Shown here: in pieces, positions 1 to 64,000 of the stretch
Numbering within the stretch: position 1 is the first letter of the stretch
Layout: each line of letters opens with the position of its first letter
Translations under genes and position numbers: made by a program
NCBI GenBank assembly: GCA_022828145.1
Contig: JAJEJA010000095.1
Span: forward strand, 1-64,000
Source: Candidatus Poribacteria bacterium
GTDB lineage: Bacteria; Poribacteria; WGA-4E; WGA-3G
Direction: 5' to 3'
DNA length: 64,000 bases
The notes under the pieces: generated by a model
Told to the model about the DNA's origin: nothing
Seen by the model: the letters and a program-made list of their open reading frames with translations, nothing else
The model's database searches: none

Positions 1-339
1 TATCTTCCTCCAACCCATTCATCCCTCATTCCCTTCCCCCTACCCCATCCATCTTGACACTACCGTAGCACATTCATCCTTGATTGTGCTTCTTTATCCA
101 ACATGCAGTAAATACCTTACAAAGGACTTCATCTTACCAAAACCCCCTTCCGCGTCCTCCGCGATTCTGACAAATAGAGTGCAAAAACTTTACACTCCCC
201 TTGCAACAACTGAGGTAATTCCCTTGACAATCCAAAATGTGTATGTTAAACAATGTGATAATATAAACACACAAATAGTTAACTGACACAGCTTGTATAG
301 TTATTTGCTCAATTTACGTTAATCCACAACTAATTGGTA

Positions 340-410
340 AAATTGGTAATTTTTCGATCGGAAAAACCCAGTCATAGAAAGGATTCGTGTACAGAAAAAA
401 TTACCAATTT
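340..410. repeat. 15-bp inverted repeat
   Basis: AAATTGGTAATTTTT at 340-354 is repeated exactly in inverted orientation at 396-410, with a spacer of about 40 bases. The left arm is preceded by another AATTGGT-like half (332-338). It could be a regulator site or a remnant of a palindromic element. It does not look like a terminator because the arms are AT-rich and no T-tract follows. The repeat is seen directly; the function is unknown. Confidence 0.55.
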
Positions 411-434
411 CCTGAAAGCATCAACAATTTTGAC

Positions 435-483
435 TTGACTGTTTTATAGGATTTTGGTAGGATACTAAAATTGGTTATCCTAC
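435..483 (+). promoter_or_regulatory. Probable promoter with overlapping dyad
   Basis: TTGACT (435-440) is followed after 17 bases by TAGGAT (458-463), a sigma70-like pair 23 bases or more upstream of the Crp-like start codon. An 8-bp perfect dyad, GTAGGATA (457-464) and TATCCTAC (476-483), overlaps the -10 region and the expected start site. An operator for autoregulation is possible. The dyad does not match the TGTGA-N6-TCACA Crp consensus. Confidence 0.4.
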
Positions 484-505
484 TTAGTACTATCTGAGAA
501 TTAGT

Positions 506-1447
506 ATGAAAAATCTTATAAAAGAACACTTCTGGTGTGTAAAGCACATCAATATCTTCCGAGACCTATCAGAAATAGATGCACGTGCATTAGATCAAAT
601 CACTACATTCAAACAACTAAAACATAAGGAACGCATCTCAACAGAAAGTGTTTATCTGATTAAAGAGGGTCGTGTGAAGATTGCCGATAACGCATCAGAA
701 CCTGAATCAGAAACACCCAAGAATACTGACCCAGACGAAAAACAGAATACAAAAGAGGTATTGGAACAGGGGGAATTGTTTGGTGTTGTTCAAAATGATG
801 CTGACGTTTTGGATGAAAATGTCCAGACTTATGCAGAGACTCTATCAGACGTATGTCTCGGTGTTGTGACGATTCGCGACTTTGCGTTTTTTCTCAAACG
901 GAAACCGCACTTAGCCCTGCCTTCAAAAAGTAGGATGCCTAATATGTTTAGAAAGGTTAGAAACGTTTATCCATCTATCAAAGGGAAAGACAAACAATTG
1001 CCTGTCGGTTCATCTAACATATTCAAGCTAAACAAAAATCCAGACAAACTCAGTAAGAATCCCCTTAGTAACATTGCCTTCCAGTGTGCCTCATCTCGTC
1101 TTGCTTTGTTACTACAGAATATTGCAGAAACACCAGACAGAAGAGGTGTCGTGTTAGTACCTCGTCTATCAACAAAACGTATATCAAGATTAATCGGCAG
1201 TTCAACCGAGACAATAGAATCGCTTCTAAAAACGTTCGAACAGCACAATGTAATTAAGAAACGGAGAGGAAGAATTCAGATTTTAAATCCTTGGCAGCTA
1301 AAGAAAATCGCGGATGCGCGTATGAAAACGCTCGCTCCACTTCCAGAACCTGACACCGCTTCTGATGATGATTTTGGTCTGGAATTACTGGCAAATCTAT
1401 CCAACGCTAATAACATTCAGACAGACTCAACAGTATCTAAAACGTAA
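506..1447 (+). CDS. Crp/Fnr-family transcriptional regulator
   Basis: Predicted DNA-binding regulator of 313 residues. The N-terminal part (about 15-145) fits a cyclic-nucleotide-binding-type beta barrel: 'IFRDLSEID', 'VYLIKEGRVKIA' and 'EQGELFGVV' are recognisable. The C-terminal part (about 190-270) is a Crp-type winged helix with 'TKRISRLIGSSTETIESLL' as the helix-turn-helix. An acidic, Asn/Glu-rich insertion (about 58-85) sits between the barrel strands, and the Arg-Ser/Thr-Ala ligand signature of true cAMP receptors is not visible, so it probably senses something else or nothing. A tail of some 50 residues follows the HTH. No clear Shine-Dalgarno sequence precedes the ATG. It stands alone, 38 bases ahead of the M28 peptidase gene. 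Confidence 0.8.
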   Translation: MKNLIKEHFWCVKHINIFRDLSEIDARALDQITTFKQLKHKERISTESVYLIKEGRVKIADNASEPESETPKNTDPDEKQNTKEVLEQGELFGVVQNDADVLDENVQTYAETLSDVCLGVVTIRDFAFFLKRKPHLALPSKSRMPNMFRKVRNVYPSIKGKDKQLPVGSSNIFKLNKNPDKLSKNPLSNIAFQCASSRLALLLQNIAETPDRRGVVLVPRLSTKRISRLIGSSTETIESLLKTFEQHNVIKKRRGRIQILNPWQLKKIADARMKTLAPLPEPDTASDDDFGLELLANLSNANNIQTDSTVSKT

Positions 1448-1485
1448 ACATAAGTTTGTCAACTTTCTCTTGACAAAAGGAGACC

Positions 1486-2868
1486 ATGAACAACAAAAAT
1501 CCATACCTACATTTAGACCAGCAAATGGTCGGCGATATTTATACAAGTCGTGAATCTATGGAAAACCTCACGGTGCTATGTGATGACTTCGGTTCACGTT
1601 TTGCAGGAACTCCTGAAGAGTACAAGGCAGCAACCTTTATTTCGGACACATTCACACGATACGGACTTGAGAACGTTAGATTAGAGGAATATCCGTATGC
1701 CGGATGGACACGCGGTCAAGCAACCTTGACAATCACCGAACCTATAGAAAGAACTTTACACTGCATTTCGCTACCCTACTGTCCTGAAAATGATATTACA
1801 GCTGAGCTTGTTTCTGTTGGACATGGCAGTCCAAACGAATACAGTAAAATTGAGGACACTGCAAAAACAAAGATTGTGATGGCGAAAAGTTCATCTCCAA
1901 GGAACCTTGGACGATGGGTACACCGAAAAGAAAAGTATGAACGGGCAGTTCTCTATGGAGCAAGCGCATTCATTTTTGTCAGTGAGCATCCAGGTGTCGG
2001 ACCCGAAACGGGGAGTCTTCAGAATGATAGTCCCGCACCAATTCCTGGTATCTCCGTTTGTAAGGAAGACGGTGATTTTCTAACGCGATGTATAGACCGA
2101 TACGGAAAAGTCAAAATGCGACTACAAACGACTGATATCAACGAACCACGCACATCTTGGAATGTTGTCGCTGACCTCCCAGGAAAAGAAATACCAGAAG
2201 AGATGATTATATTAGGATGCCATTACGATGGACACGACATAGCACAAGGGGCTCACGACCCAGCATCAGGCATGGTTTCTGTAATAGAAGCTGCACGGGT
2301 TTTAGCTACGTATGCTGCCGATTCACTTAAACGAACTATCAGATTCATCGCTTTTGGGACAGAAGAAATCGGTCTCACGGGAGCATCTCGATATACAGAC
2401 GCACATGATGACGAGTTAGATAACATCAGATTCTTGCTGAATATGGATGCTGCAGGTGGAACAAGCAGAAAAGGCATCGTCCTGCATCATTGGGAAATAT
2501 TGCAGCCGTTGTTTGAACGTTTTCAAGGGCATATACATGATGATATGCCTATAGGCCAGAAAGTGCATTCCTATTCCGACCACTTCCCCTTTTTCCTAAA
2601 GGGAGTGCCGACAAGCCACATGGGGGACCCTACATCAGCACCGTCAGGACGCGGATTTGGACATACCGCTTACGATACTCTCGAAAAGGTAGAATTAGAC
2701 AACCTGCGACGAGCAAGTTCAATCGGGGCAAGGATAGCACTACGATGTGCCTACATCAAAAATATCCCCGCAAAACGGCGTTCTTTAGATGAAGTTCAAA
2801 AAATTGTAGACACAGATCCTGGTTTAGAAGGATACCGCATATCACTGAAATTGAAAAAAAACAGATAA
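1486..2868 (+). CDS. M28-family zinc peptidase (aminopeptidase-like)
   Basis: Metallopeptidase of 460 residues with a protease-associated-type region (about 90-215) followed by the M28 catalytic domain. The two-zinc ligand set is visible: H246 in 'GCHYDG', D258 in 'HDPASG', the E293-E294 pair in 'TEEIG' (general base and ligand), D321 in 'NMDAAG' and H393 in 'GFGHTAYDT'. No signal peptide is obvious, so it is probably cytoplasmic, though many relatives are exported. A good ribosome site (AAAGGAGA) precedes the ATG. It may share a transcript with the upstream regulator. A strong hairpin follows. It hydrolyses N-terminal residues or short peptides by family analogy; the substrate cannot be read from sequence. 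Confidence 0.88.
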   Translation: MNNKNPYLHLDQQMVGDIYTSRESMENLTVLCDDFGSRFAGTPEEYKAATFISDTFTRYGLENVRLEEYPYAGWTRGQATLTITEPIERTLHCISLPYCPENDITAELVSVGHGSPNEYSKIEDTAKTKIVMAKSSSPRNLGRWVHRKEKYERAVLYGASAFIFVSEHPGVGPETGSLQNDSPAPIPGISVCKEDGDFLTRCIDRYGKVKMRLQTTDINEPRTSWNVVADLPGKEIPEEMIILGCHYDGHDIAQGAHDPASGMVSVIEAARVLATYAADSLKRTIRFIAFGTEEIGLTGASRYTDAHDDELDNIRFLLNMDAAGGTSRKGIVLHHWEILQPLFERFQGHIHDDMPIGQKVHSYSDHFPFFLKGVPTSHMGDPTSAPSGRGFGHTAYDTLEKVELDNLRRASSIGARIALRCAYIKNIPAKRRSLDEVQKIVDTDPGLEGYRISLKLKKNR

Positions 2869-2887
2869 CTTGATCGTAGATCGACAT

Positions 2888-2933
2888 AAAAAAGCACACT
2901 CGTCTGTATTATACAGATAGAATGTGCTTTTTT
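2888..2933. terminator. Bidirectional rho-independent terminator
   Basis: A long hairpin with arms starting AAAAAAGCACA and ending in the complementary TGTGCTTTTTT, closed at the top by TCTGTAT/ATACAGA. It lies between the convergent M28 peptidase and LamG genes and has an A-tract on one side and a T-tract on the other, so it can end transcription from both. Confidence 0.88.
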
Positions 2934-2961
2934 GATAGAAAACTGCAGGATATAATCTATG

Positions 2962-3753
2962 CTAATAATTGGCTTTAATATTTCCCCACGTGGTTGTCAT
3001 CTTGTCCTTAGCTTCTACATCAGCAACTGTATTACCAAGTCCTTTCGTCATTAGGGTTTCAATCTCTGACTGGTCTAATGCCACACTAAATATAGCGACT
3101 TCATCTATAACTGCGTTCCCGAATCTCCCAGCACAGCATGAATCTCTACCAATAAAAACAGCACCCGCATCTGCATCAAGGGGAGTTTTATCGAGATTCA
3201 TTGCACTTTCTTCTTTAGCATCAATGTAGATGAACCATTCACCGGTTGCACTGTCCCAGGTAGCAGTGTACATGTGCCACTCAGTAACATCTGCGGGACC
3301 AATTGCATTATCACTCCATGCACGCGGTTTGTTCCAACACCCACCATTGCAAATTGCCCAAGCGACATTCTTCGTGCCTGTGTTAGGATGCAAAACATAA
3401 GCATTACGTTTTTCTATCATCCAACCGTGCTGATTCCAATTCTCTGTCAAACTTTTTACCCAAAGCGACACAGTTATGGCTTCACGAGGGTTTTCATGTT
3501 CTGGTACTTCAACATGGGCAGCACTGCCATCCAATTCTAAGGCTTTGCCAAATTTACCATCAACCCATTTTGGATTGCCATGTACAATACCGTCTAATCC
3601 ATTTTCTGAAGCGTCAGTAGCAACTTCGCCGCTTCCCTCATCAAACAACCATACACCAACTACATCATCAGGATCAATCGCTGCGTCGGATGTCGCTAAC
3701 ATTAAACTGAAACTTACACATAAAATAAACACAACTAAAATACCGAGTCTCAT
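2962..3753 (-). CDS. Secreted LamG/concanavalin-like domain protein
   Basis: Exported protein of 263 residues from the chosen start. The N-terminus 'MRLGILVVFILCVSFSLML' with a following 'ATSDAA' is a typical Sec signal peptide. The mature part has 'VGVWLFDEGSGEVATDAS', 'ITVSLWVK', 'WHMYTATWD', 'IYIDAKEE' and 'IDEVAIFSVALDQSEI', the hallmark strands of LamG/concanavalin A-like jelly-roll domains that bind carbohydrate. I chose this start over an in-frame ATG 15 bases upstream because GGAGGG sits 8 bases before it and the upstream ATG overlaps that site. The gene stands alone and is convergent with the peptidase gene. Likely role is glycan binding at the cell surface; the ligand is unknown. 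Confidence 0.88.
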   Translation of the reverse strand: MRLGILVVFILCVSFSLMLATSDAAIDPDDVVGVWLFDEGSGEVATDASENGLDGIVHGNPKWVDGKFGKALELDGSAAHVEVPEHENPREAITVSLWVKSLTENWNQHGWMIEKRNAYVLHPNTGTKNVAWAICNGGCWNKPRAWSDNAIGPADVTEWHMYTATWDSATGEWFIYIDAKEESAMNLDKTPLDADAGAVFIGRDSCCAGRFGNAVIDEVAIFSVALDQSEIETLMTKGLGNTVADVEAKDKMTTTWGNIKANY

Positions 3754-3930
3754 TGATTTTCCCTCCATTTCTTGAATAACATGTTGAAATACAATTAATA
3801 AACTATACTATATCCTATAATACCAATTATGTCATACCAAGTCAATTTAAAACTGAAGAATTGAAGAATGGGTAACACTTAAACTTTACACACCTATAGG
3901 TGTAAAGTTAAGGAATTTTCGATGCCAGAA

Positions 3931-4231
3931 TCCCTCTTCAGTCCCGTAGGGACGCTATGTTTACAGCTAAACGTTATACAAACCCTCTTTAGTCCCGTAT
4001 GAAGTTTAAATAATTAAAGGGGTAATTTCTTGTTTGCATAATGAAGGCATACCACTCTGCTGGCGAGGTTTCCTAACCTCGCCAAATTACCCAAATATTT
4101 TCTTTAACTTCATTAGGGACGATATGTATAGTAGCTCATTCTGATATAAACATATCGTCCCTACGGGACTGGAGAGAGGTGGGGTACACATTTTTCTATA
4201 AATATATCGTCCCTACGGGACTGAAGAGAAG
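3931..4231. repeat. Four copies of a short palindromic-core repeat
   Basis: The unit reads roughly CTCTTTAGTCCCGTAGGGACGATATGTTTATA. Copies: about 3933-3966 (plus), 3983-4130 (plus, split by an insertion), 4143-4179 (minus) and 4191-4231 (minus). The core TCCCGTAGGGA is nearly palindromic, and the two plus and two minus copies could pair into large hairpins. I associate this repeat type with dispersed intergenic repeats in Poribacteria and some cyanobacteria; a genome-wide count would confirm it. Confidence 0.75.
4000..4113. mobile_element. 114-bp MITE-like insertion inside a repeat copy
   Basis: The repeat core TCCCGTAGGGAC is interrupted after TCCCGTA and resumes as TAGGGAC, so TA (3998-3999 and 4114-4115) looks like a duplicated target. 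The inserted segment begins TGAAGTTTAAA and ends TTTAACTTCAT, near-perfect terminal inverted repeats. Inside are a second inverted pair, GGGTAATTT (4020-4028) with AAATTACCC (4084-4092), and a hairpin GGCGAGGTT-TCCT-AACCTCGCC (4062-4083). TA duplication is typical of IS630/mariner-type transposition, so this is probably a non-autonomous element mobilised in trans. It encodes nothing. Confidence 0.72.
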
Positions 4232-4312
4232 ACAAACCGTATAACCATAAGGATTCAGAGTGATTCATCAGAGTTTCTAAGTTTTCTTAACTTTACACCT
4301 ATACACTTAAAC

Positions 4313-4342
4313 TTTACACACCCAATGTATTAATGCTATAAT
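4313..4342 (+). promoter_or_regulatory. Sigma70-like promoter for HtrA-type gene
   Basis: TTTACA (4313-4318) and TATAAT (4337-4342) are separated by 18 bases, some 55 bases ahead of the protease ATG. The -35 box lies inside the right-hand 19-bp direct repeat, so the repeat element contributes part of the promoter. Confidence 0.5.
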
Positions 4343-4397
4343 TGAGACAGCAAACTTTAATTCTTAACCTCAGAAAAGGTATAATACAAAATTACAA

Positions 4398-5873
4398 ATG
4401 ACAGTCTTATCATATAGCAGATTACTTAAAATAGGACAGCAGTTTTCAAATCTCTGTAAGATCCGTAAAAGAACAATTCTAATCTTGATCATGATTTCTT
4501 GCTTCTTTGGTTTTATCAATACTGTAAATATATTGGCAGAACAGGACTTACAACGTGCTGTTACACAATCTCGGAGAACTGCCATCGTCAACGCAGTTGA
4601 ACGGGCAAGTCCAGCAGTTGTGAATATTAGTGCAATTCGCAGTGTGGCGCAGCTAACACCCTTTGAAGAATGGTGGTGGGGTGACCTCCCTCAAGTTCAG
4701 AGACGATCCTTACGGGAAGTCGGTTCAGGTGTCATCATCAGTAAAGAGGGTCATATCCTCACAAACCATCACGTCATTGAGCAGGCAGAAAAAATCACTG
4801 TTGCCATTGCTGATGGGCGACAGTTTAAGGCTGAAATACTTGGATATGATTTCCTATCCGACCTTGCATTATTAAAGGTTAATACGAAAGAGGATTTACC
4901 CAAAATCGAATGGGGCAATTCTGATGACCTGCTTATCGGTGAATGGGCACTTGCAATAGGAAATCCTTTTGGACTATCAATCGGCACCGCACAACCCACA
5001 GTGACAATCGGCATTGTTAGTGCTACACAACGTTCTATGACTGTTGACAACCGATTCTATGAAGCACTTATACAAACAGATGCATCCGTGAACCCCGGTA
5101 ACAGTGGCGGTGCATTAGTAAATGTATTTGGACAACTGATCGGTATTAATACTGTCATACGTTCAACAAGTGGCGGTTCACAAGGGGTCGGTTTTGCTAT
5201 TCCAACAAACAAAGCAAGAAGAGTTATCAGAAAGATCATTGAACACGGTACCGTTGTACCCCCTTATCTTGGCATAGAAACACAGTCCGTAACTGAGGAA
5301 ATGGCGGAAAAACTTCTCGGTAAAGCTATTGCACAGAACGCAATCTATTCCCGCGGCGTTTTAGTAGCAGAACTTGAAAAAGATAGTCCGATTGCCAAAG
5401 CAGGTATAAAACGCGGCGACATCATAAAATCAATGGCAGGATTAAAAATAAAAGATGAAAATGAATTCAAGGCTGTTGGACGATTGCTACCGCTAAATCA
5501 GGACATACCATTTGAATTTATACGGAGGGGAAATCAGGAGAATACATTCATAAGATTACAAGAATTGGAATGGAATTATATACCCGATGGATGGGGCCTC
5601 ACCCTCACACAACCGAATAGGAATTACCTCAAGCAATCAAATCGACAGGGAGTCCTCATCTCACACGTGGAAAAAGATAGTGGTTTAGCAGATAGTTTAA
5701 AAAAGGGAGACATCATCTATCGGATAAACGACATCACCATTCATTCATTGGAAATATTTAAGATTGTGGATCAACGCATCAGAGGAAGGTATAGAATACG
5801 ACTTTACTTCGAGAGAGCTGGCAAAGAAAAATCTATCTCTATCACTTTTAATAGGAACAATCGTTATAGATAA
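4398..5873 (+). CDS. Membrane-anchored HtrA/DegP-family serine protease with two PDZ domains
   Basis: Envelope quality-control protease of 491 residues. One hydrophobic segment (about 26-45) anchors or exports it, with the protease in the periplasm. The trypsin-like domain (about 65-280) has the full triad: H125 in 'TNHHVIE', D155 in 'SDLALLK', S236 in 'GNSGGAL'. Two PDZ-type domains follow: the first (about 285-385) with 'GVLVAELEKDSPIAKAGIKRGDII', the second (about 400-490) with 'GVLISHVEKDSGLADSLKKGDIIYRI'. Length and order match DegQ/DegP-type proteins, while the retained N-terminal anchor recalls DegS. No strong Shine-Dalgarno is visible at the ATG. The neighbouring TPR gene lies about 130 bases downstream. 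With RseP and an ECF/anti-sigma pair elsewhere in the window it may act in regulated proteolysis. Confidence 0.92.
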   Translation: MTVLSYSRLLKIGQQFSNLCKIRKRTILILIMISCFFGFINTVNILAEQDLQRAVTQSRRTAIVNAVERASPAVVNISAIRSVAQLTPFEEWWWGDLPQVQRRSLREVGSGVIISKEGHILTNHHVIEQAEKITVAIADGRQFKAEILGYDFLSDLALLKVNTKEDLPKIEWGNSDDLLIGEWALAIGNPFGLSIGTAQPTVTIGIVSATQRSMTVDNRFYEALIQTDASVNPGNSGGALVNVFGQLIGINTVIRSTSGGSQGVGFAIPTNKARRVIRKIIEHGTVVPPYLGIETQSVTEEMAEKLLGKAIAQNAIYSRGVLVAELEKDSPIAKAGIKRGDIIKSMAGLKIKDENEFKAVGRLLPLNQDIPFEFIRRGNQENTFIRLQELEWNYIPDGWGLTLTQPNRNYLKQSNRQGVLISHVEKDSGLADSLKKGDIIYRINDITIHSLEIFKIVDQRIRGRYRIRLYFERAGKEKSISITFNRNNRYR

Positions 5874-6005
5874 GTGTTTTAAGGTTACTTACAGATAGAA
5901 GCAATTCCCATCCAAATAAATGGCAAACAACAATATGGATGGACAGAGCGTATCCTATAGATAGAATGCATGATCAATGCCATCCAAAACATTGGAGATA
6001 TAAAA

Positions 6006-6728
6006 ATGAAAACGTACATGCTCATACTTATTATTATTTGTGTGTCAATTGTCCTTATTGGAACTATACATTACTTGGGGGGTAGGAACTCACAATCTCC
6101 TGAGGAAGTAAATGTTGAAAGCGAAGAGTTTAGGTCTATCAAGATTGATGCAGAAAACGCATATATTGCACAGAATTATACGCAGGCGATTGCGCTTTAC
6201 GAGCAAGCATTAGACTTACGTCCAGAAAATGCTGAGATATATAACGACCTCGGTTCCTCACACTACGATCTTGGACTGAAATACGCAGGTCCAGATTGGC
6301 CCTCATGGAAGAAAGACTTAACAGGGGCATCAGTGAAAGAGGCGTATGCTGAACTTGACCTCGCTATAGAGAAAACCGAATCCGGTTATATCGTTTTGCT
6401 AACAGACTCAACTAAGATAGCCAATGCAATTCAACTATATGCAGAAGAAAAAGGAGGGAAGGTATTTCCACACTACGGAAATACTGGGACAACGCTCAAT
6501 ATCCTAATAGGTTCAACAAAAGATCATCTGTTGCATGCGCGATGGTTGTACCTTAAGTCTATAGAATATAAATCTACTTACGATGCACCGTATCGCAATC
6601 TCGGATCGTTTTATATGAAAATTGGTTTAAGGGATAAAGCCATCAATTTCTTGCTTGAAGCCAAAAAACGTGCACCTGGAGATGAAGAACTCGCTGAATA
6701 CCTGCACCAATTTGGGGGAGATTTTTAA
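6006..6728 (+). CDS. Membrane-anchored TPR protein
   Basis: Protein of 240 residues with an N-terminal signal-anchor ('TYMLILIIICVSIVLIGTIHYL') and TPR units in the exported part: one at about 45-80 ('YIAQNYTQAIALYEQALDL') and a second near the C-terminus ('APYRNLGSFYMKIGLRDKAI'). The region between ('AIQLYAEEKGGKVFPHYG') is not recognised. I moved the start to the ATG at 6006 because GGAGA lies just upstream; an in-frame ATG 36 bases earlier lacks a site. It lies between the HtrA-type protease and the cyclase/ATPase gene and may be co-transcribed with either. Likely a scaffold for protein-protein contacts at the membrane. Confidence 0.75.
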   Translation: MKTYMLILIIICVSIVLIGTIHYLGGRNSQSPEEVNVESEEFRSIKIDAENAYIAQNYTQAIALYEQALDLRPENAEIYNDLGSSHYDLGLKYAGPDWPSWKKDLTGASVKEAYAELDLAIEKTESGYIVLLTDSTKIANAIQLYAEEKGGKVFPHYGNTGTTLNILIGSTKDHLLHARWLYLKSIEYKSTYDAPYRNLGSFYMKIGLRDKAINFLLEAKKRAPGDEELAEYLHQFGGDF

Positions 6729-6771
6729 ACAGTTAAAGGGAGTATGTGCTATAGATATACCCGTATAAATT

Positions 6772-9700
6772 ATGCAAAGCCTAACCCAAAAACGTTGCAC
6801 AAATTGTGGGTTTCTCAATCCATCTGTGAAGTTCTGTGGGGACTGCGGATGTGAGCTTGATAACAACGAAACACCTATCAGTGCAACACCGATCAGCAAA
6901 GCAGTCAGCAAAGCAGAGAGGCGTCAACTGACAGTTCTATTTTGCGATGTTATTGACTCAACAGCATTGACAGAACAATTAGATCCAGAAGATTTAAGAC
7001 AAGTGTTAGATGCATATCGAGCATCTGTCGCAGCTGTTGTTTTGGAATACGATGGACATATCGCGCAATATTTCGGAGATGGAATTCTTGTCTACTTCGG
7101 ATATCCCATCGCACATGAAGACGCAACACGGCGGGCTGTTCAAGCAGGTTTGGGAATCGTCGCTGGTTTAGAAACACTGAATTCACAATTGTTAGAGATG
7201 TTCGGTATCCAGATACAGGTACGTCTCAGTATTGACACCGGTTTGGTTGTTGTATGGGAAATCGGAACACCCAAAAATAAAACTGAGCAACGCTCCCCTT
7301 TAGAAAGTTATAACGGAGAACGTTATCACGGTGATGCAATAGATATTGTGGGAAAAACACCCAATATTGCTGCACGAATGCAACAGATCGCACCACCGAA
7401 CGGGATCGTGATCGGTGATACAACACTCAGATTAATTGAGGGTCTCTTCACATATCAGGACTTAGGTACAATAACACTGAAAGGTATCTCTCAACCTGTC
7501 CCGATATACCAGATACTTGAGGAACATCCCGACAGCACACTGCCAGCATTCAGACGTGAACAGACAAAACTACCATCACACGATGGCATGACACCAATAA
7601 TTGGTAGAGACCAACACGTTTCTACCCTTAAAGATAGATGGGAACTTGCTCTAAAATCATCTGGACAGGTCGTCCTGATTGAAGGGGAGGCGGGAATCGG
7701 GAAATCTCGTATCGTCGCCGTTATTGCTGACACTGTTACATGTTACAATGGTGCTGAAGCAGATGCACAAATATTAGAATGTCGCGGATCACCAGATTCA
7801 CAAAACAGTCCTTTATATCCAATCCTCACACTACTAAAACAGCAACTCTTAAAGTTTGGAGAGATGGACACGGGTGAAAAACGACTCGTAAAACTGGAGG
7901 AGTTCCTGAACAGAAACGATATCAGGGCAAATCAACTCCCTGTTTTGGCTGAACTATTAGAAATTGATGCAAACTATCAACCCGTTGCATTGAAACCAGA
8001 ACAACTCCGAAGACGCATTTTACAAACACTCGTTAGAATTTTCTTAAGAACCGCTCAACGTAAACCTCTTCTCCTTATCGCTGAAGATTTACATTGGGCA
8101 GATCCATCTACAATAGATTTCTTACATCTGTTAATCTCTCGCATGGAAAAAAATCCAATACTTGCTATCCTTACATTACGTGGAGAGGTTGAGGTTAATC
8201 AAGATAAAACACAAGCCGCAAGTAGAGCAAAACTCAATTCACTAACAGGGTTTAGATGGGTAACCGATATCTCCTTAGAACGCATGAGTAGAGAACAGGT
8301 GTTTCAGATGATCTCGGAAGTCGCAGGAGATCACGCTATACCTTCAGATGTGTCCAAACAGATAGCTGAAAAAACCGAAGGTGTTCCTTTTTTTGTTGAA
8401 GAAATAACACGCATGGTGATTGAATCTGACATGCAAGATATTGATGTTACGACAGATATACCAGCGACTCTACAAGCATCATTGACAGCACGACTTGACC
8501 GACTGGGTGATCGGAAAGAAATAGTACAACTTGGCGCAACACTCGGTAGGGAATGGACTGCAGAATTACTGCATAAAGTCATGGTCAGCATAACTGAAGA
8601 ACCGACAACAGATCAGATACTGACACATGCTGAAAAAACGACAGTTTCGCACCCGTTAACAGATCAGATGAACAATCTGCAATGGCTTGAAAATGAGTTA
8701 AATTACCTGATTGAAGCAGATATATTAAGGTCAAGAATGACCCATGAAAACAAACTCGTTTACACTTTTAGACACCCGTTAGTCCAAGAAACGGCTTATC
8801 AAGGACTCTTAAAAAGTACACGTATTGCATACCATAGACGGATTGCTACAGTGTTACGTAGGTCATTCGGTGATGTTGTTCGGACACAACCTGAATTGGT
8901 TGCATACCACTATACGGAGGGAGAACTCCCCGAACGCGGTATTGAGTATTGGCAACAGGCTGGACAACGTGCAGTCGTTCGGTCTGCTAATGTTGAAGGG
9001 ATTCGACACCTTACACAAGGTTTAACGTTGTTAGAAACTTTACCAGACTCTCCAGCACGGGCAGCACGGGAACTGGTGCTACAGACAACCTTGGGACCAG
9101 CTTTGATAGCGACGATGGGGTATGCAGCACGTGAAGTAGAAGAAACTTATGTACGCGCAAAAGAACTCCTGGAAACAATGCCAAACAGCGAAAGGATGCC
9201 ACTCCGATTTCCTATTCTCTTTGGACTGTGGTTGTCATACCTCGTTAGAGCGAAACTGCAAACTGCACGGGAACTGGGGGAACAGTGTTTAGTAATGGCA
9301 GAACAACAAGACGACGAAGTATTACAGGTAGAAGCACATCGCGCATTAGGAGCAACACTCTTCTATCTCGGGGAGCTAAAGATGGCACGCGCACACATTG
9401 AAGCAGGTATTTCACGATATGATCCACACCAACATCCAGTCCATGCATTTTTTCACTATCTTGCTGATCCTGGAATGACTTTACACGCTTATGCCGCCCC
9501 ACTCATGTGGTGTTTAGGGTATCCAGAACAAGCTATAGATAAATTCCAAGAGTCACAGCAGATGGGTGAGGAACGACCACACCCGTTTAGCAAAGTAATC
9601 TCATTACATTTTGGTGCTCTGATGTATCAACAGCGTGGAGATGCAGGAAAAGTCAACGAATACGCTACAGAACTCATAGCAATATGCAAAGAACACGGAT

Positions 9701-10353
9701 TCACTGTATGGGAACCTACTGGGAAGATCATGAAAGGGTGGGCATTACTACAGGAATCGCACGATACAAACGAAGAAGCAATTTCCCTCATCCGAGAGGG
9801 GCTTCTCGGATGGGAATCTAATCGGTCACGGGTATTGCGTCCCTTTTATTTAGGTATTTTAGCACAAGCATATATGCAAACAGGAAGAATCCAAGACGGA
9901 CTTCAGACTATTAATATCGCATTAGAGGCAGTTGCTGAAAGTGGTGAACGCGCAAATGAGGCTGAACTCTATCGCCTGAAAGGGGAACTTCTACTAAAGG
10001 CTGATAGTCTTCTCATAAAGGTAGATATGGATACAGGTAAACAAGAAAATAAGAACAATCATTCACTATATGAACGTGAAGCAGAAGTTTGCTTTGAAAA
10101 AGCAATAGATATAGCACAACGTCAAGAAGCAAAATCTTGGGAAATACGCACAGTTGTCAGTTTTAGCAAACTATTGATCGCACAGAATCGGCATGACATC
10201 GCATACCAGAAGCTTGAGATGATATGCGATTGGTTCACGGAAGGTTTTGATAATGTTGACCAGAAAGAAGCGCGCGCTTTACTACACAAATTAAGTCAGA
10301 AACTTTGTAACGAACAAAATAAATTACATACCTCTCAAAATCGGAAGGACTGA
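6772..10353 (+). CDS. Class III nucleotidyl cyclase / AAA ATPase / TPR protein
   Basis: Multidomain signalling protein of 1193 residues. Order: a zinc-ribbon-like N-terminus (C9, C12, C22, C25); a class III cyclase domain (about 50-260) with metal-binding D59 in 'FCDVIDST' and D103 in 'FGDGILVYFG'; an AAA/STAND-type ATPase (about 280-560) with Walker A 'GEAGIGKS' (K311) and Walker B 'LLLIAEDLHWAD' (E438-D439); then a long alpha-helical TPR array (about 740-1180). This architecture is widespread as a sensor in large-genome bacteria: TPRs probably gate the ATPase and cyclase. Both cyclase aspartates are present, so activity is plausible; whether it makes cAMP or cGMP is not clear. No good ribosome site precedes the ATG, yet the frame upstream is closed. 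The downstream TIM-barrel gene starts 5 bases after the stop. Confidence 0.88.
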   Translation: MQSLTQKRCTNCGFLNPSVKFCGDCGCELDNNETPISATPISKAVSKAERRQLTVLFCDVIDSTALTEQLDPEDLRQVLDAYRASVAAVVLEYDGHIAQYFGDGILVYFGYPIAHEDATRRAVQAGLGIVAGLETLNSQLLEMFGIQIQVRLSIDTGLVVVWEIGTPKNKTEQRSPLESYNGERYHGDAIDIVGKTPNIAARMQQIAPPNGIVIGDTTLRLIEGLFTYQDLGTITLKGISQPVPIYQILEEHPDSTLPAFRREQTKLPSHDGMTPIIGRDQHVSTLKDRWELALKSSGQVVLIEGEAGIGKSRIVAVIADTVTCYNGAEADAQILECRGSPDSQNSPLYPILTLLKQQLLKFGEMDTGEKRLVKLEEFLNRNDIRANQLPVLAELLEIDANYQPVALKPEQLRRRILQTLVRIFLRTAQRKPLLLIAEDLHWADPSTIDFLHLLISRMEKNPILAILTLRGEVEVNQDKTQAASRAKLNSLTGFRWVTDISLERMSREQVFQMISEVAGDHAIPSDVSKQIAEKTEGVPFFVEEITRMVIESDMQDIDVTTDIPATLQASLTARLDRLGDRKEIVQLGATLGREWTAELLHKVMVSITEEPTTDQILTHAEKTTVSHPLTDQMNNLQWLENELNYLIEADILRSRMTHENKLVYTFRHPLVQETAYQGLLKSTRIAYHRRIATVLRRSFGDVVRTQPELVAYHYTEGELPERGIEYWQQAGQRAVVRSANVEGIRHLTQGLTLLETLPDSPARAARELVLQTTLGPALIATMGYAAREVEETYVRAKELLETMPNSERMPLRFPILFGLWLSYLVRAKLQTARELGEQCLVMAEQQDDEVLQVEAHRALGATLFYLGELKMARAHIEAGISRYDPHQHPVHAFFHYLADPGMTLHAYAAPLMWCLGYPEQAIDKFQESQQMGEERPHPFSKVISLHFGALMYQQRGDAGKVNEYATELIAICKEHGFTVWEPTGKIMKGWALLQESHDTNEEAISLIREGLLGWESNRSRVLRPFYLGILAQAYMQTGRIQDGLQTINIALEAVAESGERANEAELYRLKGELLLKADSLLIKVDMDTGKQENKNNHSLYEREAEVCFEKAIDIAQRQEAKSWEIRTVVSFSKLLIAQNRHDIAYQKLEMICDWFTEGFDNVDQKEARALLHKLSQKLCNEQNKLHTSQNRKD

Positions 10354-10358
10354 ATATA

Positions 10359-11219
10359 ATGAGACTCGGGGTTGTTGGTATCTGTGGTGATTTTAGAAAA
10401 CTCAATCAAGAAGAGATATCCGCAGTTCAGGAAATGCAGTTTACTGGCGTAAGTTTCCACTTTTCAAGCGATAATATTCCGCTTGTTTCACCAAAAGAAT
10501 GTTCAACATGTAGATTTCTCCTTGAAAATGCTAAACTTGATCTGGTACAATTTGGTATAACCTATAAGGAGTGTTTATTTGATCCGCGATCTACGGTACG
10601 AGAAGCAGCAATTGCAGCGGTTAATTCTGGGATGCAAGTCGCGCGAAAACTCAACGCATTTTTCTATCTGTTCCGACCGGGTAGTCTAAACCCAGATGGC
10701 GCATGGACTTCACATAAGGACAACCATCTACCTGAGTCTATGGATAGGTTAATTGAAACTTTAAAACCGATTGCCGAAAATGCTGAACGCGAAGAATTGA
10801 CACTCGTCATGGAAACACACGCAATTTCCATTATGGATTCACCTGAAACTTGCAGAGAAGTCGTCGAAAAAGTCGGTTCTGATAGACTCCGCATCGTTAT
10901 GGATTTTGTCAACCATTTTCAAACACTCCGACAGGTTTATGAAAGCGAAGCAAGACTAAATCACATCTTTGATGTGATGGGACAGGTCGCACCGATGGCA
11001 CATATTAAAGACATACGCGTCGAAAACGGATTGGTCTTACATCTTAACGAAGAGGTACCAGGTGAAGGTGAGTTGGCATTGGGAGTTGCATTAAAGAGAT
11101 TTGATGAACTTTATCCTGACGGGTATGGACTGATAGAACATCTACCGAAAGAGAAGATACCGCTTGCGAATAAGAATGTCCGCAGAATCGCAACGGATAA
11201 CGGGGTTAGCATATATTAA
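10359..11219 (+). CDS. Xylose-isomerase-like TIM-barrel protein (sugar phosphate isomerase/epimerase family)
   Basis: Protein of 286 residues of the AP-endonuclease-2/sugar isomerase superfamily. Metal-ligand strands are recognisable: 'LVMETHA' (Glu), 'RIVMDFVNHF' (Asp and His), 'MAHIKDIR' (His, Asp) and 'GLIEHLP' (Glu-His) near the C-terminus. It probably isomerises or epimerises a sugar, inositol-type polyol or derivative; the substrate is unknown. GGAAGGA precedes the ATG. It follows the cyclase gene by 5 bases and precedes the unknown membrane-protein gene by 15, so the three are probably one operon. A second, distinct member of the superfamily lies at 56087-56887. Confidence 0.82.
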   Translation: MRLGVVGICGDFRKLNQEEISAVQEMQFTGVSFHFSSDNIPLVSPKECSTCRFLLENAKLDLVQFGITYKECLFDPRSTVREAAIAAVNSGMQVARKLNAFFYLFRPGSLNPDGAWTSHKDNHLPESMDRLIETLKPIAENAEREELTLVMETHAISIMDSPETCREVVEKVGSDRLRIVMDFVNHFQTLRQVYESEARLNHIFDVMGQVAPMAHIKDIRVENGLVLHLNEEVPGEGELALGVALKRFDELYPDGYGLIEHLPKEKIPLANKNVRRIATDNGVSIY

Positions 11220-11234
11220 TCGGAGGATTGAATC

Positions 11235-13622
11235 ATGGTAAAGAAACAACATGTACTTCTAATCATAATTATCATCGGGGTAGTCTTGGCATCCCATACA
11301 GCTGTAGCTCAGGAAGAAAAGATCGCTGACAGTATAGAGGATGGGGCAAAAACTCTCTGGGATAGAATAAAACTACCTGTTATTGCCGCCCTTCTCATGT
11401 TCGTTTTTCAAGGCATCTTTTATATCATCCGTTTGTTTAAGCATGACAGAATACTCAAGACAATCATGAACAAGTATGTCGTGTTTGATATGAAAGATGG
11501 TGCTCGATACCAAGGTACAATGCGCAAAGGTAGTAGTGGATGGGAAATTGTTTCCGAAGAATCACGACAACGCGGACAAGCACCAAGTTATATTTTTCCA
11601 GGAGATGAATTGAAGAATAGAATGAGAGGTTACGTAAGGTATATAGACACCATGAACGAACGGGAATTACGAGAACGTTCGTGGGAACTCGAACGTCTTC
11701 TCCACCCACCCATTTCTCAAAGATTTGCCCGAAAGGTACGCAACATCTTCGGTGCTTTGAATGACGCAGTTAAAAACGCAATTAATATGGTATGGGGTGG
11801 AATCCAACAGGCAGCAAACCCGTTAAAAAAACGACTACAAACCATTGATACTGCTGTCAAAGATATCGGAGGAGAAGGCGCAGAAGACCAGTATAATACA
11901 GCAATGAAAGAATTACAAACCCAATCTGAAGCTATCATTATGGAAGAAAGTTATGATTCTATAATTGAACGACTCGTAGGTACACGGGTAAAAATTAACG
12001 TGGAAGGTTCGGGACAATATATGGCTCTACTCAAAGATTACAGTCAAGAATATCTCTCATTCATGAATGTAAAAGATAAGGACAACAAAGGTTACAGAGA
12101 CCATTGGAGTTATGATCACGAATATAAACACAATATCAACAATTTCAACAGACGTGATGACCGAGGACTCCGCTGCCGCATGGTGGAAGACAAACAGGGA
12201 AGATACTTCTTAGTCTTAGAAAACAATACCGCCTATACAATACAGGTTGGAAAGATTATTCTCCATGATGGATCACCTAATTGGGAAAGGAACATGGAAT
12301 TTAAGTGGAGTGTTGAACCCCTCAGTGTCAAGAGAATTCGCCTTAACCCAGTGGCAAAACACCGAGTCGGTCCTTTTGAACGAGTTACAGTACCTGAAAT
12401 GCGGACTCCGAGAAACTATAAAAAGATACAAATCCATTTTCAATCTTTCAGAGATGCAGATGTTATCTTTCCACGAGGCGTGTGCAGAATCATAGAAAGT
12501 GCTGAAAAGCATCAACAGGAATTGTTCAGTATATCCGCATTGACTGAAGCACTCATGGACCGCAGTGAAAAGGAAGAAATCGCTATACAGGATGCTCATG
12601 GAAGACCTATTCACGGCATGAACCTTGTTCACGGATATGTCACCAATGTAAATGAAGAAAGACTTGATATAAAGTCAGTTGATTCAAGCTACAGTAGACG
12701 GTGGGAAGTAGAGAGTGCATATACCCATTTTGACAACACCTTACGTCACCGAGTGCCAATCCGCAAGCGAATAATGCCATTTTATGCGAAACGACTTGTT
12801 ACACAAAACGCACTTGTAGAACACATCAGGGAAAACCAACTACAGAGAGAAGCTATATCACATTTAGCGTATCCTAAAAAATTTAAGAAACGATTGCGAG
12901 TACCGTTGCTGAAGTTGGTTACAAATGGTGAAATTCGGCTACCCCTTAAAGTCATGGTATTTACGAGTAACGGCACAAATGAAGAGTACCCAGTCATTGA
13001 ACAGTTTGAACACATTCAGGAACATCACATGCTCTATGAACCTGTTGATACTTTACGCAATGATAGACTCGCTAAAATGGACATCCTATGGATAGGAAAC
13101 GGAGAGATATATAAAGCAGGGTATCGTCTCAATATTGATGCCGAACATAGGATCAAAAACTTTGTCAGTCAAGGCGGCATTGTTATCGTATCGGGACAGG
13201 ATGTGAAAACAAACGTAAGACAGAGACGCGGTGGTGGTTGGATTCCAGAACCTTTGACAGGTATTGAATATGACGAAACCGATGAACTTCTGCCAACTAC
13301 ACAAGGCAGAAGGAGTAGGGTTTTTCATAAACCGAATATGCTCAATACCACACCTGAAACAAAGGAGATTCCTTTAGTTAAACTTGACGATATGTGGGTC
13401 GACCCACTCGGTAAATGGAATTCACTCGCGAAATCTACAGCACAGGACGCCTCTGCACTGCTTACACTTCCATTTCAACAAGGATTGTACATTGTCACAA
13501 GCTTGAAGAATGATAATCCGAGAGATGTAGAAATAAACAGGAAATTGATGGAAAACCTGTTACACTATTCAGTCAAGTGGCTCGATACCCAGAAGTGGAA
13601 AGAACGTATCTTATTGCGTTAG
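11235..13622 (+). CDS. Large exported/membrane protein of unknown function
   Basis: Not recognised as a named family. The 795 residues begin with a signal peptide ('HVLLIIIIIGVVLASHTAVAQ') and then a likely membrane span (about 48-67, 'VIAALLMFVFQGIFYIIRLF'). Three beta-rich stretches look alike: 'YVVFDMKDGARYQGTMRKG' (about 78), 'VKINVEGSGQYMALLKDYS' (about 252) and 'VHGYVTNVNEERLDIKSVD' (about 462), reminiscent of small Sm/SH3-like barrels, but this is only an impression. The C-terminal 190 residues contain 'KMDILWIGNGEIYKAG' and 'NFVSQGGIVIVSGQDV', the pattern of a glutamine-amidotransferase-like Rossmann fold that lacks an obvious catalytic Cys. GGAGG lies 8 bases before the ATG. It probably ends the cyclase/TIM-barrel operon. 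Confidence 0.7.
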   Translation: MVKKQHVLLIIIIIGVVLASHTAVAQEEKIADSIEDGAKTLWDRIKLPVIAALLMFVFQGIFYIIRLFKHDRILKTIMNKYVVFDMKDGARYQGTMRKGSSGWEIVSEESRQRGQAPSYIFPGDELKNRMRGYVRYIDTMNERELRERSWELERLLHPPISQRFARKVRNIFGALNDAVKNAINMVWGGIQQAANPLKKRLQTIDTAVKDIGGEGAEDQYNTAMKELQTQSEAIIMEESYDSIIERLVGTRVKINVEGSGQYMALLKDYSQEYLSFMNVKDKDNKGYRDHWSYDHEYKHNINNFNRRDDRGLRCRMVEDKQGRYFLVLENNTAYTIQVGKIILHDGSPNWERNMEFKWSVEPLSVKRIRLNPVAKHRVGPFERVTVPEMRTPRNYKKIQIHFQSFRDADVIFPRGVCRIIESAEKHQQELFSISALTEALMDRSEKEEIAIQDAHGRPIHGMNLVHGYVTNVNEERLDIKSVDSSYSRRWEVESAYTHFDNTLRHRVPIRKRIMPFYAKRLVTQNALVEHIRENQLQREAISHLAYPKKFKKRLRVPLLKLVTNGEIRLPLKVMVFTSNGTNEEYPVIEQFEHIQEHHMLYEPVDTLRNDRLAKMDILWIGNGEIYKAGYRLNIDAEHRIKNFVSQGGIVIVSGQDVKTNVRQRRGGGWIPEPLTGIEYDETDELLPTTQGRRSRVFHKPNMLNTTPETKEIPLVKLDDMWVDPLGKWNSLAKSTAQDASALLTLPFQQGLYIVTSLKNDNPRDVEINRKLMENLLHYSVKWLDTQKWKERILLR

Positions 13623-13639
13623 TCAGACTCTATAACAAG

Positions 13640-13682
13640 AATGCGGGAGACATCATTCAGATGAAGTTTCCCGCATTTTTTA
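13640..13682. terminator. Bidirectional terminator hairpin
   Basis: AATGCGGGA (13640-13648) pairs with TCCCGCATT (13669-13677), and a run of T follows. It sits between the convergent unknown membrane-protein gene and the UPF0182 gene. Confidence 0.8.
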
Positions 13683-13701
13683 TGTTCTACTGACTGTTTC
13701 T

Positions 13702-16700
13702 CTAATTTCCCGATGCTTTTGTGTTTGTGCCCTTTTCTGCCGCTTTTAGGGCTTTACCAAAGTCTTCCACGGATTTCAATAGTACCTCAAATTGTTCTGA
13801 CAATGTCAATGTCTCTTCGTCGTCTGTTTCAGTTGTTGTAGCAGAAGGTTGTCCTAAAAATATCTTTCGCAACGCTTCATCAAAGGACTGATCCGCAGCA
13901 AGTGCAAAGGACTCATTCTCATGTGGGTCTGCTGCTGCTACGACAATAGTCATCAAGGTCGGTAAATCCTGTATAGGATCTTCAGAACCATTAACATCAG
14001 AACCATTCTTTCCCTTAATCTTCTTCGGTTTAACGAAGATAGGTTTAACATAGAAAATACCTTCCTCAATTGGAATGACATGTAGATTCCCTCTTATAAT
14101 ATCGTTGTTTTTAGTAAACTCAGGAGAACTTGGCCAAATTTCTTCCTCCTTGCCGATATCATCTTCTACATGTTTTGGGCCCTTAACATTCAGTTTTTCT
14201 GAAAGCGTATAGACGATGCGTTGTCCATAATTCGGTGGATCGCAACGGGCAATCATCCAACCTTTCATGAAATTGTCTTTCTTCGGTGGGGTAAATGGAA
14301 TCATATTAACAAATTCAGCTTTTTCTTCACCAGGTAGCTTCAACATGACGTAATAAGGCATCATCTCGTGATTCGGCGTATCTGAATAATATGCCTCCTT
14401 TGAAATCTTCCATTGATTGCTATTGTTGATGAACTTCCCTGCATCTCGTTCATGATAGTCTCCGTATTTTCGAGCTTGAATCCTCGTTAAGTAATCAGGA
14501 AAACGCCGATGAGATCTCAACCCTTCTGGCATATTTTCTATGTTCTTAAATAGTTTCGGATAAGCTTTCCTGTAGATTTCCGTAATTGCTTCATTTTCAA
14601 TGTCCGTATAGAAATCGACCTTTCCAGAATAGGCATTGACTACAGCGACACCAGGATTACGAATGTAATTGAACCTTTTGAACCTTTTGAAACGAGGTTC
14701 TACGTACAGATCAAGTTCATTGTCTTCAATTGGAGCAGTGTCATCTGAATAAGGTTGTGCATTCGGGAACCAATCGCTTGTAACATAGAAGTCTACGATC
14801 CACCACAGTTTTCCATCGTAGATCACAATGTACGGATCAGGGTCGTAATCAAGGAAAGGAGCGATTTGTGATAAACGGTCCTTGACAAGTTTACCATCCT
14901 TCCGCGTCCCTATTCTACGCCAAAACATGACGCGACTATCAGACTTTAGGTTTGAGTTCCGCAAGATAAAGACAGATGAGAATCGCACAGCAAAGCAGAA
15001 CCTTCTAAACAATCCACCTAATTCAACCCCGCCTTCTTTTCCTTCATAATGGTAACCTTTATTGGTATCTTCCACTTCAGGTGCGGATGTATTATCGTCA
15101 GATGTGCCTTCCGCTTCCTCAATATTCTGTTCCGGTTGTCTATTGTTATCTTCCACTTCAGGTGCGGATGTATTATCGTCAGATGTGCCTTCCGCTTCCT
15201 CAACATTATATTCCGGTTGTTTTGTATTGACGATCACATAATCGCTTGTCATTTCACCATAATAGATTCTCGGTTGACTTACCTCTAACTCCGCATAGTC
15301 CATACCCTCTTTCTGACTGATGGGAACACCTTTAACCCACAAATCTGGTGTATTACCGGAAACTTCATTGACAGGGGCAACACATACACCGTAACCGTGT
15401 GTAAACTGCAGCTTGAGTTCTCCCCATTCTCTGGGACCTGGATCCACATCAATCTCGCGAGCAGAGATAAGCATCTGTCTATACTGTTCTACTGAATTTG
15501 CACTGTTTTCTGGTGACTCCTGATTTTCAGTTCGTCTACTTAAACGGTATCTATCAACATCAGCATAAGGGTGAAAATCATGATGGCGTTTGATCTCCGC
15601 ATTGCGAAGAATATGGTAGAATACACGTCGATCCCAAAATTGGATATTTTGTTTGACTTCTTCATTTCGCTCAATAATCGTTTCAAGTTTGGCAAGACCT
15701 TTTTCATATCCATAACTCTCTCTCTTAATTTGATTTAAATCATAAGCTGTCCGTGTGTCCTGAATATGTTGCTTTAGGAATTCACTTTCTACTTTTACCG
15801 CATTACTTGCTGTCCTGACTGTCCAGTAATTTATCACCATAGGATAAACATGAAGTAAGCAGACATGACCTACTAATAATATTGCAATTGAAGCATACCA
15901 AATTATACGTCTTCTCCAGAATAAGTTAAATATGATAACAACACCAATAGCAAGGAGAATGACAAAGTATATCTGTGTTGCACCCGCAAGCATACTGTCA
16001 GCATAGAACATACCATGATATTCTGATAATCGTCTTGATAATGAAGGTTTGTAAAGTTTACTCCACAAATGAACCTGTGCAGTCCAGATTCCCGCTGCCA
16101 GCAACATCAGCCACAAAACAGTTCCATGCAATACAATATTTCTTTTTACATACCCTTTAGAACGCGCATCACGCCGATAATAGTAGTTATAGAGAAAACC
16201 CACAAAAATGCAGGTTGTCCAAAGCAGGATATTAACCCACAAACTCACAGATTGATGTATAGGAAAAGAGAAAAGAAAGAAATTCCTGTCTTTACCCAAT
16301 AGATAAGGTTCTATCTTTTCTACGGGACGGTATAAATAACGTACAAATGCATCGTCGAGCGACATCATCGGAACAGCAAGAATTAAGGCAACAAGTACTG
16401 TTCCGCAGAAGAATACGCGATGAAAAGCTACAGTCTGATCACGTGTCCAACGCGCAAATTCACGCGGTTCAGGACAGAGACGTTTTGCAATTATACCGTT
16501 TAAATTCAGGAAGAGTAAGGCAATGAAAAAAAATCCAGCAAACAGTCCCCACTTCACTTGCCGGATCTTCCAAAAAACTTCTGAGTATTCAACGTTTTCA
16601 TAAAACCAGAGATGTTCAGTATAGAGGTATGAAAAAGGAAAAATACTGCTTAGCAGCGCAATACCCCCGATACCCCAAAGAAGATATGCTTGAAATCTCA

Positions 16701-16815
16701 GGACCAACTTCCGATACCAAGTGCCTTTTCGGTACCGAAATATACCCCAAATCAGCGTTAAAACGACAAGAAAAAAGTTGAAAAGTAACCAAGCAATCGC
16801 TATATCTGGTGTCAT
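13702..16815 (-). CDS. UPF0182 (COG1615) family large membrane protein
   Basis: Protein of 1037 residues from the chosen start. The first 310 residues hold about eight membrane spans (for example 'AWLLFNFFLVVLTLIWGIF' and 'VLWLMLLAAGIWTAQVHLW'), followed by a long soluble domain that carries UPF0182 hallmarks such as 'RDPDDR'-less but similar 'FTHGYGVCVAPVNEV', 'PRIYYGEMTSDYVIVNTKQPEY' and 'VNAYSGKVDFY'. Function of the family is not established. I start it at the ATG with AAGGAG 9 bases upstream; the longer frame begins 96 bases earlier with no site. An acidic 27-residue unit is tandemly duplicated in the soluble domain (see the repeat at 15071). The C-terminus is acidic and Thr-rich. It is monocistronic and divergent from the nuclease-like gene. 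Confidence 0.85.
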   Translation of the reverse strand: MTPDIAIAWLLFNFFLVVLTLIWGIFRYRKGTWYRKLVLRFQAYLLWGIGGIALLSSIFPFSYLYTEHLWFYENVEYSEVFWKIRQVKWGLFAGFFFIALLFLNLNGIIAKRLCPEPREFARWTRDQTVAFHRVFFCGTVLVALILAVPMMSLDDAFVRYLYRPVEKIEPYLLGKDRNFFLFSFPIHQSVSLWVNILLWTTCIFVGFLYNYYYRRDARSKGYVKRNIVLHGTVLWLMLLAAGIWTAQVHLWSKLYKPSLSRRLSEYHGMFYADSMLAGATQIYFVILLAIGVVIIFNLFWRRRIIWYASIAILLVGHVCLLHVYPMVINYWTVRTASNAVKVESEFLKQHIQDTRTAYDLNQIKRESYGYEKGLAKLETIIERNEEVKQNIQFWDRRVFYHILRNAEIKRHHDFHPYADVDRYRLSRRTENQESPENSANSVEQYRQMLISAREIDVDPGPREWGELKLQFTHGYGVCVAPVNEVSGNTPDLWVKGVPISQKEGMDYAELEVSQPRIYYGEMTSDYVIVNTKQPEYNVEEAEGTSDDNTSAPEVEDNNRQPEQNIEEAEGTSDDNTSAPEVEDTNKGYHYEGKEGGVELGGLFRRFCFAVRFSSVFILRNSNLKSDSRVMFWRRIGTRKDGKLVKDRLSQIAPFLDYDPDPYIVIYDGKLWWIVDFYVTSDWFPNAQPYSDDTAPIEDNELDLYVEPRFKRFKRFNYIRNPGVAVVNAYSGKVDFYTDIENEAITEIYRKAYPKLFKNIENMPEGLRSHRRFPDYLTRIQARKYGDYHERDAGKFINNSNQWKISKEAYYSDTPNHEMMPYYVMLKLPGEEKAEFVNMIPFTPPKKDNFMKGWMIARCDPPNYGQRIVYTLSEKLNVKGPKHVEDDIGKEEEIWPSSPEFTKNNDIIRGNLHVIPIEEGIFYVKPIFVKPKKIKGKNGSDVNGSEDPIQDLPTLMTIVVAAADPHENESFALAADQSFDEALRKIFLGQPSATTTETDDEETLTLSEQFEVLLKSVEDFGKALKAAEKGTNTKASGN
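15071..15232 (-). repeat. 81-bp tandem duplication within UPF0182 gene
   Basis: Two head-to-tail copies of an 81-base unit (15071-15151 and 15152-15232) differ at a handful of positions, mostly near the end of the second copy. Each encodes 27 residues containing 'EEAEGTSDDNTSAPEVED', so the reading frame is kept. It lies in an acidic, probably disordered linker. Confidence 0.9.
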
Positions 16816-17037
16816 ATCAGGCATCTCCTTATAATATAGTGTTCGGTGCATATCTATATATAAAGAATAACATGCTTTTTTCTCTAATGTCAAGGTGAAC
16901 CGCAATTGCACAGTGATTGTTTTCAGTTTTGCTTGTGATAATTAACTTTACATGATACACTTAACATATACATCCTGTAACTTTAAGAACGTTGGTAGTA
17001 AAAGAAAAAAATGCCGTGATAAGGAGGGACTGCAGTC

Positions 17038-17643
17038 ATGGCTTATAGCAATTTTACATTGGAAACCGTTCGGAAAACATTTAAATTGGAAGCTGAGGAA
17101 ACCGCAGACATTTCTTCAGGCATAGCCCCAGTCATACCCAGTGAACAGCTCACCACGATACTGTCGAGGAACGTGCCGTTAGCTGTTGCTATAGGCACAG
17201 AGAAGGCAAAGTCAGAAATGATCGTCACCAATGTACTTGTTGAACTCCGAGAACACTTCACTCGGCGTATTAGTCTGTTTTCAGGTATTGATTTCAACGT
17301 TGATGCAGAAAACGGCTTAACCGGTGTATGCGATTTCTTGATAAGCCACTCGCCTACGCAATTTTATTTAGAGGCACCCATTATCGTCATCGTTGAGGCT
17401 AAGAAAGATGAACCGACAACAGGATTCGGACAGTGTGTCGCGGAAATGCTCGCCGCACAACGTTTTAATGCTGAAAAACAAAATGAAATCCCTTACATTT
17501 ATGGAGTTGCTACTACAGGCACAATGTGGCAATTTCTTAAACTCAATGCACAGATGCTCTATATTGACAGAGCAGTCTATTCAATTCAGCAATGTGACAA
17601 AATCTTCGGCATCCTCGTCAGAATGGTTGAGCAACAGGTGTAA
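17038..17643 (+). CDS. PD-(D/E)XK-like hypothetical protein
   Basis: Protein of 201 residues, not a named gene. The central part has the layout of a PD-(D/E)XK nuclease fold: an Asp in 'LTGVCDFLIS', then 'IIVIVEAKKDE' giving the E-x-K core, then a helix with Gln in 'GFGQCVAEMLAAQ'. Related unnamed proteins are common in cyanobacteria and filamentous bacteria, as far as I recall. AAGGAGGG lies 9 bases before the ATG, an excellent site. It lies 45 bases ahead of dprA and is probably co-transcribed, which fits a DNA-processing role but does not prove it. No methyltransferase or specificity gene is nearby, so a classic restriction system is unlikely. Confidence 0.7.
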   Translation: MAYSNFTLETVRKTFKLEAEETADISSGIAPVIPSEQLTTILSRNVPLAVAIGTEKAKSEMIVTNVLVELREHFTRRISLFSGIDFNVDAENGLTGVCDFLISHSPTQFYLEAPIIVIVEAKKDEPTTGFGQCVAEMLAAQRFNAEKQNEIPYIYGVATTGTMWQFLKLNAQMLYIDRAVYSIQQCDKIFGILVRMVEQQV

Positions 17644-17688
17644 GGTATTCCAAGCGAAACATAAGCTATAGAAAACTATTAACTAAAA

Positions 17689-18651
17689 ATGTCAAATTAC
17701 ACTAATTCAGAAAAAAGAAAACATCAAGAATACCTGTTTGCGCTTAATTCGGTTGAGGGAATTGGACCAGTTAGAATCAAAAATTTATTAAAACATTTCG
17801 GAACAGTAGAACGGATCTTTGAAGCAGAAATCTATGAAATAGCACAATTGCCGAGATTTAATCCGATTTTAGCAACGCGCATCCTGACTGCACGTAAGCA
17901 GTTAGATCAGTATCGCCAAAAGTTTGACGAACTTACAGACCAAGGAATCGAGATACTCTTTAAGGAAGATAATAGGTATCCAACGCTCCTAAAATTGTTG
18001 CCCGATGCACCTATATTGCTCTGTAAGATCGGTAAACTGTCTGACGTGACGGATAAGTGCATAGCAATTGTCGGCAGTTCAAAACCCACACCTGAAGCGA
18101 TTGAGGTGACACTCGATCTTTCAATGCGATTGGCGAACGCAGGTTTTACGATAGTAAGTGGACTGGCAGCTGGTATTGACGCAAACGCACATTACGGGAC
18201 ATTTTGTGTAGGTGGAACAACTATTGGTGTCATCGCAACAGACCTGTCATATATCTATCCACCCCAGAATAAGGAACTCGCAAAACAGATTTGTGAGACA
18301 GGTTGCATTTTTTCGGAACACCCGTATCCAACAAAACCGACGCCAACCTATTTGGTCATGCGAAACAGGATCATCACGGGTATCTCTATGGCAACCATTG
18401 TGATTGAAACAGCTATAGATAATGGGGCAATGCATACAGCACGCTACGCTGAACGACAAGATAGGCCGGTTTTTGCCTGTCAATGGAATTCGCAAAATGA
18501 GCACAGGGCAGGTACACGACAACTCATCGCAAAAGGGGCAATACCTTTTCAACCTAATCAACTCGATTTCGTAGAGAATTTATTAAAAGAACCGGATAAA
18601 CTAAAATCACATATTATAGGTACATCTGCAGAACAAACACAATTATTTTAA
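17689..18651 (+). CDS. dprA: DNA-processing protein DprA/Smf
   Basis: Single-stranded-DNA-binding RecA loader used in natural transformation, 320 residues. An N-terminal helix-hairpin-helix-like region ('VEGIGPVRIKNLLKHFG') precedes the Rossmann core: 'KCIAIVGSSKPT', 'IVSGLAAGIDANAHYGT', 'GCIFSEHPY' and 'LVMRNRIITGIS' followed by 'TIVIETAIDNGAMHTA'. The usual 'VGSR' reads 'VGSS' here. The C-terminal winged helix of some DprA proteins seems absent. There is no clear Shine-Dalgarno before the ATG, so translational coupling with the upstream gene is possible. The gene is followed by a gene-free AT-rich gap. Confidence 0.92.
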   Translation: MSNYTNSEKRKHQEYLFALNSVEGIGPVRIKNLLKHFGTVERIFEAEIYEIAQLPRFNPILATRILTARKQLDQYRQKFDELTDQGIEILFKEDNRYPTLLKLLPDAPILLCKIGKLSDVTDKCIAIVGSSKPTPEAIEVTLDLSMRLANAGFTIVSGLAAGIDANAHYGTFCVGGTTIGVIATDLSYIYPPQNKELAKQICETGCIFSEHPYPTKPTPTYLVMRNRIITGISMATIVIETAIDNGAMHTARYAERQDRPVFACQWNSQNEHRAGTRQLIAKGAIPFQPNQLDFVENLLKEPDKLKSHIIGTSAEQTQLF

Positions 18652-19168
18652 CTTCATGGGAGCAAAATCTCCAACATACGATAAAAAAAGAAAATAAAAA
18701 CATGTTTTTGCTTGAAAAAAGTTTGAATATATGTTATTTTTTATCCAACTTAAATATAAATTGAATTTTCACTTTACAAAAACGGAGATATTTTGTATAA
18801 TTATATGTGAAAATTATAATTTTTTACCTTTACAGATTTTGCATTATTTGCTAAACTTAAAGGTATAGAGTTTGGGCGTTGACTTTTGGGACTAAAAGAT
18901 GCCTTTCCAATGGTATTAGAAAGTATCAGTTCCAAAGAAGTTTTATTCTCAAAGCATATATTTCCATTCCTCTAATACTAATGGGGAAGGAACACGAAAT
19001 AGTCTGAAATTGTTTGACTTAACATTAGATATGATGGCAGGTTTCATTTAAAATCGCTAAAAAAGTAGAGCGACAAAGCAAACCGCATCAAAATATGAAC
19101 TACTAATTTGTACCTGATTTGCAGGTACCTTATATTCTGATAAACCTTAATTAAGGAGTTACCTACTC
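18652..19168. other. AT-rich intergenic region without a gene
   Basis: No credible gene. Seen in it: an imperfect inverted repeat of about 19 bases, whose arms share TATTAGA/TCTAATA cores (18902-18920 and 18971-18990), and a small hairpin GTACCTG-ATTTG-CAGGTAC (19110-19128) 40 bases ahead of the lipoprotein ATG. The first 200 bases are very rich in A and T. It probably contains the promoter of the lipoprotein gene, but no sigma70 pair stands out. Confidence 0.6.
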
Positions 19169-19825
19169 ATGAAACTATTTTTTAGAACCTTGGCAATAGT
19201 CATGACAGCATTGCTTGCTGTTTACATTGTTGGTTGCGGTGGTGATGGCGCCGATCCTGAAGATCCTGCTGATGTTATCGCTGCATTTGAAAGTGCTGAT
19301 CCCGCTGACGGTGGATCTGTCGCAGCAAACGGAAGTATCAAAGTCACATTTGACAAGAATCCAGGTGAAGTAATGGCAAGTGCTGGCACCGTTTCTGGAG
19401 CTGGATCATCACGGACCATCTCAGGTCCTTTTGATGTCGGTTCTTTGGCACTCGAAGTTACCTGGACAAACGGTGATGGCAGCCAAACACTGAACTATAC
19501 TGTCACTGAAGCAGATGAAACCGCACCTGAAGTCGCAAGCAGTGATCCCGATAACGGTGCTGAAAACCTCGATCCCGATACAGTGTTTGAAGATGGGATT
19601 ACGGTCACATTTACTGAATCCGTCACAGGGTCACTGGCACTGATGGATGGCGATACAGATGTCGGATGGACATCATCTACAGACGGTGATACAATTACCC
19701 TTATCGGTAATGCCGGTCAAGAACTCAGTAACGAAACCGAATATATGGTTGTGGGAACGGTCGCAGACGCTTCTGGCAACGAAGCTGACGTTGAGATCAG
19801 TTTTACCACGAAAGCAAAAGAGTAA
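19169..19825 (+). CDS. Lipoprotein with bacterial Ig-like domains
   Basis: Surface lipoprotein of 218 residues. The signal peptide ends in the lipobox 'YIVGC' with the lipidated Cys at 23. Two Ig-like units follow: 'SADPADGGSVAANGSIKVTF' (about 42-110) and 'SSDPDNGAENLDPDTVF' with 'ITVTFTESV' and 'NETEYMVVGTVADASGNEA' (about 122-215), the Big_5-type pattern of exported adhesion or structural proteins. The sequence is rich in Asp, Gly and Ser. AAGGAG lies 10 bases before the ATG. It stands alone between a long leader region and a perfect terminator. Confidence 0.85.
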   Translation: MKLFFRTLAIVMTALLAVYIVGCGGDGADPEDPADVIAAFESADPADGGSVAANGSIKVTFDKNPGEVMASAGTVSGAGSSRTISGPFDVGSLALEVTWTNGDGSQTLNYTVTEADETAPEVASSDPDNGAENLDPDTVFEDGITVTFTESVTGSLALMDGDTDVGWTSSTDGDTITLIGNAGQELSNETEYMVVGTVADASGNEADVEISFTTKAKE

Positions 19826-19843
19826 ATTTCCGACTATTTCGAT

Positions 19844-19880
19844 AAAAAAGACAGCGTATCTTGATACGCTGTCTTTTTTT
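19844..19880. terminator. Strong rho-independent terminator
   Basis: A perfect 17-bp hairpin, GACAGCGTATC with GATACGCTGTC extended by A-tract and T-tract arms and a 2-base loop, located 19 bases after the lipoprotein stop codon. Confidence 0.92.
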
Positions 19881-20070
19881 ATGGATTCTTCAGATGATCT
19901 TTTTTAACCCAATTAATTTCTATCACCTGACAACTAAACCATTGACAAAATATTAACACACTTTTTTCAACACAATTTCTCAATATGTGCTATAATAGTA
20001 TTTTAAGAAAATTTGAACGGTTTTTAAAATAGCGTTGTCTAAATAGTAGAAACCGAAGGAGAAATTTTAC

Positions 20071-20658
20071 GTGGAAAGAACTGAAGCATTACTCATTGAT
20101 CATCTTCGTGAAGGGGATGAAACAGCACTTGCACCACTGGTTGAGAAATATAAACGTATGGTGCATCGCCTCGCAATGCAGATAACGAAAAATCACGAGG
20201 ACGCTAACGACGTGATGCAAGAAACCTTTATAAAGGTATATCAGTCAATTCACACCTTTCGGCAGGAGGCAGCTTTTGAAACATGGGTGTATCGTATCGC
20301 TGTCAATGAGGCACTCAATTTCGTCAAACGACGCGAACGACGACGGGAATCTTCACTCGAAACTACAGATGAATCAGAGTTTAACACTGAAACACTATGG
20401 AAAGCGAAGATAAAAAATGACCCAGAAATACAAGCAGAGAAAGCCGAACTACGTCACTGGGTTACAAAAGCAGTCAATAGTCTTTCACTTAAACATCGGA
20501 TTGTTGTTATCCTACATGAATTAGAAGGGTTAACACATGCTGAAATAGCATCAATCTTGAATTGTTCTGAAGGAACTGTTCGCTCAAGACTGCACTATGC
20601 ACGGAAACAACTCAGGTCTTTGCTAAAACCTTATGTTGATGCTACCTCAGATTTTTAG
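20071..20658 (+). CDS. ECF-family RNA polymerase sigma factor
   Basis: Extracytoplasmic-function sigma factor of 195 residues starting at GTG, with GAAGGAGA 11 bases upstream. Region 2 (about 20-90) has 'HRLAMQITKNHEDANDVMQETFIKVYQ' and 'FETWVYRIAVNEALNFVKRR', the -10-binding signature. Region 4 (about 130-185) has 'VVILHELEGLTHAEIASIL' and 'SEGTVRSRLHYARKQLR', the -35-binding helix-turn-helix. It should direct polymerase to a small envelope regulon. The next gene encodes a zinc-finger anti-sigma factor, the expected partner. A TATAAT at 19991-19996 could be its -10 box, though no good -35 partner is visible. Confidence 0.95.
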   Translation: MERTEALLIDHLREGDETALAPLVEKYKRMVHRLAMQITKNHEDANDVMQETFIKVYQSIHTFRQEAAFETWVYRIAVNEALNFVKRRERRRESSLETTDESEFNTETLWKAKIKNDPEIQAEKAELRHWVTKAVNSLSLKHRIVVILHELEGLTHAEIASILNCSEGTVRSRLHYARKQLRSLLKPYVDATSDF

Positions 20659-20760
20659 TAAGCTGCCAACTATAGTCTACTATTGGTAAAATTCAGATAA
20701 TGAACAGATAATCCTTGGGGAGCGGTTTCTAAACTATAGAAATTGAAACCGACATCAACC

Positions 20761-21669
20761 ATGAAACTTAAATGTAACGCTATACAGAGTTTAATATCAG
20801 ATTATATAGATGATACGCTCAATAAAAATGATGTAGCAAAGGTAGAAACCCATCTCCAATTCTGTACAAAGTGTCAACGGGAGATTGCTGCTATCAGAAA
20901 AACGCGTGATCTTGTTATTGATTATTATGTAGAACCTGTAGCCTCAGAAAATTATTTCCATCAATTTGAGGTGGAATTACACCGTTCTCTTCAAAAGAAG
21001 GGACCAACATCACTGAACCAACGTTTAAAGACATCCGCTGCACAGTTCCTATGGTGTCTGCTAACCCAACTCAGGCAGAGCATCAGCAAGTATAATGACA
21101 CACGGATGAACACTTTAACTGTAGGCGCGCTCCTACTCTTAATTGTATCTGGATTTGTCGCAACACATTTTCTCAATCAGGAAATTTCTCATCCACCTAA
21201 GGTATACCTTAATGGGGCAGCGGGTGGGCAAATAGCCGATGGAGAAACAGATATAGATGACCAACAAAAGAAGTCACTTCATCAACATAGAACTAACTGG
21301 AAAGATTCCAGCGAAGTAAGTTCACCTGCACTCACAGCAAATGTTGAGAAAGAAGGGTATTGGAGACTCTCACAGCCTTTAGCAAACGATACAGAAGAGC
21401 ATATTATTTTTATACATATCAGCAATGATCGTTCTGCACCAGGCGATACTGATTCTGAAGTTGTTGTTTATGAAGAGCCAACGATATTAGAGAGAAAATC
21501 TCCTCTTCAAGAGGATTATGTTGCACTCCCGTTAGACCTTCATGTAGATCCTTTTTCTGAAAAACATCCGAGAAAACAACGAAAACTGTCAGGTTTTGTT
21601 GTGAAGTTAATACATCTACCTACAGAAATGTTAACTATTCCAGAGTTCTACGACTTGATTAAATTGTAG
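20761..21669 (+). CDS. Zinc-finger (ZAS-type) membrane anti-sigma factor
   Basis: Predicted partner of the upstream ECF sigma factor, 302 residues. The N-terminal cytoplasmic domain carries the zf-HC2 pattern: C5, H31, C35 and C38 in 'HLQFCTKC', the zinc-binding anti-sigma core. One membrane span ('LTVGALLLLIVSGFVATHFL', about 120-140) leads to a periplasmic domain of about 160 residues that I do not recognise. I prefer the ATG at 20761; the frame also opens at a TTG 18 bases earlier, and neither has a clear ribosome site. Binding of the sigma factor and release by intramembrane proteolysis are the family expectation; HtrA-type and RseP proteases are encoded elsewhere in the window. Confidence 0.85.
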   Translation: MKLKCNAIQSLISDYIDDTLNKNDVAKVETHLQFCTKCQREIAAIRKTRDLVIDYYVEPVASENYFHQFEVELHRSLQKKGPTSLNQRLKTSAAQFLWCLLTQLRQSISKYNDTRMNTLTVGALLLLIVSGFVATHFLNQEISHPPKVYLNGAAGGQIADGETDIDDQQKKSLHQHRTNWKDSSEVSSPALTANVEKEGYWRLSQPLANDTEEHIIFIHISNDRSAPGDTDSEVVVYEEPTILERKSPLQEDYVALPLDLHVDPFSEKHPRKQRKLSGFVVKLIHLPTEMLTIPEFYDLIKL

Positions 21670-21860
21670 TTGTAATGAATATCGACTTAACACAGTATTT
21701 ACGATACCTTACGCAATCACCTTGATATAAATATACTATCATGGTTAAGCACAATAGACAGGACATTTGGACAGATCCATCCGTGTTCTGACAATTTTAG
21801 GAGTGGAGTTAATCCACGTTTCCCGTAGTTTCTTTTATACATATTTCAAAGGAGAATGTA

Positions 21861-24800
21861 ATGAATCCAAGAATTTTAGGCGTAATTGGTGGTCTTGCAC
21901 TTGTAGTCGCAATCCTGTCGCCTTTCTTAATGGGTAGTTCCAAGAAGGTAGAGGAGCTCTACACAGACGCTGAGACCTTATATGGTCAAGCAGATTATGA
22001 AGGCGCAATTGACAAGTACATTGAAGCACTTGAAGAATCGACAAAACGCGGTGTGAAAACCGAAGTAATTGACAAAGATTTCACAACACTTGCCAACTTT
22101 CAAATCGCTGTCTGTTATTCTCGGCTAGCTGAACAGTCCTTAGACCACAATCACTACGAGACTGCATTAGACTATATCCAAAAAGTTGCGCTCAATGCAA
22201 CTGTTCCTAAACATCAGGAAGGTTTAACATATTTATGGGGACATATTCTGTTTCGGACTGAAGAGTATGAGCTGGCAGAAGCAAAGTTCAAACAACTGAT
22301 TGAGAACTTCCCCAACAGTCTCAATGTGGAAAATTCATGGTATGCTATCGGACAATTGAACTATAAGTTAGGTAACTATGAAGACTGTCGCACGGCTTTC
22401 AATAACATCCTTTCAGGCTTCCCTAATTCTGAATTTAAGGATGATGCTCAACTCCTCATCGCTCAATCCTTTCTTGATGAAAGGAACTGGGAGCAAGCTT
22501 ATCCAGAATTTGATAAATTTGCTACCGAAGAATTCAAGAATTACACCGAACTTCATGCCGAGGCGATGTACAAAGCCGCTATGTGCTTAAACCAACTCAA
22601 CAGACACGACGAAGCCATTAGTCGTTACACGAATTTTATCACACAATATCCTGAGAATAAGCTCGTAACTGCAGCATACTTCGACCAAGGTGCAATATAT
22701 TCTAAACAGAAAGACTATGATAATGCACGCGTAAACTACGAGTTAGCTCTGCAAAACACTGCAGATCGTGGTGTACAATCCGAGATTCAGACAGCAATAG
22801 GACAAACATATTTCGATCAGGAAGATTTTGAAAACGCGATCGTCGCCTACACAGTACTTCTGGATGAATATCCAGATAGTGACTATAGAGATGAAGCAAA
22901 ACTCGGCATAGCTGACAGTCAGTTTAAATTGGAACGTTGGAGTGACGCAGTTACCTCGTATCAAGCAGTAATTGATCACGAAAAAAGTGCTGCAACAGAT
23001 GATGGTTCCATTGATACGAGTTTTACTCCCTACTGTGCTATCCAAATCGCAGAGGCATATTACAAACTCGGAACCGATCAACGCGATGCAGGACAGATGG
23101 CAGAAGGAGACGCTAACCTTATACTCGCTTTAGAATGGTATCAAAAGACTGTTGACGATTTTCCTGAAGACCCTGTCGCACCACATGCACTCTATGGTGC
23201 CATCTGGACGTTGAATGATCTGGGACGAAAGGAAGAACTGGAAAAAGTAGCCAACGATTTTATTCAAAAAAATAAAGACGACAACGAGTTTGACATCCTT
23301 GCTGCTGAAGTTCAACTACGGTTTGCGGATATGAAACGCACCGAATTTAAACAATACGTTGAAGCCGCAGAAGAATACGCAAAACTGTGGGATTACAAAC
23401 CACTACCGAAATTCCATCGGCTTAAACTGATGGGCAAATTCTTTGAAGGTAAATCATACTATGAAGCAGCAAAACCTGAAGGATTCCAAGAAGGTGATAC
23501 TACCGAAAACTTCAATACTGAATACCTTCAAAAATCTGTTGCCGCATATCAACTCGCTATCACAACATTTTCAGATGAGGCATTCCAACCCGGCATTACC
23601 GAAGGTCGTTACAGTGACTTTCCCGATCGTATTGCACAAATTGAAGCCTGTATTATGAACGAAGCTCTTTCACACGAGATGATCGGAGATTGGGAAACAG
23701 CACGACAACGATACGCAACGATTCCTGAAGGCAGTGATTACTATGAGCGATCACTTCTTTTTACAGCAAACAGTTATGTCAGGGAAGGCAATAAGACTCA
23801 AGCTATTGACTATTACAATACCATCCTGCCAAAACTCGCTGATAAGGATAACCGATCTCTTGCAGATATTAAGTTAGCTGACCTACTACGGGCAGAGGAA
23901 CAATTTGAACAGGCCGCTGCACAGTATCAAACTGTTGTTGACAATAATCCAACAGGTGATTATGCAGATGACGCTCTTTATTTAATTGGCCTCTGTTATT
24001 ACCACGCTTCAGTAGACAAACCAGAACTTGCCGATAAGGCAATCGCAGCTTTCAATAGAGTCATTGAGGAACACGGGGATAGTCCAAACGCCATTGAAGC
24101 GTATTACGGGTTAGTCCTTGTGTATAGCGACGCAGCACAAAAACGTGGGGATACATCCAAGTGGCCATTCGTAATCCAAGCTGCTGATGCTGCCAACGAG
24201 AAGTTCGCGGATAGTAATGATGAACTGGTTCTTCGAACACTCGGACAGATTGATCTCATAAAAGCCTCCGCGATTGAAAATACAGATGGAGGTGACGTTG
24301 AAGCACTTGTGGCAAGTTTTAGTCGCATTATTGATAACCCTGGCGCACCAGAAACTGCTCGCATACGCGCACAACTGAAAATCGGGCATACTTACTACAA
24401 GAATGAGAATTTTCAAGAGGCACTTGCTGCATATAAACTGTTCGTTGAGACCTATCCGGACAATGAAATCGCCCCAAACGCACAATATCAAGCAGCTGTC
24501 TGTCACTATCAGATCGCTCTGAAAGCACAGGAAGCAAATGACACTGATTCCGCTCAACTCGCTTATACCAATGCAGTGAGTGAAGCAGAAAAAGTCGCAG
24601 ATATGACCGAGAATGTGGATAACCTTATCAGTGCATACTATACACTCGGTTTAGCACAGTTAGGGTTAAAAAACAACGCTGCCTCAATAGAAGCTTTCAA
24701 GCAGGTTACTGCAAGGGAAGGGCAGACAGAAGATGACGACCGTAAGAATCTCATCTCTCAAGCACATTCAAGACTCGCAGAATTGCTGAGTGGTGTAGGA

Positions 24801-26579
24801 GACTATGCTGGCGCTGTCAAAGAGTATCAGTATATAATCGCTAACACCGAAGATGATGATCTACGTGGACGCTCATACTTCGCAATGGCGTACGCTCAAG
24901 ATGAACATCTTAAGATGTATGATGATGCATTGATGAATTATCAAAAGGCAACTGAATTGGCTGGAGATCAGATTAAAGCCCAAGCATATTATCGCATGGG
25001 ACTGATCTACCAAGAAAAAGTCAAGCAGCTTGATAAGGCATTAGGTGTATTTGAAACTTTGATAGAAAACTACGGTTCAGATCAGAACGCCAGCGTCGCT
25101 TCTATGGTCGCTGATTCTCGTCTACGCAGTTCTGAACTGTTAGTTGGTCTCGGACGTTCAGAAGAGGCAATCGCTACCACACTCGCCGCAATCGAAGGAT
25201 ACAAAACAAACCCGAACGCGACAGTTTCACAGAAGGTAGCTGCACAATACAACCTCGGTTTTCTATATTCTGGTACAGCACAAAAGCTCTATCCTGAAGG
25301 CGAAATACCTGCAGGTTTTGATATGAAGCCATACATCGAAACAAGTGGGTTAGCTGCTGCATCTTTCTTTGAAGTCGGAAAAATAGCAGCACCGATAGAG
25401 CAAGCTGATAAGAAAACTGTCATCCCTTATGTGGAGCGGTCCCTCTTCCAAGCAGGTCAGATCTATTATTCTCTTGGTGTTGGTTACAAACGGCATGAAG
25501 AGTTGGTAAGTTCGCTTGAACCGCTTTCACAATTTGTGAAGTATGCAGACGCTGGCGTGTTCCCCGCTTCAGATGTTCTTGCAGACAACGTGGTGACGGC
25601 ACTAAACTATTTAGCATCTGCTAATTTTGATCTTGGACGCATGCAAGTCGGTTTAGACGAAGAAATGTCTATACAAGCTGTAGCATACTTTACTACTTCC
25701 GCAAAGTTGTTTAACGATCTAGTCAAACGCTACCCGAGTTCTCCAGATGCTGCATTATGGCAATACCAAGCTGGAGAAGCATTTTACACGACTGAGCAGT
25801 TTGACAAAGCGATTGTTGAGTACGATAAAGTCAGGAAAATCAACAAATCGCATGAAAAAGCACCTGAATCTTTATATGCAATCGCTACTTGCTATCAATA
25901 CCTGTCAGAGGAAGCAAAAGATGCTGGCAATGCAGATGCAGAGAAAACATATCTTGATAAGTTGTTTGAGACGAATGAAATCCTTGTAGAGGAATTTCAG
26001 AATAGCAAATTCGCTGGAGAAGCCTTTATCAATATCGGAAATAAACACTATAATTCCGCATTAGACAAAGAGCTTGAACAAACTGAGCGAATTCGTCTGT
26101 TCCGACTCGCAATCGAGAACTATGAACGTGCCATGGCATCTCCCGGGCTCAGTGATGAATCCAAGAGCATTGCAGAAGGTTTCCGAGATGATACTGCCAG
26201 CTTCCTTGCACATAACGAATATGAACAAGCTGACGACGCACTCAAGAAGGCAGGGAGAGCAGGTAAAAAGTCTGATATTGAAGCAGCAATTGAAATGTTC
26301 AAGTCAATCGCAAAAGAATATCACACGACCAAGTATGGAGACCTTGCCTACGGCAGATTAGGTGATGCCTATACAATGCTGGCAGATAAAGAAGAACACT
26401 ATTTTGCAGATGCATTATACTATTACAGATTCCTGCCTAAAAAATATAATGTCGGTAACCCGACTGATGCTCAGGTCAAAGATGCAATTGATTACTGCAC
26501 TCGTGAGGCAGCAGAAGTTCGGGATTACATGAGAGCTAAGGGTATACCTGAACGCCAAGAACCTACGGGTGACAACTAA
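21861..26579 (+). CDS. Giant TPR-repeat protein, membrane-anchored
   Basis: Protein of 1572 residues, almost entirely tetratricopeptide repeats. A short N-terminal signal-anchor ('ILGVIGGLALVVAILSPFLM', about 4-24) places the array outside the cytoplasm. TPR units recur every 34-37 residues, for example 'AETLYGQADYEGAIDKYIEAL', 'AEAKFKQLIENFPNSLNVENS', 'IGQTYFDQEDFENAIVAYTVL' and 'IGHTYYKNENFQEALAAYKLF'; many carry the 'YP' turn of YbgF/BamD-type repeats. No enzyme domain is visible. It may be a scaffold for an envelope complex. AAAGGAGA precedes the ATG by 5 bases. It follows the ECF/anti-sigma pair by 190 bases and could be a target of that sigma factor. Confidence 0.85.
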   Translation: MNPRILGVIGGLALVVAILSPFLMGSSKKVEELYTDAETLYGQADYEGAIDKYIEALEESTKRGVKTEVIDKDFTTLANFQIAVCYSRLAEQSLDHNHYETALDYIQKVALNATVPKHQEGLTYLWGHILFRTEEYELAEAKFKQLIENFPNSLNVENSWYAIGQLNYKLGNYEDCRTAFNNILSGFPNSEFKDDAQLLIAQSFLDERNWEQAYPEFDKFATEEFKNYTELHAEAMYKAAMCLNQLNRHDEAISRYTNFITQYPENKLVTAAYFDQGAIYSKQKDYDNARVNYELALQNTADRGVQSEIQTAIGQTYFDQEDFENAIVAYTVLLDEYPDSDYRDEAKLGIADSQFKLERWSDAVTSYQAVIDHEKSAATDDGSIDTSFTPYCAIQIAEAYYKLGTDQRDAGQMAEGDANLILALEWYQKTVDDFPEDPVAPHALYGAIWTLNDLGRKEELEKVANDFIQKNKDDNEFDILAAEVQLRFADMKRTEFKQYVEAAEEYAKLWDYKPLPKFHRLKLMGKFFEGKSYYEAAKPEGFQEGDTTENFNTEYLQKSVAAYQLAITTFSDEAFQPGITEGRYSDFPDRIAQIEACIMNEALSHEMIGDWETARQRYATIPEGSDYYERSLLFTANSYVREGNKTQAIDYYNTILPKLADKDNRSLADIKLADLLRAEEQFEQAAAQYQTVVDNNPTGDYADDALYLIGLCYYHASVDKPELADKAIAAFNRVIEEHGDSPNAIEAYYGLVLVYSDAAQKRGDTSKWPFVIQAADAANEKFADSNDELVLRTLGQIDLIKASAIENTDGGDVEALVASFSRIIDNPGAPETARIRAQLKIGHTYYKNENFQEALAAYKLFVETYPDNEIAPNAQYQAAVCHYQIALKAQEANDTDSAQLAYTNAVSEAEKVADMTENVDNLISAYYTLGLAQLGLKNNAASIEAFKQVTAREGQTEDDDRKNLISQAHSRLAELLSGVGDYAGAVKEYQYIIANTEDDDLRGRSYFAMAYAQDEHLKMYDDALMNYQKATELAGDQIKAQAYYRMGLIYQEKVKQLDKALGVFETLIENYGSDQNASVASMVADSRLRSSELLVGLGRSEEAIATTLAAIEGYKTNPNATVSQKVAAQYNLGFLYSGTAQKLYPEGEIPAGFDMKPYIETSGLAAASFFEVGKIAAPIEQADKKTVIPYVERSLFQAGQIYYSLGVGYKRHEELVSSLEPLSQFVKYADAGVFPASDVLADNVVTALNYLASANFDLGRMQVGLDEEMSIQAVAYFTTSAKLFNDLVKRYPSSPDAALWQYQAGEAFYTTEQFDKAIVEYDKVRKINKSHEKAPESLYAIATCYQYLSEEAKDAGNADAEKTYLDKLFETNEILVEEFQNSKFAGEAFINIGNKHYNSALDKELEQTERIRLFRLAIENYERAMASPGLSDESKSIAEGFRDDTASFLAHNEYEQADDALKKAGRAGKKSDIEAAIEMFKSIAKEYHTTKYGDLAYGRLGDAYTMLADKEEHYFADALYYYRFLPKKYNVGNPTDAQVKDAIDYCTREAAEVRDYMRAKGIPERQEPTGDN

Positions 26580-26605
26580 TTTTTAGGACAAGCAACAACC
26601 TACTT

Positions 26606-26636
26606 CATAGGGACAGGTGTAGCACCTGTCCCTATG
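26606..26636. repeat. Perfect 14-bp hairpin
   Basis: CATAGGGACAGGTG and its exact reverse complement flank a 3-base loop (TAG), 26 bases after the stop of the TPR gene. No T-tract follows, so it is either a weak terminator or a palindromic intergenic repeat. Confidence 0.7.
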
Positions 26637-26686
26637 TTACTTTACACATAATTTCAAAACTAATCTACAAAAGGAGTTAATCAATA

Positions 26687-27859
26687 GTGCAAAGTGAATT
26701 AAGAGTCCCACCCCGGATCCTACTTGGACCGGGACCCAGCATAGCCAACCCTCGTGTACTCAAAGCAATGACAACACCCATGCTCGGTTATTTAGATAAT
26801 GACTTTATAAAGGTGATGGATGAAACCGTAGATATGTTACGGCAAGTCTACGGCACCAAGAATACCCTCACTTTCCCGATATCTGGTACCGGTACAGCAG
26901 GAATGGAAGCAGCTCTGACAAACATAATTGAACCTGATGATGCTGTTATTGTAGGTATAAACGGTTATTTTGGCGGAAGAATAGCGGATATTGCCGAACG
27001 GTGTGGAGCAGTTGTCACCTCAGTTAACGCTGAATGGGGACAGATTATTGAACCTGAACAGATCGCTAATGCGTGCAAAAAAGTTAAACCGAAACTTATA
27101 GCTGTAGTACACGGTGAGACCTCTACCGGAATTCTGCAACCCTTAGAGGATATTATTGAAATCACACACGATAACGGAGCACTGTTCTTGGCAGACTGTG
27201 TTACATCACTTGGGGGACAACCCGTAGATTTAGATAAACGTGGTATTGATATCGCTTACAGTTGTACGCAGAAATGTCTTGCAGGACCGCCAGGTCTTTC
27301 TCCAATCAGTTTTAGCGATCAAGCAGTTGAAGTCATTCAGAACAGAAAGTCAAAGATTCAAAGTTTTTATCTAAATGCTACCTTGCTGGCAGAATATTGG
27401 ATGGGGGACACACGCAAATACCATCATACACTTTCAATGACTCTGGTCTATGCACTACACGAAGCACTACGTATAATAATTGAGGAGGGAGAAAGTGCTC
27501 GTTACCAACGGCATGAACGCAACGCTCAAGCTTTGATCGCTGGTGCTGAGGCAATCGGTTTACAACCTGCTGCAGCAGAAAACTACCGCGCCCCAATGCT
27601 AACAACACTCCGAATTCCAGAAGGGATTGACGATGTTACCGTCCGTAAACGACTTATTCAAGATTACAACATTGAAATAGGCGGTGGCTTAGGTATATTT
27701 GCTGGAAAAGCATGGCGGATCGGACTTATGGGGGACGCTGCAAACGAACAGAATGTCCTGCTCGTTTTAAACGCGATAGAGAAACTCCTAATAGAACTCG
27801 GATATAACGTTGATACTGGTACCGCTGTAAGCGCAGCTGCCACAGTTTATCAGCAATAA
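26687..27859 (+). CDS. Alanine-glyoxylate / serine-pyruvate-type aminotransferase (class V PLP)
   Basis: PLP-dependent aminotransferase of 390 residues, GTG start with AAGGAG 11 bases upstream. 'LLGPGPSIANPRVLKAM' and 'PMLGYLDNDF' at the N-terminus, 'GTGTAGMEAAL' for phosphate binding, 'FLADCVTSLGGQPVDLD' with the PLP-contacting Asp, and the PLP lysine K196 in 'SCTQKCLAGPPGLS' are characteristic of AGT/PucG/SPT enzymes. It probably moves the amino group of alanine or serine to glyoxylate or pyruvate; the exact pair cannot be settled. It is a single gene, convergent with guaA 51 bases on. Confidence 0.9.
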   Translation: MQSELRVPPRILLGPGPSIANPRVLKAMTTPMLGYLDNDFIKVMDETVDMLRQVYGTKNTLTFPISGTGTAGMEAALTNIIEPDDAVIVGINGYFGGRIADIAERCGAVVTSVNAEWGQIIEPEQIANACKKVKPKLIAVVHGETSTGILQPLEDIIEITHDNGALFLADCVTSLGGQPVDLDKRGIDIAYSCTQKCLAGPPGLSPISFSDQAVEVIQNRKSKIQSFYLNATLLAEYWMGDTRKYHHTLSMTLVYALHEALRIIIEEGESARYQRHERNAQALIAGAEAIGLQPAAAENYRAPMLTTLRIPEGIDDVTVRKRLIQDYNIEIGGGLGIFAGKAWRIGLMGDAANEQNVLLVLNAIEKLLIELGYNVDTGTAVSAAATVYQQ

Positions 27860-27910
27860 CCTCATACTGCTGTCTGCCATCTCAGCCGTACCATCGGACA
27901 TTTATCCAAA

Positions 27911-29452
27911 TTATTCCCATTCAATTGTGCTCGGGGGTTTTGAGCTGATGTCGTAGACAACGCGGTTAATACCCTGTACTTCATTGATAATGCGGGTGGA
28001 TACTCTTGCCAATACATCTTCAGGTATCCTTGCCCAATCCGCGGTCATTGCATCACTGCTGGTGACAGCCCGTAAAGCAACCGCGTTTTCGTAGGTACGT
28101 TCATCTCCCATCACCCCCACACTCTTAACAGGTAATAGTACTGCTAATGCTTGCCAAATATCATCATACAAACCCGCATCCTTTATCTCATTGATGAAGA
28201 TATCATCCGCCAAACGGAGAACTGCTAATCGTTCCTGGGTAACCTCACCGATAATCCTTACTGCAAGACCTGGACCGGGGAACGGATGTCTCCCAAGAAC
28301 ATGCGCGGGGACGTTTAACGCTGCTCCAACAGCCCGGACTTCGTCTTTAAATAATTCCCGGAAAGGTTCAATCAGAACAAACGGCATATCAGGTGGGAGT
28401 CCACCCACATTATGGTGCGTCTTTATCGTGGCAGAGGGACCTTTGGTCGAGACACTCTCAATAACATCCGGATATAACGTGCCTTGTGCAAGAAATCGAC
28501 ACGGTCCCAACTCTTTCACAGCTGATCTAAAAGTTTCTATGAACTGTGCACCGATAACCTTACGTTTCTGCTCTGGATTTACAACACCCGATAAGACATT
28601 TAAAAATGACTCCCCAGCTTCTACGAATGTTATATTTATACCTAATGCTTTGCATGTTGCCAACACTTGTTCCGCTTCATTATGCCGTAGTAAGCCATTG
28701 TCTACAAAAACAGACACTAAAGCGTCCCCAATTGCCTGATGAAGCAGTGTCGCCAGCACCATGGAATCTATACCACCACTAACCGCACATAGTACTTTTT
28801 CATCTTTGACCTTTTCTCGGATGTCTGTTGTAGCTTCTGCAATAAAAGCTCCCATTGTCCATGTAGCTGCGCAACCACATATCTTCCGAACAAAGTTAAA
28901 CAATATCTTATCCGAATCACGTGTATGCTCAACTTCAGGATGGAATTGTATCCCGTATAAGGTTCCTTCCGTGTTGACCATAGCAGCTATTGGAGAGTTG
29001 GAGGTTTTGGCAATTGTCCGGAATCCGTCAGGCAGCCTGTCTATCTTATCCCCATGACTCATCCATGCGGTTACATCGGAAGACAATCCGGCGAATAGTG
29101 GTTCTGACGTGTCTGTGATTTGTAACTGCGCGTTACCGTACTCTCGTTCTGTTGCAGGATAGACTTTACCGCCCTCTAATAGATGTGCAATCAGTTGCAT
29201 ACCGTAGCAGATACCTAATACAGGAATCCCGAGCGAAAACAGTTCAGCATCAATTTTTGGTGCATCTTTATCATAGACACTGGCGGGACCACCAGATAGA
29301 ATAATGCCTTTTGGTGCCAACTTCTTAATGGCACTCAGCGGCAAGGTATAAGGATGAATTTCGCAGTAGACCTGTTGTTCTCGTATACGCCGGGCAATTA
29401 ACTGCGTATATTGCGAGCCAAAGTCTAATACGACAATCGCGTCTCGCTTCAT
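27911..29452 (-). CDS. guaA: GMP synthase (glutamine-hydrolysing)
   Basis: Converts XMP to GMP with ATP and glutamine, the last step of guanine nucleotide synthesis, cytoplasmic. 513 residues, full length. The glutamine amidotransferase domain (about 5-190) has C82 in 'GICYGMQ' and the His-Glu pair in 'QFHPEVEHT'. The ATP pyrophosphatase domain has the P-loop '[11 protein letters not shown]', followed by the dimerisation domain ending '[14 protein letters not shown]', the expected C-terminus. GGAG lies just upstream of the ATG. No terminator separates it from the convergent aminotransferase gene. Confidence 0.98.
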
Positions 29453-29563
29453 GTCATTTCTCCGTTTGTCAATAGCGGTTTCTCAGGTAGGATTTAATTT
29501 GAATTTAGAATTGGTTTCCTAACAACACTTCTGGTCTTTATGTGTTATAGCAAGTAGAGTTTG

Positions 29564-29845
29564 TCAAGGCTCATAATCAATAATGTTGCCTGTTTCTGGT
29601 TCAAAAATCGCCCCATAAAACCCAAGAGGTGCGAATTCCACATCGCTCCACATGGCTAAGTCAGTATTCGCATCTTGCAGATAGTAGCAACCTCTATAGG
29701 GATGTTCTTCAGACTCAATCGTCCGCACATGGTAACAATGATTGTGGAACTGTATCGTGTTTCCATAGATAATAATGTATCTATCACCGAACAGACTTTG
29801 AGCAATCTGATTGACAACATAAGGTGCAATCTGTAGACAGGACAA
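29564..29845 (-). CDS. Small hypothetical protein
   Basis: A 93-residue frame on the minus strand between guaA and the OmpA-like gene. Not recognised. It is rich in Tyr and other aromatics ('YIIIYGNTIQFHNHCYHV') and Asp/Glu, with no signal peptide. The frame can only start at a TTG, with GAAGG about 12 bases upstream, since a stop lies just before it. The composition looks protein-like, but the unusual start leaves real doubt. Confidence 0.4.
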   Translation of the reverse strand: MSCLQIAPYVVNQIAQSLFGDRYIIIYGNTIQFHNHCYHVRTIESEEHPYRGCYYLQDANTDLAMWSDVEFAPLGFYGAIFEPETGNIIDYEP

Positions 29846-29895
29846 TATAATTGATTACCTTCGCATTAAGTTTCGATCTGATTCACTACAACGTT

Positions 29896-31536
29896 TTATT
29901 CGGGTCTAAATATAATAATATCGATTCTACGGTTTTTTTCCGGCGAATCCTCGTCAATAAGTTGAGTTTCACCATGGCCAACTGCAGTCAGACGACTTTC
30001 AGATACGTTACCTTTGTTGATCAAGTAAGTTTTTACAGAGTTTGCCCTTTTTTCAGTTAGTACCTTATTGGCACCCGCTGCTCCAAGCGAATCAGTATGT
30101 CCTTCAATCTTAGCAGCATAATCTTTAAACGCCTCCTGTTGCAGTATTTCAGCGAGTTTCAAAAACGTAGGAAAATAATCTTCTCTGAGACGTGTGCTTG
30201 TGGTAGCGAATAGATTACCACTTATCCTAATCAGTACACCTCCCTCCCGTTCAATGATTGCTGCTTTTGGTATCTTTTTCGTTGCTTCAACTAAAGCTGC
30301 CTGTTCTGTGTCATGCTTTTCAGTTTTCTGAATAGCACGTTGCATGTAATCGTTACCCTGCAGTGCAGCCTCTTCGGCGGCAGTGTACTCCTTATTGGCA
30401 AATGCCGTTTCAGCATTTACGAGGGCTGCCGTAGCCTCTTCATACAATTGCGATGCTAACTTAGGAACCCTTGTGTTAATGTTTTCTGTAATAACTTCTT
30501 TTAGACTTGCGACAGCATTCTTCGCGCGTGTAATCTTTTCATCAAGTTCCTTCTTGGCACGAATTCGGAATTCAGCGACTTCTGAAGTAGAAATTACAGT
30601 GTTCGCTGTCTGTTCAGATTCTCCAGCCATTTGACTGGCAACCTTAAAGTTGTTATCTTTATGAGCATTTCTCGCGTCTACTAATTGCGTTTGTGCTTTT
30701 TTGTATGGTTCAGGAGCGTGGATGTTTGCATTGAGCGATTCTGCATGCTTGATTTTTACATCCGCACGTTCAATGGCAATTAGCGAAGAAGTTTCAGCAG
30801 CAAAACGCAGTTTCTGTTTCTGAAGGGCTTGTTCAAAAAGGTTGTCTGCTTGAGTCTTTGATTCTAATGCTGCTTTCTCTGCTTCAGTAAACTCTTTTCG
30901 TTGTAAGTGAGATGTGGCACGAGCAATTGTAGATTGGACGCGTTCATAATCGGCAGTTTCTTCAATACCAGGATATACCTGCTTGGCAAAGGTGACAAGC
31001 AATTCAGAACCTGTGAGAGGAATACGGATTTCTGCTCTACGTAGCACATCTTGTGTTTTTTCAAGATCCGTTGAGAGTGAACCGGCACGTTGTTTCTCTT
31101 CCTGAATTTCTTTCAAGGCTTGTTCATATTCTTCAGTTTTTATCTCATTGAGTAACTTCTGCAGATCATATTCATACTCTCTTTCTGAAATGAGTTCTTG
31201 AAACACCTGTTCCCGAATTGAAGCTATCTCTTCCCGTATCTGTTGCTGCTTTGCCTGATACAATGCAATCCGTGCGACAAGTTCAGCCTGATTAGCAAAT
31301 TCCATGCTTTTTGCAATGTCGCCGTTCTCTTGAGCCTGCTTAGCATATTTCAAGAGTTTCATTGCACGACCATATTCGTCGGCTGCAAACTGCTCAGCAT
31401 TTAATTCTTCTGCATCGGAGACGGCTTTCTGTCCATTCTGCAGCTGCGTCTCAAGAAGAACAATATCCATCTTTTCTGACACACATCCGATGCTGATCAA
31501 ACAATATAGTATCATCAACACAACAAGAAACCGCAT
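29896..31536 (-). CDS. OmpA-family lipoprotein with DUF4398-like coiled coil
   Basis: Outer-membrane-anchored, peptidoglycan-binding lipoprotein of 546 residues. The signal peptide ends at the lipobox 'LISIGC' (Cys 18). Residues about 25-400 are helical and coiled-coil-like with DUF4398-type repeats ('AEQFAADEYGRAMKLLKYA', 'FANQAELVARIALYQAK'). The C-terminal OmpA domain (about 410-546) has 'AAKIEGHTDSLGAAGANKVL' and 'LTEKRANSVKTYLI' with 'ESRLTAVGHGE' and 'NRRIDIII', which bind meso-diaminopimelate. It starts 12 bases after the smaller DUF4398 lipoprotein stop, so the two form an operon. AAAGGA precedes the ATG. Confidence 0.92.
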   Translation of the reverse strand: MRFLVVLMILYCLISIGCVSEKMDIVLLETQLQNGQKAVSDAEELNAEQFAADEYGRAMKLLKYAKQAQENGDIAKSMEFANQAELVARIALYQAKQQQIREEIASIREQVFQELISEREYEYDLQKLLNEIKTEEYEQALKEIQEEKQRAGSLSTDLEKTQDVLRRAEIRIPLTGSELLVTFAKQVYPGIEETADYERVQSTIARATSHLQRKEFTEAEKAALESKTQADNLFEQALQKQKLRFAAETSSLIAIERADVKIKHAESLNANIHAPEPYKKAQTQLVDARNAHKDNNFKVASQMAGESEQTANTVISTSEVAEFRIRAKKELDEKITRAKNAVASLKEVITENINTRVPKLASQLYEEATAALVNAETAFANKEYTAAEEAALQGNDYMQRAIQKTEKHDTEQAALVEATKKIPKAAIIEREGGVLIRISGNLFATTSTRLREDYFPTFLKLAEILQQEAFKDYAAKIEGHTDSLGAAGANKVLTEKRANSVKTYLINKGNVSESRLTAVGHGETQLIDEDSPEKNRRIDIIIFRPE

Positions 31537-31548
31537 TATAAGAATCCT

Positions 31549-31953
31549 TTAATCTTTTGGTGTCGCGCGTTCAGTTTTTAATCTTTCCAACCTGTTTTTT
31601 GCTTCTTCAGTAGCCTTTTCCCGTAGCTGTAATTCCGCCCGTGCTTCCAGTAATTGTGATTCCAAACGAATTGCCAGAGATTTTTCTGTTGCAATGCGGG
31701 CATGCAGATAGGCGCGTAATCCAAGCCGATATGCACGTTCTACATCCCCAAAATGTAAAGCATCTTCAGAATTGACAAGCATCTCTTCTGCAGAGTTTAT
31801 GTCGGCAACAGCGACATCACGGGCACCGACATTTTCAGCAGCAGTAATACTCAAACGGGCATTTCCCATGGTTTCAATCGCCAGTTCCTCAATTCTCTTG
31901 TTTCCACATCCAACTATAAAAAACAGAATTAGAAGCGAATATATCCATTTCAT
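31549..31953 (-). CDS. Small DUF4398-type lipoprotein
   Basis: Lipoprotein of 134 residues: signal peptide with lipobox 'FIVGC' (Cys 16), then a helical hairpin with 'DVAVADINSAEEMLVNSEDAL' and 'ERAYRLGLRAYLHARIA', the DUF4398 pattern, and a charged C-terminal coiled coil. It resembles the N-terminal half of the downstream OmpA-like protein, so the two probably interact. AGGGTG lies before the ATG. It is the first gene of the two-gene operon. Confidence 0.82.
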   Translation of the reverse strand: MKWIYSLLILFFIVGCGNKRIEELAIETMGNARLSITAAENVGARDVAVADINSAEEMLVNSEDALHFGDVERAYRLGLRAYLHARIATEKSLAIRLESQLLEARAELQLREKATEEAKNRLERLKTERATPKD

Positions 31954-32046
31954 GTTATCACCCTAATAGCAGAAAGTTATATAGAAAAACGTTCGTAAAT
32001 AGGTTGCGTCAAAACTATACAAACCTGCAACACATTGAAAAATAAG

Positions 32047-32074
32047 CAAAAAACCCCACACAAAGGTGAGGTTT
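32047..32074 (-). terminator. Terminator of rplU-rpmA
   Basis: On the minus strand AAACCTCAC and GTGGGGTTT pair around a 6-base loop with one mismatch, and a T-run follows. It lies about 130 bases after the rpmA stop. Confidence 0.78.
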
Positions 32075-32205
32075 CTTTTATACAGTGAAACCTAAAAATA
32101 TCATGACACTTCTTGGAACGAGGGAAACTTAAATTGTCCCACTACAAACAGGTATCTGTTAGCGATAAGTGTATATTTAATTCTAAGTTTTACTATTAAA
32201 ACGTT

Positions 32206-32472
32206 CTAATAGGCAGGACGTTCTGTGTAAACACTCACCTTGCGGCGATATTTATCTTTTCGCTCAAACCAGACATACCCGTCTATTTTTGAGAAAAGCG
32301 TATAGTCCCTACCAACACCGACATTATTCCCAGCATGCAAATGCGTTCCACGTTGCCGCACGAGAATACTACCGGCGGTTACATAGTTACCTGAAAACCT
32401 TTTGACACCAAGCCGTTTGCCTATACTATCCCGACCATTACGTGTACTTCCGCCACCCTTCTTATGTGCCAT
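32206..32472 (-). CDS. rpmA: 50S ribosomal protein L27
   Basis: Large-subunit protein near the peptidyl transferase centre, 88 residues. '[16 protein letters not shown]' at the N-terminus and '[19 protein letters not shown]' are diagnostic. I chose the ATG at 32472 since AGGAGG lies 9 bases upstream and the protein then begins exactly like other L27; an upstream in-frame start adds eight odd residues. It overlaps the rplU stop by 11 bases, which suggests translational coupling. Confidence 0.98.
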
Positions 32473-32800
32473 CAGATTCAACCTCCTCTGCGCCAATCGC
32501 AGTAATTTTAACTCTTGTGTATGATTGACGGTGACCTAACTTACGTTTGTAACCTTTTCTACGTTTCGACTTAAAAACGATGAGCTTCTTTGCACGTCCT
32601 TGCTCAATCACTTCACCGGTAACAAACATGTTCTCAAGGTACGGTGTTCCGGTTTGGAGTTGACCATCTTCACCGGCAATCGCTAAAACGGAGGGAAAGG
32701 TAACCGTTTCACCCACAGCATTGTCCAATTTTTCTACATCAATAAGGTTTCCTACCTCAACACGATGCTGTTTCCCACCGCTTGCAAATACTGCATACAT
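32462..32800 (-). CDS. rplU: 50S ribosomal protein L21
   Basis: Large-subunit protein of 112 residues. '[17 protein letters not shown]' and the basic C-terminal '[17 protein letters not shown]' with 'TRVKITAI' are typical. AAAAGGAG lies 10 bases before the ATG. It is the first gene of the rplU-rpmA operon, with a sigma70-type promoter and a leader of about 135 bases upstream. Confidence 0.98.
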
Positions 32801-32944
32801 TTTGCTTCCACTCCTTTTAGGTGTAGAACTCCTTATCTAACATCAGGAATGTTCTTTTTTGATGCCCTTCTTATAAATCGTAGTAGAATTGAAAAAGGGT
32901 TCGGACGCACCTATCCGTCCATAAAATGTCATTCGGACAATTAC

Positions 32945-32973
32945 ATTATGCCATATTTCAGCTCAAAAGTCAA
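32945..32973 (-). promoter_or_regulatory. Promoter of rplU-rpmA
   Basis: On the minus strand TTGACT (32973-32968) and CATAAT (32950-32945) are 17 bases apart, about 145 bases upstream of rplU. The leader between them and the gene includes a small stem GGACG/CGTCC (about 32903-32921), which may take part in control by L21. Confidence 0.6.
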
Positions 32974-33075
32974 ATGTTTTTAACGTGTGTCAAGATAGCA
33001 CCGAAGCAACTATTGAAAAGGACTTTCCAACTTTGATAACCATCACAGTCATGTTTCACACGTTGCCTACTCTTG

Positions 33076-34623
33076 CTAATCTAAGTATAGTTCCTCACCG
33101 TTAGCGACGAAGATGCGATAATCCTCAAGATGCAGGTCAGCATCAGGTTCAAGGGTCAATTCCAACTTTAAATTCCGTTTAAGTTCTCGCAATTTCGTAT
33201 ACATCTGTGCGTTGATATGTGAGATGATGTGGTCATTAGCGAGAATACGGAGCTTAGAGTGCTGCGTCTGTCGATATGCAGTCTTAATCGCACGAAATAA
33301 CCTTATCGCGACAGTTTCAATAGAGAGAATTGTACCATGACCTTCACAGTAAGGACACTGTTCTGTGAGCAAAGTAGATAGGCTCGGACGGGTGCGTTGA
33401 CGCGTCATTTCAACCAAGCCTAAATCAGAAAAATGGAGGATGTTTGTCCGTGCTTTATCCTTTCGCAGTGCTTCTCGAAGGATTTTGAACACCTGCTTCC
33501 GATGTGCATGTGCCTCCATGTCAATAAAGTCAACAACGATAATCCCTCCTAAATCGCGTAACTGAATTTGACGCACGACTTCATCAACCGCCTCAAGATT
33601 GGCACTTAGAATCGTATTATCTGGATCAGATTGTCCAACGAAACGGCCAGTATTTACATCAATAGACACCATCGCTTCTGTTTGTTGAATGATTATATGT
33701 CCACCACACTTAAGCCAGATTTTCTCACTAAGTGCTTTCTGTAGTTCTTCCTCAACGCCGTATGCCTCAAAAAGCGCGGTGTCGTTCTTGTACAGAGAAA
33801 TCCGATCCAGCATATTCGGCATTATTGAGGTGACATAATCAACTGTTTCCTTATAACCAGATTGTGAATCGATCAGAAGTTGTTTAACGTCCTTTGTAAG
33901 CATGTCCCGAACAATACGATTCGCGAAACTTACATCTTTAAGAATTAGGCTCGGTGCAGATTTGCGTTTTGCTCTTTCCCCCACCTGCTTCCACTGATTG
34001 ATCAGCGATCGGATTTCTGCACCAAATTCCTCTTCACTCAACCCCTCAGCAGCGGTTCGAATAATAAAACCGCCATCAACATCTGCTTTCAAGTTCTGTG
34101 CTAAGTCCCGCAATCGATCACGTTCACTTTCCGACTCCAACCGGCGTGAAACACCAATAGTAGATGAATTCGGCAGATAGACAACATAACGTCCTGGCAG
34201 TGTGATATTACTCGTAACACGTGCTCCTTTACTACCTATAGGTTCTTTACAAACTTGAACAAGTATCTCTTCTCTCTTTGAAATAAGGTCAGTAATTAGG
34301 TAAGGAAAACCTCTGCCCCCCCGTGACTTGTTTGGCGGTGTTGCCTGCATGTCTAATGTCGGTAATCCATCATCCCCAGTTCCGTTAAGTGAATTATTAT
34401 ATTTCAAGTCAGATATGTGTAGGAAAGCATGTCGTTCTAAACCTATATCAACAAAAGCGACCTGCATTCCCGGTAAAACATTTTCAACCCGTCCCTTATA
34501 TAGATTCCCTAAAACAGGTTTTACCGCTTTTCGCTCAATCTGAATTTCATTTAATACGCCTTCCTCCAATACAGCACATCGCGTTTCATACTCATCATCA
34601 GAAATCAGTATCTCCTTTTCCAT
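33076..34623 (-). CDS. rng: Ribonuclease G (Rne/Rng family)
   Basis: Endoribonuclease for rRNA maturation and mRNA decay, 515 residues. An N-terminal S1-type domain ('NLYKGRVENVLPGMQVAFVDIG', about 41-125) is followed by the RNase E/G catalytic core with the metal-binding aspartates in 'VSIDVNTGRFVG' and 'IIVVDFIDM', and the zinc-link 'CPYCEGHG'. No long RNase E-type scaffold tail is present, which favours RNase G. AGGAGG lies 11 bases before the ATG. A small frame may overlap its start (see 34598). Confidence 0.95.
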   Translation of the reverse strand: MEKEILISDDEYETRCAVLEEGVLNEIQIERKAVKPVLGNLYKGRVENVLPGMQVAFVDIGLERHAFLHISDLKYNNSLNGTGDDGLPTLDMQATPPNKSRGGRGFPYLITDLISKREEILVQVCKEPIGSKGARVTSNITLPGRYVVYLPNSSTIGVSRRLESESERDRLRDLAQNLKADVDGGFIIRTAAEGLSEEEFGAEIRSLINQWKQVGERAKRKSAPSLILKDVSFANRIVRDMLTKDVKQLLIDSQSGYKETVDYVTSIMPNMLDRISLYKNDTALFEAYGVEEELQKALSEKIWLKCGGHIIIQQTEAMVSIDVNTGRFVGQSDPDNTILSANLEAVDEVVRQIQLRDLGGIIVVDFIDMEAHAHRKQVFKILREALRKDKARTNILHFSDLGLVEMTRQRTRPSLSTLLTEQCPYCEGHGTILSIETVAIRLFRAIKTAYRQTQHSKLRILANDHIISHINAQMYTKLRELKRNLKLELTLEPDADLHLEDYRIFVANGEELYLD

Positions 34624-34807
34624 TGTCAGCTTTACCTCCTATCAGGTCTTTCCGAAGAAAGACATCTCGGTTAGTCAATTCGTTCAGATGAATAAGCGGC
34701 AGCACTGAGAAAGAAGAGTTCATTAGGCTCAATTGCGATACAGCGATAGATTTACTGTAAATAGATTTCCCAAGGTTCTGATGATAAACTTTCAAATAAA
34801 AAACCAT
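34598..34807 (-). CDS. Possible small ORF overlapping the rng start
   Basis: A 69-residue frame whose ATG is preceded by GGAGAGAG and whose 3' end overlaps rng by 26 bases in another frame. The product is not recognised; it is mostly Leu/Ser/Asn with a charged C-terminus ('NRDVFLRKDLIGGKADNGKG'). The arrangement would allow translational coupling to rng, but it may be chance. Confidence 0.3.
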   Translation of the reverse strand: MVFYLKVYHQNLGKSIYSKSIAVSQLSLMNSSFSVLPLIHLNELTNRDVFLRKDLIGGKADNGKGDTDF

Positions 34808-34845
34808 TATCTCTCTCCGCGTTATTATTTTAAAGCGATTCATAC

Positions 34846-36420
34846 CTACTCTTTCCGTGGTGTCAACGTAACAACAGGGGTTATCAGTTCTCCCATTGAG
34901 ATGCCACCATGTTGGAACCCTCCTTGAAACTGCCGCTTATACTTATAAAATTCGTTTGGATAGACGAAATAATAATCGTCTTTTGCGAGAATATAATCCT
35001 TGCTCGCGTTTTCGGCTGGTAACCGATATTCCTCTGGCTTAGAAATATACACGGCTTGGTTCTCATCACATCCTAAGTTATTGCCGATTTTGAAACGTAG
35101 GCTTGTGCTTGTATCGCGATTGCCATACGCGCGAGTTGCACGATTGCAGAACTCTGAACCGTGATCTGTCGTAAGCACAACATGAACCCCTTGATCAGCT
35201 ATCATCCGTAAAATATCGTAAAGGGATGAATGTGCAAACCAAGAACGCGCCAAAGCACGAAATGCAGGTTCGTCAGGGGCAAGCTGTTGCAGTACTTCTG
35301 ATTGTGAACGTTGATGCGTTAAAATATCTATAAAATTCACAACCAACGCAGATAAACTAACTTGTGCTGCTGCAGCAACCCGTTTCTTATATTCACTGCC
35401 CCCGCGTAAATCAAAAATCTTAAAATACTTAACACCAGGTTTTATACTGATGCCGTTTCTCTTTAAATACTCCTCAAGTAACTGTCGTTCATACTGGTTT
35501 GTGCTTGTACCATTGTCCGATTTCTCCTGCCAGTATTCCGGGTAATTCCTTGCTAAATCGGCAGGAAATAACCCGCTAAATAGACCATTCCGAGAATACA
35601 TTGTTGCACTCGGTAAAATAGAAAAACTATAGTCTAACTCAATGGAAAAATATGGATACAATAGCGATTCTATCGCCATCCAATGGTCAAGACGAAAACA
35701 ATCTACGACTATAAAATAGATCGGAACATTCTCTTTAAGTAATGGCAACACATGGCGGTCCAAAACATCTACAGATAACGGTGGTCTATCCACACCACCG
35801 TTAACCCATTCTGGATAATTCAATGCTACAAAATCAGAGAATTCGGTGTTGCACTCTTTTTTTTGTTCCAAGTGTGTCTCTTGTAATCCCTGCTCGGCTA
35901 ACCGATCAGATTGTAGATCCCATTTGAGTAATTTGACGTAAATATCAATCCAATCTTGCCAACCTGGTTGTGATGCCTTTAGTGTGCTAATCATATTAAA
36001 ATCATTGGTGTAACGACTCGGTATTTGCGTTTCCACTATGTGTTGCTGTTCGAGTACCCGTTTGAGTGTAGAAGCAATCTGAGCAACCCCGATCGGTTTT
36101 ACCAAAAAATCTGTCACCTGTTTACCGAGGGCAACATCAACAAATTTATCATCACTGGACTGTGTTACGAGGATTACAGGAACCTGTGTGTTAATTGTCC
36201 GGATAACATCCAATGTCGCCATGCCATCTTTCCCGGGCATCACTTGGTCAAGTAAGATTGCATCGTAACCGGTTTTTTGCTGCTTCAGCAATTCAATCCC
36301 ATCTTCCCCATTCGTAGCAGCCGTGACGACATATCCGCGTGTTTCAAGAAAACGTCTATGTGGTAGCAATGCCTCTATTTCATCGTCTATCCAAAGTATT
36401 TGGTGTGATTTCTGTTGCAT
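34846..36420 (-). CDS. PorX-like response regulator with PglZ/alkaline-phosphatase-type domain
   Basis: Two-domain regulator of 524 residues. The receiver domain (about 5-125) has acidic D12-D13, phospho-acceptor D58 in 'AILLDQVMPGKDG' and Lys in 'DFLVKPIG'. The rest is a PglZ domain of the alkaline-phosphatase superfamily: metal-type D240 in 'FIVVDCFRLDHW', candidate nucleophile T273 in 'ILPSATMYSRNGLFSGL', D419-H420 in 'VVLTTDHGSEF', H504 in 'FQHGGIS'. These motifs match PorX of Bacteroidota, which controls type IX secretion and whose PglZ domain cleaves oligonucleotides. No DNA-binding domain is present. The gene starts 18 bases after the stop of a PorY-like kinase gene, so the pair is almost certainly one system. 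Type IX structural genes are not seen in the window. Confidence 0.88.
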   Translation of the reverse strand: MQQKSHQILWIDDEIEALLPHRRFLETRGYVVTAATNGEDGIELLKQQKTGYDAILLDQVMPGKDGMATLDVIRTINTQVPVILVTQSSDDKFVDVALGKQVTDFLVKPIGVAQIASTLKRVLEQQHIVETQIPSRYTNDFNMISTLKASQPGWQDWIDIYVKLLKWDLQSDRLAEQGLQETHLEQKKECNTEFSDFVALNYPEWVNGGVDRPPLSVDVLDRHVLPLLKENVPIYFIVVDCFRLDHWMAIESLLYPYFSIELDYSFSILPSATMYSRNGLFSGLFPADLARNYPEYWQEKSDNGTSTNQYERQLLEEYLKRNGISIKPGVKYFKIFDLRGGSEYKKRVAAAAQVSLSALVVNFIDILTHQRSQSEVLQQLAPDEPAFRALARSWFAHSSLYDILRMIADQGVHVVLTTDHGSEFCNRATRAYGNRDTSTSLRFKIGNNLGCDENQAVYISKPEEYRLPAENASKDYILAKDDYYFVYPNEFYKYKRQFQGGFQHGGISMGELITPVVTLTPRKE

Positions 36421-36438
36421 TTCTTTCCTTAATACACG

Positions 36439-37920
36439 CTAATATACATTACACGGCAGACGAATTTCAAATGTAGTTCCATCAGAACTACTTTCTACTA
36501 ACCTAATACTACCGTGATGATAGTCTCTAATAATCCGTCGTACGATAGTCAACCCAAGTCCCCAACCGTGTGTTTTTGTTGTCATACCTGGTTCAAATAT
36601 TGCCCGTTGATTTTCTGCTGCAATACCACTTCCGTTATCCGAATAACGTATGATCACTTGCTTATGTCGATTGTCATATTCTGGTTCTATTTCAATCTGT
36701 CCGACCTCTTTTTGCATTGCATCCAATGAGTTACGAATTAAATTCTCAAAAACCCACTGTAGCAATTGTGCATTACCTATAATGACAGGCACATTATAAG
36801 GTGTAATACCGATATCAACATCACGACTAATCTGAGGCAGTCGCTTCTCAAAGTATGTTAGAACTTCGGCGAGTACCTCTGCGAGGTCCACCTCAGTCAT
36901 AGTTGGTTCAGTGCCGATCAAGCCAAATCTTGTAGTCGTTTTCTGCAATCGTTCAAGGTCGTTCTGCATGTTTGCAGATAGTTCCCCAAGGACTCTGTCC
37001 CCTGTTTCCTCACTGTGTTCATCTAATAGTTCTGTCCATGCTAACAGAGCCGAGATAGGCGTACCGAGTTGATGTGCGGTCTCTTTGGCTAATCCTCCCC
37101 ATATTGCTGCATGTTCATAAGATTTTATCCGCATATAGATCAGAAGGGAACCAAAACCGAAAAGCAAGAAAACAACTGCCAATACAATGGGTGTTACCAA
37201 TAAACCGTAAAACGATCTAATCTCATAGTAGAAATACCCTTCTTGCCATTCTGGTATAGTCTGAATTGCTGCGAAAGAAAGTGTATTTTGAACAAATGTT
37301 TTTGCGCGTTCTTTCTCTTCAAGAGTCGCCTTTTCGGCAGTGAGTACATCGTTCCACATCTGCCATTTTTGTGGCGTTTTATCAGTATCCGTTATTGCGA
37401 ATGGGAGTTGTGCCATCTCACTCGGTGCCACATCCCCATAGTAGAAATATCCCGCAATTTTTCTATCTTCTTGAAGGAACGGTATTTTTCTCGGATCATT
37501 CTTACTTCTCATCCGTTCCAAAGATGAGCGTAATAGTGCTTGCTCTGTATCTGTTAACGAAATAGTACCATCTTCGTTGACTTTTTCATCTAATTTTGTA
37601 TCAACACCTTGAGAAATTTCAACATTCCCATCAGAGTCCGTTATAATAAAAGAGAACCGACGCACCCTATTCTCAGCATAAAGTTCCTGCCGCATGACTG
37701 AAAGTAAACGTTCCTGCAATTCCCGATCTTCAATACTCGGTAATTCAATCGCAAGATTCACAAAAATTTCTATCTGTGATTCTATTTCAGCATTTAAATC
37801 TGAAATTTGACGCGTATAATACGTAAATACAATAATCAGTATAACTACACCAACACTGAAATAGATGAGCATTAACCGACTGGTCGGGTAAGTAGAAGTA
37901 ATGTTACGATACCACCTCAA
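36439..37920 (-). CDS. PorY-like sensor histidine kinase
   Basis: Membrane sensor kinase of 493 residues. Two membrane spans (about 16-35 and 232-260) enclose a periplasmic sensor of about 195 residues with no recognisable fold. The dimerisation/phosphoacceptor helix has H283 in 'GLAKETAHQLGTPISALLAW', the same motif as PorY kinases. The catalytic domain has the N box 'FENLIRNSLDAM', G1 'DNGSGIA' and G2 'TKTHGWGLGLTI'. It heads the operon with the PorX-like regulator (18-base gap), so phosphotransfer to D58 of that protein is expected. The signal sensed is unknown. Confidence 0.88.
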   Translation of the reverse strand: MRWYRNITSTYPTSRLMLIYFSVGVVILIIVFTYYTRQISDLNAEIESQIEIFVNLAIELPSIEDRELQERLLSVMRQELYAENRVRRFSFIITDSDGNVEISQGVDTKLDEKVNEDGTISLTDTEQALLRSSLERMRSKNDPRKIPFLQEDRKIAGYFYYGDVAPSEMAQLPFAITDTDKTPQKWQMWNDVLTAEKATLEEKERAKTFVQNTLSFAAIQTIPEWQEGYFYYEIRSFYGLLVTPIVLAVVFLLFGFGSLLIYMRIKSYEHAAIWGGLAKETAHQLGTPISALLAWTELLDEHSEETGDRVLGELSANMQNDLERLQKTTTRFGLIGTEPTMTEVDLAEVLAEVLTYFEKRLPQISRDVDIGITPYNVPVIIGNAQLLQWVFENLIRNSLDAMQKEVGQIEIEPEYDNRHKQVIIRYSDNGSGIAAENQRAIFEPGMTTKTHGWGLGLTIVRRIIRDYHHGSIRLVESSSDGTTFEIRLPCNVY

Positions 37921-38032
37921 TATAACGACCTCTAAGCAAATTTATACGCTTCAAACATATCGGTACACTAATATTATATCTTAAATGATGCCTTATTTCA
38001 AGTAAGTTATTTTTCACTTCTCTATTAGTGCC

Positions 38033-38062
38033 TTGACATCTTACTACTATGCAAGATACAAT
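38033..38062 (+). promoter_or_regulatory. Promoter of HAD hydrolase gene
   Basis: TTGACA (38033-38038), 18-base spacer, TACAAT (38057-38062), about 45 bases upstream of the ATG. The perfect -35 box makes this a likely sigma70-type promoter. Confidence 0.6.
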
Positions 38063-38107
38063 GAAAGATGGATTAGATAGTAAAAAATGTAACAATAAGG
38101 AGAATTA

Positions 38108-38836
38108 ATGCTCAAAGCAATTACATTTGATTTCTGGCAAACGCTTTATGCAGATTCACTCGAGAATTGGAAAAGGCGACAGGTAATACGGGTAAAGAAA
38201 TGTCATGATTATCTAAACAGTCAAGGACACTCTTGTGAAATAAGTCAGGTAGAAACAGGAATGGATGACGCATATAATGTTGCGATGTCCCGATGGTACC
38301 AACATAAAGGCGTTTCTGTAGAAACATGTATGATGACCTTCGCTGAAACGCTTGAAATTACGCTTGATGAAACAGAAATCGCAGCTATTATCGAGTGTCT
38401 GGGAAGTGCTTTCTTGGCATCTCCACCTGTTCTCATTCAACATATTAAACCTGTGTTAGCAAACCTTAGCAAACTATATCCACTGGGGATTATTTCAGAT
38501 TCCGCATTGACACCAGGACGTTACGCGCGACAACTCATGGAACGTGACGATATTCTGCAATACTTTTCTGTCTTTACTTTTTCTGATGAAACAGCACATA
38601 CAAAGCCTGAAGTTATCCAATTTCATTCTACTTTGAAAAAATTAAACGCAAAACCTGCCGAAGCTGTGCACATCGGAGACATCGTTAGAACCGACATTGT
38701 AGGGGCAAAAAATGCGGGGATGAAAGCAATACGGTTCGCGGGCATTAATAAGTCGGAAAGCAACGACACACTTAGTGATGCTGTCATAAATGATTATAGA
38801 CAACTGGAAAGCACTATCGCAGAACTTTCAAAATAA
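38108..38836 (+). CDS. HAD-superfamily hydrolase
   Basis: Phosphatase-like protein of 242 residues. Motif I is 'ITFDFWQTL' with nucleophile D8; the usual second Asp is Trp (W10), as in the 'DFWxT' subgroup. Motif II is 'LGIISDS', motif III Lys in 'HTKPEVIQF', motif IV 'HIGDIVRTDIVGAKNAGM'. A helical cap lies between motifs I and II. The substrate is unknown, and the missing acid/base Asp may slow or change catalysis. AAGGAGAA precedes the ATG. It is a single gene, divergent from the kinase operon. Confidence 0.85.
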   Translation: MLKAITFDFWQTLYADSLENWKRRQVIRVKKCHDYLNSQGHSCEISQVETGMDDAYNVAMSRWYQHKGVSVETCMMTFAETLEITLDETEIAAIIECLGSAFLASPPVLIQHIKPVLANLSKLYPLGIISDSALTPGRYARQLMERDDILQYFSVFTFSDETAHTKPEVIQFHSTLKKLNAKPAEAVHIGDIVRTDIVGAKNAGMKAIRFAGINKSESNDTLSDAVINDYRQLESTIAELSK

Positions 38837-38880
38837 GGCAAAACAACTTAAAAAGTTGGGCGACGCAAGTTAAAGGTCCT

Positions 38881-39046
38881 ATATTGAACGTGAGTTTGAT
38901 AAATCGGAACAAATAACTTACGTAGGTTGGGTTGAGGCACGAAACCCAACATCTTGACCCATTATAGAGCACTACATGTTGGGTTTCGTGCCTCTACCCA
39001 ACCTACAATGAATATTGTATTTAATTATCAAACTCACGTTATATTG
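38881..39046. repeat. Nested palindromic repeat element
   Basis: Outer arms AACGTGAGTTTGATAA (38887-38902) and its exact inverse (39025-39040) enclose a second palindrome: 31-base arms at 38922-38952 and 38976-39006 that match at all but one position and begin GTAGGTTGGGT. It ends about 30 bases ahead of the next start codon. The inner GTAGGTTGGGT...ACCCAACCTAC type is a known dispersed bacterial repeat family, as I recall. No gene is inside. Confidence 0.8.
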
Positions 39047-39077
39047 ATAGAGTGCTATGAAGAAAACGGAGGAAAAA

Positions 39078-39986
39078 GTGAAAAAAATACTTGTCACAGG
39101 GGGAACCGGTTTTATCGGGAAAAAAGTTTGTGATACCCTCCACAATAAAGATTATGATGTAAATGTAGTGTCCCGTAATCCTGAAAAAGCAAAAGCTGAA
39201 TTAGGACAATTAGGAGAAATACACGGTTGGAATCCAGAAACAGAACAACTCCCCACAGAAGCTATATCGGATACAAATGCCGTAATTCATCTCGCAGGAG
39301 AAACGATCGCAGGCAGGTGGAACAGTGAAAAAAAGCGAAGAATACGGGACAGTCGTGTCTTATCTACCCGAAACCTTGTTGAATCTTGTGCTAATGTTGA
39401 ATCCAAACCGACAGCATTGATATGTGCATCAGCAATCGGATTATATGGAGACAGCGGAGACAATAGCTTTACTGAGGAAACACCTCCGGGTACAGATTAC
39501 CTCGCTGAGGTTTGTAAAGAATGGGAAACTGAAGCATACAAGGCAAGTGAACTTGGAATACGGGTTGTAACTGTGCGAATCGGACTTGTCCTTGGTTTAG
39601 GTGGCGGCATGCTGCAACAAGTTCTAACGCCATTTAGAATAGGAGTCGGGGGGAAACTCGGAAGTGGACAACAGTGGATGTCGTGGATTCATGTAGACGA
39701 TGTTGTTGGAATCATATTACACGCATTGGAAAACGGTAGTATCAATGGTGCATTGAATGCGACAGCACCTGTGCCGGTAAGGAACATTGAGTTCACAAAA
39801 GCTCTCGGTTCAGTACTTCGTAAGCCAACTATGCTTCCAGTGCCCAACTTCGGACTAAAGTTAATGATGGGTGAGTTTGCAGATTTTGTGCTGTTGAGTC
39901 AGAAAGTCCTTCCTGAAAAAACAGAAGCAACCGGCTATGAATTTCAGTTTACAACGATTGATTCGGCTCTCTCTGATCTGCTATAA
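39078..39986 (+). CDS. TIGR01777-family NAD-dependent epimerase-like protein
   Basis: Extended SDR-type Rossmann protein of 302 residues, relative of E. coli YfcH. 'KILVTGGTGFIGKKVC' binds the dinucleotide; 'AVIHLAGETIAGRWNSEKK', 'ALICASAIGLYG' and 'WMSWIHVDDVVGIILHAL' are characteristic of the family, whose reaction is unknown. I start it at the GTG at 39078, 5 bases after GGAGG; an ATG 21 bases upstream lies before that site. It follows a palindromic repeat element. Confidence 0.9.
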   Translation: MKKILVTGGTGFIGKKVCDTLHNKDYDVNVVSRNPEKAKAELGQLGEIHGWNPETEQLPTEAISDTNAVIHLAGETIAGRWNSEKKRRIRDSRVLSTRNLVESCANVESKPTALICASAIGLYGDSGDNSFTEETPPGTDYLAEVCKEWETEAYKASELGIRVVTVRIGLVLGLGGGMLQQVLTPFRIGVGGKLGSGQQWMSWIHVDDVVGIILHALENGSINGALNATAPVPVRNIEFTKALGSVLRKPTMLPVPNFGLKLMMGEFADFVLLSQKVLPEKTEATGYEFQFTTIDSALSDLL

Positions 39987-40109
39987 AGCAACATAAGACA
40001 ACAGATGATAGAAAACTGATTGCACTCGGCGGGTGAGGAATGATATACTTACACTCACACACCGTGAAGGTGTAATAGTAGATAGTCCATTCTAATTGTT
40101 CGTGTAAAG

Positions 40110-40175
40110 GTCGCGATTCGGAGATCGCTCCTACCAATGGACTGCTTATGGTAGGAGGGAACTCCGATTCCCGAC
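40110..40175. repeat. Imperfect 27-bp inverted repeat
   Basis: Two 27-base arms (40110-40136 and 40149-40175) match at 23 positions when one is inverted, with a 12-base loop; both contain CTCCTACCA or its inverse. It lies in the 260-base gap between two oxidoreductase genes. This looks like a member of a dispersed palindromic repeat family. The four mismatches are all within the stem's outer half. Confidence 0.7.
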
Positions 40176-40247
40176 TATTGCTTATACCCACAAGTTTAGT
40201 CTGGATTATTCAATAGATCTAAAGAGAAAATCAAGAGGAATTCATAG

Positions 40248-41009
40248 ATGCGATTAAGAGATAAAGTTGTATTGATAGGCGGAGCTGGCTCAAATATGAG
40301 CCGTGCATCAGCACTGCTTTTTGCTCAAGAAGGGGCAAAAGTAGCACTCGCCGCGCGGACAAACGAAAAGATGCAGGAAACAGCACAACGTATACGTGAA
40401 AACGGTGGAGATGTACTAACACACCAAACAGACTTAGCTGATGCATCACAAGTAGATTCTTTGATCAATGCTACAGTGGCTGAATTTGGTGGAATCGATT
40501 GCTTTATACACGCTGCAGGAGGGTTCTTCTCAACCGAACATGATATTACTGCAATGGATCCTGAATTCTGGGACGGTGCGTTAGAAAACAACCTGAGAAC
40601 ACTCTTCAATCCTGTTCGGAAACTTGTCCCGATTTTAGAGAAACGTGGAGGCGGATGCATCATCACCATTTCAGCAGGGGCACGAGTACGTCAAGATGCA
40701 AATGCTGCTTATGCTGCAGCAAAAGCGGGTATGGTTGCTACTGCAAAGAATCTTGCGAAAGAACTGTATGAAAAGAACATCCGCGTCCATGCATTATGTC
40801 CAGGGATCATCTGGGATCCGCTACCAGATGGAGAGATCGCTCCAGTTGCAGCACAATTAGAGAGATTAGGTAATCCAATTGACGTAGCATACGCTGCATT
40901 ATGGTTGTGTTCAGATGAGGCTGCGTGGGTTACAGGTCTGGAATTGACGGTTGATGGTGGTGATGCGCTGTTCATTGACTCGCCAAGTCGACGAAAGGTC
41001 TTAATGTAA
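40248..41009 (+). CDS. SDR-family oxidoreductase
   Basis: Short-chain dehydrogenase of 253 residues. Catalytic 'Y-x-x-x-K' is in 'NAAYAAAKAGMVA' with the Ser in 'IITISAGA'; 'DCFIHAAGGFF' is the NNAG-type motif. The dinucleotide loop reads 'LIGGAGSNMSRASA' instead of the usual TGxxxGIG, so cofactor binding is a variant. The C-terminus 'EAAWVTGLELTVDGGDALF' is typical. Substrate unknown. A ribosome site AGAGGAA precedes the ATG. A single gene, convergent with the phosphoesterase gene. Confidence 0.88.
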   Translation: MRLRDKVVLIGGAGSNMSRASALLFAQEGAKVALAARTNEKMQETAQRIRENGGDVLTHQTDLADASQVDSLINATVAEFGGIDCFIHAAGGFFSTEHDITAMDPEFWDGALENNLRTLFNPVRKLVPILEKRGGGCIITISAGARVRQDANAAYAAAKAGMVATAKNLAKELYEKNIRVHALCPGIIWDPLPDGEIAPVAAQLERLGNPIDVAYAALWLCSDEAAWVTGLELTVDGGDALFIDSPSRRKVLM

Positions 41010-41019
41010 TTACTATCGG

Positions 41020-42657
41020 TCAGTGCACCCTGATGATCCGACGGCCTGTGAAAGTTTGACCAAACATATCAGTTGTCCTGACATATATAACATGCGTTCC
41101 TTTAGGAGTGTTCTCTGGAAGTTTAGCTTGCCAGATATGCGTTGATTTCGGCACACCGTAAAGTAGTCGTTTCCCCCTATCGGGTAGTTCGGTTTCTTCC
41201 TTCAACAGCAACTCCATTGAATCGCGTATTGCAGCATGTATTTTCCGCTCAATATGGTAATTCTCGTCCCTCTTTTTGAGATCTTGAAAGTACGGGTCCT
41301 TCTGCGGCATATAGGTCATCGTTTGCCATTTCCCATCTGCACCAAGTCGGATTTCAACCTTTGACCTTTTTGTTCCGCCGAAGATATTAACGAGAACATC
41401 AGTTTTGGCAATTTCTGTTAGGGGAACTTCCCAAGGTGCCCAAATATTCATCTGATAATTTGCAGGACGCCGGGCAGCTTTAAACCGAATTGAATATTGA
41501 TTCCCACTAAATGTGAATATTCCATATCCGTTCGGGGCACCATCCCGCATCGTTGTGTGTGGAATACCGATCTCATCAAGCGTTCCTTGCCACCAACTTC
41601 CTGAAGTGGTTGCATGGTTATGGTGATGATGTAGATCCTCTCCATGCCAACCGTGTTCCGCACCAAGGAAGTCATCCCTTTGTAAATGGGTATGTGCAGA
41701 CAACGTTAATGTGTTAGGTCGATCCTCAAGTAGTTTCATCAATTCCTTCACATTACGCATCTCGGTCAATGGAATGTGCATGGATACAACAACGAGCTGA
41801 TCTTTCGGAACCAGAGCAAGATCGTTCCGAATAAAAGTCAGTTGTCTATCCCCCAACTCACAGATATATGGGGGGTTATCCTCTTTTTCAGGTAGAAAAA
41901 TCACATTGTCTATATTAATGAAATGAACAGGGCCCCAATCAAAGGAGTAGCACGTGGGTCCGTAAACTCTTTCATAAGTTTCGTCGGCGTAACGGTCATC
42001 TGAAACGAGACGGTTCATATCATGATTACCATATACGTTGAACCACGGGATACCTATCGTAGCAATCACTTCATTAAGAGGTTGAAATAAGTTCAAATCG
42101 TCACCCACCAGATCGCCAAGACTGAGCCCGAAAACTGCATCTGTCCCGATAACCTCTTCAATAACATCGTGTGCTAACCACGCAATTTCACGCATATTAC
42201 GGGGTTGTGTGTCCCCGAAGACGAGCACCTTGAAAGTATCAGATTCGTCCTGCACAGTAAGTGGAAAATCAATAGACTCAGGCAACGGACCGGTAGGTGC
42301 GACCCCTGGATACTTTAATCCGGTCGGTGAACCCTGCGGTTTGTGAATGTAATAGAATCTTGGAAGTCGATTCTTGTCAACAGGTATCATAAATCCACGA
42401 GGTTTAATAACAAAAACAATACTGTCTTCACTGACTGCAAGCGAGTATTTTCCATTAGCGTCTGTCTGCACTACATCTTGACCATTAGAGACACGAACGC
42501 CAGCCAATCCTTTCTCATTGTCATCCTTCATCTGATTACGATTAGAATCCAAAAATACAGTGCCAGATGCGGTTGAATTGTCTGCTACACCCTCTACAAT
42601 CCAGCAAAACGTGAGAATACCGATTAAAAATGAGATCTTCCATTGCTTGTAAATCAT
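41020..42657 (-). CDS. Exported calcineurin-like metallophosphoesterase
   Basis: Secreted protein of 545 residues. Signal peptide 'ISFLIGILTFCWIVEGVA'; then an SdrD-B/carboxypeptidase-regulatory-like beta domain (about 28-115, 'VFLDSNRNQMKDDNEKGLAG', the MetallophosN type); then the phosphoesterase core with 'VLVFGDTQPR', 'GLSLGDLVGDD', 'NVYGNHDMN', 'VVSMHIPL' and 'LSAHTHLQ', a complete two-metal set; then a C-terminal beta domain. The start is moved to the ATG with AAGGAG 7 bases upstream; the longer open frame adds 36 residues without a site. It probably cleaves phosphate esters at the surface. Confidence 0.9.
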   Translation of the reverse strand: MIYKQWKISFLIGILTFCWIVEGVADNSTASGTVFLDSNRNQMKDDNEKGLAGVRVSNGQDVVQTDANGKYSLAVSEDSIVFVIKPRGFMIPVDKNRLPRFYYIHKPQGSPTGLKYPGVAPTGPLPESIDFPLTVQDESDTFKVLVFGDTQPRNMREIAWLAHDVIEEVIGTDAVFGLSLGDLVGDDLNLFQPLNEVIATIGIPWFNVYGNHDMNRLVSDDRYADETYERVYGPTCYSFDWGPVHFINIDNVIFLPEKEDNPPYICELGDRQLTFIRNDLALVPKDQLVVVSMHIPLTEMRNVKELMKLLEDRPNTLTLSAHTHLQRDDFLGAEHGWHGEDLHHHHNHATTSGSWWQGTLDEIGIPHTTMRDGAPNGYGIFTFSGNQYSIRFKAARRPANYQMNIWAPWEVPLTEIAKTDVLVNIFGGTKRSKVEIRLGADGKWQTMTYMPQKDPYFQDLKKRDENYHIERKIHAAIRDSMELLLKEETELPDRGKRLLYGVPKSTHIWQAKLPENTPKGTHVIYVRTTDMFGQTFTGRRIIRVH

Positions 42658-42965
42658 ACGATTCTCCTTAATAAGAACTTTATTCCAACCCCCACTCATG
42701 ACGGAGTTCAACCATCGATTTATAAGTTGCCCCTTTGTTGTAAAAATTACCGAGCCAACTACCATTTTAACTGAATCTTGATCTGTTTTAGTCCCAATAT
42801 GAACAATGCGACGATATTCAGCACGTTCTGATCCATTTTGATAAATGAGACGTTATTAATTTGACTTAGGTTGAAACCAGATGTTTTGGCATTGGTTGTT
42901 ATGGCATGATTTGAAAAATATAAAAAATGTAAATTGTATCTCTCTGAGATCCATACCAAAAAAGA

Positions 42966-42994
42966 TTGCATACACCTAAGAAACGTGTTATAAT
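42966..42994 (+). promoter_or_regulatory. Promoter of rpsB operon
   Basis: TTGCAT (42966-42971), 17-base spacer, TATAAT (42989-42994). Transcription would start near 43001 and give a leader of about 135 bases before rpsB. Confidence 0.72.
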
Positions 42995-43017
42995 TACTAT
43001 GATTTTATGCAAGAAAC

Positions 43018-43083
43018 ACACCTCCAGATGTGCACGGCGGGTTCTCTCAAAATGTGAGGCTGTTGCAGATGTGAAGGAGGTGG
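43018..43083 (+). promoter_or_regulatory. Structured rpsB leader
   Basis: CACCTCC (43019-43025) can pair with GGAGGTG (43076-43082), closing a 50-base domain that carries two copies of CAGATGTG (43026-43033 and 43066-43073) and a small internal stem. The closing stem masks a GGAGG that is not the rpsB ribosome site (that lies at 43127-43132). Autoregulation by S2 through a leader is known in other bacteria; this one is inferred from position and pairing. Confidence 0.45.
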
Positions 43084-43136
43084 ACGCCTAAACCCAATAA
43101 TGAGCATTAAGTCTCATACAAACCCAGGAGGTAATT

Positions 43137-44036
43137 TTGCCAGTTACAATGAAAGAACTCCTTGAATGTGGAGTTCATTTTGGACACCAAACCCGACGCT
43201 GGAACCCAAAGATGGCAGAATACATCTTTGCGGAGCGAAACGGTATATACATTATTGATTTACAGAAGACCCTAAGAATGTTGGAAACTGCAGTAGAGTT
43301 CGTACAAACCGTTGCTGCACAAGGCGGTTCAGTGCTTTTTGTGGGAACAAAACGACAGTCACAGGAAGCAGTGTTAGAGGAAGCAATGCGTTGTAGTATG
43401 TTCTATGTTAATCACCGATGGTTAGGAGGTATGCTAACTAACTTTCAAACGATTAGACAGAGCATCAGTAAATTAGAGGAACTTGAAACTGAAGAAGAGA
43501 GCGGTGAACTGGAAAAACGACCGAAGAAAGAGATTATCCGTTTAATGCGAGAGAAAGGGAAGTTGGCAAATAACCTGACTGGTATAAAAGAAATGTCAAT
43601 TCTCCCTGCTGTTGTTATTGTTACAGACACTCGAAAAGAACACACAGCTATTGCAGAAGCAAACAAACTCGGTATTCCAATCATCGCGATAGTAGATACA
43701 AACTGTGATCCCGACCCAATTGATTTACCCATCCCAGGGAACGATGACGCTATCCGGTCAATTCGCCTTATATGTTCTGTTCTCGCTGAAGCTGTTATTG
43801 AAGGACGTGGTGATGCGGTTGAAGGTGCAGAAGTTGAAGCAGGAGATGGAAAGTCGGCAGAGAGTCAGTTAGATAAGGTCGCTGAAGTGGAACGTCATGA
43901 ACAGCAGACTGCACAGATTCTGGATGTTGAACAACTTTCTGCTGAGCCAGAGACGATCGGTGATGGAGAACAACGACAAACGCGCCAACAACGTCCGAAG
44001 AAAAGACCTGGACGCCCACGACGCTCCCCACAGTAA
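43137..44036 (+). CDS. rpsB: 30S ribosomal protein S2 with C-terminal extension
   Basis: Small-subunit protein of 299 residues. '[20 protein letters not shown]', '[13 protein letters not shown]', '[12 protein letters not shown]' and '[29 protein letters not shown]' are diagnostic. It starts at TTG with AGGAGG 6 bases upstream. The core ends near 228; the remaining 70 residues are an acidic then Gln/Arg-rich tail ending '[12 protein letters not shown]', which contains an AT-hook-like GRP motif. First gene of the rpsB-priA cluster. Confidence 0.97.
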
Positions 44037-44156
44037 TTCAATAGGTAAATCAATAACCAGTTTTATATCCTGCGGAGGCACAATGTAGGGTTCTAACTTC
44101 AAAATTCACAAAGATTACTCATGTTAGCAATGTAAAGCACCTAAATTGGAGGAAAA

Positions 44157-44750
44157 ATGGCTATTACAGCAAAAATGGTCAGTGAACTGCGTTCGCGCAC
44201 GGGGGCAGGGATTATGGATTGCAAAAAGGCATTGACTGAAACGGAAGGAGATGTTGATGCTGCAATTAAGAAACTTCGTGAGCAGGGCTTAAAAGCTTCT
44301 GAAGTAAAAGGCGGACGTGCAACTGAAGAGGGACTTATTATCTCATATATACATCCTGGAAATCGAGTCGGCACAATGGTGGAATTAAACTGCGAAACTG
44401 ACTTCGTCGCAAGAACAGAACAATTCCAAAAATTAGCAACAGAGATTGCTATGCAAGTCGCTGCTGCAAAACCGAGATACGTCAACGAGGATGAGGTCCC
44501 CGCAGAAGAACTTGATGCAGAAAAAACAATATTGAAGACACAAGCTCTACAGGAAGGAAAACCTGACCATATTGTTGATAAAATTGTTCAAGGACGGCTT
44601 TCTAAATTCTATTCGGAAGCATGTCTACTAAAACAACCTTACATTCGCGATGCCGATAAAACTATTGAAGACCTCGTCAAGGACGCAATTGCACAGCTTG
44701 GTGAGAATATCGTAGTTAAGCGGTTTGTGCTTTATGTCCTCGGGCAGTAA
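44157..44750 (+). CDS. tsf: Elongation factor Ts
   Basis: Guanine-nucleotide exchange factor for EF-Tu, 197 residues. 'MVSELRSRTGAGIMDCKKAL' in the UBA-type N-terminal domain and 'VELNCETDFVARTEQF' in the core are signatures. It is of the short type with a single core domain copy, as in cyanobacteria and Thermus. GGAGG lies 6 bases before the ATG. It follows rpsB by 120 bases. Confidence 0.97.
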   Translation: MAITAKMVSELRSRTGAGIMDCKKALTETEGDVDAAIKKLREQGLKASEVKGGRATEEGLIISYIHPGNRVGTMVELNCETDFVARTEQFQKLATEIAMQVAAAKPRYVNEDEVPAEELDAEKTILKTQALQEGKPDHIVDKIVQGRLSKFYSEACLLKQPYIRDADKTIEDLVKDAIAQLGENIVVKRFVLYVLGQ

Positions 44751-44817
44751 AGTCTAATCTGGACACGACACCTTACATCGGAATCAGCGAAAACAGAAAC
44801 AAAGAAAGGGAATTCAG

Positions 44818-45405
44818 ATGCAAGAAGTACTGAAAGATGCTGAATCACGAATGAAGAAATCGGTCGAATCAACAGCAAATAAGCTCTCACATGTACAGAC
44901 AGGACGCGCGACAACTGCGTTGTTAGACCAAGTGACAGTAAACTATTACGGCAGCAAAACACCTTTGAATCAAGTCGGAACGATCACAACTCCCGAACCG
45001 CATCAACTCGTCATCCAACCTTGGGACAAGACATTGATTACTGAAATAGAAAAGGCAATTGCTCAATCTGATTTAGGACTTGCGACAAGTAATGATGGCA
45101 GTATTATTCGTATCCAAGTACCAGAATTGACAACTGAACGGAGAGTTGAACTCACTAAACTCGTTAAGAAATTAGCCGAGGAAGGACGAGTTGCCATAAG
45201 AAACATACGCAGGGACGCTAACGATGCTATTAAGAAACTTGAAGGTGGCGATGCAAGCTCAGGCAGTAGAAGAAGCAAAGGTAGAGGCGGCGATAAAAAA
45301 TCTGGACGTACCGATGTTGATCCTGTACAGAACCTAACGGATACTTATGTCAACAAAATCAATGATTTAGCCGATACCAAAGAAGCTGAACTTTTAGAGA
45401 AATAA
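44818..45405 (+). CDS. frr: Ribosome recycling factor
   Basis: Splits post-termination ribosomes with EF-G, 195 residues. 'LSHVQTGRATTALLDQVTV', 'LVIQPWDKTLITEIEKAI' and 'RVAIRNIRRDANDAIKKLE' are typical. After the last there is a Gly/Ser/Lys/Arg-rich insertion ('GDASSGSRRSKGRGGDKKS') not found in E. coli RRF, followed by a normal C-terminal helix. AAAGG lies 12 bases upstream of the ATG. It directly follows tsf; pyrH, usually between them, is absent. Confidence 0.96.
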   Translation: MQEVLKDAESRMKKSVESTANKLSHVQTGRATTALLDQVTVNYYGSKTPLNQVGTITTPEPHQLVIQPWDKTLITEIEKAIAQSDLGLATSNDGSIIRIQVPELTTERRVELTKLVKKLAEEGRVAIRNIRRDANDAIKKLEGGDASSGSRRSKGRGGDKKSGRTDVDPVQNLTDTYVNKINDLADTKEAELLEK

Positions 45406-45407
45406 CC

Positions 45408-46250
45408 ATGTTTTGGCGGCGAGCTCTGAGTGCTGTTGTTCTGGCTCCCTTAGTCCTGTTGATCATCTATTTTGGCAGTCTGTTTTTCTTGTTTCTTATC
45501 TCTGTCGCTGTCATAATGATGCAAGTTGAATACTGCCGATTGACACAACACCTGAGTCAAAAACTAAATCCGATAAGTCCATCAATATTAACAGTAGCAT
45601 TCTGCTTGTTTGCGTATTTCCTTCCAACACCTTCACACGGAGAAAACGCTTACGCCGAAACAGTTCTGTTGAGTTTCTTTGTTTTTATACCTATCTATGC
45701 ATTCTGTACAAGTGTATTTCGAGGAGAGGTAGCTGACGAACTACTCACTGTTGCACTAAAACTCACAGGAATACTTACAATCGGGTGGTTGTTTGGGTAT
45801 TACTGTATACTACTAAGAAATACTGACGAAGTAGGCATGCAACTGATCTTCTTACTTATAGGAACCGTTTGGATTGGTGATACGGGTGCTTACTTGATCG
45901 GACGCGCTGTAGGAAAACACAAACTGAGTACACCGATTAGTCCACGAAAGACGATTGAAGGAACTATCGCTGGATTGGTCGTCGGAACCTTGACCAGTAT
46001 TGTTATTAGTTCAGTATTCCTACAAGGTACATTTACTGTTACACACGCAGCAATTATCGGATTTCTATTGAGTATCGTTGGACAGATCGGAGATCTGAGC
46101 ATATCTCTTATGAAACGGACTGCAGGTGTCAAAGACTCAGGGGATACTATCCCTGGACATGGAGGTTTACTGGATAGATGTGATAGTCTCATCTTCAGTG
46201 CACCAGTACTCTATTTTTACTTTCTTGTTGTCACCAAATATCTGCAATAA
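45408..46250 (+). CDS. cdsA: Phosphatidate cytidylyltransferase
   Basis: Makes CDP-diacylglycerol from phosphatidate and CTP at the cytoplasmic membrane, 280 residues with about seven or eight membrane spans. The family signature is complete: 'LMKRTAGVKDSGDTIPGHGG' followed by 'LLDRCDSLIFSAP'. 'WIGDTGAYLIGRAVGKHKL' with 'SPRKTIEGT' is also diagnostic. It starts 2 bases after the frr stop with no own ribosome site, so translation is probably coupled. Isoprenyl transferase (uppS), often between them, is missing. Confidence 0.95.
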   Translation: MFWRRALSAVVLAPLVLLIIYFGSLFFLFLISVAVIMMQVEYCRLTQHLSQKLNPISPSILTVAFCLFAYFLPTPSHGENAYAETVLLSFFVFIPIYAFCTSVFRGEVADELLTVALKLTGILTIGWLFGYYCILLRNTDEVGMQLIFLLIGTVWIGDTGAYLIGRAVGKHKLSTPISPRKTIEGTIAGLVVGTLTSIVISSVFLQGTFTVTHAAIIGFLLSIVGQIGDLSISLMKRTAGVKDSGDTIPGHGGLLDRCDSLIFSAPVLYFYFLVVTKYLQ

Positions 46251-46294
46251 GATCCGTGACAAATTACTTTCTAATTGCATTTAATATAGTAGCA

Positions 46295-46345
46295 GGCACA
46301 CGCCGTGTGCCATCCAAAATGCCAAAAACGCACAATGAATTGTGC
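46295..46345. repeat. Two short palindromes before dxr
   Basis: GGCACACG-C-CGTGTGCC (46295-46311) and GCACAAT-GA-ATTGTGC (46330-46345; arms of 7). Both are perfect. They lie in the 112-base gap between cdsA and dxr and may be attenuator-like hairpins or remnants of a repeat element. Confidence 0.6.
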
Positions 46346-46362
46346 AACTATAACAAACAGAC

Positions 46363-47529
46363 ATGAAGCACATTGCCATCTTAGGTAGTACCGGTTCAAT
46401 TGGGAAGAATGCACTTAATGTTGTAGAAACACATCGTGAGGCGTTTAATGTAGTCGCACTCGCAGCAAACAGCGACGTTGACACGCTTGAACATCAGATC
46501 CGTAAATTTTGTCCAAGATTAGCTGCACTAAACAACCCTATTGCAGCAGAGCAACTGAGAAAACGACTATACAATCATAAAAGTACTGAAATCCTATCTG
46601 GTTCGGATGGAATTCAAGCTGTAGCAACTATTCCTGAGGCAGAACAGGTATTGGACGGAATGGGTGGAAGCGCGGGGTTATTGCCGACACTATCAGCAAT
46701 CAACGCTGGAAAAGACATCGCCTTCGTCAATAAAGAGGTGATGGTGATGTGCGGTGCCATTGTAATGAACGCTGTTAAAAAAAATGGTATTAATCTGATA
46801 CCTATTGATGGTGAAATGAGTGCAATCTTTCAATGCTTAGAGGGAGCAAGAGACCGACAAGATGACATCCATCGCTTGATATTAACAGCATCCGGTGGTC
46901 CGTTTCGGGATACACCAAAAGAGAACCTATATAAGGTAACAGCACAGCAAGCACTTAAACATCCCAATTGGGATATGGGAGCAAAAATTACGGTTGATTC
47001 CGCTACTATGATGAATAAAGGTCTGGAGGTTATTGAAGCGAAGTGGTTGTTTGACATTGAACTTGAAAAGATTGATATTGTTATTCACAGAGAGAGTATT
47101 ATACATTCAATGGTTGAATGGATGGATAGTTCAACCCTTGCGCAGTTGGGACCAACGGATATGCAGATAATGATTCAATATGCGTTGTCATATCCAAATA
47201 GGTTACCCACCCCTGTCCCACGGTTAGACCTCTGTGAATTACGTACTTTGCATTTTGAACCTGTAGATAGAGATAAATTTCCATGTATTTCACTTGCATA
47301 CACAGCAGCGGAAGTAGGGGGAACACTGCCGGTTGTCCTTAGCAGTGCAGATGAAGTCGTAGTAGAGGCTTTTCTCAATGAAAGGATCGGGTTTATGGAT
47401 ATCCCCGCAATACTGGATCAAGTGATGAACAAACATGGCGTGATAGACGATCCGACACTTGAGGACATCCTTGAGGTAGACAGATGGACAAAGTCAACTA
47501 CCCGTTCAATCATCAATGCTAAAGGATAG
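46363..47529 (+). CDS. dxr: 1-deoxy-D-xylulose 5-phosphate reductoisomerase
   Basis: Second enzyme of the MEP isoprenoid pathway, NADPH-dependent, cytoplasmic, 388 residues. 'ILGSTGSIGKNALNVVE' binds NADPH, 'IAFVNKEVMVM', 'ILTASGGPFRD', 'HPNWDMGAKITVDSATMMNK' and 'IIHSMVEWMDSSTLAQLGP' are conserved. The metal-site motif normally written DSEH reads D149-G150-E151-M152 here ('PIDGEMSAIFQCL'): both acidic residues are kept, but the Ser and His are not. No Shine-Dalgarno is visible. It lies between cdsA and rseP, the common order. Confidence 0.95.
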   Translation: MKHIAILGSTGSIGKNALNVVETHREAFNVVALAANSDVDTLEHQIRKFCPRLAALNNPIAAEQLRKRLYNHKSTEILSGSDGIQAVATIPEAEQVLDGMGGSAGLLPTLSAINAGKDIAFVNKEVMVMCGAIVMNAVKKNGINLIPIDGEMSAIFQCLEGARDRQDDIHRLILTASGGPFRDTPKENLYKVTAQQALKHPNWDMGAKITVDSATMMNKGLEVIEAKWLFDIELEKIDIVIHRESIIHSMVEWMDSSTLAQLGPTDMQIMIQYALSYPNRLPTPVPRLDLCELRTLHFEPVDRDKFPCISLAYTAAEVGGTLPVVLSSADEVVVEAFLNERIGFMDIPAILDQVMNKHGVIDDPTLEDILEVDRWTKSTTRSIINAKG

Positions 47530-47594
47530 TTGGAATTCCTCTTTAAACAACCGTAGACATATCAGAATCATGCAATCATAATTAGGAGACAATA

Positions 47595-49283
47595 ATGGAA
47601 ATTCTTAAATTAATTCTCGGCATTTTTCCCGTAATCAAAGCAATTCTTATTGCCATAATTCCACTCGGATTTCTAATTTTCATACATGAGCTTGGCCACT
47701 TCCTCGCAGCAAAAAAAGCAGGTATTAAGGTCAACACATTCTCAATCGGATTCGGACCAAAAATCGTAGGGTATGTGTATAAAGATACAGAATACAGACT
47801 CTCTTGGTTACCCTTTGGTGGATATGTACAAATGGAAGGTGAAAATCCAACTGAACAGACCGGAGCAGAGGGTGAATTTGCAAGTGCCTCCTTGGGTAAA
47901 CGCGCATTCGTTGTTATTGCTGGACCCGCTGTCAATCTACTGTTTGGTGTATTAGCCTATTGGATCGTCTTCAGTGTCGGTATCAATGAGAACGCAATTG
48001 GCCTAATCAATGGATTAACAGGACAAGATATCGGTTTGGAGCAGAAGGGTGTTAAATTTGGGATGATAGCTGACCACAGCCCTGCCCTTGCCGCCGGTGT
48101 GATGTCTGATGATACGATTATTTCACTAAACGGAGAAGCAATTCCAAACCATTCCAGGTTCCAAGAGTTAGTAATGTTTAACCCTGGAAAAGAATTGGAA
48201 CTTGTTGTGGAACGAGAGGGTAACTTGAAAATTTTCACTGTAATACCTGATGCCAAACCCGCAATTGGAGGAGAGGAGGGAATACTTCATGTGAGTTTTA
48301 AAAACGTGACGATTGTAAGTCAAATCGCCCCTGGTAGTTCAGCAGAAAAGGCAGGCTTAAAGATCAGTGACCAGATTGAATCTATTAACGGACAAAGAAT
48401 ATACAATACGCCATATTTTGGTCCGGATATTTGGAGCGAGGAACCCGAAATGTGGATGGCTGCGAAATATAGGCCTATCTATGATGATATTAAAGAGAAT
48501 AAAGATGTTGTCACATTAGGAGTCCGACGCGACAATGAGAAACTTACGTTTAAACTTCCTGTAGAATGGGAAATGATAGCAATAGTTGAACAAGAAAGCA
48601 CCGCACATAAGGTTGGTATAAGAACAGGGGATATACTCACTACATTTAATGGAAAAACGGTTGACAGTAAATCACTTTACGCACAAATAAAAGCATCAAC
48701 AGATATGCCAGTAAATCTCACATTCGTACGAGATGGAACAGAAACAACATACACCTTATCGCCCGATAAGAAAACAAAATCGGATGAAGATGGTACTTTT
48801 TACGGTATAATATGGAACAATTCTCTGAACGGGATGTTGTTAAAAAGGAAAGAAATACCGACACAATACTATAGTCTCATAGGTGCTTTTACCAACGGTG
48901 TGAAAACTAGTTGGCTTACTTGTACAGCAATTGCGCGCATCTTAAAAAAGTTGTTTGCGGGGGAAGCAAAACCTAATCAACTTGCTGGACCAACAGCTAT
49001 TGCAGATATGACAAATAGGATGTTTGAAAACGTTGGTTTAAACAGTCTTCTCTTTTTCATCGGATTCATCAGCATCAACCTTGCAATCGTAAATCTACTG
49101 CCGATCCCAATTGCTGATGGGGGACATTTACTGTTCTTTGCTTTGGAAAAAATTCGCGGACGCCCCATATCAATAAAAATACAAGCAATCATACAGCAAG
49201 TATCCGTTCTCCTTCTCATCGCATTCTTCATATATATCACTTTCTATGACGGATTAAGACTATTCGATCGTATACGCAATTGA
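47595..49283 (+). CDS. rseP: RseP/RasP-family site-2 metalloprotease
   Basis: Intramembrane zinc protease (M50) of 562 residues. 'FIHELGHFLAAKKAG' gives H31, E32 and H35, and 'NLLPIPIADGGHLLFF' supplies the Asp ligand near the C-terminus. Three PDZ-type domains are recognisable between the first and last membrane spans (about 150-200 'SPALAAGVMSDDTIISLNG', 235-275 'SSAEKAGLKISDQIESINGQ', 335-390 'HKVGIRTGDILTTFNGKT'), one more than in E. coli RseP. GGAGA precedes the ATG. Expected substrates are anti-sigma factors; the ZAS protein in this window is a candidate. Confidence 0.95.
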   Translation: MEILKLILGIFPVIKAILIAIIPLGFLIFIHELGHFLAAKKAGIKVNTFSIGFGPKIVGYVYKDTEYRLSWLPFGGYVQMEGENPTEQTGAEGEFASASLGKRAFVVIAGPAVNLLFGVLAYWIVFSVGINENAIGLINGLTGQDIGLEQKGVKFGMIADHSPALAAGVMSDDTIISLNGEAIPNHSRFQELVMFNPGKELELVVEREGNLKIFTVIPDAKPAIGGEEGILHVSFKNVTIVSQIAPGSSAEKAGLKISDQIESINGQRIYNTPYFGPDIWSEEPEMWMAAKYRPIYDDIKENKDVVTLGVRRDNEKLTFKLPVEWEMIAIVEQESTAHKVGIRTGDILTTFNGKTVDSKSLYAQIKASTDMPVNLTFVRDGTETTYTLSPDKKTKSDEDGTFYGIIWNNSLNGMLLKRKEIPTQYYSLIGAFTNGVKTSWLTCTAIARILKKLFAGEAKPNQLAGPTAIADMTNRMFENVGLNSLLFFIGFISINLAIVNLLPIPIADGGHLLFFALEKIRGRPISIKIQAIIQQVSVLLLIAFFIYITFYDGLRLFDRIRN

Positions 49284-49304
49284 TAAAACAGAACAGGAAT
49301 TTCA

Positions 49305-50009
49305 ATGACGAAAGACGCCATCACAGAGGAATACTTGCAGATCACAGCAACAGTGAGGGAATACGTGGAAGAACAACTTCAACTCGGACTGTTTGAAGCA
49401 GAAGTGCCCGAATCTGAACAGCAATCTCAATATGCCGACTTAGATTTAGCTGCATTGGATGCAGATGCACAAGGTTGTATCAAATGTGGTTTACATCAAG
49501 GAAGAAATACCGTAGTATTCGGAGTCGGTAATCCAAATGCTGATCTAATGTTTGTCGGTGAAGCACCAGGTGCAGACGAGGATAAACAAGGAGAACCATT
49601 TGTCGGGAGAGCGGGACAATTACTCACGAAAATAATAGAAGCGATGCAATTGACGCGCGACGATGTGTATATTGCCAATGTACTCAAATGTCGTCCACCA
49701 GGTAACAGAAATCCTGAACCCGATGAAGTAGAAACCTGCAGCCCTTATCTACTCCGACAGATTGAATTAATCCAACCGAAAGTAATTGTCACACTCGGTA
49801 ATTTTTCTACAAAGATGTTGCTTGGTACGAAAACAGGGATTACAGCACTTCGCGGAAAATTTCATGAATATGCATTCGCTGAAAAAGAAGGTCATGCGCC
49901 CGTTGTAATGCCAACCTATCATCCAGCATATCTACTTCGTAACCCAAACGGAAAAAGAGATGTTTGGGAAGATATGCAACAGGTTATGACATATTTAGAG
50001 CAAAACTGA
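49305..50009 (+). CDS. Uracil-DNA glycosylase, family 4 (Fe-S)
   Basis: Removes uracil from DNA, 234 residues. '[20 protein letters not shown]' carries C58 and C61 of the 4Fe-4S site, the other two in '[21 protein letters not shown]'. '[20 protein letters not shown]' is the catalytic motif with '[10 protein letters not shown]' near the end. An N-terminal extension of about 50 acidic residues precedes the domain. GGAATT lies before the ATG. It overlaps the open frame of priA but not its likely start. Confidence 0.92.
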
Positions 50010-50065
50010 CGAACACACACTGTGTAGAATTAGAAAAACAGTTGTCTAATCGGAAAAACAGCAGC

Positions 50066-52582
50066 ATGACTTATGCAAACGTTGCCTTCCCAATTGCAGT
50101 CAATCGGTTGTTTACATACACAATACCAGAAAACTTATTGAATGTTGTGAAACCTGGCGTGCGCGTCTTAGCCTCTCTTCACGGTAGTAAGCAGGAAGGG
50201 GTCGTTGTAGAAAGATTAGAAGAGACCGATCTATCTGCTGATATAATAAAACCGATTGCTGCTTGTCTTGATGAGACCCCCACATATTCACAGGAGCTGC
50301 TTACGCTTACAAAGTGGATGGCAGATTACTATCTCTCATCATGGGGAAACGCGCTTTTCTGTGCTGTCCCCGCAGCTGTCCGGAATAAGAAACTACAATT
50401 GGTTCAACTCTGTCCTGATTATAAACCTCCTATAGGAAAAAATCAGAAAATGATTGTCACCGCATTGGAGACTGCTGGACCACTATCCCTTAATCAACTT
50501 GTTGAAAAAACTGGCTTGAGCCTTCAACGTCTGCAAACGACAATTAGAACACTACGAGATAGAGGGGTTATTGAGCTGACCATTACGCATAAACCCAAAG
50601 CGAAGGCAAAGACGACTAATGTTGCCGAATTCGCTTTACCCACCGAAGATATTGAAGCAGAGATTGAAAAGCTCACATCGGGGGAAGATGGGTATGGAAG
50701 TTCAACAGATGATGAAAGGAAAATAACTCCTCACGCAGCAGATATGAAACATGCTGAAATCCTACAAATCCTGCTTAATGAAGGTGTTCCTGTTGCAACA
50801 TCTGACCTTACGAAACGCACGAAAACAAACTTATCTATCCTTCGGACGCTTGAGCGGCGCGGATTTGTCAAAATCACACGTGCTGCAGTAGTGCGGAATC
50901 CGCTCAGTTTGCAATCTGTTGTACCGACACATCCACACGAATTAAACCCGGCACAGTTAGAAGCATTCACTGAAATTAGCAAGGCACTTGAAATAGAAGA
51001 CAATTCCATACAGACCCATCTACTTCATGGAGTCACAGGAAGCGGTAAAACTGAGATTTATATGCGGGTTATGGCACAAATACTTGAAACAGGAAAATCG
51101 GTCATCGTGCTTGTGCCGGAAATATCGCTTACACCTCAAACTGCCTCAAGGTTTATTGGACGTTTCGGGGAACGGGTCGCTGTTCTTCATAGTCGCCTCA
51201 GTGTCGGTGAACGTTTCGATCAGTGGTATCGTATACACAACGGGGATGCTGACATCGTTATAGGGCCACGGTCAGCAGTCTTTGCTCCAGTAAAAGACCT
51301 CGGTTTACTGATAATCGATGAAGAGCATTCTGACTCATATAAATCCGATACGTCCCTCCGTTATCATGCTAGGGAAGTAGCCAAGAAACGTGCTGAAATC
51401 GCAAAATGTCCACTCATTCTTGGCAGTGCTACTCCCTCACTTGAAAGCTATTATCAAGCAAAACAGGACAGGTACAAACTTCTAAGTTTGCCAACGCGCG
51501 TGATGGGTAGGAAGATGCCGGATGTTCGTATTGTAGATATGCGGGATGAACTCAAAAATGGAAACAGGTCTATCCTCTCCGAATGCCTGAAATTCGCTAT
51601 TGCGGAACGACTTCTAATTCAGGAACAGGTGATACTGTTTCTTAACCGACGTGGACATTCCAGCTATGTTTTCTGTCGCAGTTGTGGTTATGCAGAGAGA
51701 TGTGAAAACTGCTCAATCTCACTCACTTTTCATTTTGAATCTAAAATGTTAGTGTGTCATCATTGTGGTCATAGACGCGAAACGCATCCATCTTGTCCCG
51801 AATGTGATAGTCCAGCAATAGATTATTTCGGACGTAGAGGATTCGGAACTGAAACTGTGGAAAGGGAGATACAGAAACTGTTTCCAGATGCAAATGTCAA
51901 AAGATTTGATGCGGATTCTACAGCAAAGAAAAACGCGCATGAACAGATTCTAACTGCATTCGAAAAACAGGACATTGACATTCTTATCGGTACACAGATG
52001 ATCGCAAAAGGGTTAGACTTTCCAAATGTGACGCTTGTTGGGGTTGTCGTTGCGGATACAGCCCTTAATCTACCGGACTTCCGAGCAAGTGAAAACACGT
52101 TCAGTTTACTCACACAAGTAGCAGGACGTTCGGGACGCGCAGAAACTGCAGGTGAAGTCATCATTCAGACCTATATGCCTGACCATTATTGCATTTCGGC
52201 TGTAAAGAAACACGATTATATAGACTTCTATGAAAAAGAGGTGGAAGCCAGAAGTCCGCTACAGTATCCTCCATTTTCTCACATCGGCACTTTGCTGCTT
52301 CGCGGAAAGAATGAAAATGAAGTCATTGATGCTGCAAACATCATGAGCAATCATCTTGATGTATTACAGACCGAAAAGTTTCCAGATATAAAAATACTGG
52401 GTCCAGCTCCTGCCCCCCTATCAAAAATTGATGGAAAGTTCCGATGGCACTTCCTGTTCCGTTGTAGACAGGTGGAAAAATTATCTCAACTCCTACGGTG
52501 TGTGAACGATGATGTGCCACCTGAAATAAAATCAAAGACAATTGAATGCATTATGGATATTGACCCAGCCAATACCTTGTGA
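50066..52582 (+). CDS. priA: Primosomal protein N' (replication restart helicase)
   Basis: 3'-5' helicase that restarts stalled replication forks, 838 residues from the chosen start. 3'-DNA-binding domain 'YANVAFPIAVNRLFTYTIPE' at the N-terminus; Walker A 'GVTGSGKTEIYM', 'IIDEEHSDSYKSD', 'LGSATPSLES', 'FLNRRGHSSYVFCRSCGY', paired zinc fingers ('CRSCGYAERCENC', 'CHHCG..CPEC') and 'GTQMIAKGLDFPNVTLVGV' complete it. I begin at 'MTYANVAF', which matches family starts; the longer frame starts inside the upstream glycosylase gene. Confidence 0.96.
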   Translation: MTYANVAFPIAVNRLFTYTIPENLLNVVKPGVRVLASLHGSKQEGVVVERLEETDLSADIIKPIAACLDETPTYSQELLTLTKWMADYYLSSWGNALFCAVPAAVRNKKLQLVQLCPDYKPPIGKNQKMIVTALETAGPLSLNQLVEKTGLSLQRLQTTIRTLRDRGVIELTITHKPKAKAKTTNVAEFALPTEDIEAEIEKLTSGEDGYGSSTDDERKITPHAADMKHAEILQILLNEGVPVATSDLTKRTKTNLSILRTLERRGFVKITRAAVVRNPLSLQSVVPTHPHELNPAQLEAFTEISKALEIEDNSIQTHLLHGVTGSGKTEIYMRVMAQILETGKSVIVLVPEISLTPQTASRFIGRFGERVAVLHSRLSVGERFDQWYRIHNGDADIVIGPRSAVFAPVKDLGLLIIDEEHSDSYKSDTSLRYHAREVAKKRAEIAKCPLILGSATPSLESYYQAKQDRYKLLSLPTRVMGRKMPDVRIVDMRDELKNGNRSILSECLKFAIAERLLIQEQVILFLNRRGHSSYVFCRSCGYAERCENCSISLTFHFESKMLVCHHCGHRRETHPSCPECDSPAIDYFGRRGFGTETVEREIQKLFPDANVKRFDADSTAKKNAHEQILTAFEKQDIDILIGTQMIAKGLDFPNVTLVGVVVADTALNLPDFRASENTFSLLTQVAGRSGRAETAGEVIIQTYMPDHYCISAVKKHDYIDFYEKEVEARSPLQYPPFSHIGTLLLRGKNENEVIDAANIMSNHLDVLQTEKFPDIKILGPAPAPLSKIDGKFRWHFLFRCRQVEKLSQLLRCVNDDVPPEIKSKTIECIMDIDPANTL

Positions 52583-52651
52583 TACAATATAAGATAGAAA
52601 TGGATTACACATAACAATTTTAACACACTAAAACAGAGGAATTTATTTCTT

Positions 52652-53605
52652 ATGGGAAATCGGATATTTGAAAAGCTTGAGAACACTGACCTTCTTACGA
52701 AGAGTCCTATTCTTGTCTTTGCTGCTGACCCACTTGCATCAGCAGGCATTAAAGGACTCGGTCAAGTCCAACATCCAAAACCACACTACCGCACACACGC
52801 AGAGTTTTTGCAGCTGCAGCGCGATCTAACAGCTGATGGACAACTTGATGGACTTCTCATGACCCCCGCAGATGCTGAGATATTGGCACTTGATGAAAAT
52901 CTTTTTGAAGATACACCTATCACACCAATTGTTAGAATGAACTCTGAAACAGCAATTTGGAACCCCCGTTTTGGTGTTTATACATCACGACCCTCAATGC
53001 CATTTCAGACCGTTTTTCCCGAAGACATACAACGTTACTGTGAGAATCTCATCGGACCAGCATTGGATTGTCGCGTCAGTTTGGGGTTATATTCAATCAC
53101 CTTAAATAATGATCCACTTGTTGACGAGAGAATGTTGCAATCATACATCCAATTTGCCCACGTTGTCGGTGAAATAGAAGGATTTGACCATCTATTAGAA
53201 GTGTTTTTGCCGAATGTTAAGCTACCGGGAATGGATGAAGAGAAACGTGGCATGTATGTTGCTGATTCAATTGTCCGAACGATGAGTTATCTACGCAAAC
53301 ACCAACGACCACGTTTTATCAAAACCGCGTATACGACAGCGCAAGTATGGACAGAATTGTGTCAATTTGATACGACACTCGTTATAGGTGCTTTGGGAGG
53401 TCCGCGTCAGAATGCGCGGAGTACGTTTGCTCTGGCACATAGTGTTGTTCAGAATGGTGGGCGTGCAATCCTGTTCGGACGCACAATTTTCGGTGAAGAT
53501 AATCCGATTAGTTTCGTGCAATGTCTACGGCGTGTATTGGATGGCGAATTTGATCCACAGACTGCACACGCGGAGTATCAAAAGCAATTACGCACACAGA
53601 ATTAA
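52652..53605 (+). CDS. Class I aldolase-like TIM-barrel protein
   Basis: Protein of 317 residues that looks like the DeoC/LacD/FbaB-type class I aldolase fold. 'RFIKTAYTTAQVWTEL' would supply the Schiff-base Lys, 'LVIGALGGPRQNARSTF' resembles the phosphate loop and 'NGGRAILFGRTIFGEDNP' the C-terminal 'GRNIFQ' strand. The N-terminus ('SPILVFAADPLASAGIKG') is divergent. The exact reaction is unknown. CAGAGGAA lies before the ATG. It precedes the small gene at 53692. Confidence 0.65.
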   Translation: MGNRIFEKLENTDLLTKSPILVFAADPLASAGIKGLGQVQHPKPHYRTHAEFLQLQRDLTADGQLDGLLMTPADAEILALDENLFEDTPITPIVRMNSETAIWNPRFGVYTSRPSMPFQTVFPEDIQRYCENLIGPALDCRVSLGLYSITLNNDPLVDERMLQSYIQFAHVVGEIEGFDHLLEVFLPNVKLPGMDEEKRGMYVADSIVRTMSYLRKHQRPRFIKTAYTTAQVWTELCQFDTTLVIGALGGPRQNARSTFALAHSVVQNGGRAILFGRTIFGEDNPISFVQCLRRVLDGEFDPQTAHAEYQKQLRTQN

Positions 53606-53691
53606 ATTACACAGATTTTTCAACATCCGCTACTATTCATCTTGTAGGATCGGTTTGAAACAGTGCCTAAGATGGACAAGAGATTTTAGAG

Positions 53692-54126
53692 ATGCAGGCA
53701 CCAGGACTTTTACCCTTCACACCGCTTATGAAACCGCCAGCAGGGATGGACATTGAACGCTGGTTACAACAATGCATTGACGCAACGCGTTCCGCCGCTG
53801 TAGATCAGTGGACGCAGGCAGATTTATTCTGTGCAATCTCCCTTTTTGGCGCGATTGTGCATAACCCACAATTTTTTCAACAACACATACCGGAGGGACT
53901 CATGCAAGAATCTAAATACTACCAACTTCTAAGTGAAAAATTCACCAGAGAGAACACCATAGAAAACACGCTGGCTCTCCTTGAAAGGCGATTTGCTGTG
54001 GAAGCAGTGCGTCCCCTAATACCAGCACTCCAAAATGTTACCGATCTACAAAAACTCAAACAGCTGCATCTTGAAGCTGCTGATGTGCAAAACATTGAAA
54101 CATTCGCGCAAATGCTAAATGAATAG
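53692..54126 (+). CDS. Small hypothetical protein
   Basis: Protein of 144 residues. No named family is certain, but its second half ('ALLERRFAVEAVRPLIPALQ' and 'LQKLKQLHLEAADVQNIETF') resembles the C-terminal helical region of Rpn-type/DUF4351 proteins without their nuclease domain. Starts at ATG with only a weak ribosome site. It lies between the aldolase-like gene and trpS (convergent). Confidence 0.6.
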   Translation: MQAPGLLPFTPLMKPPAGMDIERWLQQCIDATRSAAVDQWTQADLFCAISLFGAIVHNPQFFQQHIPEGLMQESKYYQLLSEKFTRENTIENTLALLERRFAVEAVRPLIPALQNVTDLQKLKQLHLEAADVQNIETFAQMLNE

Positions 54127-54174
54127 AAACACCCACTAACGACAATTCTTTGAAGTAAGAAAACACAATACTGT

Positions 54175-55176
54175 TTATATTGCACCCGTTACGCCGATAG
54201 CTTTTCGCACCTTTGCTAAGATCGGTACAGCGATGTCTCGTGCTTTTTCTGCACCATCCTGTAGGACTTTTTCCAATTCAGCGCGATTATCCATCAACGC
54301 ATTATACCGTTCCCGTTGTTCCGAGAAAGTTGCCTCTAACAATTCATAAAGTTCATTCTTCATGTCCCCATACGCGAGTCCACCGTCAAGATATTGTTGG
54401 CGTTTTGCTTTAATGGCATCAGCATCAGAAAAATGTCTGTAGATAGCGAAGACATTGCATTCATCCGGGACCTTCGGTTCTTCAGGTCGTTTAGAATCTG
54501 TTACGATACGCATCACCTGTTTTCGTACTTGGTTTGATGGTGCAAAAAGAGGTATGATGTTGTTATAACTTTTGCTCATTTTCCTACCATCTAATCCGGT
54601 GATTGTCATAACCTCTTTACGAATTACGACTTCAGGGACAACCAATACTTCACGATAATTATTGTTAAAAGTGAGTGCGACGTCCCGTGTAATCTCAAGG
54701 TGTTGTTTCTGGTCAAACCCTACAGGGACAATATGTGCTCCGAATAACAAGATATCTGCGGCCATTAAGACAGGATATGTATATAGTCCTGCATTGATAT
54801 TTTTATCTTCTTCCCTACCCGCTTCAGTATTGTCATCAACTAACGTCTTATAAGCGTGTGCTCGATTGAGCAAACCTTTTGATGTAAAACACGCCAGGAC
54901 CCAAGACAACTCAAACACTTCTGGGATATCTGATTGACGATAGAAAATCACTCGCGCCGGGTCTAAACCGAGAGCTAACCACGTTGCTGCTACCTGATAT
55001 GTCAAATCTGTTAACTCTTTCTTGTTTTTCACCGTGGTGAGTGCGTGGTAATCAGCGATAAAGTAGAGTGCCTGATAATCTTCCGCAAGTTCTAATGCGG
55101 GTTTGATCATGCCGAGATAGTTGCCGATATGCGGTTGACCTGTCGGTTTGATTCCTGTTAAAGCGATCTGTTTCAA
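54175..55176 (-). CDS. trpS: Tryptophanyl-tRNA synthetase
   Basis: Charges tRNA-Trp, 333 residues, cytoplasmic. HIGH-type motif 'GQPHIGNYLGM', KMSKS loop 'GRKMSKSYNNIIPLF', and 'DIPEVFELSWVLACF' are typical of class Ic enzymes. It starts at TTG with GGAGA 7 bases upstream; no ATG alternative lies nearby. Single gene. Confidence 0.97.
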   Translation of the reverse strand: MKQIALTGIKPTGQPHIGNYLGMIKPALELAEDYQALYFIADYHALTTVKNKKELTDLTYQVAATWLALGLDPARVIFYRQSDIPEVFELSWVLACFTSKGLLNRAHAYKTLVDDNTEAGREEDKNINAGLYTYPVLMAADILLFGAHIVPVGFDQKQHLEITRDVALTFNNNYREVLVVPEVVIRKEVMTITGLDGRKMSKSYNNIIPLFAPSNQVRKQVMRIVTDSKRPEEPKVPDECNVFAIYRHFSDADAIKAKRQQYLDGGLAYGDMKNELYELLEATFSEQRERYNALMDNRAELEKVLQDGAEKARDIAVPILAKVRKAIGVTGAI

Positions 55177-55230
55177 ATCTGTTCTCCTTTGTTTATTCTG
55201 CTCAAATTATAACTTGCAGAAATCGAGATG

Positions 55231-56067
55231 TCAATCAAACCTACGGACTACGATTCTATCATCTCGTTTCATTCCTAAACCGGTTTCAGCGTTCCCCAAA
55301 TTAATGGCGATTTCTAACAGACCAAAACTCCCAATAATGGCAAGTGGTTCACCTGCTTCCGATTCTGCATAGAAACTGTTTAGTTTTGTGATAGAAGTAT
55401 TACCTGCTATAATCTCAAAATCAACTGCTTCTGCATCATTGCTGACTGATAACAGGAAAGCGGTAAGTGTGTCTTCAGAGATGTTCGTTATTAAATTTCC
55501 AAAACTGTCTATTTTGATAATTTCTCCTGTCAATGTATTATCAATAGTCTGAATTGTTGGAACTGTAAACCGGACAAGGTCCTGAATCGGTGCCCCGAAC
55601 TGTGACAACGCAACACCAAGCGATAGATGTGCAGCGACAGGGGAAAAGATATCTCTACCGTGGAAAGTATTACTCACTTGGGGTAATATGTAGGATGCGT
55701 TCTCTATGACTACCGATTTAGGTGTGTTCGTGTCATCTGTTTCAATATCCTGCAATACACGACTCAATACACCGTTGTTAGCACAGACAAAGTAGGCAAT
55801 ATCTGTTTGACATACTATTGGCTGCCGTTCGCTGCCTACACCTGGATCAACGACGACAACATGAATTGTGTCTTTTGGAAAATAGCGATATGCTGCTCTA
55901 ATTGTGAATGCTGCCTCGTAGATGTCCTGAGGTGAGACAGAATGCGTGATATCTATAATCTCAACATCCGGATTGATACTTAAGATGACACCCTTCATTA
56001 CACCGACATACACATCGCTCGTTCCAAAGTCTGTTGTTAAGGTGATAATCCGTGAAGATTTTTCCAT
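55231..56067 (-). CDS. SAM hydroxide adenosyltransferase (DUF62 family)
   Basis: Protein of 278 residues of the SAM-dependent halogenase/hydroxide adenosyltransferase family. 'ITLTTDFGTSDVYVGVMKG', 'ITHSVSPQDIYEAAF', 'HVVVVDPGVGSERQPI', 'CANNGVLSRVL' and 'NTFHGRDIFSPVAAHL' match. Without the halide-binding loop of fluorinases it is expected to hydrolyse SAM to adenosine and methionine. No clear ribosome site. It lies 19 bases after the TIM-barrel gene and is probably co-transcribed. Confidence 0.9.
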   Translation of the reverse strand: MEKSSRIITLTTDFGTSDVYVGVMKGVILSINPDVEIIDITHSVSPQDIYEAAFTIRAAYRYFPKDTIHVVVVDPGVGSERQPIVCQTDIAYFVCANNGVLSRVLQDIETDDTNTPKSVVIENASYILPQVSNTFHGRDIFSPVAAHLSLGVALSQFGAPIQDLVRFTVPTIQTIDNTLTGEIIKIDSFGNLITNISEDTLTAFLLSVSNDAEAVDFEIIAGNTSITKLNSFYAESEAGEPLAIIGSFGLLEIAINLGNAETGLGMKRDDRIVVRRFD

Positions 56068-56086
56068 TTATACACATCAAGTAACA

Positions 56087-56887
56087 TTACAAGTTTTCCT
56101 GCATCCAAGCGAAACTTTTTCGTTGACCTGTACCATCGTTTTCGCGTCCTTCGTACTCACAACACCAAACGCCATTATATTCTGCATCGCGCAAACATTC
56201 TATGGCTTTCACAAGATCAATTTCACCCTCACCGAGTGCTTCGCCTCGGTAATTACCACGAGAACCTGTTCCATCCTTTAGATGTGTGTGGAGTGTAAAT
56301 GGTGCAATGATTTCATAATATCTACCGACTGTGTCCAAATCATGTCCTGCCCAACGATAATTCATAGTATCCATATTTGCGCCGACATGTTTTGAACCGA
56401 CCCTTTCAAACAACTCTACTTGTAAGTCGCCATCGTTGGTAACAAGTCCGTGGTTGTCAACCGCTAAGTAGACATCATCTCTTTCAGCAAATTCCAGACA
56501 ACGCGTCAGACAACCCGCCATCGCTTCAACCCATCGGTCTTGCGGAACAGAATCTTTCATTGATCCCCCCTCCGTGCGAAGAATAGATGTTCCAACACGT
56601 TTCGCCAATCCCGCAATACGTTCCATCCGGTCAACTTGTTGCTGTATTGCTTCTTCTTCTAACAAAACAAAATCGTTACCTGCACCGAGTGCAGAAACCT
56701 CTAAACCGTAAGATTCAACCAGTTCGCGCACATTTTCAGCATTTTTTTCAGGATCGTCAGTATCTGCGTTCCAAACAGTACCCACCGCTAATTCTACATA
56801 ACCGAAACCTGTTTCACTTGTAAACTTAAGGAAATCCTCAAGTGAGTTGCCCGCGTAATTGTAATGAATAAGTCCAAGTTTTGACAT
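56087..56887 (-). CDS. Sugar phosphate isomerase/epimerase (xylose-isomerase-like TIM barrel)
   Basis: Protein of 266 residues. Metal-ligand strands are clear: 'VYLAVDNHG', 'VGANMDTMNYRW', 'FTLHTHLKDGTG' and 'GVWCCEYEG'. In place of the usual Glu in the first there is Asp. It resembles the hydroxypyruvate-isomerase/inosose-dehydratase group; substrate unknown. AAAGGA precedes the ATG. It and the SAM hydroxide adenosyltransferase gene form an operon, and it is divergent from mqnE. Confidence 0.85.
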   Translation of the reverse strand: MSKLGLIHYNYAGNSLEDFLKFTSETGFGYVELAVGTVWNADTDDPEKNAENVRELVESYGLEVSALGAGNDFVLLEEEAIQQQVDRMERIAGLAKRVGTSILRTEGGSMKDSVPQDRWVEAMAGCLTRCLEFAERDDVYLAVDNHGLVTNDGDLQVELFERVGSKHVGANMDTMNYRWAGHDLDTVGRYYEIIAPFTLHTHLKDGTGSRGNYRGEALGEGEIDLVKAIECLRDAEYNGVWCCEYEGRENDGTGQRKSFAWMQENL

Positions 56888-56918
56888 GAGTATAATTCGT
56901 TCCTTTCCAAAAAATCTC

Positions 56919-56948
56919 TTGCATTCTTGTTAATTGTTATGCTATAAT
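56919..56948 (+). promoter_or_regulatory. Promoter of mqnE-mqnA
   Basis: TTGCAT (56919-56924), 18-base spacer, perfect TATAAT (56943-56948), about 60 bases upstream of the mqnE coding start. Confidence 0.68.
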
Positions 56949-57017
56949 ACCTTTATTACTACGCAACTGTCAAGCAGTTTTTTTTAACTTTAATATGCAC
57001 ACAAGGTGTTGACAACG

Positions 57018-58154
57018 ATGGAGAATTTTAACCTATTTACAGACCCGCAATTACATTCAATCTTTGAAAAAGTAAAAGCAGAAGAGCGCATCTCCTTTGA
57101 AGAGGGGGTTGCACTTTACGAAAGTCCAGATATAACGGGTGTTGGACATATAGCAAACCACATCCGAGAACGCTTAAACGGAAACTTAGCCTACTACAAT
57201 ATCAATCAACATATAGATTATTCGAACGTATGTATCCTGCATGCACGCTGTCATTTTTGTGCTTTTGCCCGAAAAAATATGCAGACAGAAGGGGCATGGG
57301 AGATGAGCGTAGACGAATTCTTAGATAAAGCAACGTATTCTATTGAAAACGGATGCACCGAAATTCATAGTGTTGGCGGTTTGCACCCTAAACTCCCCTT
57401 TGACTATTATCTTCAGATGATACGGGGTCTTAAAGAACGCATGCCAGATGTACACCTAAAATTTTTCACTGCCGTCGAAATCCATCACTTTTCGCGCATA
57501 TTCAAAATGTCTGTAGAAGAAGTACTCACACAACTCAGAGAAGCTGGATTAGACTCTTTACCAGGGGGTGGTGCTGAAATCTTTGCTGAAGAGACACGTG
57601 AGAAAATCTGCCCAGGCAAACTTAGTGCCGAAGGATGGCTTGAAATACATCACATCGCACACAAATTGGGAATTCCGACAAACGCAACGATGCTATATGG
57701 ACACCTTGAAACCAATGAGGATAGGGTTGATCATCTCATTAGATTGCGCGAGCAACAAGATAAATCAGGTGGGTTTGTTACATTCATCCCGCTCGCGTTC
57801 CATCCGGCAAACACACGCATGGCTTATCTCCCTTCAACCTCAGGTTTAACTGATTTACGCAGCATCGCTGTTTCAAGAATAATGCTGGATAACCTACCAC
57901 ATATCAAGGTCTATTGGATTATGACTGGTTTAAAAACTGCACAGGTTGCACTCCGATTTGGTGCTGACGACATTGATGGAACGGTAACTGAAGAAAAAAT
58001 CACGCACATGGCGGGCGCGGATACACCTGAAGCCGTTTCAGTTGATACCCTAACAAGACTGATAGATGAAGCAGGTTATATTCCTGTAGAACGCGATACG
58101 TTATACAATGAAATTATTCGTGAGGGTAATCGGTGGTGCAGAAAAGCCGCATAA
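57018..58154 (+). CDS. mqnE: Aminofutalosine synthase (radical SAM)
   Basis: Radical SAM enzyme of the futalosine menaquinone pathway, 378 residues. 'GGGAEIFAEETREKICPGKL' and 'NAGNVTHYGHLET'-type 'NATMLYGHLETNEDRVDH' with 'FIPLAFHPANT' mark it as MqnE and not MqnC. The cluster cysteines are C72, C78 and C81 in 'NVCILHARCHFCAFAR', a CX5CX2C spacing rather than the CX3CX2C I expect. The start is the ATG at 57018, 9 bases after AAGGTG; GTG and TTG alternatives lie 12 and 9 bases earlier. It overlaps mqnA by 22 bases. Confidence 0.94.
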   Translation: MENFNLFTDPQLHSIFEKVKAEERISFEEGVALYESPDITGVGHIANHIRERLNGNLAYYNINQHIDYSNVCILHARCHFCAFARKNMQTEGAWEMSVDEFLDKATYSIENGCTEIHSVGGLHPKLPFDYYLQMIRGLKERMPDVHLKFFTAVEIHHFSRIFKMSVEEVLTQLREAGLDSLPGGGAEIFAEETREKICPGKLSAEGWLEIHHIAHKLGIPTNATMLYGHLETNEDRVDHLIRLREQQDKSGGFVTFIPLAFHPANTRMAYLPSTSGLTDLRSIAVSRIMLDNLPHIKVYWIMTGLKTAQVALRFGADDIDGTVTEEKITHMAGADTPEAVSVDTLTRLIDEAGYIPVERDTLYNEIIREGNRWCRKAA

Positions 58155-58951
58155 GAGTCGGTGCCGTTTCATTTCTGAACACAAAACCACTCATATATCC
58201 TCTGTTAAACGGTGAGCTGCCAGCAGAAAACATCATACTTAGTGTTCACGTACCGAGCGAACTCGCTACCCAACTGCGTAGCGATGAATTAGATATCGGT
58301 TTAATCCCCATAGTTGAGTATTTTCGTGCTAATGCCACAGGAGCAGGTTATCGTATTCTGCCTGAAATCGCAATTGCATCCCATGGGAGTGTCCTAAGCA
58401 TACAGTTGTTCAGTCGCGTCCCTATTCACGAAATCAAGCATATCGCTTTAGATACAAGTTCACGTTCATCTATTGCCCTGCTGAAAATCCTGCTGGCAGA
58501 GAAATACTATATAGACCCAAACTTCGTCTGGTGTGAACCTTCAATTGATCCTGTAACTGCAGAAACAGACTCGGTGTTATTAATTGGAGATGCAGCTCTA
58601 AAGAATCTTGGCACAACAGAATACAGTATTGACCTCGGAACTGCATGGCAGGAATTAACAGGTCTGCCTTTTGTTTACGCATGTTGGGTGGCAAGAAGAG
58701 AAATAGACATTGGAGATACAGCGAAGATACTATTGAAAGCAAAGGAACGTGGAATCACAAGAATACCTGAGATTGCACAGGTTGAAGCAAAGAAGCTGGG
58801 TTTACCAGAAAAACTCTGCAGAGATTACATTCAGAAACACATCCATTATGATTTGGATGAATCGGCTATTGCCGGTCTTGAGCGGTTTTACAAATTAGCT
58901 GCAAAGAACGGACTTGTTGATTCGGGACAAACCTTGACCTTTATAGATTGA
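58133..58951 (+). CDS. mqnA: Chorismate dehydratase
   Basis: Makes 3-enolpyruvyl-benzoate from chorismate, the first step of the futalosine route, 272 residues. 'IRVGAVSFLNTKPLIYPLL' and 'SDELDIGLIPIVEYFRA' with 'LDTSSRSSIALLKILL' and 'TAWQELTGLPFVYACWVAR' are characteristic; it has a periplasmic-binding-protein-like fold but no signal. It starts at one of two successive GTG codons inside the end of mqnE, so the two are translationally coupled. Confidence 0.94.
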   Translation: MVQKSRIRVGAVSFLNTKPLIYPLLNGELPAENIILSVHVPSELATQLRSDELDIGLIPIVEYFRANATGAGYRILPEIAIASHGSVLSIQLFSRVPIHEIKHIALDTSSRSSIALLKILLAEKYYIDPNFVWCEPSIDPVTAETDSVLLIGDAALKNLGTTEYSIDLGTAWQELTGLPFVYACWVARREIDIGDTAKILLKAKERGITRIPEIAQVEAKKLGLPEKLCRDYIQKHIHYDLDESAIAGLERFYKLAAKNGLVDSGQTLTFID

Positions 58952-58982
58952 ACGATAAGAAAATAGCCAGAACGGGTTGAAA

Positions 58983-59471
58983 ATGAATCACACAGAAGAA
59001 AACAGTAACGTTGAAGAAGTATCAGCACAGTTTGAGGATTTCCTCAGAAGCTCGGGACTCCGTTTAACCCAAAGTCGAATGGATGTCTTGAATCAGGTGT
59101 TTGCGTATCCCGGCCATTTTCAGATTGAGGATCTGCTGGTTCAGATGCGTCAAAATGGATACAAAGTTTCGCGCCCGACAATTTATCGTACCCTCCCACT
59201 TCTTGTTAAAAGTGGTTTGCTTACTGAATTTATTGATGCACATAAGAACACCCGTTATGAAAGGATTCATTCACTTCAGGAACATGCCCACCTCATCTGT
59301 CTGCGTTGCGGACAGATTGTTGAGTTTATTGAACCAGAGATAGAATCCTTGCAGAAAGCAGTTTGTGAAGCACACAGATTCAAACCAGTTCGCTATAGAA
59401 ATGAGATTATCGGTTACTGTTCTGAATGTCAAGCAGAATTAGAACCGACCTCCGACACAGAAGAGCAGTGA
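58983..59471 (+). CDS. Fur-family transcriptional regulator
   Basis: Metal- or peroxide-responsive repressor of 162 residues. Winged helix 'GLRLTQSRMDVLNQVFAYPG' and 'KVSRPTIYRTLPLLVKSGL', then the dimerisation domain with two CxxC zinc pairs 'CLRCG' and 'CSECQ' and His-rich 'HAHLIC'. Whether it is Fur, Zur or PerR is not clear. The ATG at 58983 is preferred to a TTG 6 bases upstream; ACGGG lies before it. It follows mqnA by 31 bases. Confidence 0.9.
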   Translation: MNHTEENSNVEEVSAQFEDFLRSSGLRLTQSRMDVLNQVFAYPGHFQIEDLLVQMRQNGYKVSRPTIYRTLPLLVKSGLLTEFIDAHKNTRYERIHSLQEHAHLICLRCGQIVEFIEPEIESLQKAVCEAHRFKPVRYRNEIIGYCSECQAELEPTSDTEEQ

Positions 59472-59519
59472 GTTATTTCACTATACATTTTCTGCAAGCG
59501 TAGTTTGTATCATTTTTTA

Positions 59520-59548
59520 TTGCAAAATACACGGTTTTTGTGTATAAT
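59520..59548 (+). promoter_or_regulatory. Promoter of the leader ORF / HTH gene
   Basis: TTGCAA (59520-59525), 17-base spacer, TATAAT (59543-59548). A perfect small hairpin GATACC-CCCAT-GGTATC lies at 59581-59597 in the leader, before the short ORF. Confidence 0.68.
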
Positions 59549-59643
59549 TATTACGTTGAATATTTACCAATTAATTCGCTGATACCCCCATGGTATCTAA
59601 GCAAAACTCCAACCCTAACTCATATATAAGGAGGTACCGACTA

Positions 59644-59727
59644 ATGTTATATTATGTCTACACCACACACAATTTGAACGTATTGCGTCCAAGGCGATGG
59701 TGCCTCTGTCCATTCTCACTACATTAA
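59644..59727 (+). CDS. 27-codon leader ORF ahead of HTH gene
   Basis: ATG to TAA, 27 codons, with an ideal AAGGAGG 8 bases upstream of the start. The peptide is Tyr-rich at its start and ends 'LRPRRWCLCPFSLH'. It lies 95 bases after a strong promoter and 49 bases before the HTH gene, which has its own ribosome site. Position and the clustered Arg, Trp and Cys codons suggest a regulatory leader peptide. It was too short for the usual gene finders. Translation and function are inferred. Confidence 0.6.
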   Translation: MLYYVYTTHNLNVLRPRRWCLCPFSLH

Positions 59728-59776
59728 GTTTGGAATGGCATAGGTACTCACGTCTCTCTTTGAGGAGTCGTTATCT

Positions 59777-60151
59777 ATGTCCAAGTTTAACCCGGACTTT
59801 TGGGAAATTCCGGTTCCACCAGAATATTTTGATCAACTGACTACTGAAGACCACCTCTGGTATCAACCCCCATCTAACGGATATACTGAGGCGCGCACAG
59901 CAAAAAAGCAGCAAGTCTTAAAACAGATCCGTCTGATAATTGCCAAAGAACTTACTGACCGACAATACGATTGTGTTCAGCTTTACTTCTATGAAGGCAA
60001 AACACAAGATGAGATAGGAGAAATCCTCGGCATTTCTCGCCGTGTTGTAAGTCAACATCTCTTTGGTGTTACACGGGATGGTAGGAAAGTCGGCGGTGCA
60101 ATTAACAAAATCAGAAAATTGTGCCGAAAATTAGGTGTACAGTTTCCGTAG
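59777..60151 (+). CDS. Small sigma-70 region 4-like HTH protein
   Basis: Protein of 124 residues. Its second half (about 58-100) is a sigma region 4-type helix-turn-helix ('LTDRQYDCVQLYFYEGKTQD' followed by 'EIGEILGISRRVVSQHLFG'). The first half, Trp/Pro/Tyr-rich, is not recognised. There is no region 2, so it is not a full sigma factor; it could be an accessory DNA-binding regulator. GAGGAG lies 10 bases before the ATG. It is preceded by a probable leader ORF and followed by a terminator. Confidence 0.8.
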   Translation: MSKFNPDFWEIPVPPEYFDQLTTEDHLWYQPPSNGYTEARTAKKQQVLKQIRLIIAKELTDRQYDCVQLYFYEGKTQDEIGEILGISRRVVSQHLFGVTRDGRKVGGAINKIRKLCRKLGVQFP

Positions 60152-60197
60152 TCTTGAAAAATTAACAAACATATAACTGTTTAGTATCATCATATAT

Positions 60198-60227
60198 GAG
60201 AGACAATCATCACGATTGTCTCTCCTT
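60198..60227 (+). terminator. Hairpin terminator
   Basis: GAGAGACAATC and its exact inverse pair around a 5-base loop (60198-60224), 46 bases after the HTH gene stop. The following T-run is short. Confidence 0.65.
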
Positions 60228-60300
60228 GTGTTTACTCTAAATCTCCTTGACATATAAGACAAAAACAGATATTATTTAAAACAAAAAGCAAAGGAACATA

Positions 60301-62337
60301 ATGATTACAAAACCTCAAATAAACTGCAGATATCTACAACTGACACTACCTGTTACCCTCTTTACAATTCTGCTATGTATTTTTAGTCACACTGCTTCGG
60401 CAGTTGAATTTATCCAATTAGATCGAGAATTCTCTGGGAAAGGTTCATCGGAAGGTGCTTTTAGCAAAGATATTCATCTTGCATTTAAGACGAATATATA
60501 TGTCAGTGATACTGAGAACAGATTTATCCAGAAACTATCTCCAACAGGAGCCTTTCTACTTCAAATTCCAACTAACCCAGAATCTCCTGATAATATCCTG
60601 CGTAAACCGGGACACCTCACAGTTGATGATCTTGGGAATATCTATGTTGCAGATGTAACCGCTCATCACATGACAGATACTTCTGACCCGAAAATCTATG
60701 TTTTCGCACCATGTGTACATAAACTAAGTCCAACAGGTGAACTCTTACACACATATTTTGTGGATCCTGTTGATGAACGTCCGGGTGTCGTATTACCTGC
60801 CAAACTCATAATTGATGAAAATGGCAAAACAGCATTCGCAATACAACCCACCGGACACGACCGTGCATTACGGGTCGCAGTTAACGCAGAGAACCATCTT
60901 TATGTCTTAGATGCTAAACGGGGACGTATTCACAAATTCGACACAGAGGGTAAAAAGACACTAACTTTTGGCAGATATGGTGCAGGGGATGGTGAATTTG
61001 ATAAGGATGCAGCCGATATTGCTATTGATGCACGAGGTAATGTTTTCGTCGCAGATACAGGTAACCATCGCATTGTAAAATTTAGTGGTGATGGGAAATT
61101 TGTGCTTAGTTTCGGTAAAAGAGGACGAAACAAGAATGAATTTGTAAAACCGATGACACTTGTCACGTTACCTACAGGTGAAATTTTAGTCAAGGATGCA
61201 AGTCGTTTCCGTAGAAAAATCGGTGGCTTACCAGAAGTCATCGCGCTTTCACCGACTTTGACACGACTGACCGAAAGTAATCCCACGCAAGCTAACCTTG
61301 CCGATACGATCACAAATGCTACACGCCCCCGATACGGACCTTTTGCACAGAATCCTTTAGAAGCGGTTGACACTGCTTCTCTCAACCGCCGCCTGCGTCT
61401 GCTTGAAGAGGCGGAATATCTTAGACATTATGACTATGATGAAAATACCGAAAATGATGAAGAACTTGCCGAAGAACTTAAACGTGCTGACATACGACTA
61501 ACACTCTCCCACAACATCATCTCACGCATTCAGAAATTTGATAACAACGGTAATTATATTGACAGGATCATCTACGAAACCGATCAGTTGAGTGAAGAGA
61601 AGCACGACCTAACCTTTCTTGATTTCGATTCATCAGGATATCTTTATCTGAGAGATACAAGTGACTTCACCATTGCGCAGTATTCTATAACTGGTTTTAC
61701 AATAAAACCTTCACACATGAACGGTTTTTATAGTGCCCGTGTTGCGAATTTCTCAAATGACTATTTGGAGGACTATGAAGACATTGACTTCTCAACAGAT
61801 GTGCAAGATGAACTCAACCAATTAGAGCTGAAGAATCTTGTTGGATGGACTTATAGTCTAACTGAACGATGGCACTTTACTTTTCTTGATGAATTAACCT
61901 ACAGTGAACAGGATGAACGATACGTCACCCCACCGAAATTGGAGGATAGTTTTAATTTTGACACACAAGCCTTAGAAAACGCCTTCGTTGCAAATCTGAA
62001 GTATATAACAGATCCGAATCCGTATCGGTATAAGGAGTTTAACTTATCAATTGGACGTATAGATGGCACTTCTGACTTGTCCCAGAACGCCTTATTTCCT
62101 GAACAGAATAAACAGCGAAGAGTTGATACGGGGGATGCAGACGCTACGGTATTTGAGATTAATTGGGACTTGTGGACACGTACCAATTTCTGGTTCCGTT
62201 ATGCTGACCTTAATCCTGCTGAAACCAGTCGGAACTATGTCCGTAGGTTTTACGATGTCGGTGGGGATCTCTATGAAGTCTTCGGGAGTCGTAATCAAGC
62301 GCGTCAGTTTCTCAGTGAGTTGACAATTAAGTTCTAA
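60301..62337 (+). CDS. Exported NHL-repeat protein with barrel-like C-terminus
   Basis: Protein of 678 residues. A signal peptide ('LPVTLFTILLCIFSHTASA') leads to NHL-type beta-propeller repeats (about 40-310; 'GHLTVDDLGNIYVADVTAHH', 'DIAIDARGNVFVADTGNHRI'). A helical, acidic linker follows (about 345-430), then another propeller-like stretch, and the last 150 residues have alternating aromatic strands ('WTYSLTERWHFTFLDELTY', 'FNLSIGRIDGTSD', 'TNFWFRYADLN') ending in Phe ('FLSELTIKF'), as in outer-membrane barrels. It may be anchored in the outer membrane with the propeller inside or outside. AAAGGA precedes the ATG. Function unknown. Confidence 0.8.
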   Translation: MITKPQINCRYLQLTLPVTLFTILLCIFSHTASAVEFIQLDREFSGKGSSEGAFSKDIHLAFKTNIYVSDTENRFIQKLSPTGAFLLQIPTNPESPDNILRKPGHLTVDDLGNIYVADVTAHHMTDTSDPKIYVFAPCVHKLSPTGELLHTYFVDPVDERPGVVLPAKLIIDENGKTAFAIQPTGHDRALRVAVNAENHLYVLDAKRGRIHKFDTEGKKTLTFGRYGAGDGEFDKDAADIAIDARGNVFVADTGNHRIVKFSGDGKFVLSFGKRGRNKNEFVKPMTLVTLPTGEILVKDASRFRRKIGGLPEVIALSPTLTRLTESNPTQANLADTITNATRPRYGPFAQNPLEAVDTASLNRRLRLLEEAEYLRHYDYDENTENDEELAEELKRADIRLTLSHNIISRIQKFDNNGNYIDRIIYETDQLSEEKHDLTFLDFDSSGYLYLRDTSDFTIAQYSITGFTIKPSHMNGFYSARVANFSNDYLEDYEDIDFSTDVQDELNQLELKNLVGWTYSLTERWHFTFLDELTYSEQDERYVTPPKLEDSFNFDTQALENAFVANLKYITDPNPYRYKEFNLSIGRIDGTSDLSQNALFPEQNKQRRVDTGDADATVFEINWDLWTRTNFWFRYADLNPAETSRNYVRRFYDVGGDLYEVFGSRNQARQFLSELTIKF

Positions 62338-62438
62338 TCGTTTTAATTTCACAAAAAACTTGACATATACTACGCTACAGTTTACAATCTTTTCAAAGTT
62401 AACTGGTAGGAGATTTCAGAATAGAGGAGAATAGAAAC

Positions 62439-63422
62439 ATGGCAAAACTACGCGTAGGTGTTATAGGGTGTAGCGGCATCGGGACAATCCACGCATCCGG
62501 GTTAGTCGGATTGCCGAATGTGGAATTAGCCGCTGGATGTGATTTTGTGCAAAGCACTCTGGATGCCTTCAAGACAAAATACAAAGATAATTGGGATAAC
62601 ATTTCTCTATACACGAATCACGAGGAGATGCTTGCAAACGAGGATTTGGATATCATCACAGTTGCGACTTCTGACCATCGCCATGCGGACCTTGTTGTGG
62701 ACGCAGCAAACGCGGGTGTCAAGGGGATTTTCTGTGAAAAACCGATGGCTACAAGCCTTGAAGACGCTGACAGGATGCTGGAAGCGACAGAGAAAAACAA
62801 CACTATCCTCTCTATTGACCACACCCGCAGATGGCAACCTTTGTGGCGACATACCAAAGATGAAATCGTCAATAGTGGACATATCGGTGATGTGAAATAT
62901 GTTATCGGCACATTAAGTGGTGGACGCGCGATGCTATTCCGTAATGGAACGCATTGCGTTGACGCTATCTGCTATTACGCTGACTCGGAGCCTGTCTGGG
63001 TATCTGCTGAATTAGAGGAAGGATACGAAGATTATGATGAATATAAAGGTGATGGTGGACACAACCCATCAACTGAACCCTCAGCACACGGTTATATCCA
63101 CTTTGCCAATGGCGTAAGAGGTTATTATGCAGGGGGACCAAAGACCACACAATCAGGATTCCGGGCAGAGATAGTAGGAACAGATGGATATGTGCTGATT
63201 AACGATAGAGGTGCGACCATCCATCAAGGAGATTCAGTGGAGTCTGTTGAAGCACCTACATGGGATGTTGTCGGTATACCTGCAGGTGTTCAAGAGTTAG
63301 TGAAACTTGTTGCTGAAGGTGGAGAACCGGTCTCTCCTGGCACTGAAGGATATAAGGTAGTTCAGATAATCATCGGCTTCTTGAAATCGCAGCAGGAAAA
63401 CAATGGGAAAGTTATGCTGTGA
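62439..63422 (+). CDS. Gfo/Idh/MocA-family oxidoreductase
   Basis: NAD(P)-dependent dehydrogenase of 327 residues acting on a sugar or cyclitol by family analogy. 'RVGVIGCSGIGTIHASGL' binds the dinucleotide, 'VATSDHRHADLVVDAANAG' and 'GIFCEKPMATSLED' contain the conserved EKP Lys. 'RNGTHCVDAICYYA' holds the His-x-x-D pair of the active site. AGAGGAGA precedes the ATG. It is convergent with the ABC transporter gene. Confidence 0.92.
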   Translation: MAKLRVGVIGCSGIGTIHASGLVGLPNVELAAGCDFVQSTLDAFKTKYKDNWDNISLYTNHEEMLANEDLDIITVATSDHRHADLVVDAANAGVKGIFCEKPMATSLEDADRMLEATEKNNTILSIDHTRRWQPLWRHTKDEIVNSGHIGDVKYVIGTLSGGRAMLFRNGTHCVDAICYYADSEPVWVSAELEEGYEDYDEYKGDGGHNPSTEPSAHGYIHFANGVRGYYAGGPKTTQSGFRAEIVGTDGYVLINDRGATIHQGDSVESVEAPTWDVVGIPAGVQELVKLVAEGGEPVSPGTEGYKVVQIIIGFLKSQQENNGKVML

Positions 63423-63438
63423 TTAAATCTGCATGTCG

Positions 63439-64000
63439 TCAAGCGCGATCATTTCTCAAGACAATTACATTCTCAGCTGCCCATTGAACATACACGGTAT
63501 CACCGCGTGTGAAATTAGATGAATCTTTTCCTTCCGTTCCGCCATTTTCATCATTTGTCGGTATACCTTCTTTTCCTCGCCATTGCTGATTTACGATAAT
63601 AGGTGTTGGGAAATCGGTTTGTACGGTGTATTGCATATTCATGCCAAGATAACTTTCGTCCTGAACCACTCCACACAACGTGTTGGGTAAATCAGCATTC
63701 TGTTCTGTTGCTATATCAATTCTCTCAGGTCGGACAGCTAATGTAACGCGTGTATCTATTGAAATGTCTTCATCATATAAACAAACAAACGTAATTGCAG
63801 GTTCAGAATCCGTAACTACTTCTGCTGTGTCAATACCAAGTTTTGCGATTGTGCCTTCAAAAAAGTTTGATGTTCCTATGAAATCAGCGACAAAACTGTT
63901 CTGTGGTGCATCGTATATTTCAGATGGCGATCCGACCTGTAAAATCTTTCCGTGATTCATAACAGCAATCCTATCGGAGAGTGCCAATGCCTCCCCCTGA
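63439..64000 (-). CDS. ABC transporter ATP-binding subunit (3' part only)
   Basis: C-terminal part of a PotA/MalK/FbpC-type import ATPase; the gene runs off the right window edge, so Walker motifs are outside. Visible are '[20 protein letters not shown]' after the switch region, '[20 protein letters not shown]' and 'IGTSNFFEG', followed by the TOBE domain with '[10 protein letters not shown]'. Polyamine, iron or sugar import is possible. It is convergent with the oxidoreductase gene. Confidence 0.93.

Follow-up and report, generated by a model that had tools for sequence, protein, structure and literature searches.

A PorX/PorY-type two-component pair in Poribacteria and its probable link to a type IX-like secretion branch

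The porX and porY-like genes and their neighbours

The window analysed here, a 64,000-nucleotide stretch of a Candidatus Poribacteria contig, encodes a response regulator and, immediately upstream, a sensor histidine kinase (Table 1). The regulator joins a CheY-like receiver through a linker to a PglZ domain of the alkaline-phosphatase superfamily; the Response_reg profile matches residues 8-119 (E 8.5e-22) and the PglZ profile residues 235-427 (E 5.4e-18). Across residues 7-522 of 524 it scores 578.4 bits on the NCBIfam equivalog T9SS_RR_PorX (NF052313), whose curated cut-off is 300 bits, and residues 4-522 match PDB chain 7pv7_D (E 6.1e-117). Passages of the structural study of PorXFj (PMC11320123) name D54, D237, T271, D414, H415 and H499, along with the zinc ligands D360 and H364; when correspondence is set by motif and order, the first six become D58, D240, T273, D419, H420 and H504 in the window protein, and the remaining two zinc ligands become D365 and H369. 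The seven metal and nucleophile residues (D240, T273, D365, H369, D419, H420 and H504) are identical in 100 of 100 aligned PorX sequences, T273 being the predicted nucleophile by homology and D58, accompanied by D12/D13 and K108 in the receiver, the predicted phosphoacceptor. An earlier note, made from the DNA alone, had described a D58 receiver fused to a PglZ domain with PorX motifs: every residue that it named is present, and the profile comparison that it proposed as a check places the regulator inside the PorX group. Judged by its sequence, the regulator is thus PorX, a member of a known family in a variant setting.

Table 1. Coordinates of the features discussed, in window positions
Feature	Position	Strand	Remarks
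ECF sigma gene	20071-20658		about 14 kb from porX
Anti-sigma-like gene	20743-21669		after the ECF sigma gene; 28 bits against a cut-off of 50
Two small genes	32206..32800	(-)	after the RNase E/G gene; resemble rplU (L21) and rpmA (L27) by eye
RNase E/G family gene	33076..34623	(-)	downstream of porX, same strand, 222-bp gap
porX	34846..36420	(-)	524 aa; response regulator: receiver, linker, PglZ domain
PglZ core of PorX	35140..35718	(-)	residues 235-427; D240, T273, D365, H369, D419, H420; H504 beyond the core
PorX receiver domain	36064..36399	(-)	residues 8-119; D12, D13, D58, T86, K108 present
porY-like sensor histidine kinase gene	36439..37920	(-)	493 aa; translation begins at TTG; 18-bp gap to porX, which follows it
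PorY H-box WGGLAKETAHQLGTPISALLA	37039..37101	(-)	putative phospho-acceptor His283

The kinase carries the H-box WGGLAKETAHQLGTP, in agreement with the PorY-type box reported earlier for the gene adjoining porX. Its HATPase_c domain lies over the cut-off (E 7.8e-21), and HisKA scores 21.9 bits, under the cut-off of 26.9. A relative of this kinase stands upstream of PorX in all 15 poribacterial PorX1 loci compared, which come from ten families. In 18 genomes, six of them from Poribacteria and twelve from elsewhere, exactly one kinase per genome matches the PorY alignment at E≤1e-60, and an AHQLGTP or AHQLGSP H-box can be read at 16 of the 18 match loci. The predicted model of the protein (mean pLDDT 78, pTM 0.47) matched kinase structures among the 50 of 628 matches listed, and an extracytoplasmic sensor is probable. 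Because there is no PorY profile among the 25 of 72 NCBIfam matches listed, we call the kinase PorY by context only. By the PorX profile, the key residues, the adjacency of the genes and the distribution of one kinase per genome, the two genes are a PorX/PorY pair.

The RNase E/G gene downstream of porX recurs at 19 of 24 poribacterial PorX1 loci and at none of the other loci in the same comparison. The two small genes beyond it resemble, by eye, rplU (L21) and rpmA (L27); relatives of them occur in 12 and 9 of the 24 poribacterial loci, respectively. In the loci seen, poribacterial porX is adjoined by RNase E/G and ribosomal-protein-like genes, not by secretion genes, and a TsaE-type cluster lies near porX in 55 non-poribacterial loci. 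The ECF sigma gene that the earlier note had pointed out is indeed in the window. Control by this sigma gene found no support: it is distant from porX and is followed by an anti-sigma-like and a TPR gene, and no result ties it to PorX. Rfam gave no match within the window.

PorX within and beyond Poribacteria

Eight relatives that share 75-88% identity with the window PorX carry the title Candidatus Poribacteria, which bears out the earlier placement of the host outside Bacteroidota. Of the 84 genomes of the phylum, 77 encode a full-length PorX. Since the other seven lack a full-length PorX1, two of them being fairly complete (G028, 4 contigs, 94%; G040, 95%), PorX1 may be dispensable in Poribacteria, unless the bins are incomplete. 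Many FCB-type phyla also carry PorX, so its presence outside Bacteroidota is not unusual. Of 71 loci outside Poribacteria, 15 have sprA immediately upstream of porX and in the same orientation, an adjacency found in Ignavibacteria-like relatives; a representative sprA of this kind scores 895 bits on TIGR04189. In a quick tree, with SH-aLRT support only and a midpoint root, a branch supported at 100 sets poribacterial PorX1 and its paralogue PorX2 together on one side, which lends no support to an import of PorX from Bacteroidota.

PorX2 is an orphan paralogue present, among the matches listed, in 66 of 84 genomes of the phylum. Its receiver is eroded, its zinc/PglZ site is intact in 23 of 23 full-length copies, and its GlcD/E-DsbD neighbourhood is fixed.

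Type IX secretion components elsewhere in the genome

The earlier note saw no type IX secretion genes and suggested that the pair might serve another export or stress programme. The former statement holds for the parts of the window scanned, where none were seen, but not for the rest of the genome (G000), which encodes CTD cargo, PorV-family and PorU-like proteins and a divergent SprA-like protein; the latter suggestion is not supported in view of these components. The Por_Secre_tail CTD (TIGR04183) has at least 59 matches in this genome, 60 of 76 candidates having been scored, and is over its cut-off in 84 of 84 genomes of the phylum and in 1 of 14 control genomes. The PorV family is over its cut-off in all 21 Poribacteria genomes searched and in none of the 14 controls, with 16 matches in the present genome, at least five of them over the cut-off. 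Three large PorU-like proteins are also encoded, the best reaching E 1e-84 and 284 bits on NF033707, under the cut-off of 420. The T9SS_sortase model has matches in 21 of 21 Poribacteria genomes (best E 2e-81 or better), none over the cut-off, and two control genomes also matched it under the cut-off. Of the three PorU-like frames, the two scanned are C25 proteins with a propeptide and an FlgD_ig end, FlgD_ig outscoring Por_Secre_tail in Pfam at both C-termini; the PorU-like proteins could instead be gingipain-like C25 peptidases.

The search for a sov homologue that had been recommended did recover a candidate, a divergent SprA/Sov-like protein of 2181 aa with three TIGR04189 matches in order along one 2197-aa frame, but its best segment, at 67 bits, is far under the curated cut-off of 200. 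TIGR04189 matches occur in 83 of the 84 genomes of the phylum, one of them over the cut-off; profile comparison of the present protein with that over-cut-off SprA, which comes from a 64%-complete bin, gave a probability of 99.1 (E 8e-19) over 1050 columns. Poribacterial SprA scores 26 bits on Pfam SprA_N against a cut-off of 27, and comparison by sequence with solved structures in the PDB gave no SprA match. Among non-poribacterial genomes that carry PorX, 14 of 15 have SprA over the cut-off.

GldM was matched in none of 21 Poribacteria genomes at E≤0.01, in a search that no control genome matched either. The search was therefore rerun with likely carriers and gave no credible match, 1 of 6 Poribacteria genomes responding at E≤0.1 with 13.7 bits. 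GldL likewise gave no credible match (2 of 10 Poribacteria genomes, each hit falling within a frame longer than 1,100 aa), with a model unspecific enough to match 5 of 14 controls under the cut-off. GldM_4th (PF12080) matched none of 8 Poribacteria genomes and, under the cut-off, 2 of 14 controls. Distant motors would be missed, because the likely gldK-L-M operon of a Bacteroidetes bin (L163) itself scores under the cut-offs, its GldM reaching 50 bits and its GldL 17; two Balneolaceae with full-length SprA also lack a GldM match. Accordingly, no GldL/GldM motor is recognisable in Poribacteria, and with models this insensitive absence is not implied.

Possible roles of the pair and comparison with known systems

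PorX co-occurs in these genomes with SprA, CTD, PorV-family and PorU-like proteins. We think it probable that PorXY is a bona fide two-component pair governing a type IX-like outer-membrane secretion branch, made up of these components and encoded elsewhere in the genome. By analogy with published work on Porphyromonas and Flavobacterium, from which phosphotransfer, zinc-dependent phosphodiesterase activity and secretion control are carried over, PorY would phosphorylate PorX at D58 through its probable extracytoplasmic sensor; phospho-PorX would then dimerise, its two-zinc PglZ site would hydrolyse oligonucleotides, and its output would set the expression or activity of the SprA-like translocon, the PorV-family and PorU-like C25 proteins and the CTD cargo. 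The pair would work here with no GldL/GldM to bind, a claim limited by the weak motor models, and motor binding by PorX may, for that reason, have arisen in Bacteroidota, on top of a connection of PorXY with the translocon that is more ancient. More tentatively, and on the whole rather doubtfully, PorXY could be the ancestral regulator of a motor-free SprA-PorU-PorV-CTD branch common to Poribacteria and FCB-type phyla. On that view only Bacteroidota acquired the GldLM motor together with its contact to PorX, and the duplicated PorX2 of Poribacteria would have become a phosphorylation-independent PglZ effector tied to the redox GlcD/E-DsbD locus.

It is quite possible, though short of an even chance, that Poribacteria have GldL/GldM, or an analogous motor, that has diverged beyond the reach of the models, and hence an ordinary type IX system under an ordinary PorXY. 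The low scores of the L163 operon and the SprA-bearing genomes, such as the two Balneolaceae, that show no GldM speak for this, whereas three models (GldM, GldL and GldM_4th) gave no credible poribacterial match; such a motor would be compatible with the regulatory part of the explanation that we prefer. A different emphasis, which we regard as unlikely, is that the pair is PorX/PorY by descent with its main job in general signalling by nucleotides or RNA turnover, such as the clearing of linear or cyclic oligonucleotides, secretion being one of several outputs. The PglZ site that stays intact in PorX2 despite the eroded receiver, the RNase E/G gene after porX, and the TsaE-type clusters close to it in other phyla would all fit, and parts of the structural literature raise PorX functions beyond a direct T9SS role (PMC11320123). 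However, RNase E/G and TsaE both have housekeeping functions, and their link to porX varies by lineage, and the co-occurrence of PorX with SprA across phyla and the sprA-adjacent loci point towards secretion. That the regulator is instead a defence-related, BREX-like PglZ protein is highly improbable: it does match NCBIfam BREX_PglZ_3, but at 88 bits, far under both the cut-off of 250 and its own PorX score, and the receiver and adjoining kinase fit PorX. BREX membership was rejected on these scores.

Regulation of a type IX-like branch by PorXY would bear on a puzzle in Poribacteria, a sponge-associated group. The sections of Kamke et al. 2014 relevant here describe many poribacterial proteins with Por sorting domains and no Por structural genes, leaving the export route open (PMC3909097). 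Type IX secretion was detected only in Bacteroidetes according to the portion of a 2016 survey bearing on its distribution (PMC4793230), and a passage of a 2024 paper gives its genes as absent in phyla outside the FCB group (PMC11285876). The SprA/PorU/PorV-type parts suggest a possible exit route from the cell for the tagged surface proteins; we propose that PorXY, the SprA homologue and the PorV-family and PorU-like proteins are the missing pathway for CTD proteins, which makes the export question directly testable. The poribacterial case further sets apart two roles that have been proposed for PorX, viz., passing a signal to the secretion branch and binding the motor.

The window PorX is homologous over its full length (E 6e-117 to 7e-114) to the chains of PDB 7pv7, 7pvk, 8ted, 8p6f and 8thp, from Porphyromonas gingivalis or Flavobacterium johnsoniae. 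It shares with PorX of these species its architecture, D58 and all seven zinc and nucleophile residues, and differs in belonging to an organism outside Bacteroidota, in its gene lying between the kinase gene and RNase E/G, and in that its genome shows no PorL/GldL that can be recognised as a partner; PorL/GldL and SigP are the binding partners expected of a PorX. Its likeness to PglZ of BREX lies in the catalytic domain, whereas its BREX profile score is far too low. With the type IX system of Bacteroidota, Poribacteria have in common CTD cargo, the PorV family, PorU-like C25 proteins, a SprA-like translocon and PorXY, but their SprA and PorU-like proteins stay under the curated cut-offs and the GldL/GldM motor is not recognised. 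Assigned to PorY by context, the kinase resembles PorY of P. gingivalis as a histidine kinase, in having one strong match in each of the 18 genomes and in the H-box; its gene is linked to porX in Poribacteria, whereas P. gingivalis has porX and porY at separate loci, as stated in part of one account (PMC5005315).

PorX in the window and across phyla

The window regulator reaches 578 bits on the NCBIfam PorX equivalog model, whose cut-off is 300, and PorX crystal structures align with it nearly end to end (E 6e-117). It carries D58 together with all seven residues that, according to PMC11320123, form the ligands of two zinc ions and the nucleophile of Flavobacterium PorX. The identification of the regulator as PorX in an earlier note is thus upheld, and both ORFs proposed there lie at the coordinates in the table below. 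We aligned 100 PorX sequences: both copies of the window genome, plus a single sequence per locus from 98 further loci. The zinc/nucleophile set of seven is invariant in all 100, and the D58 position is D in 96, the four exceptions all being poribacterial paralogues.

Features of the window and of its genome (G000)
Feature	Location	Strand	Remarks
PorX regulator, 524 aa	34846-36420	minus	receiver and PglZ domain matches
PorY-like kinase, 493 aa	36439-37920	minus	ends 18 bp before the porX start
PorX2, G000 copy	L041:8194-9837, contig 59		eroded receiver, intact zinc site
Three large PorU-like ORFs	G000 contigs 21, 38, 59		T9SS_sortase matches
Row of three genes: ECF sigma factor, anti-sigma-like, TPR protein (1572 aa)	20071-26579		
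OmpA-domain protein with DUF4398	29896-31536		downstream of porX
1193-aa protein	6772-10353		guanylate/adenylate cyclase domain, AAA ATPase domain, TPR repeats

Named relatives were drawn from the best 80 of 549 matches in a scan of species genomes. Nine of these bear the title Candidatus Poribacteria; identity is 75-88% for eight of them and 53% for the ninth. The window genome is therefore poribacterial, which agrees with the earlier suspicion of a non-Bacteroidota host. The other 71 bear non-poribacterial titles from several phyla (Zixibacteria, Latescibacterota, Krumholzibacteriia, KSB1, Ignavibacteria and kin, Chlorobiota, Kapabacteria, Kryptonia, Cloacimonadota, Calditrichota, Neomarinimicrobiota, Balneolaceae, Bacteroidota) or only 'bacterium'. 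We label these 71 loci FCB-type, a grouping that we assume for several of them. PorX beyond Bacteroidota is therefore common, not exceptional. Within the window's phylum, 83 of 84 genomes have some PorX match, and 77 have a close full-length copy (PorX1), with a stop flagged in five (table read by hand). PorX occurs only as pieces in G006 and G010, only as the paralogue PorX2 in G028, G040 and G050, and as a sole weak match (E 3.9e-12) in G024; the same search found no PorX match in G003 (76% complete).

Partners and paralogue of PorX

All 15 poribacterial PorX1 loci examined, which come from ten families, have a BLAST relative of the window kinase immediately upstream of PorX. The alignment of 15 PorX-adjacent kinases recovers exactly one match per genome at E<=1e-60 in all 18 genomes searched (six poribacterial, twelve FCB-type), and a regular expression for the AHQLGTP/AHQLGSP box hits 16 of these 18 match loci, with no match in the remaining two. 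No PorY profile is among the NCBIfam hits listed, so that the PorY-type assignment made in the earlier note is supported by context and distribution. The ECF sigma gene that had been noticed in the same window is indeed there, and its row with the anti-sigma-like and TPR genes is likely a separate regulatory unit.

At 15 of the 71 non-poribacterial loci, 51 of which were counted with at least 3 kb upstream, sprA is the immediate upstream neighbour of porX, in the same orientation (L075, L078, L094, L098, L099, L102, L103, L104, L111, L113, L118, L121, L125, L128, L134). Nine of these are titled Ignavibacteria-type/Melioribacteraceae, five Bacteroidota/Bacteroidetes and one only 'Bacterium', and their representative scores 895 bits as SprA. 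Five such genomes (L075, L098, L099, L103, L128) have no GldM_4th match, and the full GldM model has none in the four of them on which it was run; three of the five show weak GldL matches (E 0.006-0.045). Gene order and co-occurrence therefore tie PorX to the SprA translocon, also where no GldM is recognised. A TsaE-represented cluster occurs near porX in 55 non-poribacterial loci, downstream and on the same strand in the rows shown, and in Poribacteria 19 of 24 loci have RNase E/G next after porX. Of 24 poribacterial PorX1 loci, 8 contain relatives of the OmpA/DUF4398 protein.

The second full-length copy, the orphan paralogue PorX2 (38-49% identity), is present in at least 66 of the 84 phylum genomes by hand count. 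Its conserved neighbours across 24 sampled loci are a GlcD/GlcE-like FAD oxidase (24/24), a DsbD-like protein (21/24) and a TPR protein (20/24), with no PorY match nearby in any. All 23 full-length copies have intact zinc residues and an altered receiver: D58 is replaced by N, S or C in 20, and the other three keep D58 with D13 changed to S or N. The L208 gene is split into separate frames, with the checked receiver residues intact in its first piece. To judge from these residues, PorX2 looks like a PglZ effector released from phosphorylation. The tree draws four PorX2 copies within the poribacterial side, its starred branches not forcing this nesting.

Likely type IX parts in Poribacteria

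The earlier statement that no type IX genes are visible holds for the scanned parts of the window but not for the genome, which has CTD, PorV-family, PorU-like and SprA-like matches. Por_Secre_tail exceeds its cut-off in all 84 phylum genomes (and in one of 14 controls), with at least 59 matches in the window genome when 60 of 76 candidates were scored. The PorV family exceeds its cut-off in 21 of 21 poribacterial genomes searched; of 16 matches in the window genome, at least five are over it. The T9SS_sortase model matches the same number (21/21), none over cut-off (best in the window genome 284 bits against 420), and below-cut-off matches also occur in two controls. Two of the three PorU-like ORFs were scanned; they are C25 peptidases that carry the C25 propeptide and end in FlgD_ig, and Pfam Por_Secre_tail is below cut-off in one and unlisted in the other. 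On contig 21, a PorV-family match (86 bits, cut-off 90) adjoins the PorU-like gene.

SprA matches occur in 83 of the 84 phylum genomes, over cut-off only in G006, a 64%-complete bin. The window genome has three, in order along one 2197-aa frame. Ten poribacterial SprA-like proteins co-align (41-77% identity to the first); used as a profile, this alignment hits the G006 SprA across 1050 columns with E 8e-19. On Pfam SprA_N such a protein falls just under cut-off, and solved SprA structures give it no sequence match. The G006 locus (L159, contig 30) scores far above the rest of the phylum, reflecting lineage variation or contamination.

The motor was searched for in Poribacteria with three models. 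GldM at E<=0.01 matches 0 of 21 poribacterial genomes and no control; at E<=0.1 across 27 genomes it matches G104, a Bacteroidetes bin (E 1.8e-13), and the window genome (13.7 bits). In G104 the GldL model hits a frame adjoining the GldM gene (E 0.008); it also matches two poribacterial frames of >1,100 aa (E 2.9e-4, 0.044), six further FCB-type genomes weakly (E 0.005-0.09) and 5 of 14 controls; the matches in genomes G100 (311-aa frame) and G110 (407-aa frame) may be GldL candidates. With GldM_4th, none of eight Poribacteria gives a match; those obtained are in G104 (E 0.002), in two further FCB-type genomes (E about 0.09) and in 2 of 14 controls. The GldK and GldM matches of G104, both under cut-off, form a row with the frame hit by the GldL model between them, for which NCBIfam gives no hit; therefore, the models detect a likely motor, with little margin. 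G104 has no SprA match, perhaps because the bin is incomplete. Of the gldK-N/porT/sov homologues proposed for checking, sov (SprA), GldL and GldM were searched for in Poribacteria; the window genome has a sov (SprA)-like match, below cut-off, and no credible GldL or GldM match was obtained.

Comparison with the Bacteroidota system

As described in PMC5005315, PMC10951265 and PMC11320123, Bacteroidota PorX interacts with PorY, forms dimers in response to phosphorylation or zinc, acts as a phosphodiesterase and engages SigP, an ECF sigma factor; its receiver binds PorL/GldL. The window pair retains the residues on which catalysis and the phosphorelay depend, whereas, unlike in Bacteroidota, the GldL partner is unrecognised in Poribacteria. 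We read the window pair as a putative regulator of a SprA-PorV-PorU-like branch. A literature search outside subscription papers and preprints turned up no paper recognisable as a report of PorX, SprA or PorU in Poribacteria. The window pair is a fresh member of the known PorX/PorY family in a variant setting, namely a phylum lying outside the FCB phyla listed in PMC11285876, in which Kamke et al. reported CTDs without Por structural genes (PMC3909097).
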